NCBI RefSeq assembly: GCF_000195575.1
Contig: NC_015391.1
Location: 2,468,363 to 2,532,362, forward strand
Source of the DNA: Carnobacterium sp. 17-4
GTDB taxonomy: Bacteria; Bacillota; Bacilli; Lactobacillales; Carnobacteriaceae
Direction of reading: 5' to 3'
Length of the DNA stretch: 64,000 nucleotides
Shown here in pieces: positions 1 to 64,000 of this stretch. Every line of letters starts with the position of its first letter. Position 1 is the first letter of the stretch. The notes below the pieces were generated by a model. It saw nothing but the letters and a program-made list of their open reading frames with translations, was not told the origin of the DNA and did no database searches. A program made the translations under genes and the position numbers.

Positions 1-41
1 TTCCTATATGGAAATCACATAAAATGAAAGAGGTGGTAAGC

Positions 42-845
42 ATGACTTTTACAATGGAAAAATTTAGTTTAAATGAAAAAGTGGCTTTAGTTACAGGAGC
101 TAGTTATGGAATTGGATTTTCAATTGCTTCTGCATTTGCAGAGGCTGGAGCAACAGTTGTATTTAATGATATTAATCAGGAATTAGTTAATAAAGGTTTA
201 GCAAATTTTGAAGAAGCAGGAATTAAAGCTTATGGTTACGTATGCGATGTAACCAATGAATCAGCCGTTCAAGAATTAGTTGCAAAAGTAAAAGATGACG
301 TTGGCATAATTGATATTTTAGTTAATAATGCTGGAATCATCAAGCGAATTCCTATGTTAGAAATGTCTACTGAAGACTTTCGTCAAGTAATTGATATTGA
401 TCTAACGGGTCCATTTATTGTGGCTAAAGCAGTTTTACCAAATATGATTGAAAAAGGACACGGTAAAATTATCAACATCTGTTCAATGATGAGTGAATTA
501 GGTCGAGAAACAGTATCTGCTTATGCGGCTGCTAAAGGTGGCTTAAAAATGTTGACACGTAATATCTGTTCTGAGTTTGGTGAAGCGAACATTCAATGTA
601 ATGGAATTGGACCTGGGTATATTGCAACCCCACAAACAGCAGCATTACGAGAAATACAACCAGATGGTTCTCGTCATCCATTTGATCAATTTATTATTTC
701 TAAAACACCCGCAGCACGTTGGGGTACTGCAGAAGATTTGCAAGGATCAGCAGTTTTCTTATCTTCAGAAGCATCCGATTTCGTAAACGGTCATGTATTG
801 TATGTTGATGGTGGTATTCTAGCCTACATTGGTAAACAACCGTAA
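42..845 (+). CDS. SDR-family sugar (acid) dehydrogenase, KduD/gluconate 5-dehydrogenase-like
   Basis: Short-chain dehydrogenase/reductase of 267 aa, a normal length for the family. The NAD(P)-binding TGxxxGxG motif is at residues 18-25 (TGASYGIG), NNAG at about 95-98, and the catalytic Tyr-Lys pair lies in YAAAK near residue 165. The closest functional class by eye is gluconate 5-dehydrogenase / 2-deoxy-D-gluconate 3-dehydrogenase. The ATG at 42 is chosen over the in-frame ATG at 24 because AGGTGG at 31-36 stands 5 nt before it. It lies upstream of a PTS IIC, eda and kdgK on the same strand, so it probably feeds a keto-sugar acid into the KDG route; the exact substrate cannot be read from the sequence. 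Confidence 0.85.
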   Translation: MTFTMEKFSLNEKVALVTGASYGIGFSIASAFAEAGATVVFNDINQELVNKGLANFEEAGIKAYGYVCDVTNESAVQELVAKVKDDVGIIDILVNNAGIIKRIPMLEMSTEDFRQVIDIDLTGPFIVAKAVLPNMIEKGHGKIINICSMMSELGRETVSAYAAAKGGLKMLTRNICSEFGEANIQCNGIGPGYIATPQTAALREIQPDGSRHPFDQFIISKTPAARWGTAEDLQGSAVFLSSEASDFVNGHVLYVDGGILAYIGKQP

Positions 846-949
846 CCTATTAAAGTTTTGAGAGATTGAGATACAGCCTTCTAGCTTTAACTTAAGTGGT
901 ATATTCGACTTGTATTATAACCCTTTATTATATAAGTCTGAATAGTAAG

Positions 950-1140
950 TTATTATCCGAAAAGGTACTCTATCAAGGGAATCCAATCTCTTTTTTTAAA
1001 TTCATTTGTGAAAAAATTATAAAACGATAGAGATATGCTAGATTTTTATTATCCATTTAAATAGCAATTTATTATCCAAAAAATCTATCCCAGGTAACGT
1101 AATCTCTTTTTTTAAAAAACTTTGTGAATAAAATATAAAA
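950..1140 (+). repeat. Two imperfect direct repeats (about 72 bp) in the SDR-PTS intergenic gap
   Basis: The 312-bp gap between the dehydrogenase and the PTS gene holds no gene. It contains a segment at 950-1024 that recurs with changes at 1069-1140, offset by 119 bp. Shared blocks are TTATTATCC, AATCTCTTTTTTTAAA and TTTGTGAA. A third TTATTATCC is at 1046-1054. The function is unknown; it could be a duplicated leader or promoter segment or binding sites for a regulator. Confidence 0.6.
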
Positions 1141-1157
1141 AAATTGGAGTGAACTAT

Positions 1158-2546
1158 ATGGTAGTAATTGACTACATCATGAGTTTAGGTGCAAGTGTTA
1201 TGATGCCTATTCTATTCACGATTTTCGGCATTGTTTTAGGTTTAGGAGTTTCTAAATCTTTACGTGCTGGGATTTCAGTAGGAATTGGTTTTGTTGGTTT
1301 GAGTGTTATCACAAAATTATTAGCTGATAATTTAGGGCCTGCTGTAAATCAAATGGTTGAGATATATGGTCTAAATTTAAAAGTATTAGATATCGGATGG
1401 CCAGCAGCTGCTGCTGTTGCTTATGGAACACAAGTTGGTGCTATTGTGATTCCATTGGGCTTGTTAGTAAACATCATTATGTTATTAACTCGAACAACGA
1501 ATACAGTCAATATTGATTTGTGGAATTATTGGCACTTTGCTTTTATTGGTTCAATCGTTTCAATTGCAACAAACAGCTTTGTGTGGGGACTATTTGCAGT
1601 AGTTGTGACAGTTGCTATCACATTAGTTTCAGCTGATTTATCTCAAGGTAAGTTTGAAGAGTTTTATGGTGAAGAAATGAAAGGAATTTCCATTCCGCAA
1701 GCTTTCTGTGTAGGCTTTATCCCATTTGCAATCGCTACAGACTGGATTATTGAACGTATTCCTGGGCTGAGAAAAGTAGATTTAGATGCTAAAAAAATGC
1801 AAGAAAAATTTGGGATCATTGGGGAACCCTTATTTTTAGGGATTATTGTAGGAGTTGGTTTAGGATTTATTGCCCAATATTCAATTGCTCAATCTCTAAG
1901 TCTAGGGATTACAATGTCCGCAGTAATGGTCCTAATCCCTAAGATTACAGGACAATTTATAGAAGGATTGAATCCTATTTCTAAAAGATCTCAAGTATTG
2001 ATTGGTTCAAAATTAAAAGGGGGACGTCAACTAAATATCGGAATGACTCCTGCTTTAGTCATTGGACACCCCGTTACTTTAGTTTGTTCATTGTTGTTAG
2101 TACCAATTATTTTGTTTTTATCTATTCTTATACCTGGAAATAAATTTTTACCATTAGCATCATTATCAGGGTTGATCTATATTTTCCCACTAGTATTGCC
2201 CTATACAAAAGGGAATGTGTTACGTTCAATGATTACCGGTATTTTGACATTAGTTACTGGTATTTTATTTGCGACTTCCCTATCAAAAATCTTTACTGCA
2301 GCTGTTAATATTGTGGATGCTAGTTTAATTCCTCAAGGAACAACTGCTGTTGCTTCAATCGATTTTGCAGCAAGTCCATTTTCATGGATCATCTATCAAT
2401 TGATTACTAATCTTGGAATCATTGGGGCTGCCATTCTTGGCATAGCGACTATTCTATTTGCAGTATTTAATCGTTCAAAAATTACAAAACAAGTATTAGG
2501 AAAAAAAGGAGTTAATTTAAATGAAGCGAGTACAACTACTAAATAA
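1158..2546 (+). CDS. PTS galactitol-family EIIC permease (GatC-like)
   Basis: Polytopic membrane protein of about 462 aa resembling the galactitol-type EIIC of the phosphotransferase system. It is hydrophobic throughout with about ten segments and carries the family-type signature around FGIIGEPLFLG. ATG 1158 is preferred to the in-frame GTG at 1149 because GGAG at 1146-1149 stands 8 nt before it. No EIIA or EIIB gene is visible in the window; they may lie left of position 1. The neighbours eda and kdgK suggest the substrate is a polyol or aldonate/uronate that enters as KDG or KDG-phosphate. The substrate is inference. Confidence 0.85.
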   Translation: MVVIDYIMSLGASVMMPILFTIFGIVLGLGVSKSLRAGISVGIGFVGLSVITKLLADNLGPAVNQMVEIYGLNLKVLDIGWPAAAAVAYGTQVGAIVIPLGLLVNIIMLLTRTTNTVNIDLWNYWHFAFIGSIVSIATNSFVWGLFAVVVTVAITLVSADLSQGKFEEFYGEEMKGISIPQAFCVGFIPFAIATDWIIERIPGLRKVDLDAKKMQEKFGIIGEPLFLGIIVGVGLGFIAQYSIAQSLSLGITMSAVMVLIPKITGQFIEGLNPISKRSQVLIGSKLKGGRQLNIGMTPALVIGHPVTLVCSLLLVPIILFLSILIPGNKFLPLASLSGLIYIFPLVLPYTKGNVLRSMITGILTLVTGILFATSLSKIFTAAVNIVDASLIPQGTTAVASIDFAASPFSWIIYQLITNLGIIGAAILGIATILFAVFNRSKITKQVLGKKGVNLNEASTTTK

Positions 2547-3168
2547 ATTAGAAACAGCTGGAGTAATAGCAGTAATTAGAGGCGAATCAAAGGATCAAGG
2601 TAAGAAATCTTGTGAGGCTCTAATAAAAGGTGGTGTGAAAGGTTTAGAAGTGACTTTTACTTTACCAAAAGCAGACGAAGTTATTGCTGAGCTAATTGCT
2701 GAAAATACCGATTCTACTGTTGTCATTGGTGCAGGTACTGTTTTAGACGTTACTACAGCACGTCTAGCTATTATGGCTGGCGCTGAATTTATTGTCAGTC
2801 CTACTTTTGATCAATCAACCGCTGAATTATGTAATCTTTATCAAATTCCTTATCTACCAGGATGTATGACAATTACTGAAATTAAGAATGCAATGAAAGT
2901 TGGAGTGGATATTGTAAAACTATTTCCTGGATCAGCCTATGGTCCTTCAATTGTATCAGCCTTTAAAGCACCTCTTCCACAAGTCAATATCATGCCAACT
3001 GGTGGTGTTAGTCTTGAGAATATGGCTGACTGGTTTAAAGCAGGTGTCGTTACAGTAGGTGTTGGCGGTAATCTTTTGAAACCTGCTGAAAAAGGCGATT
3101 ACAAAGGTGTAGAAAAAGCAGCTAAAGAATATATGACAGAATTAAACAGAATTAGGGAAGAAATGTAA
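2521..3168 (+). CDS. eda: 2-keto-3-deoxy-6-phosphogluconate aldolase
   Basis: Class I KDPG/KHG aldolase of 215 aa that splits KDPG into pyruvate and glyceraldehyde-3-phosphate. The family landmarks are all visible: AVIRG near residue 17, LEVTFTLP, GAGTVLD, VSPTFD, YLPGC, the Schiff-base lysine in VKLFPGS, and MPTGG at the phosphate site. The start is supported by AAGGAG at 2507-2512. It overlaps the end of the PTS gene by 26 bp, so the two are probably co-translated. Its pairing with a KDG kinase immediately downstream gives the complete lower part of the KDG pathway. Confidence 0.95.
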   Translation: MKRVQLLNKLETAGVIAVIRGESKDQGKKSCEALIKGGVKGLEVTFTLPKADEVIAELIAENTDSTVVIGAGTVLDVTTARLAIMAGAEFIVSPTFDQSTAELCNLYQIPYLPGCMTITEIKNAMKVGVDIVKLFPGSAYGPSIVSAFKAPLPQVNIMPTGGVSLENMADWFKAGVVTVGVGGNLLKPAEKGDYKGVEKAAKEYMTELNRIREEM

Positions 3169-4166
3169 TGGCTAAAGTTTTAACATTAGGCGAAATTATG
3201 TTGCGCTTATCTAACATAGACAATACAAGGATCGTTGAAAGCAAAGCATTTGCTACTTGCTATGGAGGTGGAGAAGCAAATGTTGCGATATCCCTTGCAA
3301 ATTTTGGACATGAGGTCAATTTTGCAAGCAAACTACCCGATAATTTTTTGGGTGCAGCAGCGATAAAACACCTTCAAAAATATGAAGTAGGTTGTAGCAA
3401 TTTACTAATTGGCGGACAACGTTTAGGTACTTATTATTTAGAACAAGGTATCAGTTTAAGGAGTTCTCAAGTGATTTACGATCGCTGCTTTTCTAGCTTT
3501 TCTATGATGACAGAAATCGAGTGGGCTATGGATGAATTATTCTTAGATGTTGAATTAATTCATATTTCAGGAATTACTCCAGCACTTTCATCACATTGGC
3601 AAGATATGATACTTGATATAGTAAAAGAAGCTAAAAAGCGTAATATTCTGGTAAGCTTTGACATTAATTACAGAAGTAAGTTATGGTCAGTATCAGATTG
3701 CGCTGAATACATTGGTAAAGTGGCAAAATATATTGACTATTGTTCTGCTGGTTCTTTAGATGCGATTAATTTTTTTGGTATCGAAGAAAAATATTCTTTT
3801 GAATTGGTTGATTATTATAAAAAAATTGTCGAAATATTTCCAAACATCAAGGTCTTGTATTCAACAACTAGAACAGTTTATGATGCAAAACATAACCAAC
3901 TAACGGGTCACCTCTTTATCAATAATCAGGTGTATAACTCTAAAACTATCGATATTCCCCAGATTGTGGATCGTGTTGGTGGTGGAGATGCCTTCGCAGC
4001 AGGTGTTTTGCATGGACTACTTAATCACCTACCGGAACAAAAAATAATTGATTTTGCAACAGCGGCTTCTGCATTAAAACACACAATTTTTGGAGATTGT
4101 AACCAATTTAAAGTTGAAGAAATCGAAGAAATCATGAATTCAGATGGATGCGAAATCAAGCGTTAG
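3168..4166 (+). CDS. kdgK: 2-keto-3-deoxygluconate kinase (PfkB family)
   Basis: Ribokinase/PfkB-family sugar kinase of 332 aa, phosphorylating KDG to KDPG for the aldolase upstream. Visible features are the N-terminal GGGEANVAISLANFG substrate segment, FDINYRSKLW in the middle, and the C-terminal DRVGGGDAFAAG signature containing the catalytic aspartate and anion hole. Its ATG overlaps the eda stop codon by one base, which implies translational coupling. A strong terminator follows, so it is the last gene of the operon. Confidence 0.92.
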   Translation: MAKVLTLGEIMLRLSNIDNTRIVESKAFATCYGGGEANVAISLANFGHEVNFASKLPDNFLGAAAIKHLQKYEVGCSNLLIGGQRLGTYYLEQGISLRSSQVIYDRCFSSFSMMTEIEWAMDELFLDVELIHISGITPALSSHWQDMILDIVKEAKKRNILVSFDINYRSKLWSVSDCAEYIGKVAKYIDYCSAGSLDAINFFGIEEKYSFELVDYYKKIVEIFPNIKVLYSTTRTVYDAKHNQLTGHLFINNQVYNSKTIDIPQIVDRVGGGDAFAAGVLHGLLNHLPEQKIIDFATAASALKHTIFGDCNQFKVEEIEEIMNSDGCEIKR

Positions 4167-4188
4167 TTAACTCTTCCTATCCATGAAT

Positions 4189-4238
4189 AAAAATCAGCGT
4201 CTGATCCTTAGTAAATAAGGATCAGACGCTGATTTTTT
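4189..4238 (+). terminator. Rho-independent terminator of the KDG operon
   Basis: Perfect inverted repeat of about 21 bp: the left arm ends GCGTCTGATCCTTA at 4210, the loop is GTAAA, and the right arm TAAGGATCAGACGC starts at 4216. It is followed by six T residues. It lies 22 bp after kdgK. Confidence 0.93.
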
Positions 4239-4328
4239 ATATGAACGCGTTTGTATAATAAATAAGTTCTCTTATAAAATGATACTAGACAAAACTCCCC
4301 TAGGAGGAACTCAATTGATGTAGAACCA

Positions 4329-5081
4329 TTAAAGTATGTCCTCAATTTTCTCTTTTGTTTCCATAAGACTTCGTATAATTTTTGATTGATAATCGGAAGT
4401 CATTCTAAATTTTGGCACACTCATACTCATTGCACCAATGACCTTACCCTCTTTTTTTAAAGTAGTAGCGATACAGTAACAATCAAGTTCTTGTTCTTCA
4501 TCATCAATTGCATAGCCTAAACTACGCATTTTTTCGATTTCTTTCCAAAGATCTTTAGGATCTGTGATTGTGTACGATGTCTTAGCTTCTAAAATAGTAT
4601 TATTGAGATATTCTTTTATATCCTTATCATCAAAAGAACTGAGAACAATTTTCCCCATTCCTGAACTATATAAAGATCTGGTCATTCCAATTTTTGAGGA
4701 CATATAGATATTTTGATTTTTAGGTTCTAATTTATTTAAATACACTACTTCATTTTTTAAAGGAATTGCCAGATGAATGGTTTCATCAACTTTTGACTGC
4801 AGTTCTTCTAAAAAAGGTTCCGTTATATCGACTAACTCTTGCTCAGCTATTTTACTAAATCGATAGTGTAAAAATTTGGTTCCCAAACGATACTTTTTTG
4901 TATCTTCATTTTTAGCTACATAACTGATAAAGATTAATGTTTCTAAAATTTTAGTAACTGTAGAAGCTGTTATCTGAGTTTTTTGAGATATCATTTGGAT
5001 GGTTTGTTCGCCATTCTCTGATAATACATCAATAATTTTAGCAGCTTTAATAAGTACAGTACCATATAACTTTTTTTCCAA
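4329..5081 (-). CDS. IclR-family transcriptional regulator (KdgR-like candidate)
   Basis: IclR-type regulator of 250 aa: an N-terminal winged helix-turn-helix (about 8-65, with TASTVTKILETL as the recognition region) followed by the IclR effector domain. The start is TTG at 5081, supported by AGGAGG 8 nt upstream on the minus strand; no ATG is better placed. It lies convergent with and right after the KDG operon, and IclR proteins such as KdgR commonly repress KDG/pectin-type pathways in response to KDG, so control of the neighbouring operon is likely but inferred. Confidence 0.88.
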   Translation of the reverse strand: MEKKLYGTVLIKAAKIIDVLSENGEQTIQMISQKTQITASTVTKILETLIFISYVAKNEDTKKYRLGTKFLHYRFSKIAEQELVDITEPFLEELQSKVDETIHLAIPLKNEVVYLNKLEPKNQNIYMSSKIGMTRSLYSSGMGKIVLSSFDDKDIKEYLNNTILEAKTSYTITDPKDLWKEIEKMRSLGYAIDDEEQELDCYCIATTLKKEGKVIGAMSMSVPKFRMTSDYQSKIIRSLMETKEKIEDIL

Positions 5082-5327
5082 GGCCTTTCCTCCTTAATTT
5101 AGGTGACACTGTATCTTACCATATTAACAATATTTGAACCAAAATAGATTTTATAGACCAATATTATCTTGAAAATATCAATAGAAGCAAACTATCCATG
5201 TTACTTCCCATCTTAGGTTTTACACATCAAAAAAAGTAAATAAACTAGATAAAAAGATATTCGCTGCAATGTAGTTTTGACTATAGTCTTCTAATTAGTT
5301 GAACAATCCAAAATCTATATGGAGAAC

Positions 5328-5368
5328 AAAAAAACCAACTAGCATCTTATCTATGCTGGTTGGTTTTT
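5328..5368 (-). terminator. Terminator of the rhamnose operon
   Basis: Inverted repeat AACCAACTAGCAT / ATGCTGGTTGGTT around a short loop, with a T run on the minus strand. It stands 27 bp past the stop of fucO. The rest of the 313-bp gap 5082-5394 shows no ORF; it should hold the promoter of the IclR gene, which I could not place with confidence. Confidence 0.88.
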
Positions 5369-5394
5369 CAAAAATAATTGTTAACGAGCTAAAA

Positions 5395-6549
5395 TTAAAA
5401 CATTGATTTATAAAGTTCAATAATTTCCTTTACAGAAGTATCACGTGGATTTCCTGATGTGCAAACATCACGAAAAGCATCTTCAGCAATTTGTAGAATA
5501 TCTTCTGATTTAACACCTAATTCTGAAAGGTTTTGTGGAATCCCTACATCAATACCTAGTTGTTTTACCACTTGAACAGTAGCATCGCGAACTTCGGATA
5601 GTAACATATCTTCTGCTCCTTCAACACTCATATTAACTGCAATGTCTCGATATTTTTCGTCAGTAAATTCTTTATTGTACTCCATAATAAGTGGTAGCAG
5701 TGTTGCACATGCAACCCCATGAGGTATGTTATACCAAGCACTCAATGGGTGAGCCATACCATGTACTAATCCTAGACCGACATTAGAAAATCCCATACCA
5801 GCAATATATTGTCCTAATGCCATTTCTTCACGTGCTTTTTGTTTTCCAGCAACCGAATCACGTAATGAATGGCTAATAATTTTAATTGCTTTAATGTGCA
5901 ACATATCAGTCATTTCCCATGCGCCTTTAGTAACATATCCTTCAATGGCGTGGGTTAATGCATCCATACCAGTAGAAGCACATAGACCTTTTGGCATTCC
6001 CATCATCATGTCACTGTCTACAAAAGCGACAATAGGAATATCGTGAGGGTCAACACAAACGAATTTCCGGTGGTTGGATTCATCAGTGATTACATAGTTA
6101 ATCGTTACTTCCGCAGCTGTTCCAGAGGTCGTTGGTATTGCCAAAATTGGAAGTGCTTTTTTTTTCGTATCTGCTACACCCTCTAAACTAAGGACATCTT
6201 CAAATTCAGGATTCTTAACTATAATACCGATTGCCTTTGCTGTATCAATTGGCGATCCGCCACCAATAGCTACAATATAATCAGCCTTTGCATCTTTACA
6301 AGCCTTTACTCCCGATTGTACATCACCAATTGTTGGATTCGGTACAATCCCATCATAAATTTTATAGTCTAAACCAGCTTCATCCAAAATTGCTGTTACC
6401 TTTGTTGCCACTTCAAATTTCATTAATCCTTTATCCGTAACAACTAGAGCCTTTTTAAATCCTCTCTTTTTTGCCTCAATTGCTACTTCTTTGATTGCTC
6501 CTTTACCAAAATAAGAAGTTTCGTTCAATACCATACGGTTTACTGACAT
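5395..6549 (-). CDS. fucO: Lactaldehyde reductase (iron-dependent alcohol dehydrogenase, FucO type)
   Basis: Group III metal-dependent alcohol dehydrogenase, 384 aa, reducing the L-lactaldehyde made by rhamnulose-1-phosphate aldolase to 1,2-propanediol with NADH. Visible features are GGGSPIDTAKA near residue 97, PTTSGTAAEVT, and the metal-binding segment MDALTHAIEGY with later HGMAHPLSAWYNIPHG, which supply the Asp/His ligands. It is the last gene of the rhamnose operon and is followed by a terminator. Start ATG has AAAGGAG upstream. Confidence 0.92.
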   Translation of the reverse strand: MSVNRMVLNETSYFGKGAIKEVAIEAKKRGFKKALVVTDKGLMKFEVATKVTAILDEAGLDYKIYDGIVPNPTIGDVQSGVKACKDAKADYIVAIGGGSPIDTAKAIGIIVKNPEFEDVLSLEGVADTKKKALPILAIPTTSGTAAEVTINYVITDESNHRKFVCVDPHDIPIVAFVDSDMMMGMPKGLCASTGMDALTHAIEGYVTKGAWEMTDMLHIKAIKIISHSLRDSVAGKQKAREEMALGQYIAGMGFSNVGLGLVHGMAHPLSAWYNIPHGVACATLLPLIMEYNKEFTDEKYRDIAVNMSVEGAEDMLLSEVRDATVQVVKQLGIDVGIPQNLSELGVKSEDILQIAEDAFRDVCTSGNPRDTSVKEIIELYKSMF

Positions 6550-6615
6550 TTTTTTCTCTCCTTTGTGTGTTTGCTCATATAATCTGATAATAAAAAGTAA
6601 TAAATGTTACTTTTC

Positions 6616-6927
6616 CTATAATTCAAAGACTTGTTTTAAATCAATTGTAACTGGTGAGTTATCTAGGTTGGTTTCCATTATATCTTTCATATAGTTCCAC
6701 CATTTTTGATTAATTTCGGTTTCGGCAGTGCCTGTCCACTTGTTTTCATCTTCTATTTCAAGATAACCAAATAAATAATCCGTTTCGGGATCTATAAATA
6801 TTGAGTAACTGATGGCACCGTGCTCTTTTAACATTTGTCTCATTTCAGGCCACAGTTGGCCATGCCTTTTTTCATATTCTTTCTGCTTGTCTGGATAAAT
6901 TTTCATTTTGAATCCTTTTTTTAGCAT
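6616..6927 (-). CDS. rhaM: L-rhamnose mutarotase
   Basis: Protein of 103 aa, the standard RhaM length, interconverting alpha and beta anomers of L-rhamnose to speed isomerase entry. The family hallmarks are visible: the KRHGQLWPEM segment carrying the catalytic His near residue 22, the paired tyrosines around ISYSIF and DYLFGYLEIED, and WW in NQKWWNYM. GGAGG 7 nt before the ATG fixes the start. It lies between the permease and fucO in the rhamnose operon. Confidence 0.93.
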   Translation of the reverse strand: MLKKGFKMKIYPDKQKEYEKRHGQLWPEMRQMLKEHGAISYSIFIDPETDYLFGYLEIEDENKWTGTAETEINQKWWNYMKDIMETNLDNSPVTIDLKQVFEL

Positions 6928-7021
6928 CTATATTTCCTCCATTAGAATTTATATATTGCCGTAATAACCTTAAGTGTCTATAGTTTATATTAAACGAAAG
7001 AGATCTTACTGATTCTATAAA

Positions 7022-8746
7022 TCACTCAATTTGTCTTTCTAAATTTTCTGTTAGTTTATTTTTATTTTTTAAACGGAACTTATAAATGGTTGGGAATCCT
7101 CCGAAAATGAAGTAAAGGAGTGTAAGCCATATAGATGTAGCTTTCATACTTTCAACAGAATAATTACCATTAAAAGTAAATATGGAGAGTACAATCAAAA
7201 TAATTAAGAATAGATAAGAAATCCATTTTATTCCCTTTATTAATCCTGGAAGAGTCTGTGTTTCACTATCATTAACAGGATTTTCTTCATCATTAATTAT
7301 ATCTATCGCTTCTGACAATTTTTTATCTTCTTCCACTTGCTCTGCATAATCTTCTCGAGCACCCATCCTAAGAGCAAGGAAGATGTAGCTACCCATTGCT
7401 AACAAATAGTTTGGTAGGAACAATAAGTAAGAATGGATCAATCCAGTTGCACTGACAGTAATTACGAACATTAGAGAGATTCCCCAAGCAATAAGCCCAG
7501 CATAATTTATTTTCCATCCCTTATACTTGGACCAATAACGAGTCCCACCTAGTTTAGGAAGAATCCAGTGCTCAGCAAGAACAATAGCCCCTATAGTTGG
7601 AACAACAAGTACAATAACATTAACAATTACCATAATATTGGCAACTATAGGAAACATTGCAATTAAAGTAGTCACAATACCAACAATATAACTAACCTTT
7701 TTTATACTTGTTTTAGGGAAAAAGGTTCCAAATGACAATGCCGCACGATAAATATTAGGATTTGCTGTGGTCCACCCCGCTACAACAACAGCAAGCAAGC
7801 CAGTTAACCCAAAAATAGTACTCATGACTGCTCCTGAATCAAGGACTGATAATGATTGTCCTAATACATTAGCAGCAGTTGCACCCATGACCCCAGCACT
7901 TATCCATGCAAAAAAATGGCCAATGTACATTCCGTAACCGGTTACAAATCCATAACTAGAACGCTTAGCGAATCTAAGTAACGACATATCGTTTAATCCG
8001 CCATGATATGCAAGATTACACATCCATGCAAACCCAATCACATGAATAGTACCCAACCTTTCACCACCACCAACAGCAGAACCGGTCCAAATACTAGCAT
8101 CAGCTATATTTAGAAAATCTTTCAAGGAATTGATCTCTCCGTAACCAGTTTGGGCAGCCAACACTGGTAGGCTAATCATTGCACCAGCAAAAAATATTGC
8201 AATCATCCAAGGAACACATATTGCAGAAAATTTAGCTACCGCTTCAAAACCATTTGCTGCAACAATAGTTACGATAACCCCTAATAGGAGTACCAACAAA
8301 ATAAATTTAAAACTAGTCGGATACCATTCTAATTGAGGGGTGATACCAAATATTACCCTTAATGCAGAAGCTGACACATTTAACATCGAACTGGCCATGG
8401 CAATAGAAGCTAATCCCCAAACAACATTGTAGATTTTTTGCATATAAGGACCAAGTACTTCACGTAAGTATGAATAAAGTGTCTTACGTGTATCGACTGC
8501 GATGGGGGCACACAGGAACGCATAAGTTAATGTAGCTAACAGGTTTCCTATTAGTAATCCAACAATGATTTCTCGTGTCGTCACTCCCCAAGTAACCATG
8601 GTCGCACCGATTACAAACTCAGTAGCTGCAATATGTTCACCACCATAAAGACCAAAGAAATTACCCAATCCAGATAATTTATTCTTAGATACTGGACGGT
8701 CTTCTCGGGGTACAGAACGTGCTAACTCTAAATACTTTTCTTCCAT
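7022..8746 (-). CDS. NCS1/cytosine-permease-family transporter, candidate L-rhamnose carrier
   Basis: Integral membrane protein of 574 aa resembling purine-cytosine permeases (NCS1 family). It begins with a hydrophilic N-terminus, then GGEHIAATEFVIGATMVTWG and about twelve hydrophobic segments; a hydrophilic Glu/Asp-rich loop (about 455-495) precedes the last two membrane segments. It is the only transporter in the rhamnose operon, between rhaD and rhaM, so it is the natural candidate for rhamnose uptake. The classical rhamnose carriers RhaT and RhaSTPQ are absent. The family assignment is by eye and the substrate is inferred from context alone. Confidence 0.75.
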   Translation of the reverse strand: MEEKYLELARSVPREDRPVSKNKLSGLGNFFGLYGGEHIAATEFVIGATMVTWGVTTREIIVGLLIGNLLATLTYAFLCAPIAVDTRKTLYSYLREVLGPYMQKIYNVVWGLASIAMASSMLNVSASALRVIFGITPQLEWYPTSFKFILLVLLLGVIVTIVAANGFEAVAKFSAICVPWMIAIFFAGAMISLPVLAAQTGYGEINSLKDFLNIADASIWTGSAVGGGERLGTIHVIGFAWMCNLAYHGGLNDMSLLRFAKRSSYGFVTGYGMYIGHFFAWISAGVMGATAANVLGQSLSVLDSGAVMSTIFGLTGLLAVVVAGWTTANPNIYRAALSFGTFFPKTSIKKVSYIVGIVTTLIAMFPIVANIMVIVNVIVLVVPTIGAIVLAEHWILPKLGGTRYWSKYKGWKINYAGLIAWGISLMFVITVSATGLIHSYLLFLPNYLLAMGSYIFLALRMGAREDYAEQVEEDKKLSEAIDIINDEENPVNDSETQTLPGLIKGIKWISYLFLIILIVLSIFTFNGNYSVESMKATSIWLTLLYFIFGGFPTIYKFRLKNKNKLTENLERQIE

Positions 8747-8864
8747 TATTTTACCTCTTCTCCATTATTTCATTGAATTTCTTACCGATAGATATGAAGA
8801 ATAATTAGATAAAATTAGATTCTAAGTTTATTCTTCAATATTCGGCTTCCTTCCCAATTGGCTA

Positions 8865-9704
8865 TTAGTGTATAGCTATTGGACTTTCTAAAAATTCTTT
8901 TCTAGGGACAACTCCAAATGCTTCTGCCAAATCTAACAGTTGTTCATCTGTAATAGTCTGTTTTATCCCTCCCTGAGCTTGAACATAAGTGTACACTTCT
9001 GCTGCTTTCTCAGCTGTTTCAATTAATCCATAAACTTCATCCATATCTTTACCGGCACCGTAGATACCATGATGAGGCCACACTACTAGACGTGTTTCTT
9101 TCATTTTTTCAGCTGTCGCTTCTCCAATTTCATTTGTTCCTGGTACTAACCAAGGAATTATAGAAACTCCTTCTGGAAAAACAACTAAACATTCAGTACA
9201 CATCTTCCACAAAGTACGAGTAAATGATTTTTCATCTAAATCATGCGAATAAGTCATTGCTAATAAATGGCTTGCATGACAATGCATAACTATTCGATTG
9301 TTTGGGTCAACAGAAAGACGAGATATGTGAGTCATTAAATGACTTGGCAATTCACTGGTAGGAACAGCTTCATCTTCAAGCCCCCAAAGTAATTCTAGAG
9401 ACCTACCATCTTCTTTAATACGAATCAAGCCGATATTTTTAACTGGGGCATTTTCAACGTTTTTGAAATATTTTCCCGATCCTGTTACTAGAAAGATTTT
9501 TGTGGCTAGCTCACTTGCGTCAAATTGCATTGGAATTTCACGAATAACTTTATTTATATCAATATAAGGAGTGACTTCCTCTTCCTTTAATAAATAACTA
9601 ACATTGCCTCCATTTCGTTCATCCCAACCATGGTTGTACAAGTTTGTTGTCACTTCTATCATTTCTTTTACGAATACTGATTCTAAAATGTCTTTTACTT
9701 TCAT
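8865..9704 (-). CDS. rhaD: L-rhamnulose-1-phosphate aldolase
   Basis: Class II (zinc) aldolase of 279 aa that cleaves rhamnulose-1-phosphate into DHAP and L-lactaldehyde. The N-terminal WDERNGGNVSYL segment, the zinc-binding MHCHASH motif near residue 150 and the later PHHG histidine are all present, matching RhaD. GGAGG lies 11 nt before the ATG. It follows rhaA by 58 bp in the operon. Confidence 0.95.
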   Translation of the reverse strand: MKVKDILESVFVKEMIEVTTNLYNHGWDERNGGNVSYLLKEEEVTPYIDINKVIREIPMQFDASELATKIFLVTGSGKYFKNVENAPVKNIGLIRIKEDGRSLELLWGLEDEAVPTSELPSHLMTHISRLSVDPNNRIVMHCHASHLLAMTYSHDLDEKSFTRTLWKMCTECLVVFPEGVSIIPWLVPGTNEIGEATAEKMKETRLVVWPHHGIYGAGKDMDEVYGLIETAEKAAEVYTYVQAQGGIKQTITDEQLLDLAEAFGVVPRKEFLESPIAIH

Positions 9705-9762
9705 AGTAGTAGTGCCTCCATTTTTTATATTCTAAATATTACGGTTAGCTATCTATATAAAC

Positions 9763-11022
9763 TTAACCACGCTTGTTCAATACGCCATCCTCATATTGTT
9801 GAACTTCATTTAACCAATCCATCCCAACTGGAACATTATTTTTGTAGCAGAAATAATTCCAGACATCTCCATAGGGAAAGTCTTTTAACTCCTCTGTATA
9901 AACCATGCGTGAAGTATAATCAAATTTTAATTCCATATCTTTTAATTCTTGAGTAGGTTCGAGCATCGCTTTAAGTAAAGCTTTTTGTGTATTACGAGTT
10001 CCGACTACCCACGCTGCGATTCGGTTAATCGAAGCATCAAAGAAATCAAGACCGATATTTGTTTTTTCTAAAAGGTTATTGCGAACTAATTCTTTACCAA
10101 TCTCTTGTAATTCATCATCCATAATTACCACATGATCAGAATCCCAACGAACTGGTCGACTAACATGTAACATAATCCCTTTACTAAATAAAGCAACTGA
10201 AGTTAACTTGTTAGAGATTACTTCTGTTGGATGGAAGTGCCCTGCATCCAAACAAATTAGCTTATCGCGAGTCAACCCATAACCCATGTAAAATTCATGA
10301 GAACCTACCGTATAAGCTTCAGCACCTAAACCAAATACTTTACTTTCAACAGCATCTTGTGTAAAGCGTTCATCTATTTCTTCACTAAAAATTTCATCTA
10401 ATGATTCCATCAAGCGCTTTCTCGGACTATAACGATCAATAGGATTATCTTTCATACCATCTGGTACCCAGAAGTTATCGATACTTACTTGACCTAATTC
10501 TTTGCCAAAATATTCAGCAATTTTCCGGCAACGTTTACCATGTTCAATCCAAAAGTTACGAACTTCTTTGTCCGGATGTGCCAACGTGTAACCATCCTTC
10601 ATCATTGGATGTGAAAAGAATGTTGGATTGAAATCAAGTCCTACACCTTGTTCTTTTGCCCAATCTACCCATTTTTTAAAGTGTTTTGGTTCAATTTCGT
10701 TTAAGTCAACTTTTTCGTCTGTATCTAGATACATAGCATGTAGATTCAATTTATGTTTTCCCGGAATAAGTGAATATGCCTTTTCTAAATCTTGTCGTAA
10801 TTGTATTGGGGTATGCGCTGCACCAGGATAATTTCCAGTTGACATAATTCCTCCAGTCAGTTCTCCCTCTGGGTTTAAAAAACCTGTTACATCATCACCT
10901 TGCCAGCAATGCATTGAAATTTTAATGTTTTGTAATTTTTCTAACGCTTTATCAGTATCCACACCTATTTCTGTATATCTTGCTTTTGCATCTTCATAAC
11001 GTTGTTCTACCTTGTTTTCCAT
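9763..11022 (-). CDS. rhaA: L-rhamnose isomerase
   Basis: L-rhamnose isomerase of 419 aa, the normal size, converting L-rhamnose to L-rhamnulose with a divalent metal. Recognisable segments are ISMHCWQGDDVTGF near the N-terminus, DFNPTFFSHP and LDAGHFHPTEVI, which supply metal and substrate ligands. Two ATGs lie six bases apart; the second, at 11022, is preferred because AAGGAG stands 7 nt before it while the ATG at 11028 directly abuts the ribosome binding site. Confidence 0.95.
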   Translation of the reverse strand: MENKVEQRYEDAKARYTEIGVDTDKALEKLQNIKISMHCWQGDDVTGFLNPEGELTGGIMSTGNYPGAAHTPIQLRQDLEKAYSLIPGKHKLNLHAMYLDTDEKVDLNEIEPKHFKKWVDWAKEQGVGLDFNPTFFSHPMMKDGYTLAHPDKEVRNFWIEHGKRCRKIAEYFGKELGQVSIDNFWVPDGMKDNPIDRYSPRKRLMESLDEIFSEEIDERFTQDAVESKVFGLGAEAYTVGSHEFYMGYGLTRDKLICLDAGHFHPTEVISNKLTSVALFSKGIMLHVSRPVRWDSDHVVIMDDELQEIGKELVRNNLLEKTNIGLDFFDASINRIAAWVVGTRNTQKALLKAMLEPTQELKDMELKFDYTSRMVYTEELKDFPYGDVWNYFCYKNNVPVGMDWLNEVQQYEDGVLNKRG

Positions 11023-11034
11023 TTTCATTCTCCT

Positions 11035-12498
11035 TTAAACTAATTGTTTTTTATCAATAAAATTTTTATAACCTTTAATTGCTTCCTTAATTTCTAAAGG
11101 ATTCTTCGGAAAATAACGTTCTAAATCTACCGAGTTTCGGATATCTTCTCGTGCTTGTTCTAAAGTGCCGTATCCTTGCGTAGCAATCATTTGCACTATT
11201 AAATTACCAATTGCAGTTGCTTCCACTGGACCTGCTTCCACTTCGATATTACATATGTCAGCTGTTAATTGGTTCAAAAATTTATTGTTTGAACCCCCAC
11301 CTACTATATGAAGCTTAGAAAGGTTACGTCCAGTGATCTTTTCTAGATTTTCCAGTTCCACCGCATAACACAATGCCAAGTTATCATAAATACAACGAGC
11401 CAACTCTCCTGGTGTTTCAGGAATTTTTTGACCCGTTTCGCGACAATATGTTTGTAGCTCTTCAATCATATTTTTTGGATTTAAGAAGCGACTGTCATTC
11501 ACATTGATAAATTGTTGGAATGCTGCTTCTTGACTGGCCATTTTTGCTAATTCTGCATAACTGTATTTATAATCTTGCATCCTCGCTACTTCTTGAATCA
11601 ACCACATTCCCATAATGTTTTTAAGAAAGCGTATGGTTCCTTGAACTCCCCACTCATTTGTAAAATTGGAATCAAAGGCTTCTTTGGTCGCTATCCCTTC
11701 AGGAATTTCTACACCCATCAATGACCAAGTACCTGAACTAATATAGGCCCATTCTTCTCCTTCACCTGGTGTTCCCACTACAGCAGAAGCTGTATCATGA
11801 GAAGCAACATTAATGAAAGTAACTTTTGGTAAATCATAGTTAGGAAATTTATCATATTGAATCTCACCTAATATTTGTCCTGGCTCTGTCAGGGGTGGGA
11901 AAATTTCTTCATCTATTCCTAAGACATCTAACACATCACTGTCCAATTTACGAGATTTCAAATTCAGCAGTTGCATAGTTGAAGCATTTGTCTTTTCTGT
12001 TACTGCTTTACCTGTAAAGATGTAACCCAAAAGATCAGGTATCAATAATAATTTATCTGCTCTTCCCAATTTTTCTTTATCTTCTACGAAGAGTTGAAAT
12101 ACTGTGTTGAAGGGTTGCAATTGAATACCAGTTTTTTTGTATAAATTTTCTAATGACATTTTTGAAGTAAAATCTTGTAAAACACTTTTAGTACGGCTAT
12201 CTCGATAGCTGACAGGATCACTTAAAAAGCTATTATTTTCACCAACTAAGGCATAATCAACACCCCAAGTATCAATGCCTACATAACATTCATTAATGCC
12301 TTTTCTCTTTACTTCTACTAAACCATTCAAGATTTCAGAAACAAGATTGTTAAAGTTCCAGTAGTCAGTTCCGTCCTTATCTTGAAACTCATTTTTAAAA
12401 CGATGAATCTCTTCTAGTTTAAATCCACCTAAATTTTGAAAGTTCGCGTGAATCAATCGACCACTAGAAGCACCAATATCAATTGCAATGTAATCCAC
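11035..12498 (-). CDS. rhaB: L-rhamnulokinase
   Basis: FGGY-family carbohydrate kinase of 487 aa phosphorylating L-rhamnulose at C1. N-terminal ATP-binding AIDIGASSGR, DTWGVDYAL, the catalytic-region ASHDTASAVVG near residue 230 and HIVGGGSNNKFLNQLTAD near 390 are clear. The start is GTG at 12498, with AGGAGG 8 nt upstream. It is the first gene of the rhamnose operon and is divergent from the AraC-type regulator. Confidence 0.95.
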   Translation of the reverse strand: MDYIAIDIGASSGRLIHANFQNLGGFKLEEIHRFKNEFQDKDGTDYWNFNNLVSEILNGLVEVKRKGINECYVGIDTWGVDYALVGENNSFLSDPVSYRDSRTKSVLQDFTSKMSLENLYKKTGIQLQPFNTVFQLFVEDKEKLGRADKLLLIPDLLGYIFTGKAVTEKTNASTMQLLNLKSRKLDSDVLDVLGIDEEIFPPLTEPGQILGEIQYDKFPNYDLPKVTFINVASHDTASAVVGTPGEGEEWAYISSGTWSLMGVEIPEGIATKEAFDSNFTNEWGVQGTIRFLKNIMGMWLIQEVARMQDYKYSYAELAKMASQEAAFQQFINVNDSRFLNPKNMIEELQTYCRETGQKIPETPGELARCIYDNLALCYAVELENLEKITGRNLSKLHIVGGGSNNKFLNQLTADICNIEVEAGPVEATAIGNLIVQMIATQGYGTLEQAREDIRNSVDLERYFPKNPLEIKEAIKGYKNFIDKKQLV

Positions 12499-12958
12499 TA
12501 CTATTTCCTCCTAGAATTATTTTAGTTAAAACTCATATTTAAGCCACTAGTATCCGCTCCTCTTTTTAATAGCTAGTATTGTGATGATAATCACTAGTAT
12601 TATCATCTGAAAAAAAACAAACCTGGTAAAGTAGTTAACTTTAATTTCTTAAAGATTAGACAGAATAAGAAACCTGTGTGCATGGTTGTAACCTACATGA
12701 AAAATAATAATGTATTGCAGGAGAAGATATTCCTATATGACTAGTTGTAAAAAAAAGTAACGTTTTTACAGACATTATCATATGAAAAATATATATACGG
12801 ACAACTGAGGAACTCTCTTAAATATCCTGCCAACATTGATAAGGAGACAGTTGTTCTCTTGCATTCATGTTATCTCTTTGATACACTTACAGTATAGAAC
12901 GCTTACATCAGGCAAACAATATCAAAAAGTCATACTATAAGTATCACTTTTACAGGGG
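12499..12958. promoter_or_regulatory. Divergent rhaB / rhaR control region with a palindrome and repeated CTAGTAT
   Basis: 460-bp gene-free gap between the divergent rhamnose genes. It contains a perfect inverted repeat GATGATAA / TTATCATC at 12583-12607 (9-bp spacer) and three copies of CTAGTAT at 12547, 12573 and 12594. These are plausible sites for the AraC-type regulator, 50-110 bp from rhaB. AACGCTTACA at 12899-12908 resembles half of a catabolite-response element but has too many mismatches to call. No confident -35/-10 pair was placed. Confidence 0.5.
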
Positions 12959-13948
12959 ATGATGATATTGAAAGATAACATTGAAGACTTTTTTTCACCT
13001 TTGGATCTACTAGAGACCAAGCAGAAAAGAACAGGAAAATTCATTGAAGAATTTACAGAAGAATACGAGATAGAAAAACAGTTACATTTAGTTATTCGCG
13101 AAAAATTGTTTTATGATTCACAAAGTATTATTATTAGAAAACACCGTAGATTTGCTTCTTATCCATTACATTCTCATCAATTTTTGGAATTCAATTACAT
13201 GCTTTCTGGTCAATCTAAGCAAATAGTCAACGGGGAAAAAATTATTTTAAAAGAGAAACAAGTTCTTCTTTTAGATACTAATAGCAAACATGAGTTACTG
13301 CCATTAGGTGAAAAAGACTTATTAATCAACTTTTTATTCCGTACAAGTGATATGAATATTGATATGCTTAAAAATATTGATAACCAAAATTCCAGTCTTA
13401 CTTATAATTTTTTGATGAGCGCTATTTTAGGCTCAGGTTATCAAGATAATTTTTTGATCTTAGATATTAATAATCACTTAGAAATACAAATAACTTTTGA
13501 ACAAATGATTGTTGAATTCTTTTCTCAACATAATTTAACAAAAGAATTGCTAAACTCATACTCTCAAGTTCTATTTTTACAACTTTCTCGAGTTTATCAT
13601 TCACAACTGTCTAAAATTTATGAGGGTATTACTAATGTTGATTTACCTCTGAGAGTTCTTCAAAAAATTGAGAACAACTATCGAGACATCACTTTATCAA
13701 GTCTAGCAGCTGAATTGGGATATAATAAAAATTATTTATCGAATACAATCAAAGAAAAAACAGGTAAAAATTTTAAAGAATTGGTCACTGAACAACGTTT
13801 GAAAGAAGCTCATAGATTAATTCTTTCAACAAATGCAAATATCGAGTCAATTGCAGAATATGTAGGATATTTTAATAAAACACAGTTTTACAAAAAATAT
13901 CGAGAATATTTTGAAACCACTCCAAATAAGGTAAGAAATTTAAGATAA
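12959..13948 (+). CDS. AraC-family regulator of the rhamnose operon
   Basis: Protein of about 329 aa with an N-terminal cupin-like sensory region (YPLHSHQFLEFNYMLSG near residues 62-80) and a C-terminal AraC double helix-turn-helix (about 230-329). The latter contains LAAELGYNKNYLSNTIKEKTG and the family ending IAEYVGYFNKTQFYKKYREYFETTPNKVR. Divergence from rhaBAD-type genes suggests it is the rhamnose activator. The exact start is uncertain: ATG at 12959 or 12962, or TTG at 12968, which has the best spacing (9 nt) from AGGGG. Confidence 0.85.
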   Translation: MMILKDNIEDFFSPLDLLETKQKRTGKFIEEFTEEYEIEKQLHLVIREKLFYDSQSIIIRKHRRFASYPLHSHQFLEFNYMLSGQSKQIVNGEKIILKEKQVLLLDTNSKHELLPLGEKDLLINFLFRTSDMNIDMLKNIDNQNSSLTYNFLMSAILGSGYQDNFLILDINNHLEIQITFEQMIVEFFSQHNLTKELLNSYSQVLFLQLSRVYHSQLSKIYEGITNVDLPLRVLQKIENNYRDITLSSLAAELGYNKNYLSNTIKEKTGKNFKELVTEQRLKEAHRLILSTNANIESIAEYVGYFNKTQFYKKYREYFETTPNKVRNLR

Positions 13949-14109
13949 TCCCTTATAATAGTATTTCCTAGTCAATTTAAAAATAAAGCTTTTCGGGTTT
14001 GTTTATAACTTTCTAAACTAGATGAATTATTCTATGATTTTAGTGACCGTGAATCCGACTACTCCTTGCGTTTTATCGATTTTAGCATAATCGTCATCTT
14101 TAAAGCATC

Positions 14110-14494
14110 AATTTACGAGTTCAACAATCCAGCTGGAAACCCATAAACCTGTTTCACTCCTCAGCTTTCAAATACCTTGATAGCAGCTGAAGTTCAAAAA
14201 GTACTTCCAAACTCTAAAGTATTGAAAGCTTTCAATACAACTTTTGCTGGAACTTTAACAAGCAAAACTATTGGTGAGGATTACCAAACAACTGTTTTAG
14301 TTGCAGATGACGACGCTGACGCTAAGAATCAAATTTTTGATGCTCTAGATGGTAGTGGTTTAGCAACTCTTGATGCTGATTCTTTGAAGAGAGCATGCGA
14401 ATTGGAAGCTTTAGGATTCCTACAATTGACTCTAGATGGTTCTGAAAAATTAGCTGGAATGGTGGCTTTGGACTTTTTAATTAATTGTAAGTAA
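14110..14494 (+). pseudogene. Remnant of an F420-reductase-like dinucleotide-binding protein
   Basis: In-frame fragment with the family-typical core PNSKVLKAFNTTFAGTL, followed by LDGSGLATLDADSLKRACELEALGFLQLTL. The N-terminal Rossmann motif expected before it is missing, an in-frame TAA stands near 14133 between a residual NPAGNP stretch and the core, and the C-terminus is short. The 105-codon open part begins with a TTG at 14177 without a proper ribosome binding site. I read it as a decayed gene, not a functional enzyme. Confidence 0.6.
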
Positions 14495-14495
14495 T

Positions 14496-14530
14496 AGAAG
14501 CGTTCTACATTTTTGTAGAGCGCTTCTTTA
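14496..14530 (+). terminator. Terminator after the dinucleotide-binding remnant
   Basis: AGAAGCGTTCTACA / TGTAGAGCGCTTCT hairpin (one G-U pair) with a 4-nt loop followed by TTTATTT. It starts just after the stop of the remnant, showing this was once a normal transcription unit. Confidence 0.8.
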
Positions 14531-15154
14531 TTTGGATTCCATTTACAATCCAGATAAAAAAGGACTCTGCCGCTGTTTAATCAGTAGAGCCCTTTTTTTG
14601 ATCAATACATGATTTCATTTATTGAATTAAATACTTGATCGTGATCTCTATATTTCTTCTTGCACGATAAAAGGTCATCTCTTAGTTTACGTAAATGTTT
14701 TTTTCAAGTGCTATCTTTTTTGCTTTTTTGGATTCTTACTTGGGGCTTCTTTGCTTCATTGACAAGCAATGCCATCCAACTAATCGAATTTCGCAGAGCA
14801 ATCACAATCGTTTAGAAAGGAAAGGAAAAGAGCTATTTCATTTCGTTATTTTGCCAGCCCTGTTAAAAACCACATTAAATGATGCAAAAGACATCCACCG
14901 TTCAAAAGTTGAACGGTGGACATCTTTTGTGCCTCTATACAGAATATCTGGTAGTTATAAAGCGATGAAAGGGTTTTAGGACGAAAATGTCCCCTTGTTA
15001 TTTGCTTTCAGGTTTAATTTTATTGGATGACAGCAAAAACACGGACGTTTTTCGTAATAAACGCCCTATTTTTATTTTTTAAAGGCGGTATACTTGGTAA
15101 GTACTGATCAGGAACCACAAAAATAGGATATAAAAATTAAAAGGAGGACAAAAG
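14531..15154. other. Gene-poor 620-bp stretch with two further hairpins
   Basis: No convincing gene. A weak terminator-like hairpin AAAAAAGGACTC / GAGCCCTTTTTT spans 14555-14597. A strong inverted repeat CCACCGTTCAA / TTGAACGGTGG lies at 14894-14918 inside a longer mirrored AAAAGA...TCTTTT stem (14886-14928). An open frame at 14695-14979 crosses this hairpin, has no ribosome binding site and resembles nothing known. The promoter and leader of kdgT should lie near 15000-15140. Confidence 0.5.
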
Positions 15155-16096
15155 ATGGTAAAGTTTATGAGTAGAATCCCGGCCGGAACATTTTTGGTCC
15201 CGATGATATTAAGCGCCCTCGTATATACGATATGGCCAAACTTATTTAGTAACCTTGGTGGAGTGACAGATGCTTTCCTTGGTGGGAGCGGAACAGCTTT
15301 TATAATAGGAATGCTGAGTTTTGTTTCGGGAATGGGCATTAATTTCAAAACGATTGGGAAACTCCTTAAACATCATGGAGTGTTATTGCTCGTGAAGTTC
15401 ATTTTATGTGTAGTATTAGGCTTGTTATATGTTACATTCTTTGGACAATCGGGTATTTTTGGCATTAGTGCATTGGCTTTTATTGTAGCCCTTTGTAGTA
15501 TTAATCCAGCTCTTTACATTTCACTGACAAAGGATTTTGGAGACGAAATCGACGTAGCTGCATTTGGATTAATAGGATTATTCGGAATCCCGGCAGCTCC
15601 AATGTTTATTTATGCGATTTCTGGTCAAGGTGCCATCGATTGGATGCCAATTATTTCAACAATCTTGCCACTTATTTTAGGGATTATTTTAGGTAATTTA
15701 GACAAAGACTTTCCGAAGTTGTTTGGTCCTGCAATTGGTGTACTGCTTCCGATACTTGGCTGGAACATTGGTCAAGGGATGAACTTGATTGAAGGAGTGC
15801 AATCCGGAGTTTATGGATTGCTTCTTGTTTTTGTATTCTATTTCTTCATGAGTCCGTTATATCTAACCGATAAGAATTTATTAAAGAAAGATGGAGTAGT
15901 AGGATTATCCATGACGTCTGTGGCAGGAGTTTCAGCGTCCTTCCCAGCAATCATTGCTCAAGCGAATCCTGCTCTATCTCCTTTTGTGGCAGGAGCCACA
16001 GCACAAATTGTTACGGCAACAATCATTACAGCCTTGCTGACACCTGTGCTTGTTCGTAAGGTATACAACAAAGAACACTCTGTCGTTTCTAAATAA
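15155..16096 (+). CDS. kdgT: 2-keto-3-deoxygluconate permease
   Basis: KdgT-family proton symporter of 313 aa with about ten membrane segments. Recognisable family stretches are IPAGTFLVPM at the N-terminus, the GGSGTAFIIGMLSFVSGMGI region, CSINPALYISLTKDFGD in the middle, and TSVAGVSASFPAIIAQANP near residue 265. AAAGGAGG 8 nt before the ATG supports the start. It stands alone, about 11 kb from the eda-kdgK operon it would serve functionally; the rhamnose operon lies between them. Confidence 0.92.
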   Translation: MVKFMSRIPAGTFLVPMILSALVYTIWPNLFSNLGGVTDAFLGGSGTAFIIGMLSFVSGMGINFKTIGKLLKHHGVLLLVKFILCVVLGLLYVTFFGQSGIFGISALAFIVALCSINPALYISLTKDFGDEIDVAAFGLIGLFGIPAAPMFIYAISGQGAIDWMPIISTILPLILGIILGNLDKDFPKLFGPAIGVLLPILGWNIGQGMNLIEGVQSGVYGLLLVFVFYFFMSPLYLTDKNLLKKDGVVGLSMTSVAGVSASFPAIIAQANPALSPFVAGATAQIVTATIITALLTPVLVRKVYNKEHSVVSK

Positions 16097-16105
16097 ATAT
16101 TACTA

Positions 16106-16178
16106 TGAAGAGGCTGGGACAAAACCTCCCAGTAGCTGAAAAACGGTAATTGCAAAAATGCAATTACCGTTTTTTGTC
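16106..16178 (+). repeat. GGCTGGGACAAAA-type intergenic repeat element with terminator hairpin
   Basis: After kdgT, AGGCTGGGACAAAACC forms a small CTGGGA/TCCCAG stem. It is followed by a long perfect hairpin AAAACGGTAATTGCA / TGCAATTACCGTTTT ending in six T residues (about 16137-16177). From memory, similar GAGGCTGGGACAAAA segments recur between genes in Lactobacillales; that was not checked. The hairpin would terminate kdgT transcription. Confidence 0.65.
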
Positions 16179-16443
16179 TATTCTAAGTAATTAAGTAAGT
16201 TCTTTAGATTAACTGATCTTTATTTTTCTATATTTCTTGAAATTATTGGCCCTAAAGGCGAAACCGATAGCTTGTCCAAAGCCCTTAAACCCATCTTGCT
16301 ACTGGAAACCGAAAGCATTCTAGTGGTAAGATGAATTTCTGAACGACAGAGAAGAAAAACAGTGAGTGGAACGTTGAGTGAACGAGAGATTTTTGAGGAC
16401 ACTCAGCTGAATTACAACCCGTACAAAAGGAGTTGAACCAGAT

Positions 16444-16623
16444 ATGGAAAAGACAATAAAATCCAGTCGTATACCTTTACTCAGTCATTTAAGCCCGATT
16501 AGGTTTACTCCGAAACAAGCAAATGAACTTAGAGAGTACGAGTTCACGCAAAAAATCGCTGATGGACACCAAGTGCCAATTTACACATATACGGATAAAG
16601 ACCATTACAAAAATTGCGGTTAG
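16444..16623 (+). CDS. Small hypothetical ORF (59 aa)
   Basis: ATG at 16444 preceded by AAAGGAG 10 nt upstream, encoding 59 aa that begin MEKTIKSSRIPLL and are rich in charged and aromatic residues, ending DHYKNCG. I do not recognise it. It could be the N-terminal fragment of a longer gene: another frame (16523-16774) continues with a plausible amino-acid composition, so a frameshift is possible. The preceding 260 bp (16180-16440) contain no gene I can support. Confidence 0.35.
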   Translation: MEKTIKSSRIPLLSHLSPIRFTPKQANELREYEFTQKIADGHQVPIYTYTDKDHYKNCG

Positions 16624-16704
16624 TTTAAAATTAGAACTCACATTCATCGACAAAATAACTAAAGAAGTGGTGGGTTATAGGATGACATTTTTTCGTTCTA
16701 AAAT

Positions 16705-16752
16705 TAAAAGAAGCTCTTTAAACACTCCTTATTCGAGTGTTGAGAGCTTCTT
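16705..16752 (-). terminator. Terminator of the formaldehyde operon
   Basis: AAGAAGCTCT / AGAGCTTCTT arms with an inner ACACTC/GAGTGT pairing. Read on the minus strand the hairpin is followed by TTTTAATTTT. It lies 68 bp beyond the stop of the Gfa-family gene. Confidence 0.8.
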
Positions 16753-16819
16753 AACAAAAAAAACCTATGAATGATTCAATTAAATAAAACTTATCTCTTA
16801 GTATTTGAAAAGGGATTTT

Positions 16820-17401
16820 TTATTCTTGTAGGGTTCCCTTTAGTTCTGCAGTTTTAGATGCGATTAAATCCATTAGCTCAGGAGACAAGGCATCGTAAGT
16901 AGGTAGTCCCATATTATTTAATTCTTTACGGATATCCGCCATGCTAGAAGCTGGTGTCCCTGTTTCGATTACAGATGAAACGAATGCTGCAAATTTTGGT
17001 GCAGACCATCCTTTTTCTTCTGATAATTCTGTATGAACAAAGTCTAAGCCGTAAAATGCATGATCCGTATTTTCTATACGGCCATACATATGAGCACCAC
17101 AATCTTTACAATAATGTCTTTGAATTGCAGCTGTTTCATCAACTATTCCTAACTTATCTTCATTGCTAACAACTTCAACTGTATCACGAGAGACTACAGC
17201 CACTAAAGAAAATCTAGCATTTTCTGGTTTCCAACACTGAGAACAGCCACATGCATGATTGTGTAATGTTTGTGAAGCTACTTTAACTTCTACTTTATTT
17301 GACTCACATAGACACGTTAATGTTCCCCCAACGAATCCTTCTATTACTGGATAATCTTGAATTCCATTATCTAATCTTGGGTGTAATTTAATGTTTGTCA
17401 T
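16820..17401 (-). CDS. gfa: Gfa/CENP-V-family protein, S-(hydroxymethyl)glutathione synthase-like
   Basis: Protein of 193 aa of the glutathione-dependent formaldehyde-activating (Gfa) family, thought to promote or buffer the adduct of formaldehyde with glutathione. Zinc-binding cysteines are visible: CLCES near residue 33, [14 protein letters not shown] near 50, and [12 protein letters not shown] near 95. ATG 17401 is preferred over the GTG at 17410 because AAGGAG stands 8 nt before it. It is the last gene of the adhC-fghA-gfa unit, 5 bp after the hydrolase. Whether it is an enzyme or a glutathione carrier is debated for the family. Confidence 0.85.
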
Positions 17402-17406
17402 ATACT

Positions 17407-18264
17407 TCACTCCTTGGTTTTATTATTTTTCAATTCATTCATATGAAACTCGAGATGCTCTTCTATAAATGTTGAAATTGTATAATAACTATGGTCATGT
17501 CCGTTTTGTATTCGAATATTTAACGGGTAATTACTTTCTTTCGCAGCTTCGACTAGCCTATAAGGCTCTAATTCTCTTTTATAGAACGGGTCTGCATCGC
17601 CTTGATCAATCAAGATTGGTATTTTTTCACCTGAATAGTGCTTCATTAATTCCAATGCATCCCATTCAGCCCAAGTTTCTTTATTCTTTCCGAGATAGTT
17701 TTCAAAAGCTTTTATCCCCCATGGTACTTGGCTAGGATTAACAATTGGTGCAAATGCTGTAATCGATTGGAATCGCTCTGGATTTCGTAATCCTAAAACC
17801 AATGCTCCGTGACCACCCATAGAATGACCTGAAATAAACTCATATCCATTCAAATGAAACTTATCCCGTACTAAAAAAGTTAATTCATGCATTATATAGT
17901 CATACATTTTATAGTGAGAAGCCCACGGTTCTTTAGTAGCATTGATATAAAAGCCTGCTCCTTGCCCTAAATCATAGTCTTCTGAGTCAGCTATATCTTC
18001 ACCCCTCGGACTAGTATCCGGCATAATCATTGCTATTCCCAGACGTGCTGCTGCTCTTTGAGCTCCAGCTTTGTGAGTAAAATTATCATCATTGCACGTT
18101 AACCCTGACAGCCACCATAGCAAAGGCGGTTCAGGATATTTGTCTTTATTTGGTAAAAACAAGCTGAATGTCATCGGACAATCCAATAATTTAGAATTAT
18201 GACGATACTTATACTGTACCCCGTCAAAAATACGATGTTCTTCGAGAAGTTCCATTTCTGACAT
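17407..18264 (-). CDS. S-formylglutathione hydrolase
   Basis: Esterase-D-type alpha/beta hydrolase of 285 aa, hydrolysing S-formylglutathione to formate and glutathione. It has the oxyanion region [15 protein letters not shown], the nucleophile elbow GHSMGGHGA, the acid residue in DQGDADPFY and the catalytic His in NGHDHSYY, all in the order seen in FghA/FrmB. GAGGAGG 7 nt before the ATG fixes the start. It lies between the class III ADH and gfa. Confidence 0.93.
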
Positions 18265-18318
18265 GTCACTTCCTCCTCATTTCTTCTGTTGAAATCCACT
18301 TATCAAGGAATTTAGTTC

Positions 18319-19452
<1,134 letters not shown>

Positions 19453-19454
19453 CT

Positions 19455-19500
19455 ATTGTATTGTATACTGTTAGAAATGTTAATACTGACATTTTTGTCA
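19455..19500 (-). promoter_or_regulatory. adhC promoter with candidate HxlR operator
   Basis: On the minus strand, -35 TTAACA (19478-19483) and -10 TACAAT (19455-19460) are separated by exactly 17 bp. Just upstream lies the inverted repeat TGACA-TTTT-TGTCA at 19487-19500, in the gap shared with the divergent HxlR gene. It is a plausible operator for that regulator; its binding is inferred. Confidence 0.7.
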
Positions 19501-19542
19501 CTAATGAATTTAACAAATAATTCATTTTAAATATGAGAGGAT

Positions 19543-19890
19543 ATGATTAAGATGATTATTCATAAAGGAAAGGAATTTTATACGGATAAAGACCTGGCGC
19601 TGTCTGTGATTGGTGGCCGTTGGAAAGTCGCTATCGTCTGGGCCCTGTTGCAAGAAACTCCACTTCGTCTAAGTGAACTTCAAAGATTATTACCAGATGT
19701 CAATCAAAGAATGCTGATCCGTCAATTAAGAGAATTAGAAGAAGACAAAATTATCCAACGAACTGTTTATCCGGTCGTACCCCCAAAGGTTGATTACAAA
19801 TTAACTGATATTGGCTTAAGCTTAGAGCCTATTGTAACAGCGATTTGTGATTGGGGAGAAACCTTCCATCAGTTTCTAGATTCAAAATAA
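19543..19890 (+). CDS. HxlR-family transcriptional regulator
   Basis: Small winged-helix regulator of about 115 aa. The HxlR signature is clear: IGGRWKVAIVWAL, LRLSELQRLLPDVNQRMLIRQLRELEEDKIIQRTVYPVVPPKVDY split over the recognition helix and wing, and YKLTDIGLSLEPI. It diverges from adhC-fghA-gfa and is probably its regulator; HxlR and related proteins often sense formaldehyde or other electrophiles. The start is ATG 19543 or ATG 19552; spacing from GAGAGG is imperfect for both. Confidence 0.88.
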   Translation: MIKMIIHKGKEFYTDKDLALSVIGGRWKVAIVWALLQETPLRLSELQRLLPDVNQRMLIRQLRELEEDKIIQRTVYPVVPPKVDYKLTDIGLSLEPIVTAICDWGETFHQFLDSK

Positions 19891-20021
19891 AGTCGCTATC
19901 AACGCATTCCGTTCATAAACAGTCAATATAAAAAGGTATAAATGGTATTTTAGTTGACCAAATAACAGAGTGAACTAGGAAAATCATGATTAGGTAAATA
20001 TTAGACTTATATATCGATTTT

Positions 20022-20076
20022 CAAAAAAAAAGCCACTCTTTTCTGTCATGTAAAGATGACAAAAAAGGGTGGCCTA
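20022..20076 (-). terminator. Terminator of the ytxH unit
   Basis: Long inverted repeat: GCCACTCTTTT...TGTCAT / ATGACA...AAAGGGTGGC. On the minus strand it is followed by at least eight T residues. It begins 12 bp after the stop of the YtxH-domain gene. Confidence 0.88.
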
Positions 20077-20087
20077 TTTTCATTTAA

Positions 20088-20636
20088 TTATTTTTCTTCT
20101 TCTGCTAATTCTTCTTCAGAATCATAGCCTAGATCATCTAATGTTTCAGCCAATTTATCAGCTGGAATGGTTTGATCTTCGGTTGGTTCCGCCGGTGTAC
20201 CATGAACATTTCCATGTGCTGATCCTGATTCATCGGAATCAGCATTCTTATGTTCTGTACCCGTTTTGTCCATGTAGTTTTCTTTTAAGTCTTGAGCTTT
20301 TTCTACTCCCTTTTCTTTCCACTCTTCCCCTTTTTCGATGCCAGTATCTTTTGCATCAATGAACTTATCTTTTATCTCTGTCCGTAATTCTTTCCCAGAT
20401 TTGGGTGCAAACAATAACCCAGCTACCGCTCCTACTAGAGGTAAAATAATTAATTTTGCTAATCCCATTCGTTTTACTTTTTTGGGCATTGCTTTAGTGA
20501 CTCCCTTAGCAAGTATCTTATCTGTCTTCATCTTTGATTTAGCTAGCTGATGTGTTGATGGAAGATAGTCTTTGGCCATATCAAATGCGTCATGTCCATA
20601 ATCCTTACCCATATTGATTAATTTTGATGTTTTCAT
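20088..20636 (-). CDS. YtxH-domain general stress protein
   Basis: Protein of 182 aa with one hydrophobic segment (LAKLIILPLVGAVAGLLFAPKSGKELR), the typical YtxH motif in which a short membrane or amphipathic helix is followed by FAPKSGKELR. A long charged, Lys/Glu-rich tail ends in an acidic stretch (EEELAEEEK). Family members are general stress proteins of unknown mechanism. ATG at 20636 is chosen because GGAG lies 10 nt upstream and it overlaps the stop of the small ORF in front (ATGA), implying translational coupling. Confidence 0.8.
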   Translation of the reverse strand: MKTSKLINMGKDYGHDAFDMAKDYLPSTHQLAKSKMKTDKILAKGVTKAMPKKVKRMGLAKLIILPLVGAVAGLLFAPKSGKELRTEIKDKFIDAKDTGIEKGEEWKEKGVEKAQDLKENYMDKTGTEHKNADSDESGSAHGNVHGTPAEPTEDQTIPADKLAETLDDLGYDSEEELAEEEK

Positions 20637-20809
20637 TTTATTCGTGCTCCTTTCAATTTTTGTTTCTCCATTTTGCCATCTACCTGTTGCATAAATATCT
20701 CTATAAACATCATATAACACAAAAGGTAATGTCCAAAACAAAAGGCATTAAGAATAAAAGAAAAATCTGCATTCCACTGTTTATACAGAGTCATCTTTTT
20801 TAGTGTCAT
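20633..20809 (-). CDS. Small hypothetical membrane peptide coupled to ytxH (58 aa)
   Basis: Begins with ATG at 20809 preceded by AAGGAG 7 nt upstream, and encodes 58 aa starting MTLKKMTLYKQWNADF. A hydrophobic aromatic centre (FSFILNAFCFGHYLLCYMMF) could span the membrane, and the end is basic. Its stop overlaps the ytxH start by four bases. I do not recognise it. The good ribosome binding site and coupling argue for a real gene or a translated leader that sets ytxH expression. Confidence 0.6.
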   Translation of the reverse strand: MTLKKMTLYKQWNADFSFILNAFCFGHYLLCYMMFIEIFMQQVDGKMEKQKLKGARIK

Positions 20810-20945
20810 GAAACCACTCCTTCTTCAATAGGGTAATTTCACCGGATAGTTTTTCAGAATAAGATACAAAAAATGCGGTACTTCATCCCAACAGACAGCT
20901 CAAAGGCAGGTTAGACATTTCCTCTGTAAAGATTTTTTTTATAAG

Positions 20946-20986
20946 AAATAAGGCCAACCACCTTGTTAGCAGTTGACCTCATACCT
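20946..20986 (-). terminator. Probable terminator after the fumarate-reductase-like gene
   Basis: AAGGCCAAC / GTTGACCT arms with a 13-nt loop; on the minus strand the hairpin runs into TTATTTCTTATAAAAAAA. It is moderate in strength and lies 84 bp past the stop codon. Confidence 0.45.
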
Positions 20987-21069
20987 AGCCTATACGGCTT
21001 TGCTATTCAAACTTCATTTCGGTGAAGAGTTATATTTTCCCATTTAAAATAGTACATTGCCGAATTAAT

Positions 21070-22605
21070 TTATTGCTGTTGACTTTTCACATATTCAGCA
21101 GCTTGCTGACCAGCTTGGCGTCCAAAAATAATAATTTCTGCAACAGAGTTTCCACCAATCCGATTATTCCCATGTAATCCTCCAACTAATTCACCAGCAG
21201 CGTATAAGCCTTCAATTGGTTGGCTATCTTTATTCAACACTTCGGTTTGAGTATTTATTTTTACGCCACCCATTGTGTAGTGAATTCCTGGAGCAATTTG
21301 TATCGCATAATAACTTGGTTTAGCTAAGGCATTTTCCATTGCAGTAGTGCGTTCAAATTCTTCATCTGTCTTACTAGCAACACTTTGATTCCATGTATCA
21401 ATAGTGTTCTGTAATTGACTAGCAGGTACATCAATCTGCTCCGCTAACTCTTCTATATTTTTACCACTCACAACATACCCTTGTTTTTCATAAAAATCGA
21501 TTGCTTTTGCTCGGTCACGTACTCCTTGATCAAAAACCAAGTAAGCCGATTCTTCCGGCAAATCAGTAATTGCTGCAGAAACTTTATCCCGCGTATTTAA
21601 CTCATTAACAAATCGCTTTCCTTCTTGGTTTACGAGGATAGCTCCTTCGCCACGAACTACTTCGCCTATTAAGATCCCTTTGTCTTGTTGAACTGTGGGA
21701 TGGATTTGTATTTGTTTCATATCGATCGTTTGTCCGCCTATATTTCCAATCATTGTAATGCCATCACCAGTACTACCCTTTTGATTAGTTGTTACATAAT
21801 CTGATAAGTCTGGTCTAAATTCTTCAATCATTGCTTCACTTGCTCCAAACCCTCCGGTGGTAACGATAATCGCTTTACCTGTTAGAGTTTTAGGTTCTTC
21901 TCCATTGATTTCAACTGTTACTTCATTAATTTTGCCGTCGTTTTCCTTGATGTCCGTCACATCTGCATTTACAAATATTGGAATTTCTCGTTCATAAACA
22001 TTTTTTAATAATCCTTCAACTAAATAACCACCAATTGCCGAACCATCTGATGGACGATGGGTTCTTTTTTGACTCATCCCACCAGTTATTGTTAAGTTAT
22101 CTAATATGATCCCGTTCTCATCTAGCCAATCAATTGCTGCAGAAGAGTTATCCACAAAGTAACGTAATAACTCTTTATCATTAGTCCCCTGTCCGCCCTC
22201 TAACGTTTCTTCGTAAAAAGCATCATTGCTATCCTCAATGCCTTCCGCTTCTTGAACTTTGGTAGTTGAAGCATTCATACCACTTGATGATTTCGAAGTA
22301 TTCCCTCCAGCAACCGGCATTTTTTCTAAGATAACTGGATTCAAACCAGCATCTTTTGCTTCAATGGCTGCAGTCATCCCAGCACCACCTCCACCAACAA
22401 TAACGATGTCATAATTATCTTCTAATTCACTAATATCCGTATAAACCTGTTCTGAAGCCCCTGATTCGACTTCGGTTTCTTTAGCAGAGCTTTCTTCAGC
22501 TTCACTATCTTTTGATTGCTCATCTGCTTCAGATACTCCGCAGGATACCAAAAAAATACCAACACAAAACATAAGTACAACATACCAAAAAGAATTCTTT
22601 TTCAT
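21070..22605 (-). CDS. Lipoprotein flavocytochrome-c/fumarate-reductase-type FAD flavoprotein
   Basis: FAD_binding_2 protein of 511 aa. The N-terminus is a lipoprotein signal peptide with lipobox LVSC (Cys near residue 22), followed by a Glu/Ser-rich linker, so it sits outside the cell on a lipid anchor. The FAD fold starts at DIVIVGGGGAGMTAA (about 66-80). Active-site features of soluble fumarate reductases are present: THRPSDGSAIGG, QIHPT, RGEGAILVN, GIHYTMGG and HGNNRIGGNSVAE. ATG 22605 follows AAGGAGG at 5 nt; the ORF upstream of it is noncoding. Unlike many relatives it has no fused FMN_bind domain. Fumarate, urocanate or another enoate could be the substrate. Confidence 0.87.
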   Translation of the reverse strand: MKKNSFWYVVLMFCVGIFLVSCGVSEADEQSKDSEAEESSAKETEVESGASEQVYTDISELEDNYDIVIVGGGGAGMTAAIEAKDAGLNPVILEKMPVAGGNTSKSSSGMNASTTKVQEAEGIEDSNDAFYEETLEGGQGTNDKELLRYFVDNSSAAIDWLDENGIILDNLTITGGMSQKRTHRPSDGSAIGGYLVEGLLKNVYEREIPIFVNADVTDIKENDGKINEVTVEINGEEPKTLTGKAIIVTTGGFGASEAMIEEFRPDLSDYVTTNQKGSTGDGITMIGNIGGQTIDMKQIQIHPTVQQDKGILIGEVVRGEGAILVNQEGKRFVNELNTRDKVSAAITDLPEESAYLVFDQGVRDRAKAIDFYEKQGYVVSGKNIEELAEQIDVPASQLQNTIDTWNQSVASKTDEEFERTTAMENALAKPSYYAIQIAPGIHYTMGGVKINTQTEVLNKDSQPIEGLYAAGELVGGLHGNNRIGGNSVAEIIIFGRQAGQQAAEYVKSQQQ

Positions 22606-23249
22606 AATTTCCTCCTTAAAATCTATAAAACAAACTACCCTTAACAACTTTTCTATTTTAACACAGCATTTGTGAACAAACAATCAATCTTACCCCAAAA
22701 CAATAATATACTATGAATAAAACATAATGAAAGAGACTAAAAACAGGTGTATTAGTCTTTTTTTCCAAATAAATAATTTGTTATTAATTGAACAAATTAA
22801 CAAATAACCATTTTCAAATATTAAGATTTCCCTACCTTTCGGAAAGTGAAAAAAATACTCAGTAGATTTAATTTGTTTTCTCTAATCTACATATCTTTGC
22901 GTTGACTCCACTATGATTCCTTGACAGAATTAAAATATCCGATTTTTAACTATCATTTAAAATAATTTATCACTAAAAAAGTAAAATTTCTCGATGGCTA
23001 TCATTCTATGTCCTCAATTGTAGCCCTGTTTGTTATGTTGATGATTGAAAAGGCTAAGCAGATACTTTTTAAAAAACAACATCTCAAGTTCAACTACTAG
23101 TGTTTCATTTTTTTCTAATCCATAAAACAGAAAAAACCTCTCCTTACATCTTTTGGCGTACACATTCTCAGTCATATCAATATACAAAGAAACAAGCCAG
23201 GTCTGCTCACAGCATTCCTTGACTTGTTTTAGTAACTCTATAGAAAAGC
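22606..23249. other. Intergenic region with an orphan plus-strand terminator and an OYE-operon terminator
   Basis: No gene over 644 bp. A perfect AGACTAA/TTAGTCT hairpin with seven Ts (22734-22764) is oriented for plus-strand transcription, although no plus-strand gene precedes it. A second imperfect hairpin at about 23192-23232 (AAACAAG...CTTGTTT) fits the end of the minus-strand OYE operon. The fumarate-reductase promoter should lie in 22620-22730. Confidence 0.5.
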
Positions 23250-24743
23250 TTATTTTTCTTCCGTACTATTCCACTGAACAGTAGCTTTTGAACGTACACG
23301 TAGGGCTTCGGAATTTCCATCTGCTTTTTCCACTGCATCCGCCACTCCATCAATAAGGCTTTTTGAGGTTACCGTTGCTCCTGAGATAACATCCACTTGC
23401 AACGTTTGCCCGCTAATTATTTCCTCCGGTAACCGTTTAAAAACGGAAGTTGCAACGGCATCTGGCTGTTCTTGGCCGTCCAATTCTATTGCTAAAATTT
23501 TGGTATCTGAGAATGTTACTTTCATTAAGATACCATTTCCATCATGACCTTCAACAGAAGCAACATAGGTTCCAGGATTGAAAGTAATTTTTACATTTTG
23601 CAATTCTTTCAAATGTTCATATTTTTGTTCTTCAGCTTGCACATCTTTAATCATGAAATCCATCACGTCCCACAATGGTTCGGGGACATGCAACCGATTT
23701 TGTTCATTGATATCTGCAAAGTTTTTGATTTCTTTGCCTGCCTCTGCTTTTCCAACCCAATTTGGTTCGACCAAAAACGCTTTCCCAACGGCAACTAAAT
23801 CATATCCTGCTTCAAGTGCAGCTTCTGCATTGCTGCGCTGACCAATTCCCCCTACACCGATGAGAGCAATCTGAGCTAACTCTTCCGACTGTTGTTCGGC
23901 ATACTTCTTGAGCAGCAGCTGGCTGTCTTCTTTGTCTCTGATCGATGTTCGGTTCCATTTACCCATTGAAATATGGAAGTAATCCGGCTTCAATTTAGCT
24001 AAGCGGTTCAATAAGTACATCGTATCTTCAAAACGGATACCTGGCTCTTCAATTTCTTCTGGAGAGAATCGGTAACCCACAATAAAGTGCTCTGCTTGCA
24101 GTTTCTTTGCTTCCTCTTGTACGGCTTTCATCACTGCTTCCGGAAATTTAGCGCGTGCTTCCAGGTTGCCGCCCCATTTATCTTCGCGACGGTTCGAATG
24201 AGGAGAGAAAAATTGCTGAATCAAGTACGTATTGGCTCCGTGGATCTCAACTCCGTCAAATCCAGCTTCAATCGCGCGCCGAGTTGCGTCTGTAAAACAT
24301 TGAATCATATTATCAATGTCCACTGGCATCATTTGACGGGGTGTGACAGCATCTGGTCGCAATGCTGCCACAGGACTAGCTGAGATGGGCGCAGCTCCGC
24401 CATTGAGTTCTGGAGCCGCCATCCGCCCAGCATGATAAATTTGTAAAATAGCTTTGGAACCTTTTTCATTGATCGCGCTAGCTAATTTTCGCAATTCTTT
24501 CACTTGAGAGTCTTTAGTGTTGCCTAAAGCCCCCGCAAATCCTCGTCCTTTGTCTTCCACAAATGAACTCTCCACAATAATTGCGCCTGCTTCTCCAGAA
24601 CGATGGGCATAATAATCAATCATCTCTTGTGTGACTGTACCATCGAAATAGGCGGCTTGAATGGTCATTGGAGCCATCATAATGCGGTTTTTCAGTGTTG
24701 CTCCTGATTTCAGTTCTATTTCTTCGAATAGTTTGTTTGACAT
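23250..24743 (-). CDS. OYE-family NAD(P)H:flavin oxidoreductase with C-terminal FMN_bind domain
   Basis: Protein of 497 aa. Residues about 1-360 are an old-yellow-enzyme TIM barrel (MAPMTIQAAYFDGTVT, IYHAGR, EIHGANTYLIQQFFSPHSNRR in part, and VGVGGI near the phosphate site). The C-terminal 100 residues form an FMN_bind domain ending in the flavinylation motif DVISGAT, whose last Thr (about residue 457) would carry covalent FMN attached by ApbE. ATG 24743 is chosen over the far upstream ATG because AAAGGA lies 9 nt ahead. There is no signal peptide, so it is cytosolic. The OYE plus FMN_bind pairing resembles parts of the cytosolic NADH:fumarate reductase known from Klebsiella; the substrate here is unknown. 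Confidence 0.85.
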   Translation of the reverse strand: MSNKLFEEIELKSGATLKNRIMMAPMTIQAAYFDGTVTQEMIDYYAHRSGEAGAIIVESSFVEDKGRGFAGALGNTKDSQVKELRKLASAINEKGSKAILQIYHAGRMAAPELNGGAAPISASPVAALRPDAVTPRQMMPVDIDNMIQCFTDATRRAIEAGFDGVEIHGANTYLIQQFFSPHSNRREDKWGGNLEARAKFPEAVMKAVQEEAKKLQAEHFIVGYRFSPEEIEEPGIRFEDTMYLLNRLAKLKPDYFHISMGKWNRTSIRDKEDSQLLLKKYAEQQSEELAQIALIGVGGIGQRSNAEAALEAGYDLVAVGKAFLVEPNWVGKAEAGKEIKNFADINEQNRLHVPEPLWDVMDFMIKDVQAEEQKYEHLKELQNVKITFNPGTYVASVEGHDGNGILMKVTFSDTKILAIELDGQEQPDAVATSVFKRLPEEIISGQTLQVDVISGATVTSKSLIDGVADAVEKADGNSEALRVRSKATVQWNSTEEK

Positions 24744-24765
24744 GTGTGTAGTCCTTTCCAGCGAT

Positions 24766-25170
24766 TTAATGTATCTCTGTGTTTTTTTCTTCTTCCGTGT
24801 CAAGATGATCCTTACGATTTGGGATAACGAATAATACTACAACAGTTAAACCAAGTGTCAGCAACGCCAACATTACTTTAACTAGTTGAACCGGGGCAAG
24901 AAAAATTGATATGCTCATCAGAATATAAATATTCACCAGTATTTTCCATTTCTTATTTTTAGGAATGGTTTTCGTTTCAGCGTAATCTGATACGTATATT
25001 TGATATAATTTAGTCTTTTTTAGCCAATCGTTAAACTTGTTGGAACTGTGTGCAAAACAATAGCCAGATAACAAAAGAAATGGTGTGGTTGGCAGCACTG
25101 GTAGAATTACACCTGCTGAACCTAAAAGAAAAGAAAGGATTCCAACACTAATCAAAAAATGGCGTTTCAT
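24766..25170 (-). CDS. DUF454/YbaN-family membrane protein
   Basis: Small membrane protein of 134 aa with the family signature LPTTPFLLLSGYCFAHSS after the first segment and two further hydrophobic segments (VNIYILMSISIFLAP and VMLALLTLGLTVVVLFV). It lies between the FMN_bind-PAS and OYE-FMN_bind genes with gaps of 54 and 22 bp, so it is part of their operon. The biochemical role is unknown. ATG at 25170 is chosen for its spacing of 9 nt from AAGGA. Confidence 0.82.
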   Translation of the reverse strand: MKRHFLISVGILSFLLGSAGVILPVLPTTPFLLLSGYCFAHSSNKFNDWLKKTKLYQIYVSDYAETKTIPKNKKWKILVNIYILMSISIFLAPVQLVKVMLALLTLGLTVVVLFVIPNRKDHLDTEEEKNTEIH

Positions 25171-25224
25171 CTGCATCATTCCTTTTCTTCAACTAAACTG
25201 TAATGAATTCTTATCCCGGTCATT

Positions 25225-26310
25225 TCAATTCCATTTTTCGCGGGCAAACGGATTCGGTTCAGCTGGATTACTTAATTCACCACGACGGTTCGGTTCATTT
25301 ATCGTATCAATAAAGGGCGTTCCGTTTTGGACGTATTCCATGAACCCGATACTTTCACCTCTACGATTGAAAACAGGAACATAGGAAACAAAAATTTTGC
25401 GATCTCCATCTTTTCGTGTGAACCAATGCGTTTCGCTCTTGCGTGTCCCATCTGCCAGTTCTCCAGCTAATTTGCCAACAAATTCACGCACATGAGGCGG
25501 ATGACAATCAATAAAGTGGCTTCCTAAACTCGCTTGAGAGCGATGAAACTCATGATGATCTTCGTTGAAATATTGAAAGCGCAAATCCGGTCCGACAAAT
25601 GTAATCTCAACTGGTAGCGCATTCAAAACAGCTTCAATTTGTTCAATTGTCAGGGATCCTCCTCTAAATTGGATACGCGGTTCTAAGTCTTCCAACTTTG
25701 GTTCAGCTTCCGGATCAATCTCACCTCTAGCTATACCTAAAGCGTAATCCAACGCTTCTTGTGCTCCGCGTGAAGAAAAGGTTGCACCTGAAATCGTGTC
25801 AATTTGAGAAGATTGACTTCGTAAAATACTAGTAATAATCTCATCCATCGCTTTACCACCGATATCAGGAGTTTCTTTTCCTTGGTACTCAATTTTTTCA
25901 ATCTTATTTTCACTTACTGTTACATTCAGATTAATTTCACCTTTATACCCATCTCCGTTTCCGCTATATGTTCCGGATGTGAAATGATGATCAATCGTCC
26001 CTGTGACTTCATTAAATTCACCGTCAATAGGTGCTCGTTCACCCCGCGCCACTCCTAACGCATAATCTACGGCCCGCAAAGTACCTTCTGAAGCGTATGT
26101 CGCGCCAGAAACTGTATCAATTTCTATTGATTGTCGTTTAATAATTTCTTCTACCATTTTCGCAACGGCTACCCCACCTTTATTAGGTGTCTCATTTTCA
26201 GAATAATCAATTTTTAAAATTTTTTCCTCGTCTACTTTTACATCCACATTAATATAATCATGGTACCCAGTTGCTCTTCCTTTGTACGTTCCCGGTTTAA
26301 GATTATTCAT
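25225..26310 (-). CDS. Double FMN_bind domain protein with C-terminal PAS-type domain
   Basis: Cytosolic protein of 361 aa without a signal peptide. It has two tandem FMN_bind domains (about 6-90 and 112-195), each ending in DT(V/I)SGAT with the predicted flavinylated Thr at 71 and 177. From about 220 to 335 follows a PAS-like region (LNALPVEITFVGPDLRFQYFN in part, then HPPHVREF and RKDGDRKIFVSYVPVFNRRGE), of the type found C-terminal in DUF438 proteins and often heme-binding. AAGGAGG 5 nt before the ATG is decisive for the start. It is the first gene of the operon, opposite apbE. It may be an electron carrier controlled by a PAS sensor; this is inference. Confidence 0.8.
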   Translation of the reverse strand: MNNLKPGTYKGRATGYHDYINVDVKVDEEKILKIDYSENETPNKGGVAVAKMVEEIIKRQSIEIDTVSGATYASEGTLRAVDYALGVARGERAPIDGEFNEVTGTIDHHFTSGTYSGNGDGYKGEINLNVTVSENKIEKIEYQGKETPDIGGKAMDEIITSILRSQSSQIDTISGATFSSRGAQEALDYALGIARGEIDPEAEPKLEDLEPRIQFRGGSLTIEQIEAVLNALPVEITFVGPDLRFQYFNEDHHEFHRSQASLGSHFIDCHPPHVREFVGKLAGELADGTRKSETHWFTRKDGDRKIFVSYVPVFNRRGESIGFMEYVQNGTPFIDTINEPNRRGELSNPAEPNPFAREKWN

Positions 26311-26354
26311 GTTAGCCTCCTTAATATTGTTATTAATTTCACAATTCATTTTTA

Positions 26355-26403
26355 CATTCTTAGTATAAGTAGAAAAACATTTAAAAAAATTGATCTAAAT
26401 CAA
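26355..26403 (-). promoter_or_regulatory. FNR/CRP-type site and promoter for the FMN_bind operon
   Basis: The perfect FNR consensus TTGAT-CTAA-ATCAA is at 26390-26403. On the minus strand a -10 TATACT is at 26362-26367 with no recognisable -35. The predicted start, near 26355, puts the palindrome centre about 41 bp upstream, the classical class II activator position. Anaerobic activation by an FNR-like protein is therefore likely. The site could also act on apbE, which diverges. Confidence 0.72.
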
Positions 26404-26438
26404 TTATTTAAGATTTATAGAAAAAATCTTAAATAATT
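26402..26438 (+). repeat. Perfect 15-bp inverted repeat in the apbE leader
   Basis: AATTATTTAAGATTT (26402-26416) pairs fully with AAATCTTAAATAATT (26424-26438) across a 7-nt loop and is followed by TTT. It ends 16 bp before the apbE ATG, where a ribosome binding site would be expected, and none is visible. It could be an attenuator or occlude translation, or mark an operator overlapping the FNR site region. Confidence 0.7.
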
Positions 26439-26454
26439 TTTAGAGTATGTTAAA

Positions 26455-27441
26455 ATGCAAACATCTACACCATATGGGCTTTTCAAATTTATAGATAGGC
26501 GGGTGAAACAAATTAAACAGAAAATTATCAACCGAATGGGGACGCGAATTAGCCTTTCCATCGTGCATCCGGAGGCAGAAAAACTATTGGAGAAAGCTAG
26601 CCACCTGCTGACAGACTACGAAGCACGATTCAGCGCGAACAATCTTAAAAGTGATTTAATGACAGTGAACCAACAAGCAGGAGTACAGCCAGTTCCTGTT
26701 GATTTAGATTTATATGAGTTAATTCAAATCGGTAAGGACTATAGTTTGTCTTCTAACCTTGCGCTAAACATCACAATCGGACCACTCGTTAAACTATGGA
26801 AAATTGGCTTTACAGGCGCGCGTGTACCAGAACAAAAAGAAATCGAAGAACGGTTAAAGCTACTTGATCCAACTGACATTGAATTGGATGTGGATAAAAA
26901 AACCGTATACTTAACAAAAAAAGGAATGGAAATAGATCTCGGTGCCTTAGCAAAGGGGTATTTTGCCGATAAACTCAAAAGTTTTTTTCAAAATGAAGGC
27001 GTACAAAGTGGTTTAGTGGATTTGGGCGGAAATGTGCTGACTATTGGGGAAAATCCAAAATATGAAGATGGCTATTGGCGTGTAGGTATTCAAAAGCCTT
27101 CACCGGTACGTGGGGATTTAGTGGGAGCCATATTAGTAAAAGACAAATCAGTGGTTACCTCTGGCGTTTATGAACGCTCCCTTAAGGTAAACGGAAAAAA
27201 ATACCACCACATTTTTGATTCAACAACAGGTTACCCGGTTGAAAATGAACTAGCCAGTGTAACCATAGTTTCGGATAAATCTATTGACGGAGAATTATGG
27301 ACCACCCAGTTGTTTATGCTCAGTCCCACTGAGGCTATCCATTATATCGACAACATTCCTGGCATCGAAGCTCTTATTATCACAAAAGACCACGATGTGA
27401 AAATGACACACGGTATCGCACCGTATGTTGTTTTATTTTAA
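26455..27441 (+). CDS. apbE: FAD:protein FMN transferase
   Basis: ApbE-family flavin transferase of up to 328 aa that attaches FMN covalently to Thr/Ser in FMN_bind domains, using FAD and magnesium. Family segments are MGTRISLSIV, LNITIGPLVKLWKIG, EIDLGALAKGYFADKL (substrate/metal region), VDLGGNV, VVTSGVYERS, HHIFDSTTGYPV and the near-C-terminal ELWTTQLF. There is no signal peptide, so it is likely cytosolic, matching the cytosolic FMN_bind proteins opposite it. The start is uncertain: ATG 26455 has no ribosome binding site, the leader is a hairpin, and the conserved region only begins at MGTRIS near residue 28. Confidence 0.9.
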   Translation: MQTSTPYGLFKFIDRRVKQIKQKIINRMGTRISLSIVHPEAEKLLEKASHLLTDYEARFSANNLKSDLMTVNQQAGVQPVPVDLDLYELIQIGKDYSLSSNLALNITIGPLVKLWKIGFTGARVPEQKEIEERLKLLDPTDIELDVDKKTVYLTKKGMEIDLGALAKGYFADKLKSFFQNEGVQSGLVDLGGNVLTIGENPKYEDGYWRVGIQKPSPVRGDLVGAILVKDKSVVTSGVYERSLKVNGKKYHHIFDSTTGYPVENELASVTIVSDKSIDGELWTTQLFMLSPTEAIHYIDNIPGIEALIITKDHDVKMTHGIAPYVVLF

Positions 27442-27506
27442 GAACTTATTGATATAAAAGAATTTTGTAAAATAGATTCTAATACAGACTTAATAATTTC
27501 AGCAAG

Positions 27507-27545
27507 AATAAAAAGCCAAGATATTTGAATTCTTGGCTTTTGAGT
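27507..27545. terminator. Bidirectional terminator between apbE and purD
   Basis: AAAAGCCAAGA / TCTTGGCTTTT with a 9-nt loop and T runs in both directions (27511-27541). It separates the convergent apbE and pur operons. Confidence 0.88.
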
Positions 27546-27627
27546 TATCTAGCTTATTTTTACAATCTACTAAAAGATTCAAAATAGTAAAATGCTTTAG
27601 TAACTGGATTGTTTTTCTGCAGTGATC

Positions 27628-28899
27628 TTATTTTGTAAACTGGATGGCTTTTTCCCCGATGTCGAAACGATAGAACGTAAGCGCTATTGGATTATTCGTT
27701 AAGTAGTGGTATGCCTTGTCTTTGGCTTCTTGTAGCGTTGAACCTTGTGCTGCAACAAATAAAATACGCCCTCCATCAGAAACAAGACTGCTTTCCTCTT
27801 TCTTCATACCCGCAGTATAAATAGTACAACCTGAACCTGCTGTAGTCATTTGCGGTAACGGAATATCTTTTATCGTATTTTCAGGATAACCTTCAGCTGC
27901 AACAACAACACCCAGCGTGTAGCGGTCCGTGTGCATTTTGATAACTGGATCTTTTTCATTTAAGATATCATCAATCACTTGTGCCAAATCAGAATCCAGC
28001 TGGTTCAAAATGACTTGGGTTTCAGGATCACCAAACCGGGCATTAAACTCGATAACCTTCAGACCCTTTTTTGTCATCATCAATCCAGCGTAGATAACCC
28101 CTTTGAACGGACATGATTCAGCAACCATTGCATTCACAGTTGGTTTTATGACCGTCTCCAAAACTTCTTGAATCAAGGATTCAGAAACTTGCGGTACTGG
28201 AGAATAAGCACCCATACCACCCGTATTCGGTCCTTTATCTCCATCATAGGCCCGTTTATGATCTTGGGCAACACCGGCATAATAATAGTTCGTTCCATTT
28301 ACAAGCGCAAATAAAGAAAATTCTTCACCCTCGAGGTATTCTTCAATAACCACTTTTGGTTTCCCCGCTGCGTACTTCCCTTTCACTAACATCTCACTTA
28401 AAGCATCTGTAGCTTCCCTCATAGTCATCGCAACGACTACACCTTTTCCGGCTGCTAACCCATCTGCTTTGATGACAATTGGTACACCGTTTTTTTCCAC
28501 ATAAGCTAAAGCCACATCATGGTCTTCAAATATTTCATACGTTGCGGTTGGAATAGCATATTTTTTCATCAATTCTTTTGCAAATTGTTTTGAGCATTCT
28601 AAGTCTGCTGCTTTTTTGCTTGGTCCAAAGACTTTTAATCCAGCTCTATCAAATGCATCTACTAATCCTTCAAACAAAGCTATTTCCGGTCCAACAAACG
28701 TCCAAGTAATTTTTTCTGATTTCGCAAAATGAATCAACGCTTGATGATCATTTTCTGCAATGTTAACCAATTGGATGCCATCATTTTCCATCCCAATATT
28801 TCCTTTAGCACAATAAACAGTTTCCACTAATGAGCTTTCTTTGAATTTTTTTGCGATGGCATGCTCACGGCCGCCACTACCAATAACAAGAAGTTTCAT
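27628..28899 (-). CDS. purD: Phosphoribosylamine-glycine ligase (GAR synthetase)
   Basis: ATP-grasp enzyme of 423 aa adding glycine to phosphoribosylamine, the second step of purine synthesis. It shows LVIGSGGREHAIA at the N-terminus, IKADGLAAGKGVVVA, DHKRAYDGDKGPNTGGMGAYSP and NARFGDPETQ, all standard PurD landmarks. GGAGG 9 nt before the ATG. It is the last gene of the long pur operon, 90 bp after purH. Confidence 0.97.
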   Translation of the reverse strand: MKLLVIGSGGREHAIAKKFKESSLVETVYCAKGNIGMENDGIQLVNIAENDHQALIHFAKSEKITWTFVGPEIALFEGLVDAFDRAGLKVFGPSKKAADLECSKQFAKELMKKYAIPTATYEIFEDHDVALAYVEKNGVPIVIKADGLAAGKGVVVAMTMREATDALSEMLVKGKYAAGKPKVVIEEYLEGEEFSLFALVNGTNYYYAGVAQDHKRAYDGDKGPNTGGMGAYSPVPQVSESLIQEVLETVIKPTVNAMVAESCPFKGVIYAGLMMTKKGLKVIEFNARFGDPETQVILNQLDSDLAQVIDDILNEKDPVIKMHTDRYTLGVVVAAEGYPENTIKDIPLPQMTTAGSGCTIYTAGMKKEESSLVSDGGRILFVAAQGSTLQEAKDKAYHYLTNNPIALTFYRFDIGEKAIQFTK

Positions 28900-28989
28900 C
28901 TACGAAATCCTCCAACTTTTTTATTAGATCAATCATTTTCTGCTGTAGTTCGGATTTGTTCAGTAATGCGTTGCATTCTAATCTATTTT

Positions 28990-30531
28990 TTAATGTCTGA
29001 AGTGACGTACACTTGTTTTTAGCATGGTCATTCCATATCTATTCGCCATTTCAATAGACTCTTTATCTTTGATGCTTCCACCTGGTTGAATAATTGCCTT
29101 GATGCCATGTTGTGCTGCGTATTCCACACTATCATTCATAGGAAAGAAAGCATCACTAGCCAGTACAGCACCTTCTATAGCGTTACTCGCTTCAGCCTGC
29201 TCGATGGCAATCTTAACGGCTCCGATTCGATTCATTTGACCAGCCCCAATTCCAACGGTCTGTTTGCTATTTGCCAGAACGATAGCATTGCTCTTTACGT
29301 GCTTAACTATTTTCCAGGCAAAATCCATAGCTTTCATTTCCTCTTCGGTTGGTTTACGGTTCGTCAGTACTTCCCAGTTAGCCGCTGTATCTTCGGTACT
29401 GATATCTTGTGTTTGTTCCAATATACCGCCCAACACAGAAACAACTTCTTTGCCGCCTACTTTTGCAGTTGAGAAATCCAAGGTCATAATCCGAACATTT
29501 TTTTTCTTTGATAAAATAGCTAACGCTTCTTTTGTATAACTTGGCGCAAGAACGATTTCCAAAAACATACTATTCAGCTTTTCTGCTGTCACATGATCCA
29601 ATTGACGATTGGCAACTACGATTCCTCCGAAGATTGAGACTGGATCAGCTGCGTAACAGCGATCAAAAGCCTCTTCAATCGTTTCAGCAATACCCACTCC
29701 ACAGGGGTTCATATGCTTGACAGCAACCACTGCCGGTTCATCAAATTCGCGTATGATACGAATAGCAGCGTCTGCGTCTTTAATGTTATTGTACGATAAT
29801 TCTTTTCCATGTAATTGACGAGCATTTGCAATCGAGAATGGTACAGTAAGCGACTCTTGGTAGAACGTAGCGACTTGATGTCCATTTTCACCATAGCGTA
29901 GTTTTTGTTTCAAATCATAGGTCAACGTTAATTTTTCAGGTTCTTTTTCACCAACACTAGTGGTCAAATATTGCGCAATCAATGCATCATAGCTCGCGGT
30001 GTGGCGGAAGACTTTTGCAGCTAAAGCTTGACGTGTTTCAATCGTTGTTGCTCCTTTTTCTTCCAACTCACTGATGACATTACTATAATCAGCTGGATCC
30101 GTTAAAACAGTCACACTCGCATAGTTTTTAGCTGCACTGCGCAGCATACTTGGGCCGCCAATATCAATATTTTCAATGGCCTCTTCTAAAGAAACATCCT
30201 TTTTGCTGATCGTTTCTTTAAATGGGTACAGGTTTACCACCACAAAATCAATCGGTATGATCTTGTGTTTTTCCATTGCCGACATGTGTTCAGGTAGATC
30301 ACGTCTCCCCAATAAACCACCATGGATAAGTGGATGCAAGGTTTTGACACGACCACCCATCATTTCTGGAAATCCAGTCACGTCTTCAACAGAAACGGTC
30401 GGGACACCGGCATCTTCTAATACCTTCTTGGTTCCACCAGTTGAAACAATTTCGATGCCTTTTGCCACTAATGCTTGTGCAAATGGTACAATACCTGCTT
30501 TGTCTGAAACGCTGATTAATGCTCTTGTCAC
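28990..30531 (-). CDS. purH: AICAR transformylase / IMP cyclohydrolase
   Basis: Bifunctional enzyme of 513 aa catalysing the last two steps to IMP. The N-terminal MGS-like cyclohydrolase domain runs [15 protein letters not shown] to about residue 195; the C-terminal transformylase domain carries the VKHMNPCG and [12 protein letters not shown] motifs. The start is GTG at 30531, with GAGGAG 9 nt upstream. Gene order purN-purH-purD is typical for the group. Confidence 0.97.
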
Positions 30532-30551
30532 TCTACGCCACTCCTCAATTT

Positions 30552-31136
30552 TTATTCACTCTTTTTAATGGTTTTATTTTCAATCACTTTTTGAATGACC
30601 TGCGGAAAAAGACGGTGTTCTACCTGATGTATTCTGATCTCCAGAGAGTCTAGTGTATCTTCAGGTAAAATAGCCACCTTCTCTTGTGCGATAATCGGTC
30701 CAGTGTCCACCCCTTCATCAACAAAGTGTACCGTCACACCAGTTTCCTTTTCGTTTGCTTCAAATACGTCTTGAATGCTGCTTTTACCAGGATAATGTGG
30801 CAATAATGAAGGATGGATATTCAAGATACGATTTGCATAAGCCATTAGCAATGTCGGTCCAATAATTCTCATGTATCCTGCCAATACAATCAAATCAACC
30901 GCATTTAGTTCAAGTTGTTTCAATAGTTCAGACTCATAGACTGCTCGATTCTCGTAGTTTTTCGGACTGAAGACCTTAAAAGGGATACCCATTTCTTTTG
31001 CGCGTTCTATGACATAGGCTTTCGGATTGTCGCAAAACAGGAAGCAAATGGTTGCATCGACTTGTTTGGAGGCGATCGCCTCTGCTATCGCTTGGAAATT
31101 AGAACCATTTCCTGAAGCAAATACAGCTATTCTCAT
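30552..31136 (-). CDS. purN: Phosphoribosylglycinamide formyltransferase
   Basis: Folate-dependent GAR transformylase of 194 aa. Recognisable segments are [39 protein letters not shown] with the catalytic Asn-His, and [16 protein letters not shown] with the catalytic Asp. Its ATG overlaps the purM stop (ATGA), indicating translational coupling. Confidence 0.97.
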
Positions 31137-32182
31137 AGTTGCTTCTCTTTCAAAATGACCTTTTCCTCTGATTCCTTTGAAAGTACCGAACCGATCACAT
31201 AGCCTTTTTCGTTGTTCTCTGCAAGAATGGCTAATACTTCAGGTACTTTTTCAGGAGCAACAGATAAAACCATGCCAATTCCCATGTTGAATATTTCATA
31301 CATGTCAACTTCTGGAATTTTACCGATTGTTTGCATCGTTTGAAAGATTGGCAACACTGGCCAGCTCCCTAACTGAATTTGAGCTTGCATGTTTTCAGGA
31401 AGCATCCGCGGAATATTCTCAACGAATCCGCCCCCTGTGATATGTGCAACACTATGAAGCAAGTGCTTTTTTATCAATGGCAGTAAAGCATTAACGTAAA
31501 TTTTTGTTGGCGTCAATAAAATATCGCCCAACTCTTGATTACCCAATCCAGGCACTTTATCCGTTAATCTATACGCATGATCTTTAAAGAAAATTTTTCG
31601 TACTAACGAATAACCATTTGAATGGATTCCCGTTGAAGGTAGCCCAATCAAAGTATCTCCTTCTTTGACTAATGCAGCGGACAATAAAGCATCTTTTTCA
31701 GCAATACCAACTGTAAATCCAGCCAAATCAAAATCTTCTGGATCATACATATCCGGCATTTCAGCTGTTTCACCACCAATTAAAGCTGCTCCCGATTGGA
31801 CACACCCTTCTGCTACACCAGCTACAATTTGCTCGATTTTTTCAGGATGGTTTTTCCCGACCGCAATATAATCTAAGAAATAAAGAGGTTCTGCACCCTG
31901 TGCCACAACATCATTGACACACATCGCGACACAATCGATTCCAATCGTGTCCCATTTGCCAGATTCAATGGCCAACATTAATTTTGTACCAACGCCGTCT
32001 GTCCCAGATATAAGAACGGGTTTTTTATAGTTGAGCTCACCAAGATCAAAATGACCGCCGAATCCACCGATTTCACCAAAAACACCCGATCGTTTCGTAC
32101 GGTTGACATGTTTTTTGATGCGTTTGACTGTTTCATAACCCGCTGTGACATCTACACCCGCTTTCGCATAGGCATTTCCCAT
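31133..32182 (-). CDS. purM: Phosphoribosylformylglycinamidine cyclo-ligase (AIR synthetase)
   Basis: PurM of about 349 aa closing the imidazole ring. Key stretches are [13 protein letters not shown] at the N-terminus, the GTDGVGTK nucleotide-binding loop, IGGETAEMP and [14 protein letters not shown]. Two adjacent ATGs follow GGGGAGGG; the second (32182) has the better spacing and matches the usual family N-terminus. The purF stop overlaps the first ATG. Confidence 0.96.
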
Positions 32183-32184
32183 CA

Positions 32185-33639
32185 TTACCCTCCCCTAAGA
32201 TTTTCTTTTTGAATTTCGGTCATATTCTTTAGGTAGTCTTCTTCATAGTCGTACAGTCCTGCTGGATAATCCCCATTGAAACTGTCCATGCATAAACCTG
32301 AGTAAGGACTATCAAATTTCAATCCAATGGAATTAATTAGGCCTTCTTGGCTGAGAAATGACAAACTGTCTGCTCCGATAGACTCACACATTTCAGGAAC
32401 TGTCATTCTTGCAGCAATCAATTCAGCTGACTTGCTAATGTCGATTCCGTAAAAACTTGGATACATCAAAGGGGGAGAAGCGATGCGAACATGGACTTCT
32501 TTTGCTCCGGCTTCTTTCAATAACGTGACGATTCGTTTACTTGTTGTACCTCGGACGATCGAGTCATCTACCATGACAACAATTTTCCCTTGCACGACTC
32601 CTTTGACGGCGGATAACTTCATTTTCGCACCCAATTCGCGCAGTTCTTGTGTCGGTTGGATAAAAGTGCGCCCTACATATTGATTCTTAATAAGCCCCAT
32701 CTCATAAGGTATACCGCTCTCTTCAGCATAACCGCTAGCTGCGGATAATGACGAGTTAGGAACGCCAATAACGATATCTGCATTCACCATAGGGGATTCT
32801 AGCGCCAACCGCTTTCCCATTCTTTTGCGAGCCGTATGTACATTCACACCCGCTATGTTTGAATCTGGTCGAGCAAAATAAATATATTCCATTGCCGCAA
32901 TGGAAATACTGGTATCCTCTGTGTATTTATCAATCGTTAAGCCATTGCGATCAATAATTGCTAACTCACCGGCATTAACATTACGGACAAACTCTGCACC
33001 AATTGTATCTATTGCACACGTTTCACTTGCCATCACATAGGCACCATTTGGCAATCGTCCAATCACAAGTGGGCGTAAAGAGTTCGCATCAACAGCACCG
33101 AACATTTTTTCATCCGTCATAAGCACATAAGTGAAACCACCTTTTACAAGGTTCAGGCTTTCCTTTATTTTATTGATCAACGTGTCTTTCTGGCTACGTC
33201 TAATGAGATGGATCAACACTTCCGTATCTGATGTCGAATGAAAAATTGCTCCATCTTCTTCCAGATTACGTCGCAAGCTCTTGGCATTCACCAAGTTTCC
33301 ATTGTGACAGATCGCGATATCTAAATCGAAAAAATGATACAAGAAAGGCTGTACGTTTTCGATGCTATTCTGTCCAGATGTGGAATAGCGCACGTGTCCG
33401 ATAGCACGATCTCCTGACAGCCGTTTAAGATCGTCTCCATTTTTGAAGACTTCACTAATCAACCCAAGATTGCGATGGACCAATAGTTTCCCATTATCAC
33501 AAGAAACAATTCCAGCTCCTTCTTGTCCGCGGTGCTGTAAACTATGCAATCCAAAATAAGTCAGTTGGCTAGCACTTGGATCTCCCCAAATACCAAACAC
33601 CCCACACTCTTCATTTAAACTTTTTGTTTCAGCAAACAC
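32185..33639 (-). CDS. purF: Amidophosphoribosyltransferase
   Basis: First committed purine enzyme (484 aa), making phosphoribosylamine from PRPP and glutamine. GTG 33639 is preferred as the start: AGGAGG stands 7 nt ahead, and it gives an 11-residue propeptide before the catalytic Cys12 in [10 protein letters not shown], as in Bacillus PurF. The upstream ATG at 33657 would give a longer propeptide. Other landmarks are [27 protein letters not shown] and the PRPP loop [16 protein letters not shown]. It overlaps the end of purL. Confidence 0.95.
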
Positions 33640-35846
33640 GGGATAGCCTCCTGCCATTTCATTTCTACCTCTTTTATGGACAACGTAATTGTTTCGTTTT
33701 CAGTAGCTATTTTTGCCAGTCCATTATTTTTCACTGTCCCGATTTCTGTTGCAGTCGATTTGACTAGCGCTTTAAATGCAAGGACATTTTCAGGTTTGAC
33801 TGTTAAAATAAAACGCGATTGAGTTTCGCTGAACAACCATTTTTTATCCATCTCAACTGTTACCTCGAACCCCAATGCCGTATCAAAGACGCTCTCCATC
33901 AAACCGACAGCCAATCCACCTTCTGATAAATCGTGTGCACTTTCAATCAATCCAGCCTGGATGGCTTTCAAAACAGTGTCTTGGTTCCCTTTTTCGGTCG
34001 TCAAGTCGAAGTCCATTAGTTTCCCTTCGATTTTTCCCAATTCTAATTTTTGTAATTCGGAACCATTAAAATCTGCTTTTGTATCGCCAATGATGAAAAT
34101 TCGGTCATCAGCATTTTTGAATGCTTGGGTCGTGATATGCTCGCAATCTTCTATCAAACCGACCATGCCGATCAATGGTGTCGGATAAATAGCTTCGCCA
34201 TCCGTTTCATTGTAGAGCGATACATTACCCGAAATCACTGGGGTACCCAATAAATGACAGGCTTCTGATATGCCATCTGCAGAAGTGCTTAATTCCCAGA
34301 AAATTTCAGGTTTGTCAGGATTTCCGTAGTTCAGACAATCTGTGATAGCCAACGGTCTTCCTCCACTAGCCACAATATTACGCGCGGCCTCTGATACTGC
34401 CATCTGTCCACCAATTTCAGGATTTAAATAGATGTAACGACTATTACAATCAGTCGTCATCGCGATTGCTTTTTCAGTTCCTCGTATGCGCATAACGGCG
34501 GCATCACTTCCTGGTCCCACAACTGTGCTCGTACGGACCATCGAATCATAGGTTTGGTAAATGTTTTTCTTTGAAGCAAGCGTTGGTTGTTGCAACAACT
34601 TAACCAGTGTTTCTGCAGCAGACGTAAAGGTTGGCTGATAGTCAGCCATTGCAGCAAATAACGCAATGCGCTCAGGCTCTTGCATCGGTTTAAGGTATTC
34701 TGGTGCATCCTCTGCTAAAGCATCAACTGGTACATTAGCTACTTCTTTTCCATCATGAAATAGACGATACAACCCATCATTTGTGACTTCCCCGATAGTA
34801 ACAGCTGCTAATTCATATTTTTCAAACAACTCAATAATCCGTTGTTCTTCGCCTTTCTTGACACACAACAACATCCGCTCTTGCGATTCAGAAAGCATGA
34901 TTTCATAAGGGGTCATATGTGTTTCGCGTTGTGGGACATCATCCAAATTTAAAATCAATCCACTACCCGCTTTTGAAGCCATTTCAGCACTTGATGAAAC
35001 AAGCCCTGCAGCTCCCATATCCTGGATTCCGATTAATGCATCAGAATAATCATAAATGCATTCTAGACAAGCTTCCATCAATAGTTTTTCCATAAATGGA
35101 TCTCCCACTTGGACAGCAGAACGTTGCGCTTCTTCTTCCTCTTTGAATTCAACAGATGCAAACGTCGCTCCATGAATACCATCACGTCCCGTTTTTGCGC
35201 CCACATACATAATTGTGTTCCCAGTCCCTTTAGCTTGCCCTTTTTGGATATCTTTTTGGTCGATCAAGCCTACACACATTACATTCACCAAAGGATTGCC
35301 TTTGTAACAAGGATCAAAAACAGTTTCTCCACCCACCGTTGGAATACCGATACAATTACCGTAACCACTCACTCCAGCTACAACTTCTTCGAAAATATAT
35401 TTTGTATGTTCGTTGTCTAACTCACCGAAACGCAAAGAGTCAAGAATCGCGATTGGACGAGCTCCCATACTAAAAATATCGCGAATAATACCTCCAACAC
35501 CAGTCGCAGCTCCTTCGTATGGCTCAACCGCAGATGGGTGATTATGGCTTTCTACCTTAAAGACCACCGCTTGCCCATCACCAATGTCAACAATCCCCGC
35601 ACCTTCACCAGGTCCTTGCAACACTTGTGTTCCTGAAGTAGGAAATTTCCGCAAAATCGATTTTGAGTTTTTATAAGAGCAATGTTCACTCCACATAACA
35701 GAAAACAATCCCGTCTCGGTGTAGTTCGGTAAACGGTGCAAAATATCCTCACTGATAATGGTGTACTCTTCGTCAGTTAATCCCCATTCACGATAGACTT
35801 CTAACTCTTTTACTTGTTCGGGTGTTGGTTCCAAAAAAACCATCAT
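33615..35846 (-). CDS. purL: Phosphoribosylformylglycinamidine synthase subunit II
   Basis: Small-type PurL of 743 aa, working with PurQ and PurS in a complex that converts FGAR to FGAM. Landmarks are [12 protein letters not shown] near the N-terminus, the ATP-binding [20 protein letters not shown] region, GGETVFDP, and the duplicated PurM-like half with [13 protein letters not shown] and [16 protein letters not shown] 35846 has AGGAG at 8 nt and overlaps the purQ stop by four bases; an in-frame GTG at 35852 is less well placed. Confidence 0.96.
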
Positions 35847-36523
35847 TGACACAGCTCCTTCTGATAATTTTTATACATAGACTGGAATAATTTCAATCCA
35901 TCACTTGAACCCAATAACGCTTCAACAGCTCGTTCAGGATGAGGCATCATACCCAATACGTTTCCTTGCTCATTGATAATGCCCGCTATATTTTCGATGC
36001 TTCCATTTGGGTTATCATTCGCATACGTAAAAACAATTTGATTGTTGTCCTTCAATTGCTGTAACGTTTCTTTATCACAATAGTAATTCCCCTCACCGTG
36101 TGCGATAGGTACAGTAATGATTTCTCCTCGTCCGTAGCCTGATGTAAATGATGTATGTCCATTTTCTACTTTTAGATTTTGTTGCTTAGAGATGAATTTC
36201 AGCGATTCATTGCGCCGTAACGCTCCCGGTAATAAACCCGCTTCTGTCAAAATTTGAAATCCATTACATGCTCCAAAAACAGGCTTTCCCTCTTCAGCAA
36301 ATCGAATCACTTCAGCCATAATAGTGGAAAATCGGGCAATAGATCCTGTACGCAAGTAATCGCCGTAAGAGAATCCTCCTGGGAGTAATACTGCATCGAA
36401 CCCTTGCAAGCTGCTCTCATAGTGTTGAACATATTCCGCGTCAACCCCAAGACTATCTTTTACAGCTGTATACATGTCTAAGTCGCAATTGGATCCAGGA
36501 AAAACAATGATGGCAAATTTCAT
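35843..36523 (-). CDS. purQ: Phosphoribosylformylglycinamidine synthase subunit I (glutaminase)
   Basis: Class I glutamine amidotransferase of 226 aa supplying ammonia to PurL. It shows [10 protein letters not shown] at the N-terminus, [10 protein letters not shown], the nucleophile GACNGFQIL and the His-Glu pair in [10 protein letters not shown]. It overlaps the end of purS by one base and purL by four. Confidence 0.97.
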
Positions 36524-36774
36524 TACATTCCAACCTCCTGAATATCATACCGGTATGTTTCCATTACTACATTTGCTAGAAGTTTGTCACAGATTTCTTC
36601 AATTACGTGCTCGATATCCTTTTCATCTTCAGAAACTTGGATTTCAAAATATTTTCCAATACGAATATTTTCAATTGATTCATATCCCATGCGATGAACC
36701 GCACCTTTGACTGCTTCCCCTTGCGGATCTAGAACGGAGTCTTTATAAGTGACATAAACGGTTACCTTATACAC
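36523..36774 (-). CDS. purS: Phosphoribosylformylglycinamidine synthase subunit PurS
   Basis: Small subunit of 83 aa that dimerises to bridge PurQ and PurL. The sequence is the usual [19 protein letters not shown] in part, followed by [16 protein letters not shown]. It lies between purC and purQ, the normal order. Confidence 0.95.
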
Positions 36775-36824
36775 GATTGAAACGCCTCACTTTTCTCTTT
36801 TGATTTATAGTGGTTGAATTTTCA

Positions 36825-37571
36825 TTAGTCTGTATCTGCATGAATGGATGATTCATTTATTCGCAAATTGTTTAGCCGTTCCAAAACTTCTGTATAAACA
36901 GGAATGATATCTCCTAGATCACGGCGATAAAGATCTTTGTCCAAATGTTCTTTCGTATTTATATCCCATAAACGGCAAGTATCAGGGGATATTTCGTCAG
37001 CGAGAATGATTTTCTCATCAATCGTTTTTCCAAATTCAATTTTAAAGTCAATTAAGCGAATATCAATTTTATTGAACATCTCCACTAAGGCAACATTGAT
37101 CTCTAATGCTTGCTTTTTAATTTCAATCACCTCTTCGTCTTTCGCAACGTTTAGCATCTTAATGTGTGCGTCATTGATAAATGGATCATCCAGCTTATCA
37201 TTTTTGTAATAAAACTCAATAATAGTAAAAGGCAAATCGATTCCTTCCTCCATACCAAACCTTTTTGTAAAACTGCCGGCCGACGTGTTACGGACAACGA
37301 CTTCTAAAGGAATCATTTCAACTTCTCTAATCAATTGTTCGGTTTTAGACACTTCTTGGATATAGTGACTAACAAACCCTTTTTCAGCTAAATACTTGAA
37401 TATCAGACCCGTGATTTGGTTGTTCAATTCTCCTTTCCCTTCAACATTTTCTTTTTTAGCGCCATTTAACGAAGTTACTTGGTTTAAATACTCTGCTAAA
37501 AGAACTGTCTCTTGATTTGTCGCATAGATCTTTTTAGCTTTCCCGGTATAGAGCAATTCTTTCCTTTCCAT
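36825..37571 (-). CDS. purC: SAICAR synthetase
   Basis: Phosphoribosylaminoimidazole-succinocarboxamide synthase of 248 aa. Standard features are LLYTGKAKKIYAT at the N-terminus, VVRNTSAGSFTKRFG, KIEFGKTIDE and ADEISPDTCRLWD. ATG 37571 is used: AAAGGA lies upstream and the extra N-terminal residues before it do not match the family. It is the first gene of the long operon, with its own promoter. Confidence 0.96.
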   Translation of the reverse strand: MERKELLYTGKAKKIYATNQETVLLAEYLNQVTSLNGAKKENVEGKGELNNQITGLIFKYLAEKGFVSHYIQEVSKTEQLIREVEMIPLEVVVRNTSAGSFTKRFGMEEGIDLPFTIIEFYYKNDKLDDPFINDAHIKMLNVAKDEEVIEIKKQALEINVALVEMFNKIDIRLIDFKIEFGKTIDEKIILADEISPDTCRLWDINTKEHLDKDLYRRDLGDIIPVYTEVLERLNNLRINESSIHADTD

Positions 37572-37586
37572 TATCTCTTCCTTTCT

Positions 37587-37658
37587 ATTTACGAACATTA
37601 ATTTATTAAACGGTTAAATCATTCGCTTTAATTGTAGCACTCAACTTTTGATTGTCAA
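37587..37658 (-). promoter_or_regulatory. purC promoter and PurBox-like site in the leader
   Basis: On the minus strand: -35 TTGACA (37653-37658), 16-bp spacer, -10 TACAAT (37631-37636). The motif ATTTACGAACATT (37587-37599, plus strand) differs from the PurR box AWWWCCGAACWWT at one position. It lies downstream of the -10, between the start site and the ribosome binding site. A weaker inverted partner, ATTAAACGGTTAAAT, is at 37605-37619. Confidence 0.68.
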
Positions 37659-37715
37659 TGGAATATCCATTATTTTTTCAAATGATAAATGAACAAAACC
37701 TATCTTACTTCATCA

Positions 37716-37746
37716 AAAAAAGACCGGAACAATAGCTCCGGTCTAC
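37716..37746 (-). terminator. Terminator of the purEK unit
   Basis: AGACCGGA / TCCGGTCT hairpin (about 37723-37744), followed on the minus strand by seven T residues. It lies between purK and the promoter of purC, so purEK and purC-D are probably separate transcripts. Confidence 0.87.
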
Positions 37747-37762
37747 CTGGGTTAATTCAGTC

Positions 37763-38908
37763 CTAATTTCTTCGCGGTTCATTCCAAATCCCGGTATCCT
37801 CTATTTCTATCAAGGTTTTTTCTACATCATTTGTCAAGATCGTGACGTGCCCGACTTTTCTATTTGTATGTAATTCTTCTTTACCATAGTAATGAAACGA
37901 CCAGTCCGCTTTTTTATCGCGGAATGCTAAACTATCTTCCATATGTTGTCCTAGAATATTGACCATAACGACATCCGAAAGTAAGCGTGCTTTTGGCATC
38001 GTCAGCCCAGCTACAGCTCGGATATGTGCATCAAATTGCGAAAGAGACATTGCTTCAATCGTGTAATGCCCTGAATTGTGCGGACGAGGTGCCAGTTCAT
38101 TGACAAAGATGACATCGTCTTTTGTCAAAAACAATTCGATTCCTAATGTTCCAACCAATTCCAACGCATCAGCAATCTGTTGAGCCGCCTGCACTGCTTT
38201 TTCGCTTACTACTGGAGAAATCCGAGCAGGTACAATGCTTTCATGCAAAATATTGTTGACGTGGATATTCTCAGAAACAGGAAAAATGGTCGTTTCTCCT
38301 TTTTGATTGCGAACAATCATGACCGATAATTCTTTCGAAAAAGGTACCCACGCTTCAAGAATACAGCTATTATCAGCAATCAGCGCTTCTGTCTCTTGTT
38401 TATCCGCTTCTGATTTCAAAACAACCTGCCCTTTACCATCGTATCCAAAACGTGTTGTTTTCAAGACGCAGGGATAGCCAATTTTTTTAACGGCAATATT
38501 CAGTTGGTCTGTTGTTTCCACAATTTCAAAGGCTCCAATCGAAACCCCACTAGACTTTAAAAATCGTTTTTCTTTGATTCGGTCTTGCGTAATGGCTATT
38601 ACCTCACTACCTTGCGGGATAGCTGACAACTTTCCCATCTCTTGCAATGCTTCTGCATCAATATTTTCAAATTCAAACGTTAGAACAGCTGCTCTTCTTG
38701 CAAACTCACGCAAGGCTTCTTTGTCTGCATAATCGGCACGGATGTTCCAATCAGACACTTGAGCTGCTGGACAATTTTCATTAGGATCCAAGATACCAAC
38801 AGTAAACCCCATCTTTTTTGCTGATTGAGCCATCATCTTCCCTAATTGTCCGCCTCCAATAATTCCAATAGCATCTCCTGGTTTGAGTGTTTTATACAAG
38901 CTCTTCAC
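37763..38908 (-). CDS. purK: N5-carboxyaminoimidazole ribonucleotide synthase
   Basis: ATP-grasp carboxylase of 381 aa. Recognisable segments are [37 protein letters not shown] and [14 protein letters not shown]. It overlaps the end of purE by 17 bp, as is common for this pair. It works with PurE to make CAIR from AIR without vitamin cofactor. Confidence 0.97.
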
Positions 38909-39380
38909 TACTTTCCATTACACTTTTTTTAAGCTGATTACGTCTTGCTTCCAATTTTTTTGCTAACTTTTCATCTTCAATAGAAAGAATCTGAATCGCA
39001 AGAAGTCCTGCATTCGCAGCTCCTGCTTTCCCAATCGCCACAGTAGCAACAGGTATACCCGCTGGCATTTGTACAATAGACAATAACGAATCCATTCCAT
39101 TAAGCGCTCGAGATTGTATTGGTACGCCTATGACTGGCAATGTGGTTTTTGCTGCGATCATGCCCGGTAAATGAGCCGCACCTCCAGCCCCTGCAATGAC
39201 TACTTTTATTCCCAATCCCCTTGCTCGTTCAGCAAAGCTAAACATCAAATCTGGCGTCCGATGAGCTGATACCACCTTTTTTTCATACGCTACATCAAAT
39301 TCATCCAAAATCGCGCAGCAGTCTTTCATCGTGTCCCAATCAGAAGTGCTTCCCATAACAACAGAAACAATGGCGTCCAT
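38892..39380 (-). CDS. purE: N5-carboxyaminoimidazole ribonucleotide mutase
   Basis: PurE class I of 162 aa with the canonical [33 protein letters not shown] and [22 protein letters not shown]-type sequence. It heads the purEK unit; a GGAGG site precedes the ATG. No clear PurBox was found upstream; a weak -10 (TATATT) with a poor -35 is the only promoter candidate. Confidence 0.97.
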
Positions 39381-39947
39381 TCATTTCCCTCCACTCTAAT
39401 TTCTCACGTTCAATATAGCACAACCCATCAAACTTTTACAAACGTTTAATTATATTCATGAATTATCATTCGTCATTAAACCTTTTAATTCTATCAAATC
39501 AATTTATCCGGTCAATTTCGATAGCTATCTGTAAAAATAGCACTTTTGATTCTTTGATGATGGAAAATGATTTTTCTGCCGTTAGAAAAACTCTATCTGC
39601 TTCCGGTCGGTTTACCAAATGCAGCTATATGAAGATTCTCGTTCGTTTACTTATAACACCAAGGGTACAGAAAGTTAGCCCCATCTAACTGTTAGAAGCC
39701 GTTGTTTTTTATATTACACTCTTTTTTTATTCCTCTAAGTAGAGTATTATGGAATCATCTATATTAGTGCAATAAAAGGGTTGAGATTGAAAGGTTCTTC
39801 CTATGAAAATCTACTATACTCTCGATCTGCATTAAACAAATAGGTGTGACCATGATAGACGTTAAAAGCAACTATCGATCTCTAATTTTGGGTTTTCTTC
39901 GATAGCTGTAATACGATAACTCATCACTGAAAGGAGGTGAAAATGAA
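39381..39947. other. 567-bp intergenic region between purE and the NfeD/flotillin operon
   Basis: No gene I can support. It must hold the divergent promoters of purEK and the NfeD/flotillin pair. A stem CTATCGA (39872-39878) / TCGATAG (39899-39905) lies in the leader of the latter. The open frame at 39458-39688 has no ribosome binding site and is not credible. Confidence 0.4.
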
Positions 39948-40526
39948 GTGCTAACCACTATCTTAGAAGACCCACTGTACTTACAATTCGCTTTTGCAGG
40001 CTGCATAGCATTAGCCATTTTGACATTACCACTAAAAGATATTATCAGTGTCGGTTTTTACGACATCAGTGATTTCTTTGTCACAGGGATGATTGCTTTT
40101 TTCATTACATATGGGGTTCTAGTGACCAATCGTGCAACCGTAACCATTTGGTTGTTTTTGAGTATCTTTTTTGTTATTGTGGTTGTCATTATGCTCATGA
40201 ACATTCTCGTTATCCTGCCCTTTAAGAGTCGTGCAGAAAATTCAAATATTACGTCAATTCATGATTTAGAAGGCAAAGAAGCAAAAGTATCCATTCCAAT
40301 CACACTCAATGGAACAGGCGAAGTTATCGTCTCTACTGGTTTTACACGAGTTAATAAAATGGCTAAAATCTATGACAATACTGATAACATAACCGATATT
40401 CCAAAAAATGAAAATGTATTAATCATGGATGTCAACGACAACATTCTTTATGTCCTTCCTTATACAAACAGTATTAAAGCCATTGGAAAACCAACGCCGA
40501 CATGGAATAAGAAACAAAAAAAATAA
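39948..40526 (+). CDS. NfeD-like membrane protein partnered with flotillin
   Basis: Protein of 192 aa with about three N-terminal membrane segments (about 10-90) and a C-terminal soluble beta-rich domain (LEGKEAKVSIPITLNGTGEV in part), the layout of the NfeD/YqiJ-type partners encoded before flotillins. GTG at 39948 starts it, with AAGGAGG 10 nt upstream. It lies 42 bp ahead of the flotillin gene. It is inferred to help assemble or stabilise flotillin membrane domains. Confidence 0.75.
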   Translation: MLTTILEDPLYLQFAFAGCIALAILTLPLKDIISVGFYDISDFFVTGMIAFFITYGVLVTNRATVTIWLFLSIFFVIVVVIMLMNILVILPFKSRAENSNITSIHDLEGKEAKVSIPITLNGTGEVIVSTGFTRVNKMAKIYDNTDNITDIPKNENVLIMDVNDNILYVLPYTNSIKAIGKPTPTWNKKQKK

Positions 40527-40568
40527 CTCCACCATCAAAAACAGATACGAGAAAGTAGGAATATATAC

Positions 40569-42044
40569 ATGAACTCAACATTATTTGCAACCGTTGGCGC
40601 AGTCGTCATCGCAGTCGTTTTACTAGTCGCATTGGTTAGTCGTTATCGTACAGCCTCTCCAGCAGAAGCATTAATTATTAGTGGTACAGCATTGGGCGAT
40701 AAAAATGTTTATATTGATCCCAATACAGGCAATAAAATGAAAATTGTTAGCGGAGGCGGGACATTCGTTTGGCCAATCATCCAATCCGTTCATAAATTGT
40801 CATTACTGTCGTCTAAATTAGACGTTCGCACACCTGAAGTATATACCGAAGAAGGTGTTCCGGTCGCAGTTGACGGGACCGTTATTATCAAAATTGGATC
40901 TACATCAGAAGATATCGCAACTGCCGCTGAACAATACCTTGGTAAATCAACCGAACAACTAGAAAGCGAAGCAAAAGAAGTTCTAGAAGGACATTTGCGT
41001 TCAATTTTGGGACGCATGACTGTTGAAGACATTTATCAAAACCGTGATAAATTCAACCAAAATGTCCAAGATGAAGCATCTGGCGATTTAGCTAAAATGG
41101 GATTGGTTATTTTATCTTTTACAGTAAAAGAAGTAACGGACAAAAATGGTTACCTAGATTCATTAGGTCAAGGACGTATTGCCGAAGTCAAACGAGATGC
41201 AGATATCAAAACAGCAAATGCGGATAAAGAAACACGTATTCAACGAGCACTAGCTGAACAACTGTCTCAAGAAGCTGAATTGCAAAGACAAACAGAGATT
41301 GCCGAAGCTGAAAAAGTAAAAAGTCTTCGCATATCTGAATACGGAAGAGAACAAAACATCGCAAAAGCTGAAGCTGAAAGTGCATATGACTTAAAGAAAG
41401 CTGAATTAAAGAAAAAAGTTATCATCGAAGAAGGTAACGCTCAAATTATTGAACGTGAAAAACAAATCGAATTACAAGAAAAAGAAACCATCAAGCAAGA
41501 ACGCGAATACGACGCAACTGTTCGTAAGAAAGCTGATGCTGAACGTTACTCTGTTGAGCAACGTGCCGAAGCCGATAAAAACAAAGCCATTGCTGAATCT
41601 GAAGCGAGAGCCAAAGAAATCGAATTAAATGGTATGGCTCAAGCCGAAAGTATTCGTTTAATCGGTCAAGCTGAAGCAGACAGCAAGACCGCTTGGGCTG
41701 AAGCCTTGAAACAATACGGCGATGAAGCTATTGCAACCTTACTGATTGAAGCTTATCCTGCAATTGTTCGTGCTGCTGCTGAACCACTAGGTAATATTGA
41801 CAAAATCACCGTTGTAGACAGCGGAAATGGAAATGGCGCATCAGCTATTACCAAAACAGCTTTAAACACACTAGCAGCTTCACAAGAAGCATTTAAAGAC
41901 GCAACAGGCTTAGACATCAATAATTTAATCAGCTCATTTGCTGGAACAAAGAATGTGGGTCGTCAAATCAGTAATTTGAACGAAACCTTCGCTCAAACAA
42001 CAATCGTAGCTGAAGAACCAATCATCACAGACGATTCAGAATAA
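40569..42044 (+). CDS. floT: Flotillin-like protein
   Basis: SPFH/flotillin protein of 491 aa. It has an N-terminal membrane-inserting hydrophobic segment (about 5-24), an SPFH domain (about 30-210) and a long Ala/Glu/Lys-rich coiled-coil region (about 210-400) with the AEAE-type repeats of YqiK/FloT. The C-terminal part ends in a Gly/Ala/Asn-containing tail. Flotillins scaffold membrane microdomains. AGGA 8 nt before the ATG; it forms an operon with the NfeD-like gene. Confidence 0.9.
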   Translation: MNSTLFATVGAVVIAVVLLVALVSRYRTASPAEALIISGTALGDKNVYIDPNTGNKMKIVSGGGTFVWPIIQSVHKLSLLSSKLDVRTPEVYTEEGVPVAVDGTVIIKIGSTSEDIATAAEQYLGKSTEQLESEAKEVLEGHLRSILGRMTVEDIYQNRDKFNQNVQDEASGDLAKMGLVILSFTVKEVTDKNGYLDSLGQGRIAEVKRDADIKTANADKETRIQRALAEQLSQEAELQRQTEIAEAEKVKSLRISEYGREQNIAKAEAESAYDLKKAELKKKVIIEEGNAQIIEREKQIELQEKETIKQEREYDATVRKKADAERYSVEQRAEADKNKAIAESEARAKEIELNGMAQAESIRLIGQAEADSKTAWAEALKQYGDEAIATLLIEAYPAIVRAAAEPLGNIDKITVVDSGNGNGASAITKTALNTLAASQEAFKDATGLDINNLISSFAGTKNVGRQISNLNETFAQTTIVAEEPIITDDSE

Positions 42045-42065
42045 TCATTTAAACACCTGCATCAA

Positions 42066-42109
42066 TGCACGGCTAGGAGCCTTATGGTGGTTCGATTCCA
42101 CCACGTGTA
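42066..42109 (+). other. tRNA-like mini-structure (truncated tRNA remnant or att site)
   Basis: A canonical T-arm GGTGG-TTCGATT-CCACC (42086-42102) is enclosed by a closing stem TGCACG / CGTGTA (42066-42071 with 42104-42109, one G-U) and accompanied by a GGCT-AGG-AGCC hairpin (42071-42081). Total length is 44 nt, far too short for a tRNA; there is no anticodon arm. It may be a tRNA relic or the tRNA-end copy left by an integrated element; a serine-recombinase fragment follows. Confidence 0.45.
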
Positions 42110-42217
42110 TTATATTCAAATCAAGAGATTACCAAAAGTAACCCCGTTGAATTTTTTTGTTAAACGATTGAACTGTAATCAATATAGAATAGAAAATATT
42201 TTTTAAGAGGTCGAATT

Positions 42218-42373
42218 ATGCGGATCGCTTATGCTAAAGCACGTGGAGTAAAGTTTGGTCGGCAGATAATGTATAATCCAAAGGTGAAAGATGCTTTACG
42301 CTTACATGATTCAGGTCATTATTTGGTTAAAGATATTATAAGAATCACTGGTACCTCTCAATGGTATTTATAA
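42218..42373 (+). pseudogene. C-terminal fragment of a serine recombinase/resolvase
   Basis: A 51-codon frame whose start AYAKARGVKFGRQ matches the linker of Tn3/Hin-type resolvases, followed by a helix-turn-helix-like ALRLHDSGHYLVKDIIRITGTS. The catalytic N-terminal domain is absent. It marks a decayed mobile element next to the tRNA-like sequence. Confidence 0.65.
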
Positions 42374-42546
42374 AGGAAAATCAAAGAGCGGGATTCAAAA
42401 CAAATTTTAAGTGTCCTAATAGAAACTACTGAATTAAAATAACTTAATGCACTTTTTTCTTATTCTAACCGGCTTGTAGATTACCAATAAATAACATACT
42501 AGGGTATAATTATAGAATAAATATTAAAGTTTAGGAGAATCATATT

Positions 42547-43137
42547 ATGAATAAAGAAAGATTATCTTCTTTTTTTGATGCAGTCCTAGCCATTATTTTA
42601 ACTATTTTAGTTTTGGAGTTAGAAAAACCAAAAGAACTTAATTTACATGGTTTAATTGATTTAACACCTAACTTTTTTGCCTACACACTCTCGTTTGCCT
42701 GGTTAAGCTTTATGTGGATAGGTATCCATAATACTTGGCAAGATGTTAAAACTATATCCAATCAAACAGTCATTTCGATCATGTTTCTATTGTTTTTCTC
42801 CTCTTTTATTCCGTATACGACCAGTATCGTTGCTATTGATCATTATAATAGTTTTGCACAAATGATGTATGGTTTTATTGCAATTATGGTTACAATTTGT
42901 GTAACGTGGAATTATTATACACTTATTCAAGCAGATAGAACTAATCTGTTACTAAAAAAAGAATTATTAACGTATATTCACTTTCTATATATCGATATCT
43001 GCATTAAAATTTTGGGTATGGTTATCTCTGCACTGTTTTTTCCTCCAGCTGTGATGTACAGCATCCTTATCGCAGCGTTTGCTCTAATATTGCCAAGCCG
43101 CATTTATATCCGCTATCGTAAAAAAAATTTTGATTAG
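42547..43137 (+). CDS. TMEM175-family (DUF1211) potassium-channel-like membrane protein
   Basis: Membrane protein of 196 aa with about six hydrophobic segments. The first segment carries the bacterial TMEM175 signature (R-x3-FFDAV-x-AI-x2-T: RLSSFFDAVLAIILT), the element that forms the selectivity filter in characterised homologues. GGAG 7 nt before the ATG. It stands alone. Confidence 0.82.
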   Translation: MNKERLSSFFDAVLAIILTILVLELEKPKELNLHGLIDLTPNFFAYTLSFAWLSFMWIGIHNTWQDVKTISNQTVISIMFLLFFSSFIPYTTSIVAIDHYNSFAQMMYGFIAIMVTICVTWNYYTLIQADRTNLLLKKELLTYIHFLYIDICIKILGMVISALFFPPAVMYSILIAAFALILPSRIYIRYRKKNFD

Positions 43138-43225
43138 TGACACGATATCTTTTTTATCAATCAGTTATACAATAGTATTAACAAAAATAAATAAGAAAAA
43201 TATAATGCCCATTTTAATAATACTA

Positions 43226-43270
43226 AATAAAGGTTACTTGCCTCCCTTTGTAAGTAACCTTATTTATATT
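43226..43270 (+). terminator. Terminator after the TMEM175 gene; rest of the gap empty
   Basis: Perfect AAGGTTACTT / AAGTAACCTT hairpin (43230-43261) followed by a weak ATTTATATTT tail. The remaining stretch to 43633 is AT-rich and shows no gene. Confidence 0.65.
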
Positions 43271-43633
43271 TCCAAATATAATTGTAACAAAGGATTGCGC
43301 CCTTACTATAAATGCTTGTTTAAAAGTAATAATTAATATTATCATGTTAAAATACATATTTGATAATTCACAAAATTTCTTCTTAAATGAGTCATACTTT
43401 TCCAGGTATTTTATCCGGAAGCTCCCCTACTCTGTCTAATTTTTCAATCCGTGGATTAATTTTTGGTCGGTGGATTGGATATACGTACATAGCCTATTTC
43501 CATTTTTTCACGCTTTTTTAAACACACTTAGTAGACATTTATAATCCATACAAAAATCTCTTCTATCATTTAAAATCAACAATAGGAGAGATCTAATAAA
43601 TTATTTTATCTATAGACTAGCGACGCTTCTACT

Positions 43634-44647
43634 CTATGGAAGCAAGTTTACAGGCATTAATTGCTGATAGAAATTTTTGAGCTGCTTGCCCACATTTTGA
43701 ATACTTTTTTCAGATACTTTACCATAACCTGCGTCCACTAATGAAGGAACTTCACCTTCGATGATTGCTTGACCAAGCGCAATAAATTGATCAATTGAAC
43801 GTCCTTTATAAATAGTTTCCTCATGTGTGTAAAAGGGGGTGAATACAGGAATATCCCGCACGAGCGTATTTGTTTTACTTGCTAAGGCTTCCAATAAGAC
43901 GATTCCCTCTGTTTCTTCATGGGTCAGGAATACATATAAATCACAGGCTTGGTAAGCTACACGAAGTTCATCGCGTTCAATATAACCAGGAAATTGAAGA
44001 TTGGGCAACTCTGTTTCAATGGCATCAACAACTTCTTTGGGCAATAATTTTTTGTCCGTATGACCGAACCAAATGAATTGATAGTCAGGTAATCGTTTTG
44101 CCATTTCAACAAAATCTAAAATTCCTTTGCGCTTGATTTGTAAACCAACTGACAGAATTAATTTTTCATCTGGAGCGACCCCATACTTCTTTTTAAAAAG
44201 GAGTATTTCTTCATTGGTACTACTCCAATACGACAGATCAATACCGTTTGAAATGACTTCAATCGGTACTTCTATCCCGTAACCTTCGATTAAAGATTTT
44301 GAGTAAGCAGATGGAGTTAGCAATAAATCTGCTGATGCATAACATTTCTTAATCCACCATCCGAATAGTGATGCAAGAGCATTCGCAAAAAAATAGGAAT
44401 TTCGAAAATCTTCAATAGTCGAATGCGCATGAAAAACAACAGGTTTTCCAGCTCTTTTTGCTTTCTTTGCTTTCAGATAAGACTGTGGAAAAATAGTGTT
44501 GATATGGATAATATCGTAGGGCTCTTCACCTGTTAATGTATAGGAAATATTCTCCTCAGTTAACGCCATTTGTTGGTGTTCAATCGCACGACCAACACCA
44601 CTTTGTTTAATGTATTCTTGTAAATCACTGCATAAATAGATCTGCAT
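43634..44647 (-). CDS. Glycolipid glycosyltransferase, CpoA/BgsA (LafB)-like
   Basis: GT4-type glycosyltransferase of 337 aa. The N-terminal MQIYLCSDLQEYIKQSGVGR region resembles glucosyltransferases that add the second hexose to monoglucosyl-diacylglycerol. The C-terminal half has the donor-binding EETEGIVLLEALASKT motif (E-x7-E). ATG 44647 follows AAAGGGG; the 51 preceding in-frame residues overlap the upstream gene and are noncoding. Product would be the diglycosyl-diacylglycerol anchor of lipoteichoic acid; linkage cannot be deduced. Confidence 0.82.
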   Translation of the reverse strand: MQIYLCSDLQEYIKQSGVGRAIEHQQMALTEENISYTLTGEEPYDIIHINTIFPQSYLKAKKAKRAGKPVVFHAHSTIEDFRNSYFFANALASLFGWWIKKCYASADLLLTPSAYSKSLIEGYGIEVPIEVISNGIDLSYWSSTNEEILLFKKKYGVAPDEKLILSVGLQIKRKGILDFVEMAKRLPDYQFIWFGHTDKKLLPKEVVDAIETELPNLQFPGYIERDELRVAYQACDLYVFLTHEETEGIVLLEALASKTNTLVRDIPVFTPFYTHEETIYKGRSIDQFIALGQAIIEGEVPSLVDAGYGKVSEKSIQNVGKQLKNFYQQLMPVNLLP

Positions 44648-44661
44648 TTCATTCCCCTTTA

Positions 44662-45315
44662 CTATCCTAATACTTGAAAGACAACATTTAACACTTCGGT
44701 CATACCGTACGAATAAATAAGCAAGGTAATCGGTTTTCCAAGAGCTAAGATAACGAAATATTTCCGAAACGATAGACTCGAAAGTCCGGCTAAGTAACAT
44801 AAGAAGTCAGCAGGTGATAATGGAAAGAACATCCCAAAAGTAAATAACCGATCAAATCGATGAGGATCATCTAACCAACGGATATATTTATCAACTTTTT
44901 TATCTCCAGCCAACAACTCCACGAATGGACGACCAATTTTTCGAGCAATCGCAAAATTAAGTACTGACCCGATCATAATGCTTACGAAATTTAAAAAGAA
45001 TCCATAACCTACACCAAAAATCATCGTCCCCATGGGAATGGTCAAAGCACCGGGCACAACAGGGACAACGGTCTGAATAATTTGAATCCCCATAAATCCA
45101 TACGGAGCCATCGGACCCATAGAATTCAAAAGATTTCGTAGAGCGATTTCAGAAGTGAAAATTTGCTGTTGGTAGCACCAATAAAATCCATAAATCGTTC
45201 CAAGAATACCCACAATGTTTAAAATGTGCAACCCAAACCGAAATTTTTTTTTATATTTAATTAAGAATGAGTTAACCATTGATTTCAGAGAACCATCAAA
45301 ATGCTCTTTTTTCAT
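44662..45315 (-). CDS. VTT/TVP38 (DedA-like) membrane protein
   Basis: Membrane protein of 217 aa with about five hydrophobic segments and the VTT-domain core (IPMGTMIFGVGYGFFLN, then GSVLNFAIARKIGRPFVE and FFPLSPADFLCYLAGLS). ATG 45315 is preferred: AGGAGG, itself inside the longer frame, stands 8 nt before it, whereas the ATG at 45351 has none. It lies between the two glycosyltransferases in one operon, so a role in moving lipid or glycolipid across the membrane is attractive. That role is inference from DedA/VTT scramblase work. Confidence 0.82.
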   Translation of the reverse strand: MKKEHFDGSLKSMVNSFLIKYKKKFRFGLHILNIVGILGTIYGFYWCYQQQIFTSEIALRNLLNSMGPMAPYGFMGIQIIQTVVPVVPGALTIPMGTMIFGVGYGFFLNFVSIMIGSVLNFAIARKIGRPFVELLAGDKKVDKYIRWLDDPHRFDRLFTFGMFFPLSPADFLCYLAGLSSLSFRKYFVILALGKPITLLIYSYGMTEVLNVVFQVLG

Positions 45316-45351
45316 TGATTGTACCTCCTCAATGGTTATTTTGTTCGACAT

Positions 45352-46536
45352 TTACTTTGAATGCTTGTAACGAATGACATGTTTTAACTGGTAGGAGTTG
45401 ATCGCTTTTTTATAAATTTCATTCACGTGCTCTCCGAAAGATTCAGAAGAATAATGTTTAAAAGCGAATTCTTCTGCTTCACCCACCATTGTATGATACA
45501 GTTCTTTACTATGAATTAAAACGTACAGACAAGATTCAAATTCTTTAAACGAGTGATATTGATAACCCATTTTTCCATCAATAATAACATTCTCAATGGA
45601 TTCATCTGCACGACATAAAGCTGGGATTCCACTCGCGAATGCTTCAATATATGTCAGACCTTGTGTTTCACTTGTTGACGCGCTAACAAACAAATCTGCA
45701 GTCTGATAATATAGCGGTACTTCAAGTGGATCTATCATCCCGGTAAAGGTAACTTTATGATCCACTTCTAATTCTTTTGCATATTCCTTCAACCGATATC
45801 GGTTTGGCCCGTCACCAACAATTAATAAATGGGCATCAATTTTCAATAACGAGAAGAAGAGAAGTAATTCTTCTACATTTTTTTCTTTTCCTAAACGACC
45901 TAATGAAATGAGTAAGAAGGCATCTTCTGGAATATTTAGATGCTCTCGCATTTGGCTCCTTTTTTTTGACTCTAATCTTTTGGTAAATCGATCTAACTGA
46001 ATCCCAGTGGGAATAACTTTAATCGGTTGCCTAACTGCATAGCCATCCAGCATGCGTTTAACTTTGTTTGTTGGCGCAATTACGTATTCAACATCGCTTA
46101 GCAACTTTTTAGATAAAAGCGAGACTACTTTTCGACCCGTTGTTTTGTTGGGAGAAAAATAGTGTGTGTAGTCTTCGTATATTGTGTGATATGTATGTAC
46201 AATCGGAATCGAAAGATATTGGGCAATATATTTTGCCATGCGAAACGTACTAAATTCACTTTGTGTGTGAATAATTTCCGGACTCCAGTCTATAATTCCT
46301 CTTAAAACAGCTCGATCTTTAAAAAATTTAATGCGAGCACCTGGATAAATTTTATTGATGTTAAAGGAAGAAACGCTATAGATATCTTCTTCGATATCAA
46401 TATACTCGTCTTCAGAAAGTGTTAATACACGTACATCGTGTCCAATTTGCTCTAAGGAATTTTTCAATGAAACGGTTGACGTAACAACTCCGTTAATCGC
46501 TGGAGTGTACAAATCCGTTGCAAGTAGAATTCTCAT
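45352..46536 (-). CDS. 1,2-diacylglycerol 3-glucosyltransferase, BgsB/LafA-like
   Basis: GT4-family transferase of 394 aa, likely adding the first glucose to diacylglycerol. It begins MRILLATDLYTPAINGVVTS, has the HTYHTIYEDYTHYF segment typical of the monoglucosyl-DAG synthases, the GRLGKEKN turn, and the C-terminal SETQGLTYIEAFASGIP donor motif. ATG 46536 (AGGAG at 7 nt) is preferred to 46542. It is the first gene of the glycolipid operon. Confidence 0.85.
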   Translation of the reverse strand: MRILLATDLYTPAINGVVTSTVSLKNSLEQIGHDVRVLTLSEDEYIDIEEDIYSVSSFNINKIYPGARIKFFKDRAVLRGIIDWSPEIIHTQSEFSTFRMAKYIAQYLSIPIVHTYHTIYEDYTHYFSPNKTTGRKVVSLLSKKLLSDVEYVIAPTNKVKRMLDGYAVRQPIKVIPTGIQLDRFTKRLESKKRSQMREHLNIPEDAFLLISLGRLGKEKNVEELLLFFSLLKIDAHLLIVGDGPNRYRLKEYAKELEVDHKVTFTGMIDPLEVPLYYQTADLFVSASTSETQGLTYIEAFASGIPALCRADESIENVIIDGKMGYQYHSFKEFESCLYVLIHSKELYHTMVGEAEEFAFKHYSSESFGEHVNEIYKKAINSYQLKHVIRYKHSK

Positions 46537-46918
46537 CTTCATACTCCTTTCTACGTGTATTTAATCTAGTCATCTTAGTCTATGTAATTATACCTTATGT
46601 TCTGCTTTAGTTTCTTTAAAAATAGGTAAAGACTGTGTATGGAAACACTATGTAATTAATAAAATAGAACAAAGGCTATCTTCTATTACAATCATAATAA
46701 ACATAAGTCTTATTATTGTCATCCTACTAAAGTCTCGCTTATGAAGGTGTATTTTCAAAATTGCCAAAATTTGTATCATATCATTAAAACACTTTACTCA
46801 AAAAATATAGAAAGAAAGTCAATATTCGTTAGTGAAAATGAATTTTATGTTAAGTTGTTAATTACAATATAAACTAAACTATAGCAGATAACTATTAATA
46901 AACAGCGCAAATTTCCAT

Positions 46919-46957
46919 CAAAAAGATACCGGATCCTCTTAAAGAGAATCCGGTATC
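46919..46957 (-). terminator. Minus-strand terminator-like hairpin
   Basis: AGATACCGGAT-CCTCT / AGAG-AATCCGGTATCT around a 3-nt loop, followed on the minus strand by TTTTT. No intact gene precedes it on that strand; it lies at the end of a degraded reductase fragment. The rest of 46543-46918 is AT-rich and empty apart from the glycolipid-operon promoter, which I could not place. Confidence 0.7.
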
Positions 46958-47082
46958 TGGTATAGAAGCTATTGAAAACAAACGGTATTTTCTGCCTTCG
47001 TTTTTTTTACTTAGCAAAGTAAAGATACCATGCTCTCCTGGTACCCAAGTTACGTCAGAATCATTTTTGAATTTGATAGATT
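46955..47082 (-). pseudogene. Short remnant of a ferredoxin/ferric-reductase-type flavoprotein
   Basis: Minus-strand frame reading IKFKNDSDVTWVPGEHG, then IFTLLSKKNEGRKYRLFSIAS, resembling the FAD-binding region (PGQ... then R-x-(Y/F)-S-(I/V)-A-S) of ferredoxin-NADP-reductase-like domains. It has no start, is cut at the left repeat, and runs into the terminator. Only about 43 residues remain. Confidence 0.45.
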
Positions 47083-47197
47083 TCTTAACGCTCTAAGTAT
47101 AGCAATGACGTCTATAAAAGTTAAGCTCTTTTCTTAATACTGTATCATTCAGGTCTATACTTATTTTTGATAGTTGTTAGATACTCTATCCTTGTAT
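47076..47197. repeat. 122-bp direct repeat, left copy
   Basis: Begins ATAGATTTCTTAACGCTC and ends near CTTGTAT. It matches 59725-59846 in the same orientation with seven mismatches and no gaps (about 94% identity). The two copies bracket a 12.5-kb accessory segment. No coding function is apparent. Confidence 0.9.
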
Positions 47198-47219
47198 GCT
47201 TCTTCAATAAAATTGAACC

Positions 47220-47945
47220 TCAGTCTGGTTTCCGTTGGACTTTTTCGATTTCTTTATCAAAGTCTGAAATGATTCTCTGATCTTTATTGAATTCTTTATA
47301 CTCTGATAAAGCTTTTTGTTTTGCATTTTTACTAGATATGCTTCCGTGATCTTCTAGTACTTCATAACGGTTAAACTTCAAAAACTCATCAATACTGTTA
47401 GCAAAAGCTTGCATAGAAAGCGGATTTCATTTTCCAATAACCGTTCTACATAATCAAAATAAGAAGATATGTTTCGTTATCTCTGAGTTTTATCATAATC
47501 ATAAGGAATTTCCGCAAATATATCAGTAATTTGTTGCCAAATTCTACGTTCGCTTGCTCGAAACGAACAACCAGTTTTCAATAATTCACGGAAATAATCT
47601 TTCAAACATCAGTTGTCCAGATTCTAAATTTTGTCGATTTTTGAGAATTAACACGATTACCAACTGAAATGATGGCATCTAAGTTATAATATTTGACAGC
47701 TTTATTCTGACTTTTACCTTCTATAGCATCATGTTGAGTGGTATGTGCAATTTCTGTACATACCACTTTTTCATATAATTAGTCTATTTCAAAAACATTC
47801 TTTAAATGTCGCAAGATTGAAGTTCTATCAACGTCAAATAAAACAGCAATTGCTTTTTGGGTAGCCCAAATCATTTCATCTATATTATTCTTTATTATCA
47901 AAGCTCTACCAGACAAAAAATTATTTTGGGTATAGTAAAAGTGAC
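47220..47945 (-). pseudogene. Degraded rhuM-like gene
   Basis: Several frames of the minus strand together rebuild a RhuM-family protein. WATQKAIAVLFDVDRTS, with ILRHLKNVFE, lies near 47800-47900; YYNLDAIISVGNRVNS and FRIWTTDV follow near 47620-47710; FRELLKTGCSFRASER lies near 47540-47600; and the C-terminal AFANSIDEFLKFNRYEVL continues to a stop at 47220. Stops and frameshifts separate the pieces, so the gene is dead. RhuM genes are common in restriction and mobile-element neighbourhoods. Confidence 0.75.
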
Positions 47946-48011
47946 AAAACCACAATCTATTCCAAAAGAAATGATGATCAGAAAGGATTATTTCTCCTCA
48001 AAAATTTATAC

Positions 48012-48047
48012 TAAAAAAGAACCTGCCTAAAGAGGCAAGTTCTTTTT
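48012..48047 (-). terminator. Terminator of the cellobiose-type PTS gene
   Basis: AAGAACCTGCC / GGCAAGTTCTT hairpin (one mismatch) followed on the minus strand by TTTTTTAG, 29 bp beyond the stop codon. Confidence 0.85.
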
Positions 48048-48075
48048 ATATTTAATGTTTTATGGTTTCATATTA

Positions 48076-49359
48076 TTATTCATCAGCCATAGAAACAGTG
48101 TTTAGATTTACTTTATCAACTAATTTAAGGAATGGGAACCAGATCAATCCGATAATCGCCATATCTATGATTTGTAGTAATCCACCCATAAATGAGTTGG
48201 TAGCCATAAATCCACTAATAATAACAGGTATTGTCCAAGGTACTGCAACTCCTGTTGGAATTGGAAATATTCCAGCAGCCATCACCGCATAGTTGAATGC
48301 TGTTGTTACCATTGGAGCAATCACCCAAGGAATAAAGATTGAAGTATTTAATACTAAAGGGAACCCGAAAATCAACGGTTCATTTACATTAAAAATCGCA
48401 GGTAGTACGGCTAAACGACCAATTTCTTTGTTTTGACTGCTTTTCATAACAAATGCTAGTAATAAGACAACGACTAATGTGCCTCCAGATCCGCCCAAAC
48501 CAACATTATAGACATCCATAAAAGGGTTCGTTACGATATGAGGTAAAGGCTCTCCAGCTTGATAAGCAGCAAGATTTTCCAAACCTAAAGTGTTCCAGAT
48601 TGGGTCCATTACAGAGTTCACAATAATTTGTCCATGTAATCCGAAGAACCATAGGAATTGAATAAAGAATACGGCAATCAATGTAGCTGGTAATCCACTA
48701 CCAAGAGCTGTAAGCGGTTGTTGTATCGCTGTATAAACAACATCATGCAAATTTGCGTCAAAGAACCCAGAAATGGCTGCATTAAGTAATAAGAATATTG
48801 CTAAAGTAATAATAGCTGGTAGTAAAGCGGCAAATGAATTTGCAACTGCTGGCGGCACACCATCAGGCATTTTGATGACAATACCTTTTTTAACGATACG
48901 TGTGTATATTTCAGCAGCAAGAAAGGCTGCAATCATACCGATGAACATACCTTTTGCACCTAAACGATCTAATGATAACACTCCAGTTACTGCTTCTCCT
49001 GATTCTGTTACTATTGTAAATGGTGTTAATATCAAGTAAGAAGCTAATGATACAGCACCACCAAAGACGCCTTCAACATCATAGGACTTGCTTAAATAAT
49101 AACCGATACCGAACGTTACAAAAATGGTCAAGATCGACATTGTCGCATTTTGTCCATTTCCAAATAAGTTTCCTAAGTTATCTTGTAATGCATCGCTAAA
49201 AAATGGCAAGTTATTTAATACAACTACAATTGATCCAAACATGGTAATTGGAAAAGCAAGCATAAATGCATCACGTAAAACTTTAAGGTAACGATTTTCA
49301 CCAAGTTTTCCGGCAATAGGAAGTAATTTTTCACCTAATTTATCAATAAATCCATTCAC
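48076..49359 (-). CDS. PTS lactose/cellobiose-family EIIC
   Basis: Permease subunit of about 427 aa of the Lac/Cel PTS family, with about ten membrane segments. Family stretches are RDAFMLAFPITMFGSI, FFGLHGQIIVNSVMDPI, and NVNEPLIFGFPLVLN. GTG 49359 gives the usual N-terminus (NGFIDKLGEKLLPIAGK follows) and has AGAGG 7 nt ahead; ATGs at 49365 and 49377 are less well placed. No EIIA, EIIB or phospho-beta-glucosidase is adjacent, so it must borrow partners from elsewhere. It lies inside the repeat-bracketed accessory segment. Confidence 0.87.
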   Translation of the reverse strand: MNGFIDKLGEKLLPIAGKLGENRYLKVLRDAFMLAFPITMFGSIVVVLNNLPFFSDALQDNLGNLFGNGQNATMSILTIFVTFGIGYYLSKSYDVEGVFGGAVSLASYLILTPFTIVTESGEAVTGVLSLDRLGAKGMFIGMIAAFLAAEIYTRIVKKGIVIKMPDGVPPAVANSFAALLPAIITLAIFLLLNAAISGFFDANLHDVVYTAIQQPLTALGSGLPATLIAVFFIQFLWFFGLHGQIIVNSVMDPIWNTLGLENLAAYQAGEPLPHIVTNPFMDVYNVGLGGSGGTLVVVLLLAFVMKSSQNKEIGRLAVLPAIFNVNEPLIFGFPLVLNTSIFIPWVIAPMVTTAFNYAVMAAGIFPIPTGVAVPWTIPVIISGFMATNSFMGGLLQIIDMAIIGLIWFPFLKLVDKVNLNTVSMADE

Positions 49360-49447
49360 TAGCATTCCTCTTTTCATTTTTAATTCTAAGCAAGTTTAAC
49401 GGGTAGTACTTTTTAAAGAAAATTAAAAATAGGTTTCTTCAGTTTTT

Positions 49448-49462
49448 TTGAAATCGATTACA
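49448..49462. promoter_or_regulatory. cre site (CcpA) upstream of the PTS EIIC gene
   Basis: TTGAAATCGATTACA matches the WTGNAANCGNWNNCW catabolite-response consensus at every position, about 90 bp before the EIIC start. It implies carbon catabolite control by CcpA. The wider gap 49378-49738 holds no gene. Confidence 0.7.
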
Positions 49463-49738
49463 TACTAATGTTATCATTTTAAATTTTACATGTCTATACT
49501 TTTATTTAAAATGTATTTACCAATTTTTTCAATAAAAAGCAATCTATTAAGTTTATAGCTACATATTTTCAAGAAAGAAATATTTATTTAGCAGGATTTT
49601 GAACACATGATTTTATGAAATTTCATGTATTTATTGATGCATAGGAAATATATTTAAATAAATGATTAGGTTATATTTTTAGAACCCATAAAATGATAAA
49701 ATAAATCATAGTTTATTGTTTTTATAAAAGGAGAACTT

Positions 49739-49950
49739 ATGGATAAAAAATAGTGAAACGAGAAGTTTTAAGTGCTTTTATTTTTATTTGTATTGTTTTT
49801 TACTTTTTTTATCCTGATAAAACTATTTATAGTTATTTAATAGCCAGTATTATCAGAACTTCTTTTACTCTATTGCTATGGCACTACCTTATTTTAAAAA
49901 CAGATAAAGAACTTTTCAATGAAAAGAACCTTGTATTAAAAAGGTTCTAA
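49739..49950 (+). pseudogene. Small two-segment membrane protein with an apparent frameshift at an A run
   Basis: AAAGGAG followed at 6 nt by ATG 49739 opens a frame that stops after four codons (ATG GAT AAA AAA TAG). One extra A in the six-A run (49745-49750) would join it to the 65-codon frame that starts at GTG 49753 and continues KREVLSAFIFICIVFYFF to 49950. The product would be a small hydrophobic protein with two membrane segments, not recognised. It may be frameshifted, phase-variable, or read from the overlapping GTG. Confidence 0.55.
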
Positions 49951-49994
49951 ATACAGAAGATATATTTTAATAAATATCCTTAGGAGGACAACAA

Positions 49995-50516
49995 ATGGAA
50001 ATTGAATTTGAGTTATTGGAAGAAGATTACATAAACTTTAATATTAATCATGCTAAACAATCACCTTCTCTAAAAAGAAGTTTAATCGCCCAAAGACTAG
50101 TAGGACCTATAGTATTCTTAATAACTCCATTTATAGTTATAAGGTTTTCAGCAATATCTATAGGGTATTGGATGACAGTGTTTAGTATTACTAGCTTAAT
50201 TTGGCTTATTTTTTACCCAAGATACTTTGATTGGGAAATGAGAAGAAGAATAGTAAAGATGCTTCAAGAAGGAAATAATGAACATTTATTTAAAAAAAGA
50301 AAAATGGTAGTAACAGATAAGGGAATAACCGAAAGCAGCGCTAATGGTGAAACAAACACAAAATGGAATGAAGTAAATAAAGTAGACGAAACAAGTGAGT
50401 ATGTATATATCTATAATTCCTCCATTTCAGCTTATATAATACCTAAAAGGATATTTAAAAATAAAAACACCTTAAAGATATTCCTTGAAGAACTATTAAA
50501 ATACACTATTTTATAA
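49995..50516 (+). CDS. YcxB-like membrane protein
   Basis: Protein of 173 aa. Two central membrane segments (about 33-80) are flanked by a soluble N-terminal strand region and a C-terminal beta-rich domain with VVTDKGITESSANGETNTKW, the hallmark of YcxB-like proteins. Function unknown. AGGAGG 9 nt before the ATG. It may form one unit with the small membrane ORF upstream. Confidence 0.75.
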   Translation: MEIEFELLEEDYINFNINHAKQSPSLKRSLIAQRLVGPIVFLITPFIVIRFSAISIGYWMTVFSITSLIWLIFYPRYFDWEMRRRIVKMLQEGNNEHLFKKRKMVVTDKGITESSANGETNTKWNEVNKVDETSEYVYIYNSSISAYIIPKRIFKNKNTLKIFLEELLKYTIL

Positions 50517-50696
50517 AAAATAATCCTTTAAGTTTCTATCTTTTTTGACTAAAAATATAAGATAGGAACCCTTTTAAAATTAAGTCCTCCCATACATTAA
50601 TGCATAGAACTTCATGTATTTAGCTAAATTTTTTTATGTTAGTCTTAAAAATATATGAATCAAGAAATAAAAGATTAAAAAAGGAGAAAAGAAACT

Positions 50697-51143
50697 GTGG
50701 AGTGGAAAATAAAAACATTTAACGAATTGAGTAACGACGAGTTGTATGAAATTATAAAACTTAGAAGTGAAGTGTTTATAATAGAGCAACAGTGTATTTA
50801 TGAAGAATATGATGGCAAAGACAAAAAAGCCTATCATTTGTTTTGGGAAAAAGATGGAGAAATTCTTGCATATTTACGGATACTCGAGAAGGGTGTTTCA
50901 TTTAATGAGATATCTATAGGAAGAGTATTAGTTACTAAAAAATATCGTAACAAAGGTCTTGCAAAAGAAATGATGTCACGTGCACTAGAATTTATTGAGG
51001 ACAATTTAAATGAAAAAGTAATAAGAATATCTGCACAGGAGTATTTGCTAAAATTTTATTTGAGTTTAGGGTTTGTGAAGGTTTCGCAGGTGTATTTGGA
51101 AGATGGTATTCCACATATGGAAATGTTATACAATAAGCTTTAG
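50697..51143 (+). CDS. ElaA-type GNAT acetyltransferase
   Basis: GNAT-fold protein of 148 aa. It shows the ElaA start (LYEIIKLRSEVFIIEQQC, then YDGKD), the acetyl-CoA binding RVLVTKKYRNKGLAKEMM, and FYLSLGFVKVS near the end. The substrate is unknown. GTG 50697 is the start, with AAGGAG 10 nt upstream. Confidence 0.85.
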   Translation: MEWKIKTFNELSNDELYEIIKLRSEVFIIEQQCIYEEYDGKDKKAYHLFWEKDGEILAYLRILEKGVSFNEISIGRVLVTKKYRNKGLAKEMMSRALEFIEDNLNEKVIRISAQEYLLKFYLSLGFVKVSQVYLEDGIPHMEMLYNKL

Positions 51144-51251
51144 AAAATATGAAAAGTCAAAAAGATCCTATTCAACTAGTTATTGACTATCTATTGAATC
51201 ATTACTTGCAATGTAAATAACAGCCATAGCCTTTGATTTTTGACTATATAA

Positions 51252-51302
51252 ATGGCCCCTATAAAGTAGTTTTTTATTAAGAGTCTACTTTATAGAGGGC
51301 AT
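51252..51302. terminator. Bidirectional terminator
   Basis: GCCCCTATAAAGTAG / CTACTTTATAGAGGGC with a 15-nt T-rich loop, followed by ATTTTTAG. It separates the acetyltransferase gene from the convergent minus-strand pair. Confidence 0.82.
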
Positions 51303-51322
51303 TTTTAGTTTTTAAATTGTTG

Positions 51323-51511
51323 TTATTTAGGTGTATCAGATATCTTTTCTGACATTACTAATTTCACTATTTTATTAACCATTTCTTGTATGAATTTTTT
51401 TACTCTGTTGCTAAACTCTTCACTGGAAAGATAATTAACTATTTGTGTTGTAATCATCAGTATAATTGCTTTGCCAGTTTTAACTACTAATTCTGAAACT
51501 GCTTTTTTCAT
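51323..51511 (-). CDS. Small hypothetical protein, second of a coupled pair (62 aa)
   Basis: 62-aa protein with a moderately hydrophobic, possibly amphipathic helix (AIILMITTQIVNYL) and a basic C-terminal half. Its ATG overlaps the stop of the gene in front by four bases (ATGA). Not recognised. A membrane-active peptide or structural partner of the 123-aa protein is possible; there is no motif to support a toxin call. Confidence 0.6.
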   Translation of the reverse strand: MKKAVSELVVKTGKAIILMITTQIVNYLSSEEFSNRVKKFIQEMVNKIVKLVMSEKISDTPK

Positions 51512-51879
51512 TTTTTAGTCTCCCTTTTCAACTCTTTCAGAATTTTTTTCAGGAATTTACTTTTTGTAGTTTTTTCTAAAAAGTCATAAGCTGAATAGGT
51601 CAGTTCTTTTTCGGAAATATTTTCATTAAGTTCTACTTCAGATTTTAACGAATAATATAAAGCTGTAGGTTTTAAATCGATACCGTTATTGAATTCTGAT
51701 AATTTATTGCTAACTTCGTTTTCAATTTGGAACTCTAAATCATCAGGTATAGTTTCAATAGGTAAAGATTTTCGATAACTTGAGATTTCATTATTGATGT
51801 TCTTTCTAAGAATTTGTGTGTTTTCTTTCTTAAATAGTTCCATATTAGCAACAACATTAGATAACTCTTTATTTTCCAT
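51508..51879 (-). CDS. Hypothetical protein, first of a coupled pair (123 aa)
   Basis: 123-aa hydrophilic, helix-rich protein, Glu/Lys/Asn heavy, without membrane segments or recognisable motifs. AGGGG lies 9 nt before the ATG. It is followed without gap by the 62-aa gene and then a terminator, and sits next to the restriction endonuclease on the same strand. Function unknown. Confidence 0.6.
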   Translation of the reverse strand: MENKELSNVVANMELFKKENTQILRKNINNEISSYRKSLPIETIPDDLEFQIENEVSNKLSEFNNGIDLKPTALYYSLKSEVELNENISEKELTYSAYDFLEKTTKSKFLKKILKELKRETKK

Positions 51880-52039
51880 TCAATATTCCCCTGTCTCTTT
51901 TTACTAGGCTAACTTTACTAAACATTTTGTGTATTAGAAATTCATTTTCATAAACTGTCTCAAACCCTACTACATCTAAAGCAACTACAGTAATAAAGAA
52001 ATTAAATTCCTAGTGAGGTAACCCATTTGTTAGGCTTCA

Positions 52040-53515
52040 TTAAATGAAATCAACTGAATTGAGCATATGGTTTATTACGCTCCCTTTTATCCAAACATTC
52101 TGTCTGTACATGTCGATTCCATTTATCGTTATAGTTTTATCACTGGAATCTCTTCCAGTGCCTCGGAAAAAAACATCATAGTCTTTAGATTTTGGAAAAC
52201 TGACAGACGTTTTTATTGTTCCATTCTTATTTATAACAGGTTCCCCGTTTTTATTAAGCATAACTTCCTCATGAAGATTATTATTAAAGACTTTATTTCT
52301 AACGTCATCCCAAATAAATTTCACTTGTTTCTCTAAGAAATCTTCACTAAAGATTACACGTTTAAAGCCTAACAACTTATTTGTTAAGAGCTTTTCTGAC
52401 TTATCTTGTTCTTCAAAAATAATGAATAGAAATTGTCTTTCACTAAAATCACTATAAAGTGACGAATCTTCAAAATTTATCTTCTCATCCAACCATTCAT
52501 CAAAATCAACTTTAAATAATTTAGTGTCTTCAGTACGCGTTCCTTGCTTAGTTTGAGTGATTGTTTTTGCAATCAAACCAATCTCACTGAATAACTCTAT
52601 TTTACCGATTTTTTTCGATTTTGCTCCAAACATTCGTGTAACGATTTGTTCAGTCACTGATTTTGATACATCTCCAGTTTGATTTAATTTCATAGGAATA
52701 TTTAGAATCTGAAGAAGTTCTTGAATAGTCTTATTCTTGTATTGTTTAGTGAATTGATTCAATTGTTCGTCTAGTTCTTCATATGTATTATATTCTTGTT
52801 CTAACTGTTCGAATTTTTTTCCAAAGTACTTTTGAACCATAGTTGTTACAGTAGACCTTTTCAATCTAAATCTAGGGCGGTTGGGCCACTTAGGTGCAGT
52901 GTCAATCAACATCAACTGTGGTCGTAACTCAGATGATATTCTTGGATAATGTTCTGTAGGGTCTTGATGAACAAGCTGCAAGTTATGTATGAAACTTCTG
53001 ACTATCTCCCAGTCATTCTTCAACTTTTCTCTATCTAAAGAATCAAATTCAAAGAAATCATAACCGACAATGGGGAATTTTGCGTACTCTGATGCAGGAA
53101 CAGTAACTTCCGAATCATAAAGATAATAAACTAAAAGAAGTCTTTCAAGTTTATGCCAGAAACTTGAATTTTCAAAACTTTCGTGCACTATCCTTTCTGG
53201 AGAAACAGCTGTTACAGACATCGGTTCTTTAGCTTCAAGTTCTCCACTTACTGATTTCTTTACTTTTCTTAAACCTGTTGTTTTTACTTCCACATCTTTC
53301 CCATCGACATACAAATCTGGTTTTTGATAAGAATCAGCTGGATACCCCAATATAGATTCCTCTACAACACTTCCTGCTATACCAGTGATTTTAGGATGTT
53401 TAACTGTTTTATAAAAAACATTATTTTGATCAACATCACCTAAGGTTTTACCAATAGTACTATCTAAAATATCTTCTAGTTCATCTTTAGCAAAAACGTG
53501 TCCATGCTCTCTCAT
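52040..53515 (-). CDS. Type II restriction endonuclease, Sau3AI family (predicted GATC)
   Basis: 491 aa, almost the length of Sau3AI. The N-terminal MutH-fold domain (about 15-240) carries the catalytic D-x8-ExK motif (D67 in KPDL, E76 and K78 in DVEVK), preceded by ITGIAGSVVEESILG as in MutH. The C-terminal half (about 258-491) matches the second, non-catalytic MutH-like domain of Sau3AI that binds DNA as an allosteric effector. GGAGGG before the ATG. It diverges from a C5 methyltransferase, the arrangement expected of a Sau3AI-type system. GATC specificity is inferred from family. Confidence 0.85.
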   Translation of the reverse strand: MREHGHVFAKDELEDILDSTIGKTLGDVDQNNVFYKTVKHPKITGIAGSVVEESILGYPADSYQKPDLYVDGKDVEVKTTGLRKVKKSVSGELEAKEPMSVTAVSPERIVHESFENSSFWHKLERLLLVYYLYDSEVTVPASEYAKFPIVGYDFFEFDSLDREKLKNDWEIVRSFIHNLQLVHQDPTEHYPRISSELRPQLMLIDTAPKWPNRPRFRLKRSTVTTMVQKYFGKKFEQLEQEYNTYEELDEQLNQFTKQYKNKTIQELLQILNIPMKLNQTGDVSKSVTEQIVTRMFGAKSKKIGKIELFSEIGLIAKTITQTKQGTRTEDTKLFKVDFDEWLDEKINFEDSSLYSDFSERQFLFIIFEEQDKSEKLLTNKLLGFKRVIFSEDFLEKQVKFIWDDVRNKVFNNNLHEEVMLNKNGEPVINKNGTIKTSVSFPKSKDYDVFFRGTGRDSSDKTITINGIDMYRQNVWIKGSVINHMLNSVDFI

Positions 53516-53657
53516 ACTTTACCCTCCAAAAAATTTATACAGATATGCAATAATTTATTTTATGGTCTAATAGTACCATTTTTTTGTACAAAACACTGGA
53601 TCTTTTCCGTGAATTGTTGTATAATAAATCTTAGCTTACCGAAAGGGTGTTCGTATT
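53516..53657. promoter_or_regulatory. Divergent promoter region of the restriction and methyltransferase genes
   Basis: A clear -10 TATAAT (53620-53625) precedes the methyltransferase. At 17 bp spacing the -35 would be TGGATC (53597-53602), which contains the system's predicted target GATC. An ATGGT / ACCAT inverted repeat (53562-53579) lies between the two genes and could be an operator. Methylation-sensitive autoregulation is possible. Confidence 0.55.
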
Positions 53658-54953
53658 ATGAGTAAACAGTTTAATATTTTAGAACTATTTGCTGGAGTTG
53701 GTGGATTTCGCGTTGGTTTTGAAAATTCCAATGAAAGCATGTTTAAAACAAAATGGGCAAATCAATGGGAGCCTGCTAAAAAGAGTCAAGACGCCTTCGA
53801 AGTGTATGATTATCATTATCCTGAGAGTATGAATATAAACGAAAATATAGAAGAAATTTCAGATGAAGCTTTTCAAAGTATGGATGCAGATATAATAGTT
53901 GGAGGTTTTCCTTGCCAAGATTACTCCGTTGCTAGAAGCAAAAAGAACGAACTTGGTATCCAAGGAAAAAAAGGCGTATTATTCTGGGAAATCATTCGAG
54001 CAGTTACTCAAATAAAACCAAAATATCTTGTTTTAGAAAATGTAGATCGTCTATTAAAAGCTCCTTCAAAACAACGAGGTAGAGATTTCGCAATCATGCT
54101 AGCTGCATTTAACGATTTAAACTATTCTGTAGAATGGCGTGTCATAAACGCCGCAGAATACGGAGGCAGTCAACGTCGTCGCCGTGTTTTCTTTTTCGTA
54201 TATCGGAACGATACTGACTTTGCAAAAAAAATGGATAAAGAATTTGAGAATGAAGAATTAGATTTATTTTTTGACAGCCAATTGTATGATGATTACATCT
54301 TTAATAAAGGTCTATTTGCACGTCAATTTCCGGTTTTACCAACACCAGTAAAAAACCGTCATGCTACTTATACATTATCAAATGACATTGTAGACATATC
54401 CGACAATTTTATAGGTACTGTTTGGAACACAGGAGTCATGAGACATGGACGTTATTTTACTATTGACACAGTACCTACAAAGGAAGAACAACCTATTACT
54501 TTAGGAGAAATATTGGTAGATGAAGAGAATGTTCCAGAAAAATATTATGTTACTGACCAAAATAAATTAGAGAAGTTTAAATACTTAAGAGGTTCTAAAA
54601 AAATCGAACGTATTTCTGTAGATGGACATTCTTATATTTATTCAGAAGGAAGTATGGCTCCAACAGATGATTTATCATTACCTGGAAGAACTATGTTAAC
54701 TTCTGAAGGAACCGTTAATCGCTCAACTCATTTTTTAAATGTAAATGGTAAATATAGATTAATAACACCTATTGAAGCAGAAAGACTACAAGAATTTCCT
54801 GATGATTGGACAAAATATAAAAAAAATTCTACTGGTGAAATAGTAGAAGTACCCGATCGTATGCGTATGTTCTTTATGGGGAATGCTTTAGTTACAGGTG
54901 TCGTAAAGAGAATTGCTGATGAGTTACAAAATATCATAACTCATGAAGATTAA
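53658..54953 (+). CDS. DNA (cytosine-5) methyltransferase, M.Sau3AI-like
   Basis: C5-cytosine methyltransferase of 431 aa with all main motifs in order: I FAGVGGFRVGF (about 11-21), IV GGFPCQDYSVA with the catalytic Cys near 87, VI ENVDRLL, VIII QRRRRVFFF, a target-recognition region about 200-350, IX TPIEAERLQEFP and X FFMGNALV. Its pairing with a Sau3AI-like nuclease predicts modification of the C in GATC. A bidirectional terminator follows. Confidence 0.93.
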   Translation: MSKQFNILELFAGVGGFRVGFENSNESMFKTKWANQWEPAKKSQDAFEVYDYHYPESMNINENIEEISDEAFQSMDADIIVGGFPCQDYSVARSKKNELGIQGKKGVLFWEIIRAVTQIKPKYLVLENVDRLLKAPSKQRGRDFAIMLAAFNDLNYSVEWRVINAAEYGGSQRRRRVFFFVYRNDTDFAKKMDKEFENEELDLFFDSQLYDDYIFNKGLFARQFPVLPTPVKNRHATYTLSNDIVDISDNFIGTVWNTGVMRHGRYFTIDTVPTKEEQPITLGEILVDEENVPEKYYVTDQNKLEKFKYLRGSKKIERISVDGHSYIYSEGSMAPTDDLSLPGRTMLTSEGTVNRSTHFLNVNGKYRLITPIEAERLQEFPDDWTKYKKNSTGEIVEVPDRMRMFFMGNALVTGVVKRIADELQNIITHED

Positions 54954-54975
54954 CTAACTTAACAAAACTATTAAG

Positions 54976-55020
54976 AACCACCTATTATTGTCCTTATAAG
55001 TGACAATAATAGGTGGTTTT
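54976..55020. terminator. Bidirectional terminator between methyltransferase and helicase
   Basis: Perfect 17-bp inverted repeat: the left arm starts AACCACC and the right arm ends GGTGGTT, with a 9-nt loop, flanked by TTTT on the plus strand and TTCTTAATAG on the minus strand. Confidence 0.9.
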
Positions 55021-55088
55021 AGCTTTGAGACAAGTCTATTGAGTTATAGATAAGATAGATTGAGACCTCCATAATCTTGTCTACGCAA

Positions 55089-57677
55089 TTAATAACGACG
55101 TTCTGAATCAATTATTTTTTTCATTTCTTCTATCTCATCATCTTCAAATTCCGGAGTAAGATAACCACCGTCAATAGCTTTTTTCATTCTATCTTCTTTT
55201 TCTGATAATTTATTGTATATTTTTTGGTCAATAAAATTAAACAATTTCATATCAGTAACTGTCATCAAATAATGATATCTAGTATGCTGATCATGCTGCA
55301 AACCTAGACGATGAATTCGATCTCTCGATTGAAGCATAAATGTAAGGTTATAATTATATTCAAAGTAAACTGCATCATGTACAATTGTATGCAGTGACAC
55401 TGATTCCCCCAAAGTATTAGGGTTTGATACTAGTACTTGTATCTCATTTGTATCTTCTTTAAATGTATGGATAATATCTTCACGCTCCTGCCGTGTAGTA
55501 CCTCCATAGATTAACTTCGTGTTGATTCCTTGTTGATTAAGGACATCAGTAATTTTCTTTAATGTATTAACAAATAATCCCCAAACGACTACTTTCCCGT
55601 GCTTCTTTACAATATCAATAACTAGTTGTATCCCTGCATTGAATTTTGGAGATTCTACTTTTGCTAAATCCCATTTTGCTACTTCATCTATTATCGAGTC
55701 TTGAATACTTGCCTCTAGCTCTTTTCGTGCTTTTATACTGATTTGATCATATGAGTCATTATCAATAGTGTCGTCCTCGCTAAATCCTAAATCACTATAA
55801 TTTATAGTTTGATTTACTAATTCAGGATTTGTTGATAGTTGTATCATTCTAATCCAAACCGTTAAAGGATTCTGTGCAGTTGTATAAATTATTTCAGAAA
55901 GTCTTAACTGCTCTACAGAAGGCGGCACTCTTATAAAATTATCTTCGTCTGCTGGTGGAACACCCAAGTCTTCTTTGCTTGTTCTCCAAAAATAAGGAGC
56001 AAGTTTTTCATTTATTTCTTCAACTTCCCAACTATCAGGATTCTTAAGCATGTTTTGCTCAAATCCAAAGTATGCACTGTACTCTTTTTCAAACAAAATA
56101 TGTAGAAAATTATATATATCTAAATATTTATTTGGAATGGGAGTACCTGTTAAAACATATCGATAATCAACTTTACCTGCAATTTCTAATGCAGCTATAG
56201 CCCTTTTTCCTTGTATCCCTTTTACACGATGGACCTCATCATAAACAATTATAGTATTTGAATCATAGGATAAGCATTTAATAATAGACTCTTGAAACTT
56301 AGGAAGTGACTCATAATTGACTAGAATCATATTTGCTGTTGACCACGATGCTTCTAAAATACGTTTGTCTCCATTTATTATTTCATCATGAATGCTTATT
56401 GCTTTTAATTCTTTTTTATTCTTAAATACTTCTTCAAATTCTTCCTTCCAAGACATAAACGCATTAAGAGGGCTAATCACTAATAACCGTTTAATAGGCT
56501 GCCCTTTGTTTTTGCTATTTAGATATGCAAAAACACCTAATAACATTGCTGTTTTTCCAGAACCAGGAACAGAAAAATTAGCTGCTCTTTTTTGAGTCAG
56601 CATATACATTGCTGACTCAAGTTGCAGTGGCTTGAGGGGCCTAGCTACTTCTCTCTCTACAATTCGTTTAAATTCATGAAATTCATTCTGCCATCGTGGG
56701 TCCTGATTTTTCAAAGTTAAACCCGATTTACGGTATTCTTCAATTGAATACTTTTGACTGCTCACAAAGTTTTCGATTCGAGAAGTAACTTTAAAATTAA
56801 AATTATGCTTATTAGATTGCTTATTTGCTAAGTCTACAATTTTTTCCACATCTCTATACGTCAAGTCTCTTCTAAAATAGGGATAACCTCTTTGTTGATC
56901 GACATATGCTACAAACTTAGTTTTAAAAGATTTTTTTAAAGTTATTTCTTCATCACTCTTATCAATAAAAAATATATATTCATCATTCATATCCAAGATT
57001 ACAGAATTATATTCTGGATTAGGTATTTTTTGAATTCTACCTATATCATACTCTTGAATTAACGAATAAATAGCTTTATTTGCATCAATAACTTTTACAC
57101 CTGGATATTCATCATTCCATAGACTCTCAAATTCTACTCTTTTTTGTTTAATTCTACTTCTAACATTCGTGCTTACATCCCAAGAAAAATCAACATCGAA
57201 TGAATCAAAATTATTTTCAATTGCATTCGCTGTCTCATTTAAGGATCCATTAAAATATATAGCATCTTTTTGTAAATCTTCAAATATTCCCCACTTGGTA
57301 TGAAATAAACCATTTTCAACTAAACCAAACTTTATATCGGCTTTATTTTTGGAAATTAGAAATGCTAGATTACCTAACCGTTGTTTATCAAGTTGCGTTA
57401 TACTTTCACTTTTAGAGCGCTCTTTATATCCAGACTGAATTTCACTAAAATCTTTTTCAGAAATATTTTGAGAGATAATAAATTGGATATAACCATCATT
57501 CTCAGAAAATCTATCCAATCCCTCAGCATACATAGATAATGCTTTACAAGAAAAGTAGCCACTGACTCTTTTATAACTAACTGACTCTTTTAATGTCCTG
57601 TTATAAAATTCTTCGGAAACATTGTCTTTCAATGAGTTATAACTTGATTTAAGTACGCCGTCTAATCTTTTAAGCAA
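55089..57677 (-). CDS. PLD-nuclease-like / SNF2 helicase fusion protein
   Basis: 862 aa. The N-terminal domain (about 1-200) has a single phospholipase-D-type HxK motif (H126, K128, with D134) followed by NGSLNE (143-148). From about 345 on is a SNF2/SF2 ATPase: Walker A PGSGKT (371-376), DEVH (480-483), LTGTPIPN (about 509), and the C-lobe with QSRDRIHRLG. The start is TTG 57677 with GAGGAGG 8 nt upstream, 3 bp after the ParB-like gene. It is last in a three-gene operon. A DNA translocase coupled to a nuclease, as in several anti-phage systems, is the likely role. Confidence 0.88.
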   Translation of the reverse strand: MLKRLDGVLKSSYNSLKDNVSEEFYNRTLKESVSYKRVSGYFSCKALSMYAEGLDRFSENDGYIQFIISQNISEKDFSEIQSGYKERSKSESITQLDKQRLGNLAFLISKNKADIKFGLVENGLFHTKWGIFEDLQKDAIYFNGSLNETANAIENNFDSFDVDFSWDVSTNVRSRIKQKRVEFESLWNDEYPGVKVIDANKAIYSLIQEYDIGRIQKIPNPEYNSVILDMNDEYIFFIDKSDEEITLKKSFKTKFVAYVDQQRGYPYFRRDLTYRDVEKIVDLANKQSNKHNFNFKVTSRIENFVSSQKYSIEEYRKSGLTLKNQDPRWQNEFHEFKRIVEREVARPLKPLQLESAMYMLTQKRAANFSVPGSGKTAMLLGVFAYLNSKNKGQPIKRLLVISPLNAFMSWKEEFEEVFKNKKELKAISIHDEIINGDKRILEASWSTANMILVNYESLPKFQESIIKCLSYDSNTIIVYDEVHRVKGIQGKRAIAALEIAGKVDYRYVLTGTPIPNKYLDIYNFLHILFEKEYSAYFGFEQNMLKNPDSWEVEEINEKLAPYFWRTSKEDLGVPPADEDNFIRVPPSVEQLRLSEIIYTTAQNPLTVWIRMIQLSTNPELVNQTINYSDLGFSEDDTIDNDSYDQISIKARKELEASIQDSIIDEVAKWDLAKVESPKFNAGIQLVIDIVKKHGKVVVWGLFVNTLKKITDVLNQQGINTKLIYGGTTRQEREDIIHTFKEDTNEIQVLVSNPNTLGESVSLHTIVHDAVYFEYNYNLTFMLQSRDRIHRLGLQHDQHTRYHYLMTVTDMKLFNFIDQKIYNKLSEKEDRMKKAIDGGYLTPEFEDDEIEEMKKIIDSERRY

Positions 57678-57680
57678 CTT

Positions 57681-58952
57681 TTATTCCTCCTCTAAAAGTA
57701 TGTAAGTGATTTCTTTTTGTAATTTTTCAAGTTCACTCAATAATTTATCTTTTTCGGATTTTGATAAATACTTAATTATGCTTCTATCAATAGAACTGAT
57801 ATTGTTAATAGCTTTTCCAACTAACTTTATTGGTTCAGTTCTTTCTTTTAAATTTTTAGTTTTTTCAGAATGATTGGTATAAATTGATTGTACCTCTGCT
57901 AACGCCTTGACAGTCTCTTCATTATTTTTTAACGTAGCAAATAAATCAACATTATTCATTATTACCTTTTTTGAATCCAATGCATCTACAATAACATCTG
58001 TTGCATCTTCCATCTCTGAAATAAATGTATTTTCAGCTTTAGTACCCACAACATTTTTAACTATGGTTCTAAAATCACCCTTATAGTCTTCTTTTGTAGC
58101 TCTAAGTTGCAGTATCTTAGCGAACAAACTATTTAATAGTTGATCTGAATTAACAGCACCTTTAAACTTTTTGTATTGAGGTATTAGATCTTGTATAGGA
58201 CCATCTAAATCTAATTCTTTAGCTAATGAATAATTTTCTGGGTTCGCATTGGTAAAATCTAAAAATTTAACTATAAGTTCTGCTTCAGTTAGACGCTTAG
58301 GTATTTCATTTTTAGGTAGGTTTGCATACTCAGTATATTCTTTAGCCGTCATTATGTTATTTACGACTATCGTTTTATACGCATCTATCGCTCGGTCTAT
58401 TGCGTTATAATCCACCTTATCAAGTTTCCCAAATTGAATTTTCAGTTCTAATGATTTAATTTTCTTAAGATCATCCTGATTTTGGACAGACAAATCATCA
58501 AGTATAACCGCTTCAAAATATTGTTGCCCAATTATCTCAGGATCTTGTTCAAGTAATCTTTTTGCTGTAAAGCGACGATTGCCATCAATTACACGTCCAT
58601 CATTCAATACATATCCAGGTTCGTCTTGTCCTTGAATATTAATATTTCTTTTGAGAGCCTTCATTCCATCTTTAGTTTTACTTTCTCCATCATTTTCTAA
58701 AAACTTTTGAATAACCATATTGTACTCTTCATTATGTCCGGGAGTTAGTTTGCCATTAGTACTTTCATAATCTGATAGTGCTACACCTATACGTCCATTT
58801 TGTTCGTTATAATATAAATAATCTAATGGAATTGCATATGTTTTACCACTATATTTTTCTCCATTAGGCTTTTCAATCTGCACACTTATATTATGTCCGC
58901 CTTCTTTTACAATTCCAGACTTATATAAGTCTAATAAATCAACATTCCTCAT
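57681..58952 (-). CDS. ParB-box (ParB/Srx-fold) protein
   Basis: 423 aa. The N-terminal third has a ParB/Spo0J-like box: the YAIPLDYLYYN strand (about 39-49), then NDGRVIDGNRRFTAKRLL (about 117-134), the counterpart of the GHRR-type nucleotide/phosphate-binding motif. The rest is helical with charged heptads and a Lys/Glu-rich end. ATG 58952 has AGGAG about 10 nt ahead. It is far from any parA, so segregation is unlikely; ParB-fold proteins in defence loci act as CTP/ATP-binding switches or nucleases. The function here is not known. Confidence 0.75.
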   Translation of the reverse strand: MRNVDLLDLYKSGIVKEGGHNISVQIEKPNGEKYSGKTYAIPLDYLYYNEQNGRIGVALSDYESTNGKLTPGHNEEYNMVIQKFLENDGESKTKDGMKALKRNINIQGQDEPGYVLNDGRVIDGNRRFTAKRLLEQDPEIIGQQYFEAVILDDLSVQNQDDLKKIKSLELKIQFGKLDKVDYNAIDRAIDAYKTIVVNNIMTAKEYTEYANLPKNEIPKRLTEAELIVKFLDFTNANPENYSLAKELDLDGPIQDLIPQYKKFKGAVNSDQLLNSLFAKILQLRATKEDYKGDFRTIVKNVVGTKAENTFISEMEDATDVIVDALDSKKVIMNNVDLFATLKNNEETVKALAEVQSIYTNHSEKTKNLKERTEPIKLVGKAINNISSIDRSIIKYLSKSEKDKLLSELEKLQKEITYILLEEE

Positions 58953-58968
58953 TATCAACAATCTCCTA

Positions 58969-59676
58969 TCAACTAATTATTTCTTCTACATACTTTACAT
59001 TGAACCAAAATCTTTGTTTTACGATTCTTTGACCTGTGGGCAATAAAAGTTTATCACTGCCATTCTTAGCTCCTGGCCTCAAGTGGCCCAGCTCATTAAA
59101 TTTACTAGATGGCAAATTGTTTTTATTAACAATTCGACCATTTCTTTGCTCTAAAGAAGTAATTTCAAGTTTGTTCTGCTTTATCAAATATCTTACTTCT
59201 GACCAGATTTCTTTGAGACCATGAGTTAAATCGTAGTCAGACATCTTCCAAACTTTCACACCTAAAAAAGTCATTTCATCATCATCAACTCGTTTACCAC
59301 TTGGATATTGTTGAAATATAAAGAATACTAATACCTTCTCATTAAAGTATGTAAATAACGAACTACTTTCCCAGTAAGTATCGCTAACCCATTCTTCAAA
59401 ATTTACTGGCATAAAAGACATTGCTTCCGCGGGCTTTTCCATTCCAGTTAAACGAACAGTTTTCAAAAGAGCATTTATCTGTCCATCACAAAGTTCAAAC
59501 TTATTTCCTTTGATTCTCATTAACTTTAATGCTAATTGAACAAAGGACGCTTTATTATCTTTATGTGCCATACCTAATAATTCTTTCAGTTCAGAAACTT
59601 TTTTCCCCTTATAAATTTGAATTTTTTCATCAACTTCAGCTTGAGCAGAAGCAATTAGCACTTCATTCTGACTCAT
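58969..59676 (-). CDS. Stand-alone Sau3AI C-terminal (MutH-fold) domain protein
   Basis: 235 aa. Its whole length aligns by eye with residues about 258-491 of the endonuclease encoded at 52040. FEEWVSDTYWESSSLFTYFN corresponds to FDEWLDEKINFEDSSLYSDF, KEIWSEVRYLIKQNKLE to KFIWDDVRNKVFNNNLHEE, and the GSDK and FWFNVKYVEEII end to SSDK and VWIKGSVINHML. No D...ExK motif is present, so it should bind but not cut DNA. AGGAGG precedes the ATG. It is first in the operon with the ParB-box and PLD-helicase genes. Confidence 0.78.
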   Translation of the reverse strand: MSQNEVLIASAQAEVDEKIQIYKGKKVSELKELLGMAHKDNKASFVQLALKLMRIKGNKFELCDGQINALLKTVRLTGMEKPAEAMSFMPVNFEEWVSDTYWESSSLFTYFNEKVLVFFIFQQYPSGKRVDDDEMTFLGVKVWKMSDYDLTHGLKEIWSEVRYLIKQNKLEITSLEQRNGRIVNKNNLPSSKFNELGHLRPGAKNGSDKLLLPTGQRIVKQRFWFNVKYVEEIIS

Positions 59677-59724
59677 ATGTAACTCCTCCTAATTCTCAAA
59701 AGAACTCTTAATGTTTAGTCTTCC

Positions 59725-59846
59725 ATAGATTTCTTAACGCTCTAAGTATAGCAATGATATCTAGAAAAGTTAATCTCTTTTCTTAATACTGTATCATTCA
59801 GGTCTATAATTATTTTTGATAGTTATTAGATACTCTATCCGTGTAT
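59725..59846. repeat. 122-bp direct repeat, right copy
   Basis: Second copy of the 47076-47197 repeat, same orientation, seven mismatches. It begins ATAGATTTCTTAACGCTC immediately upstream of the three-gene operon and ends where a helicase remnant begins. Confidence 0.9.
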
Positions 59847-60041
59847 TTGCTAAGAAATCGGATAACGAAGGTACTGAATTTTATTATCTAGGAGAAGTAA
59901 AACCAGTCAAAGAATCTATTATAGAGTTAGAAAAAACCACTTCAAAATGGCGAAAAGAAAAAAGTTGTCGAAATGTTTTTGAAGTTTTCAGAACCAATTG
60001 ATGTGAATTTATATCGTTATTTGGAAGCTGGACAAGAATGA
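59847..60041 (+). pseudogene. 3' fragment of a DUF3427-type superfamily II helicase
   Basis: AKKSDNEGTEFYYLGEVKPV resembles the C-terminal domain of DUF3427 helicases. The reading frame shifts in an A run near 59965 and then gives VVEMFLKFSEPIDVNLYRYL and a stop at 60041. Only about 60 residues remain. It shows that a helicase gene was truncated at the right repeat. Confidence 0.6.
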
Positions 60042-60110
60042 TATTGGGAATAAATGTAATCATAAGGGTGTTGAATTGATCTCTTAACTATTTTAATTTA
60101 AAATTTGACT

Positions 60111-60153
60111 TATCAAAAAAGAGCAGTAGCTGATTTCAGCTGCTGCTCTTTTG
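60111..60153 (-). terminator. Terminator of the 43-aa ORF
   Basis: AAAAGAGCAGTAGCTGA / TCAGCTGCTGCTCTTTT hairpin with T runs on both sides. It lies 15 bp past the stop of the small minus-strand gene. Confidence 0.88.
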
Positions 60154-60165
60154 CTATACCAAAGA

Positions 60166-60297
60166 TTACTTATTAAAAATCTTCGGACCTTTGCGCATGT
60201 TTTTCATATCATTCTTTGGATCAGTTGTTTGTTTAGACTTTCCGCCACCTGCTTGTTTCTTTTTAATTATCTCTAACATTTTCTCTTTTGAATTCAC
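60166..60297 (-). CDS. Small basic hypothetical protein (43 aa)
   Basis: Starts at GTG 60297 (GGTGG about 9 nt ahead on the minus strand) and encodes 43 aa: a helix EKMLEIIKKK, a glycine turn QAGGGKSK, and a basic end MRKGPKIFNK. It has its own strong terminator. Not recognised. Good signals at both ends support a real small gene. Confidence 0.6.
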   Translation of the reverse strand: MNSKEKMLEIIKKKQAGGGKSKQTTDPKNDMKNMRKGPKIFNK

Positions 60298-60391
60298 TTA
60301 TCACACCACCTTTATACTTGTAATGATAAAAACCTAATTTGCCATATGAGATTATATTTGATTGCTACATTTGTATTTTGAATCAATCCCA

Positions 60392-60424
60392 GAAAAAAAG
60401 CATCAGCAAGATGCCGATGCTTTA
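60392..60424 (-). terminator. Terminator of the rplM-rpsI operon
   Basis: AAAGCATC-GGC / GC-GATGCTTT type hairpin (one mismatch) followed on the minus strand by seven T residues. Confidence 0.82.
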
Positions 60425-60507
60425 AATCTATAAATTCTTTATCAAGTTGGTAATTAAACCATCTTGGACAAAAAACGTCTGAAAACGTTGATACAATAAA
60501 GAATTGA

Positions 60508-60900
60508 TTAACGTTTTGAGAATTGCGAAGCTTTACGCGCTTTTTTCAAACCTGGTTTCTTACGTTCAACCATACGTGGGTCACGAGTTAATAGACCTGC
60601 AGCTTTTAATGGGCCACGGAAGTCTGGATCAACTTGTAATAACGCACGAGAGATCCCATGACGGGCTGCTCCTGATTGTCCAGTAAATCCACCACCATTT
60701 ACGTTTACATGTACGTCGTAGCTACCTAAAGTTTCTGTAAGAGCTAAAGGTTGTTTAACAACTTCGTGTAAATATGGGAATGGGATGTATTCAGTGATAT
60801 CTTTTTTATTCATGATGATTTTTCCAGTACCTGGTACTAAACGTACGCGGGCAGTTGAATTTTTACGTCTTCCTGTTGCGATATATTGTGCTTGTGCCAT
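60508..60900 (-). CDS. rpsI: 30S ribosomal protein S9
   Basis: 130 aa, full length. Starts [20 protein letters not shown] and ends in the conserved [21 protein letters not shown]-type basic tail whose last Arg contacts P-site tRNA. It is 13 bp downstream of rplM, the universal pair. Confidence 0.98.
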
Positions 60901-60913
60901 AGATATTCCCTCC

Positions 60914-61360
60914 TTAAATTAAGTTTGTGATGTCTAATACTTCAGGTTGTTGCGCTTGGTGATTGTGTTCTGCTCCACCGTAAACATGTAATTTCATGCC
61001 TTGAGCGCGACCTAAAGTATTTTTAGGAAGCATACCTTTGACAGATAATTCGATTAATTTACGAGAATCTTTAGCACGTAAGTCACCAGCAGAGATTTGT
61101 TTCAATCCACCTGGGTTACCATCGATGTTACGAGAATAGATTTTGTCAGTTGCTTTTTTACCAGTTAATTTCGTTTTGTCAGCGTTGATTACAATTACAA
61201 AATCACCTGTATCAACATTTGGTGTGTAAGTTGGTTTATTTTTACCACGTAAAATAGCTGCGACTACACTTGACATACGTCCCATAGGGATATCAGTTGC
61301 GTCTACCACATACCATTTACGTTCTACTTCATTTGGTTTTGCCATATAAGTTGTACGCAC
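60914..61360 (-). CDS. rplM: 50S ribosomal protein L13
   Basis: 148 aa with the standard [19 protein letters not shown] and [13 protein letters not shown]-like core ([15 protein letters not shown]). GTG 61360 is the start, with GGAGG 8-9 nt upstream, giving the usual MRTTYMAK N-terminus. It is the first gene of the rplM-rpsI operon. Confidence 0.97.
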
Positions 61361-61476
61361 GTTTTATTCCTCCATATTCTTATCTGTTTGTTTGAATGCA
61401 CAATAAGTTTCCGGGGCTCATCGTGGTGGCAAACAATACCATTTAATATTTTAACCTTAATATTGGTTTTTGTCAA
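61361..61476 (-). promoter_or_regulatory. rplM promoter and leader
   Basis: On the minus strand, -35 TTGACA (61471-61476), 17-bp spacer and -10 TAAAAT (61448-61453) form a strong promoter. The leader of about 80 nt lies in the place of the known L13 leader RNA of Firmicutes, but I could not verify its structure. Confidence 0.7.
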
Positions 61477-61536
61477 TTATTTTAATAGAAATAAATCTTT
61501 TTTTCATCAATACTATTATTTTACATTCTGGTTGCT

Positions 61537-62037
61537 CTACACTTTAGGGTCTAGAATAAAGTACGCCATAAATAAATCATCAATAAACTGTCCTTCGATC
61601 AAGAATTCATCTTTTAAACGACCTTCTACTTCAAAGCCATTTTTTTGATACAAGTGAATCGCAGCTGGGTTCGTAGATAATACTCGTAGGCTTAATTTAT
61701 GGATCTCTTGTTCAGCCGCTAAGGCCTTAATAGCCGTTAGTAAAGCTGATCCTACCCCTTTACCTTCTGCATCCGGATTAACGCCTACATCAATGCTCCA
61801 CGTCTTCTGGTGAGGAGCTAATCTACTAGGAGTATGAAACCCTAAGAATCCTGCAATTTGCTGATTCTCTTCTGCTACGGCTACCAATTGCGAACCCTCG
61901 GTATAGTGCTTCTCGTAGTCCTCTACTGTTACATAAGTTGTGACATGAGGCGTGTTACCTAAATGCCAGATTTGGTTTTCAATAGCCATCAGTTGAGGAT
62001 AATCACTTCGTTTACTTGGCCGTATAATCCAATTCAT
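61537..62037 (-). CDS. GNAT-family N-acetyltransferase
   Basis: 166 aa GNAT protein with IDVGVNPDAEGKGVGSALLTA (acetyl-CoA site) and AIHLYQKNGFEVEGRLKDEF at the end, the pattern of RimI/YhhY-like acetyltransferases. Substrate unknown. It overlaps the end of truA by 26 bp. Confidence 0.87.
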   Translation of the reverse strand: MNWIIRPSKRSDYPQLMAIENQIWHLGNTPHVTTYVTVEDYEKHYTEGSQLVAVAEENQQIAGFLGFHTPSRLAPHQKTWSIDVGVNPDAEGKGVGSALLTAIKALAAEQEIHKLSLRVLSTNPAAIHLYQKNGFEVEGRLKDEFLIEGQFIDDLFMAYFILDPKV

Positions 62038-62851
62038 GCTGCACCTGCTCTCCTAATTCACTGATTTCTTGGTAATCTGTGCCTTTTTTAGCGGTTGATG
62101 CTTTGTAATAAACTTCCATCAAATACAATCCTTGAGGTTTAGCCGTTGGGCCAGCTTCATTGCGGTCTTTAACTTCCAACAGGCGTTGAATCTCATCTGC
62201 TGGGCGCAATCCATTTGCGATTTGCAATAATGTACCCACAAAAATACGAACCATATTGTATAAAAAGCCGTTCCCTCTAAAGGTAAAAAGCAATTCATTG
62301 TTGAAATCGTCTTTCACAACACTGGCTTCATATACGGTGCGCACTTTATTTTCTCTGCCACTGTGGCTGGCACAAAAACTAGCAAAATCATGTTCGCCTT
62401 CTAAGTCTTTCAGTGCATTTTTCAATTTGTCCATATCAAGTGGATACGGATGGTGTAACGTATATAACCGCTTAAACGGATCAGGTATCTCATTTAAATC
62501 AACGCGGTACTGGTATTTCTTTCCAGAAGTATTGTACCGTGCATGAAACTCATCTTCGACAATCGAGACATCTTTTACAAAAATCTCATCCGACGTTAAA
62601 CTGTTCAATGCGCGCTTCATATTTTTAGCTGGAATCACAAATGGGTAATCAAAATGAATGACTTGCCCCTTAGCATGTACCCCGGAATCGGTTCTTCCAG
62701 ATCCATGAATGATCACTTCTATCCCTTTGGTCATAATTTTTAATGCTTTTTGAATCTCACCTTGCACTGTCCGATCATGCGGTTGGATCTGGAACCCAGC
62801 AAAGTGTGTCCCATCGTATTGCACGATCAATTTATAACGTATCCATTTCAT
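62012..62851 (-). CDS. truA: tRNA pseudouridine(38-40) synthase
   Basis: TruA of 279 aa. It has YDGTHFAGFQIQ near the N-terminus, the catalytic Asp in GRTDSGVHAKGQV, ARYNTSGKKYQYR and FRGNGFLYNMVRI. The C-terminus is about 30 residues longer than typical (acidic, overlapping the acetyltransferase start). Standard position after ecfT. Confidence 0.96.
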   Translation of the reverse strand: MKWIRYKLIVQYDGTHFAGFQIQPHDRTVQGEIQKALKIMTKGIEVIIHGSGRTDSGVHAKGQVIHFDYPFVIPAKNMKRALNSLTSDEIFVKDVSIVEDEFHARYNTSGKKYQYRVDLNEIPDPFKRLYTLHHPYPLDMDKLKNALKDLEGEHDFASFCASHSGRENKVRTVYEASVVKDDFNNELLFTFRGNGFLYNMVRIFVGTLLQIANGLRPADEIQRLLEVKDRNEAGPTAKPQGLYLMEVYYKASTAKKGTDYQEISELGEQVQHELDYTAK

Positions 62852-62895
62852 TTGTTTGACTCCTTTACACTAACTTGTTCTAGGGGTATTAAAAG

Positions 62896-62936
62896 TAAAA
62901 GAACCTTTCGCACCTAGCAGAAAGGTTCTTTTTCTT
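62896..62936 (-). terminator. Hairpin terminator between ecfT and truA
   Basis: AGAACCTTTC / GAAAGGTTCT around a 10-nt loop (62900-62929) with TTTTACTTTT on the minus strand. It suggests partial or complete separation of the ecf and truA transcripts. Confidence 0.85.
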
Positions 62937-62942
62937 CTTGCA

Positions 62943-63740
62943 TCAATTTCTCAATACGACTAACCCGACGGTCAATACAGCATAACCTAGCATCGCTACG
63001 GTATCGCGTGACGCCCACTCGAGCTGACGGTATTTTGTTCGTCCTTCGCCACCTTTGTACCCTCTGGCTTCCATAGCCGTAGCTAATTCTTCCGCGCGGT
63101 TAAATGAGCTGACGAATAAGGGAATCAAGATGGGAACAATAGCTTTCATTTGTTGGAAAATATTGCCTTCTCCAAAATCAACTCCACGAGCGCGTTGTGC
63201 GTTCATGATTTTTTCAGTTTCATCCATCAATGTTGGTACAAAGCGCAAGGCAATCGACAACATCAAGGCAATTTCATAAACCGGTACTTTAACTGCTTTC
63301 AAAGGACGCAATAAATATTCAATTGCATCGGTCAACGATAATGGCATGGTGGTCAATGTCAGCAATGTCGACATAAAGATGATCAAGACAAAGCGACAAA
63401 AAATGAAGACCCCGTTCAATAATCCTTCTTGCGAAATAATGATTGGACCCCAATCAAAGTACACCGTGCTTCCCCCGGTAAATAGTACTTGCAAGATTAC
63501 GGTAAAGAGTATCAGCCAGATCAGTGGCTTGACTCCATTAATAAAGAAACTTAGTTTGATCGTTGATAAGCGAATCGCTGTTAGCGCAAACGCCAATAAT
63601 AGCAAATACGTCATCCAATTGTTGGCTAAGAAAATAATTCCGATAAAAATAACCGTTCCAAGTAATTTAGCCCTTGGATCTAATTTATGAATCCAAGAAT
63701 TTCCAGGAATGTAACGACCAAAAATCAATTTATCCATCAT
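62943..63740 (-). CDS. ecfT: ECF transporter transmembrane subunit EcfT
   Basis: 265 aa with about five membrane segments. The two coupling-helix motifs that touch the ATPases are visible: AQRARGVDFG (about 181) and AMEARGYKGGEGR (about 220). It overlaps the end of ecfA2 by four bases. It is the shared energy-coupling membrane component for group II vitamin and micronutrient transporters. Confidence 0.95.
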   Translation of the reverse strand: MMDKLIFGRYIPGNSWIHKLDPRAKLLGTVIFIGIIFLANNWMTYLLLLAFALTAIRLSTIKLSFFINGVKPLIWLILFTVILQVLFTGGSTVYFDWGPIIISQEGLLNGVFIFCRFVLIIFMSTLLTLTTMPLSLTDAIEYLLRPLKAVKVPVYEIALMLSIALRFVPTLMDETEKIMNAQRARGVDFGEGNIFQQMKAIVPILIPLFVSSFNRAEELATAMEARGYKGGEGRTKYRQLEWASRDTVAMLGYAVLTVGLVVLRN

Positions 63741-64000
63741 TTGGCATCACCTGCTTCTGACTCATTGGGTTGCAGTTTCAAAGATGTCGCAATCACATCT
63801 GCTAAATCATTAGTAGTTAGCGGTAAGCCATTAAAGATAAGGCCCGTTTTCTCGCTCAAGAGGCTACCAAACGAAACGGCAGCAGGAACACCTAACTGCT
63901 TTGATTCAAGCCAATCAGAGTCTTTAAATACGTCTTGCGGAGCACCTTCTTTGATGACTGTCCCTTTTTCAAGAACAACCATATGATCCGCGTAATTTGC
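63737..64000 (-). CDS. ecfA2: ECF transporter ATPase EcfA2 (3' part; runs off the window)
   Basis: The C-terminal 87 codons of an ABC ATPase, reading ANYADHMVVLEKGTVIKEG from the window edge, i.e. the region just after the switch His. The family order ecfA1-ecfA2-ecfT-truA identifies it as A2. The start lies beyond 64000. Confidence 0.92.
   Translation of the reverse strand, partial: ANYADHMVVLEKGTVIKEGAPQDVFKDSDWLESKQLGVPAAVSFGSLLSEKTGLIFNGLPLTTNDLADVIATSLKLQPNESEAGDAK

Follow-up and report, generated by a model that had tools for sequence, protein, structure and literature searches.

In this study, we analysed 64,000 nt of DNA from Carnobacterium sp. 17-4 (NC_015391.1, assembly GCF_000195575.1, positions 2,468,363-2,532,362, forward strand), referred to here as the window, and revisited a locus at window positions 52040..59676. 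A restriction endonuclease (REase) gene and a methyltransferase (MTase) gene diverge, and the MTase gene is convergent with a three-gene operon for a MutH-C protein, a ParB-fold protein and a PLD-SNF2 protein (Table 1). All five open reading frames lie where a preliminary description had placed them, and its layout, strands and operon gaps of 16 bp (MutH-C to ParB, counting from the ATG) and 3 bp (ParB to PLD-SNF2) are exact to the base. The inverted repeat between the convergent gene ends is likely to be a bidirectional terminator, as judged from its sequence.

Table 1. Features of the locus and its upstream edge (window positions)
Feature	Position	Strand	Remarks
Sau3AI-type restriction endonuclease	52040..53515	-	491 aa; N-terminal MutH-type catalytic domain and C-terminal effector domain
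C5-cytosine methyltransferase, M.Sau3AI type	53658..54953	+	431 aa
Inverted repeat, perfect 16+16 bp	54977..55017		between convergent gene ends; spotted by eye
PLD-SNF2 ATPase, PbeA-like	55089..57677	-	862 aa; TTG start
ParB-fold protein	57681..58961	-	426 aa; first start TTG, ATG at 58952
Stand-alone Sau3AI C-terminal (effector) domain	58969..59676	-	235 aa; without catalytic domain
SauUSI-type gene scar	59836..60312	+	upstream edge of operon; adjacent, outside the system

The REase and the MTase had been called Sau3AI-like, and profile searches agree. The REase matches the Sau3AI model NF040973 with an E-value of 3e-48 and 164.8 bits, which is under the model's 300-bit equivalog cut-off, and it also matches Pfam MutH (2e-19) and the PADLOC model REase_II (PDLC03570, 504 bits). 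Its MutH-type catalytic domain carries the D...E-x-K motif at residues 66-78, and its closest PDB chain is 4pxg (Sau3AI), at an E-value of 4.8e-13. The enzyme appears to be a divergent relative, remote from Sau3AI, whose GATC specificity is predicted from homology and from its MTase. The MTase matches DNA_methylase (PF00145, 8e-63), contains the motifs PCQ, ENV, QRR and GN, and has 83% identity to a gene on a plasmid of Jeotgalibaca porci. Over residues 201-260 and 261-320 it shares 42% and 50% identity, respectively, with the MTase beside a Sau3AI orthologue at locus L074 (E 2.6e-250 to 4pxg), where the orthologue lies downstream of genes for a winged-helix protein, ParB and SNF2, all on one strand. 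Homology thus assigns the MTase to the GATC type. GATC itself is rarer than expected in the window (166 versus 208 +- 13), a count on which no argument rests.

The first protein of the operon had been described as a homologue of the Sau3AI C-terminal domain, and its match is indeed confined to positions 244-474 of NF040973 (E 1.4e-37). A profile that includes the window protein (A3) matches two chains of the Sau3AI C-domain, 2reu (E 8e-31) and 7xm0 (E 6e-31), as well as residues 254-508 of 4pxg, so that the homology spans the whole C-domain; this half of Sau3AI is described as an effector domain in PMC548270. No Sau3AI catalytic domain was found in the 58969-59676 product, and its row of A3 reads LLK in the E-x-K column. 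By sequence, the protein is a putative Sau3AI effector half without the cutting half. Relatives measure 236 aa (L028 and L029) and 254 aa (L030), and the Macrococcus copy is frameshifted or mis-assembled. At six further loci (L035, L048, L050, L059, L063 and L065), the same effector domain occurs in a fusion with a second region, which is homologous to a winged-helix protein's C-terminal half. Relatives of MutH-C were not found in viral contigs.

For the second protein neither Pfam nor NCBIfam makes a ParB call, and a search with sequences of its family against PDB chains returned coiled-coil and kinesin noise only; therefore its identity as a ParB protein, as previously proposed, rests on its fold. 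The AlphaFold model (mean pLDDT 88.8) matches the structures of ParB, Noc and KorB, including the ParB N-domain and helix-turn-helix, which predicts the fold of these DNA-clamp proteins. Profile alignments with the two ParB-family proteins that the host itself encodes are too weak for a claim of sequence homology. The CTP motifs of ParB are GxRRxxA and ENxQR. The window protein has GNRRFTA at residue 127, and E172 and Q176 are invariant in 52 sequences, although they stand one residue wider apart. It is unsure whether the protein hydrolyses CTP, because this E-x3-Q replaces ENxQR. In a phage collection, four records had distant ParB matches.

The third protein has an SNF2 domain (Pfam 3e-21) and a PLD-like domain (6e-5 and 23.3 bits, under the Pfam cut-off of 27 bits; E up to 3e-10 in relatives), in keeping with its earlier designation as PLD-SNF2. 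With HTK at 126, GSLNE at 144, Walker A PGSGKT at 371, DEVH at 480, LTGTP at 509 and QSRDR at 783, the motifs of the predicted PLD nuclease and SNF2 motor are intact. Its best PADLOC model is PbeA (PDLC02707, E 9e-62), all 13 scanned members of the family match a PbeA model, and Pfam does not find DUF3427 in the window protein. A DUF3427 match (E 2.6e-8) is found in the scar beyond the operon, in an ORF at 59816-60001. The scar shares 88-91% identity with the final 0.2 kb of an intact gene for a 961-aa PLD-helicase-DUF3427 protein and with the 0.27 kb that follow; this intact gene lies 2.9-6.9 kb from rpsI in three of five genomes of the same genus.

Vagococcus, Psychrobacillus and Bacillus have the same three genes in the same order, at protein identities of 61-77%, and a more distant copy of the set is present in Macrococcus. 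Between L028 and L029, dN/dS values of 0.06/0.38 for MutH-C and of 0.04/0.52 and 0.04/0.45 for the other two genes indicate purifying selection. Since the order recurs in relatives and is under purifying selection, the trio is not a chance arrangement. The Vagococcus locus also contains an AspBHI-like gene.

The pair of ParB and SNF2 genes is more widespread than the trio. ParB was found in 100 of the 103 loci given, of which 82 were kept and 18 dropped at >=90% ParB identity; the contig loci are the closest 80 of 139 to the window's ParB, and this sampling favours the window's kin. An SNF2 ATPase gene lies directly downstream in 61 of the 82 loci (59 entered one comparison, owing to length limits), and the partner varies: it may be a nuclease-less MutH-C (12 loci and a doubtful one, L097, a 138-aa fragment at a contig end that was left out of the count), a full Sau3AI, type III Mod/Res, another C5 methyltransferase or a winged-helix array protein. 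In Lactococcus, Enterococcus, Mammaliicoccus and others, Mod/Res precedes the pair; L086 was assigned to type III manually, on a 123-aa Res fragment at the contig edge. The PLD domain is kept in 12/12 loci with a nuclease-less reader, compared with 25/48 others. It is present in all six loci whose only partner is a C5 MTase and in none of the six type III loci, where Res is present (in L086 as the remnant). There is a tendency, among loci that are not independent of each other, for PLD to be present where no other nuclease is supplied; it is only a tendency because PLD also occurs in 7/9 loci with full Sau3AI only and in 9/21 winged-helix loci without an MTase. No C5 or type III methyltransferase was found within 7 kb at 25/61 ParB-SNF2 loci, and therefore the core need not serve restriction-modification (R-M) everywhere. 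Winged-helix proteins are encoded at 21 of these 25 loci. In L029, which is one of the 25, the methyltransferase gene lies at a distance of 26 kb, and a crude motif screen flagged no other methyltransferase class.

Nuclease-less readers were present in 14 genomes or plasmids, comprising the 12 non-redundant loci and the near-copies L028 and L109. All 14 have an M.Sau3AI-like MTase, ten of these found by search at 52-66% identity, and in the window, L030, L050 and L059 the full REase and the MTase both lie within 7 kb. A catalytic Sau3AI-type REase, with D...E-x-K checked in each case, is present in eight of the 14, namely throughout the window clade (5/5: the window, L030, G690, G691 and G692) and in L050, L059 and L108. 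None was found in the genomes G693-G696 or in W02 and W03, for which only plasmids were searched. As a base rate, Sau3AI occurs in 5/398 Bacillota genomes including the window's own (4/397 without it) and the ParB family in 6/398 of the same sample; L130 is the only genome besides the window's own with both, and there the genes are adjacent. At the 60 non-window ParB-SNF2 loci, a full Sau3AI lies within 7 kb in 13. These gene contents indicate that the trio travels with an M.Sau3AI-type MTase, with or without catalytic Sau3AI. The preliminary description had tied the operon to GATC-type R-M, and this tie stands: the trio recurs elsewhere with such an MTase and in no named system that we found. 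Its further proposal of a second layer on classical restriction applies to the window clade, where the module is not the sole restriction arm, and to L050, L059 and L108, but not to the other six, in which only the nuclease-less form was found. Its overall reading is partly supported, in its link to GATC-type R-M; the ParB-SNF2 pair reaches beyond GATC to type III Mod/Res, other C5 MTases and the winged-helix array protein.

A tree of 33 rows (20 full REases and 13 nuclease-less proteins, including the Exiguobacterium plasmid protein L113, which has no ParB gene in the stretch fetched) rejects a single clade of nuclease-less domains (AU p 0.012) and contains four changes, at least three of them forced by well-supported branches. 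When L113, L059_nl, L051 and L037 were dropped for their long branches, the remaining 29 rows, 11 of them nuclease-less, again rejected a single clade (AU p 0.009), with three changes, at least two forced. The nuclease-less copy of L110 is sister to the Sau3AI orthologue (support 97/89, 33-row tree). Taken by itself, a separate origin of the fusion clade from the window clade does not reach significance (AU p 0.21, 29-row tree). Nuclease-less readers have thus probably arisen repeatedly, where the direction, nuclease lost or gained, is an assumption.

The locus resembles several known systems in part. CglI and NgoAVII have a PLD nuclease subunit with a B3-type reader, a separate SF2 subunit and a C5 methyltransferase. 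By this description they share with the window a C5 MTase, a PLD nuclease, an SNF2-clade ATPase and a reader spread over several subunits, whereas the window has PLD and ATPase in a single protein, a MutH-like protein as separate reader and an additional ParB-fold protein, and none of the five locus proteins has a B3 domain in Pfam. The CglI H subunit is assigned to the SWI2/SNF2 clade in PMC7159879. Sau3AI/M.Sau3AI likewise combines a MutH-type catalytic and effector-domain REase with a C5 MTase, to which the window adds the nuclease-less second effector domain, the ParB-fold protein and the PLD-SNF2 motor. SauUSI has a PLD nuclease and an SF2 motor on one chain, and target recognition drives its ATP hydrolysis, translocation and shredding, according to PMC7913695. 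The window protein differs in lacking DUF3427, in having a separate protein as reader and in a putative target of unmethylated GATC, and the combination of PLD, helicase and DUF3427 in one chain, which occurs in full at L159, is not found in it. DISARM also has a methyltransferase, an SNF2-type ATPase and a PLD nuclease at one locus; among seven locus proteins, PADLOC gave no DrmB match and only weak DrmA and DrmD matches of the SNF2 protein, as expected from the earlier remark that DrmA/DrmB partners are absent. A protein of the type of PbeA, which is an HKD DNase fused to an SF2 helicase according to PMC10853773, is shared with the PbeABCD/CxC ABC-ATPase systems, but the window has the ParB fold and MutH-C instead of PbeB, PbeC (CxC ABC-ATPase) and PbeD (DndE-like), which have no match among the seven proteins. 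We accordingly assign the locus to none of DISARM, PbeABCD and the SauUSI type. Unlike the CTP-dependent clamps ParB, Noc and KorB, the ParB-fold protein has E-x3-Q and stands in an operon with a motor-nuclease, and in type III R-M the same ParB-SNF2 pair follows Mod/Res with an SNF2 protein that lacks PLD. PMC2292703 describes R-M operons in which MutL-like ATPases are surrounded by genes for SWI2/SNF2 or HKD-helicase proteins, and its accessible text does not mention ParB. We found no published description of the operon in a search whose scope excluded subscription journals and preprints, and it is absent from the accessible parts of PMC10853773, PMC12839542, PMC3710099, PMC548270, PMC10952713, PMC2292703, PMC7159879 and PMC7913695.

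We propose, with a probability of about 0.6, that the operon encodes a restriction arm, dependent on ATP and guided by GATC, which relies on the neighbouring MTase as a shared means of self-protection. Reading, recruitment and cleavage are steps that we infer. The MutH-C protein would bind GATC that lacks the methyl mark, and the ParB-fold protein, loaded at such sites, would hold or slide on the DNA and recruit or switch on PLD-SNF2, which may then translocate and cut at a distance from the bound site, in a manner similar to that of SauUSI, which has a target-recognition domain of its own. On the best reading of the data, this arm can stand alone with the MTase, and in this genome it stands beside a classical type II system. 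Because the module would act here beside the classical REase, DNA escaping one arm may meet the other.

Other explanations have been weighed against this proposal. It is rather unlikely that the trio is a regulator or safety device, which restricts no phage by itself but senses under-methylated GATC and serves the type II pair as control or backup, for instance through killing or dormancy once methylation fails. The catalytic REase in the whole window clade and in 8/14 overall would fit such a role, as would the suicidal action proposed for ParB-superfamily proteins of conflict systems in PMC10853773; however, in the other six (two of them plasmids only) there is no detectable catalytic Sau3AI to regulate, and the PLD nuclease is kept at every nuclease-less-reader locus. 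Slightly less probable still is an independent defence that merely lies beside R-M genes in a defence island, with MutH-C as an accessory DNA-binding protein and no functional link to the MTase. Defence genes cluster in general, and the 25/61 ParB-SNF2 loci without a detected C5 or type III MTase point the same way, but the MTase is co-present in 14/14, and full Sau3AI within 7 kb at 13/60 loci contrasts with 4/397 non-window genomes with the gene anywhere. Moreover, nuclease-less readers appear at more than one place in the tree, and the association survives rearrangement, since MutH-C lies 3 bp downstream of SNF2 in L110 and upstream of ParB in the fusion clade.

MutH-family domains can discriminate GATC methylation states, and the module could in principle be type IV-like, attacking foreign-modified GATC (e.g. 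with N6-methyladenine) and complementing an REase for unmethylated sites. The former SauUSI-type gene in the neighbourhood and the AspBHI-like gene in Vagococcus would suit this idea, which we nevertheless regard as improbable, because the Sau3AI-type C5 MTase is kept in 14/14, as a reader of unmethylated GATC needs. We consider it very improbable that the 235-aa ORF is what remains of a second, decayed Sau3AI gene beside an ordinary PLD-helicase operon: its match is limited to the C-terminal half of the Sau3AI model and the Macrococcus copy is frameshifted or mis-assembled, but lengths are similar in L028, L029 and L030, the gene is under purifying selection and further nuclease-less copies exist elsewhere.

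Beyond the proposed GATC-guided arm, ParB and SNF2 together look like a platform to which different DNA readers can be fitted in exchange for one another. More tentatively, and with the odds against it, it may represent a previously undescribed general restriction platform, made up of a ParB-type nucleotide-gated clamp, an SNF2 motor, plug-in readers (the Sau3AI effector half, type III Mod/Res, a winged-helix array or only a C5 MTase) and a PLD nuclease where no other is supplied, in which restriction starts at the reader's site and spreads by clamp sliding. If true, a chromosome-segregation device would have been turned to self/non-self discrimination. Should our reading of the operon hold, a type II enzyme has had its effector half separated from the nuclease, probably on more than one occasion, and an ATP-dependent restriction complex now uses this half as its target reader, which would be a route between R-M types. 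The ParB clamp fold would also become central to restriction, and a single ParB-SNF2 core would be predicted to serve type II, type III and other modification systems; hypothetical genes beside R-M operons in Bacilli and Clostridia may then belong to the restriction machinery.

All five genes of the GATC-directed locus put forward in the preliminary description were recovered among the ORFs of the window, at the same coordinates (see table). By profile and structure-chain comparison, the restriction endonuclease (REase) has the domain layout of Sau3AI, of which it is a remote relative, and the methyltransferase (MTase) contains all the C5 motifs sought. Two small overlapping ORFs lie 3' of the REase gene, with unconvincing family matches, and GATC is rarer than expected in the window as a whole (166 sites versus 208 ± 13 in dinucleotide shuffles).

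Positions of the features described, and loci assigned to each class (L, G and W numbers: loci, genomes and plasmids of relatives)
Feature	Source	Position (strand)	Remark
Small ORF	window	51323-51511	62 aa
Small ORF	window	51508-51879	123 aa
REase	window	52040-53515 (-)	
MTase	window	53658-54953 (+)	
Perfect 16-bp inverted repeat	window	54977-55017	between ends of convergent MTase and PLD-SNF2 genes; read from sequence
Operon MutH-C, ParB-fold, PLD-SNF2	window	59676 to 55089 (-)	235, 426 and 862 aa
SauUSI-type remnant	window	59836-60312	477 bp
AspBHI-like endonuclease gene	L030 (Vagococcus proximus)	7994-9208	between full REase and MutH-C; PF18062 (3e-45) and Mrr_cat
MutH-C gene, frameshifted or mis-assembled	L031 (Macrococcus lamae)	3262-4107	
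Locus with Sau3AI orthologue	L074 (Staphylococcus sp. ACRSN)	6977-15931	
AIPR-domain protein	L127	5891-8080	729 aa
Nuclease-less reader with full REase	window, L030, L050, L059, G690, G691, G692, W01		
Partner nuclease-less MutH-C			13/61 ParB-SNF2 loci, one (L097) a fragment at contig end
Partner full Sau3AI only			9/61
Partner type III			5/61; 6 counting L086
Partner Sau3AI-like C5 methyltransferase, without MutH-C			6/61
Partner other C5 methyltransferase			4/61
Partner winged-helix protein, no methyltransferase detected			21/61
Remaining partner classes	L079, L082, L086		3/61
Type III with ParB-SNF2	L002, L003, L021, L026, L027, L058, L087		
Longer ParB	L045, L067, L068, L072, L073, L080, L081, L084, L085, L093, L094, L098, L102, L104, L107		
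Fusion-type reader	L035, L048, L050, L059, L063, L065; plasmids L108, L109		
Actinobacterial form	L091, L101; near-copies L090, L095, L103		

With the window ParB as query, 12 of the 295 genomes searched in the order gave a match, the window's own genome included, and in all 12 an SNF2 gene directly follows ParB; across the phylum, ParB profile A1 matched 6 of 398 genomes at E 1e-20. The best 80 of 139 ParB relatives from a contig scan were taken and plasmid and genome loci added, giving a ParB of the window family in 100 of 103 loci, 82 after near-copies were dropped, a sample skewed toward kin of the window. An SNF2 ATPase lies directly downstream of ParB in 61 of these 82; among the other 21, 15 encode a longer ParB (570-611 aa) and then a winged-helix protein, a mostly Clostridial form with no SNF2 directly downstream. 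Full Sau3AI is also present within 7 kb in 5 of the 13 loci with a nuclease-less MutH-C. In Lactobacillales and Mammaliicoccus, type III Mod/Res genes are followed by ParB-fold and SNF2 genes, often with overlapping ends; at two such loci (L002, L003) the annotation of the products reads 'ParB N-terminal domain-containing protein' or hypothetical protein, and in L002 also 'DEAD/DEAH box helicase'. An Actinobacterial form comprises a 1127-aa ResIII-domain protein, a 437-aa winged-helix-type protein, ParB and a 650-aa SNF2.

The link to GATC modification is seen in the 14 genomes or plasmids found with a nuclease-less reader (L097 excluded), all of which have an M.Sau3AI-like MTase; ten were found by genome or plasmid search (52-66% identity), and those of the window, L030, L050 and L059 came from their loci. 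A Sau3AI-type REase is present in eight of the 14, the D...E-x-K motif being verified in every one, and is kept in 5/5 members of the window's clade; Sau3AI as such is uncommon (5/398 genomes). In the remaining six, genomes G693-G696 and the single plasmids W02 and W03, the nuclease-less reader was found but no such REase, though assemblies may be incomplete; REase-less versions include those of Planococcus and L. plantarum. In L074 a Sau3AI orthologue (E 2.6e-250 to the Sau3AI chain 4pxg) and its methyltransferase gene come immediately after genes for the winged-helix protein, ParB and SNF2, so that a textbook enzyme family has operon partners for which the literature searched gave no description. 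Across residues 201-260 and 261-320, the six C5-only loci have methyltransferases with 13-19% and 16-33% identity to the window MTase, respectively; the corresponding values for those beside Sau3AI or MutH-C are 23-63% and 31-68%. Given this low identity, another specificity is probable for the C5-only class.

CglI and NgoAVII are systems in which a C5 methyltransferase is accompanied by a PLD nuclease and an SF2 subunit. The nearest worked-out machine among those examined is SauUSI, a nuclease and translocase in which, according to the published account, target recognition triggers ATP hydrolysis and movement, and DNA between sites is shredded (PMC7913695). The window trio shares with these systems an effector of the same kind; its GATC-type reader is a protein of its own, with a ParB-fold protein between reader and effector. 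In the mechanism that we propose, the MutH-C reader would bind unmethylated GATC, and the ParB-fold protein would clamp DNA or use CTP and recruit the PLD-SNF2 motor. PLD is present in 12/12 nuclease-less-reader loci versus 25/48 others (Fisher p 0.0019, the rows not being independent), in 6/6 C5-only and 7/9 full-Sau3AI-only loci, in 9/21 winged-helix loci without methyltransferase and in 0/6 type III loci. As a tendency, this distribution fits PLD providing the cut where the operon has no other nuclease.

We give GATC-guided restriction by the operon a probability of about 0.6. Against it stand the 25 of 61 pairs with no C5 or type III methyltransferase detected within 7 kb, the retention of a full REase in 8 of 14 nuclease-less-reader genomes, the bias of the sample and the remoteness of the window REase from Sau3AI. 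No description of a window-type operon was found in the full-text literature searched, outside which lie most subscription journals and all preprints.

The upstream edge of the operon carries the remnant of a PLD-helicase-DUF3427 gene of SauUSI type. This remnant is 88-91% identical to the final 0.2 kb and the following 0.27 kb of an intact gene that lies 2.9-6.9 kb from rpsI in three of five same-genus genomes (L159, L160, L161); no match of this kind was found in the 15 kb taken from the other two. The GATC locus occupies a variable spot, the site of a lost restriction gene of modified-cytosine type. Such a gene and a GATm5C methyltransferase might be mutually intolerant, and the swap would therefore make sense.

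Readers also vary across the family. In the fusion type, MutH-C forms the start of a protein of ~510 aa, and the C-terminal half of this protein is a homologue of the winged-helix protein. The predicted structure of the winged-helix protein (pLDDT 87.1, pTM 0.56) shows helix-hairpin-helix units and a sigma-like HTH, together with an extended series of helix-helix-helix-strand-strand units, which we read as winged helices; its top Foldseek matches were a TFIIIC subunit, UFL1 and SelB, all with low TM-scores, and Pfam gave Sigma70_r4 and a weak HhH. The L. plantarum plasmid L110 encodes MutH-C as a protein of its own, 3 bp past the 3' end of SNF2; farther out, on the opposite strand, is a Vsr gene. 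In L031, whose MutH-C gene is frameshifted or mis-assembled, the ParB and PLD-SNF2 ORFs are open, and in L127 the AIPR-domain protein, near a Sau3AI-type REase, contains a short MutH-C-like match. Nuclease-less domains fall in three or four places of the trees, and a single clade was rejected (AU p 0.012 with 13 rows; 0.009 with 11 rows, long branches removed); a clade of window-type and fusion-type readers was not (AU p 0.21). The nuclease-less readers would therefore have at least two origins, if the changes were losses of the nuclease rather than gains. The DNA reader of ParB-SNF2 modules appears to be exchangeable.
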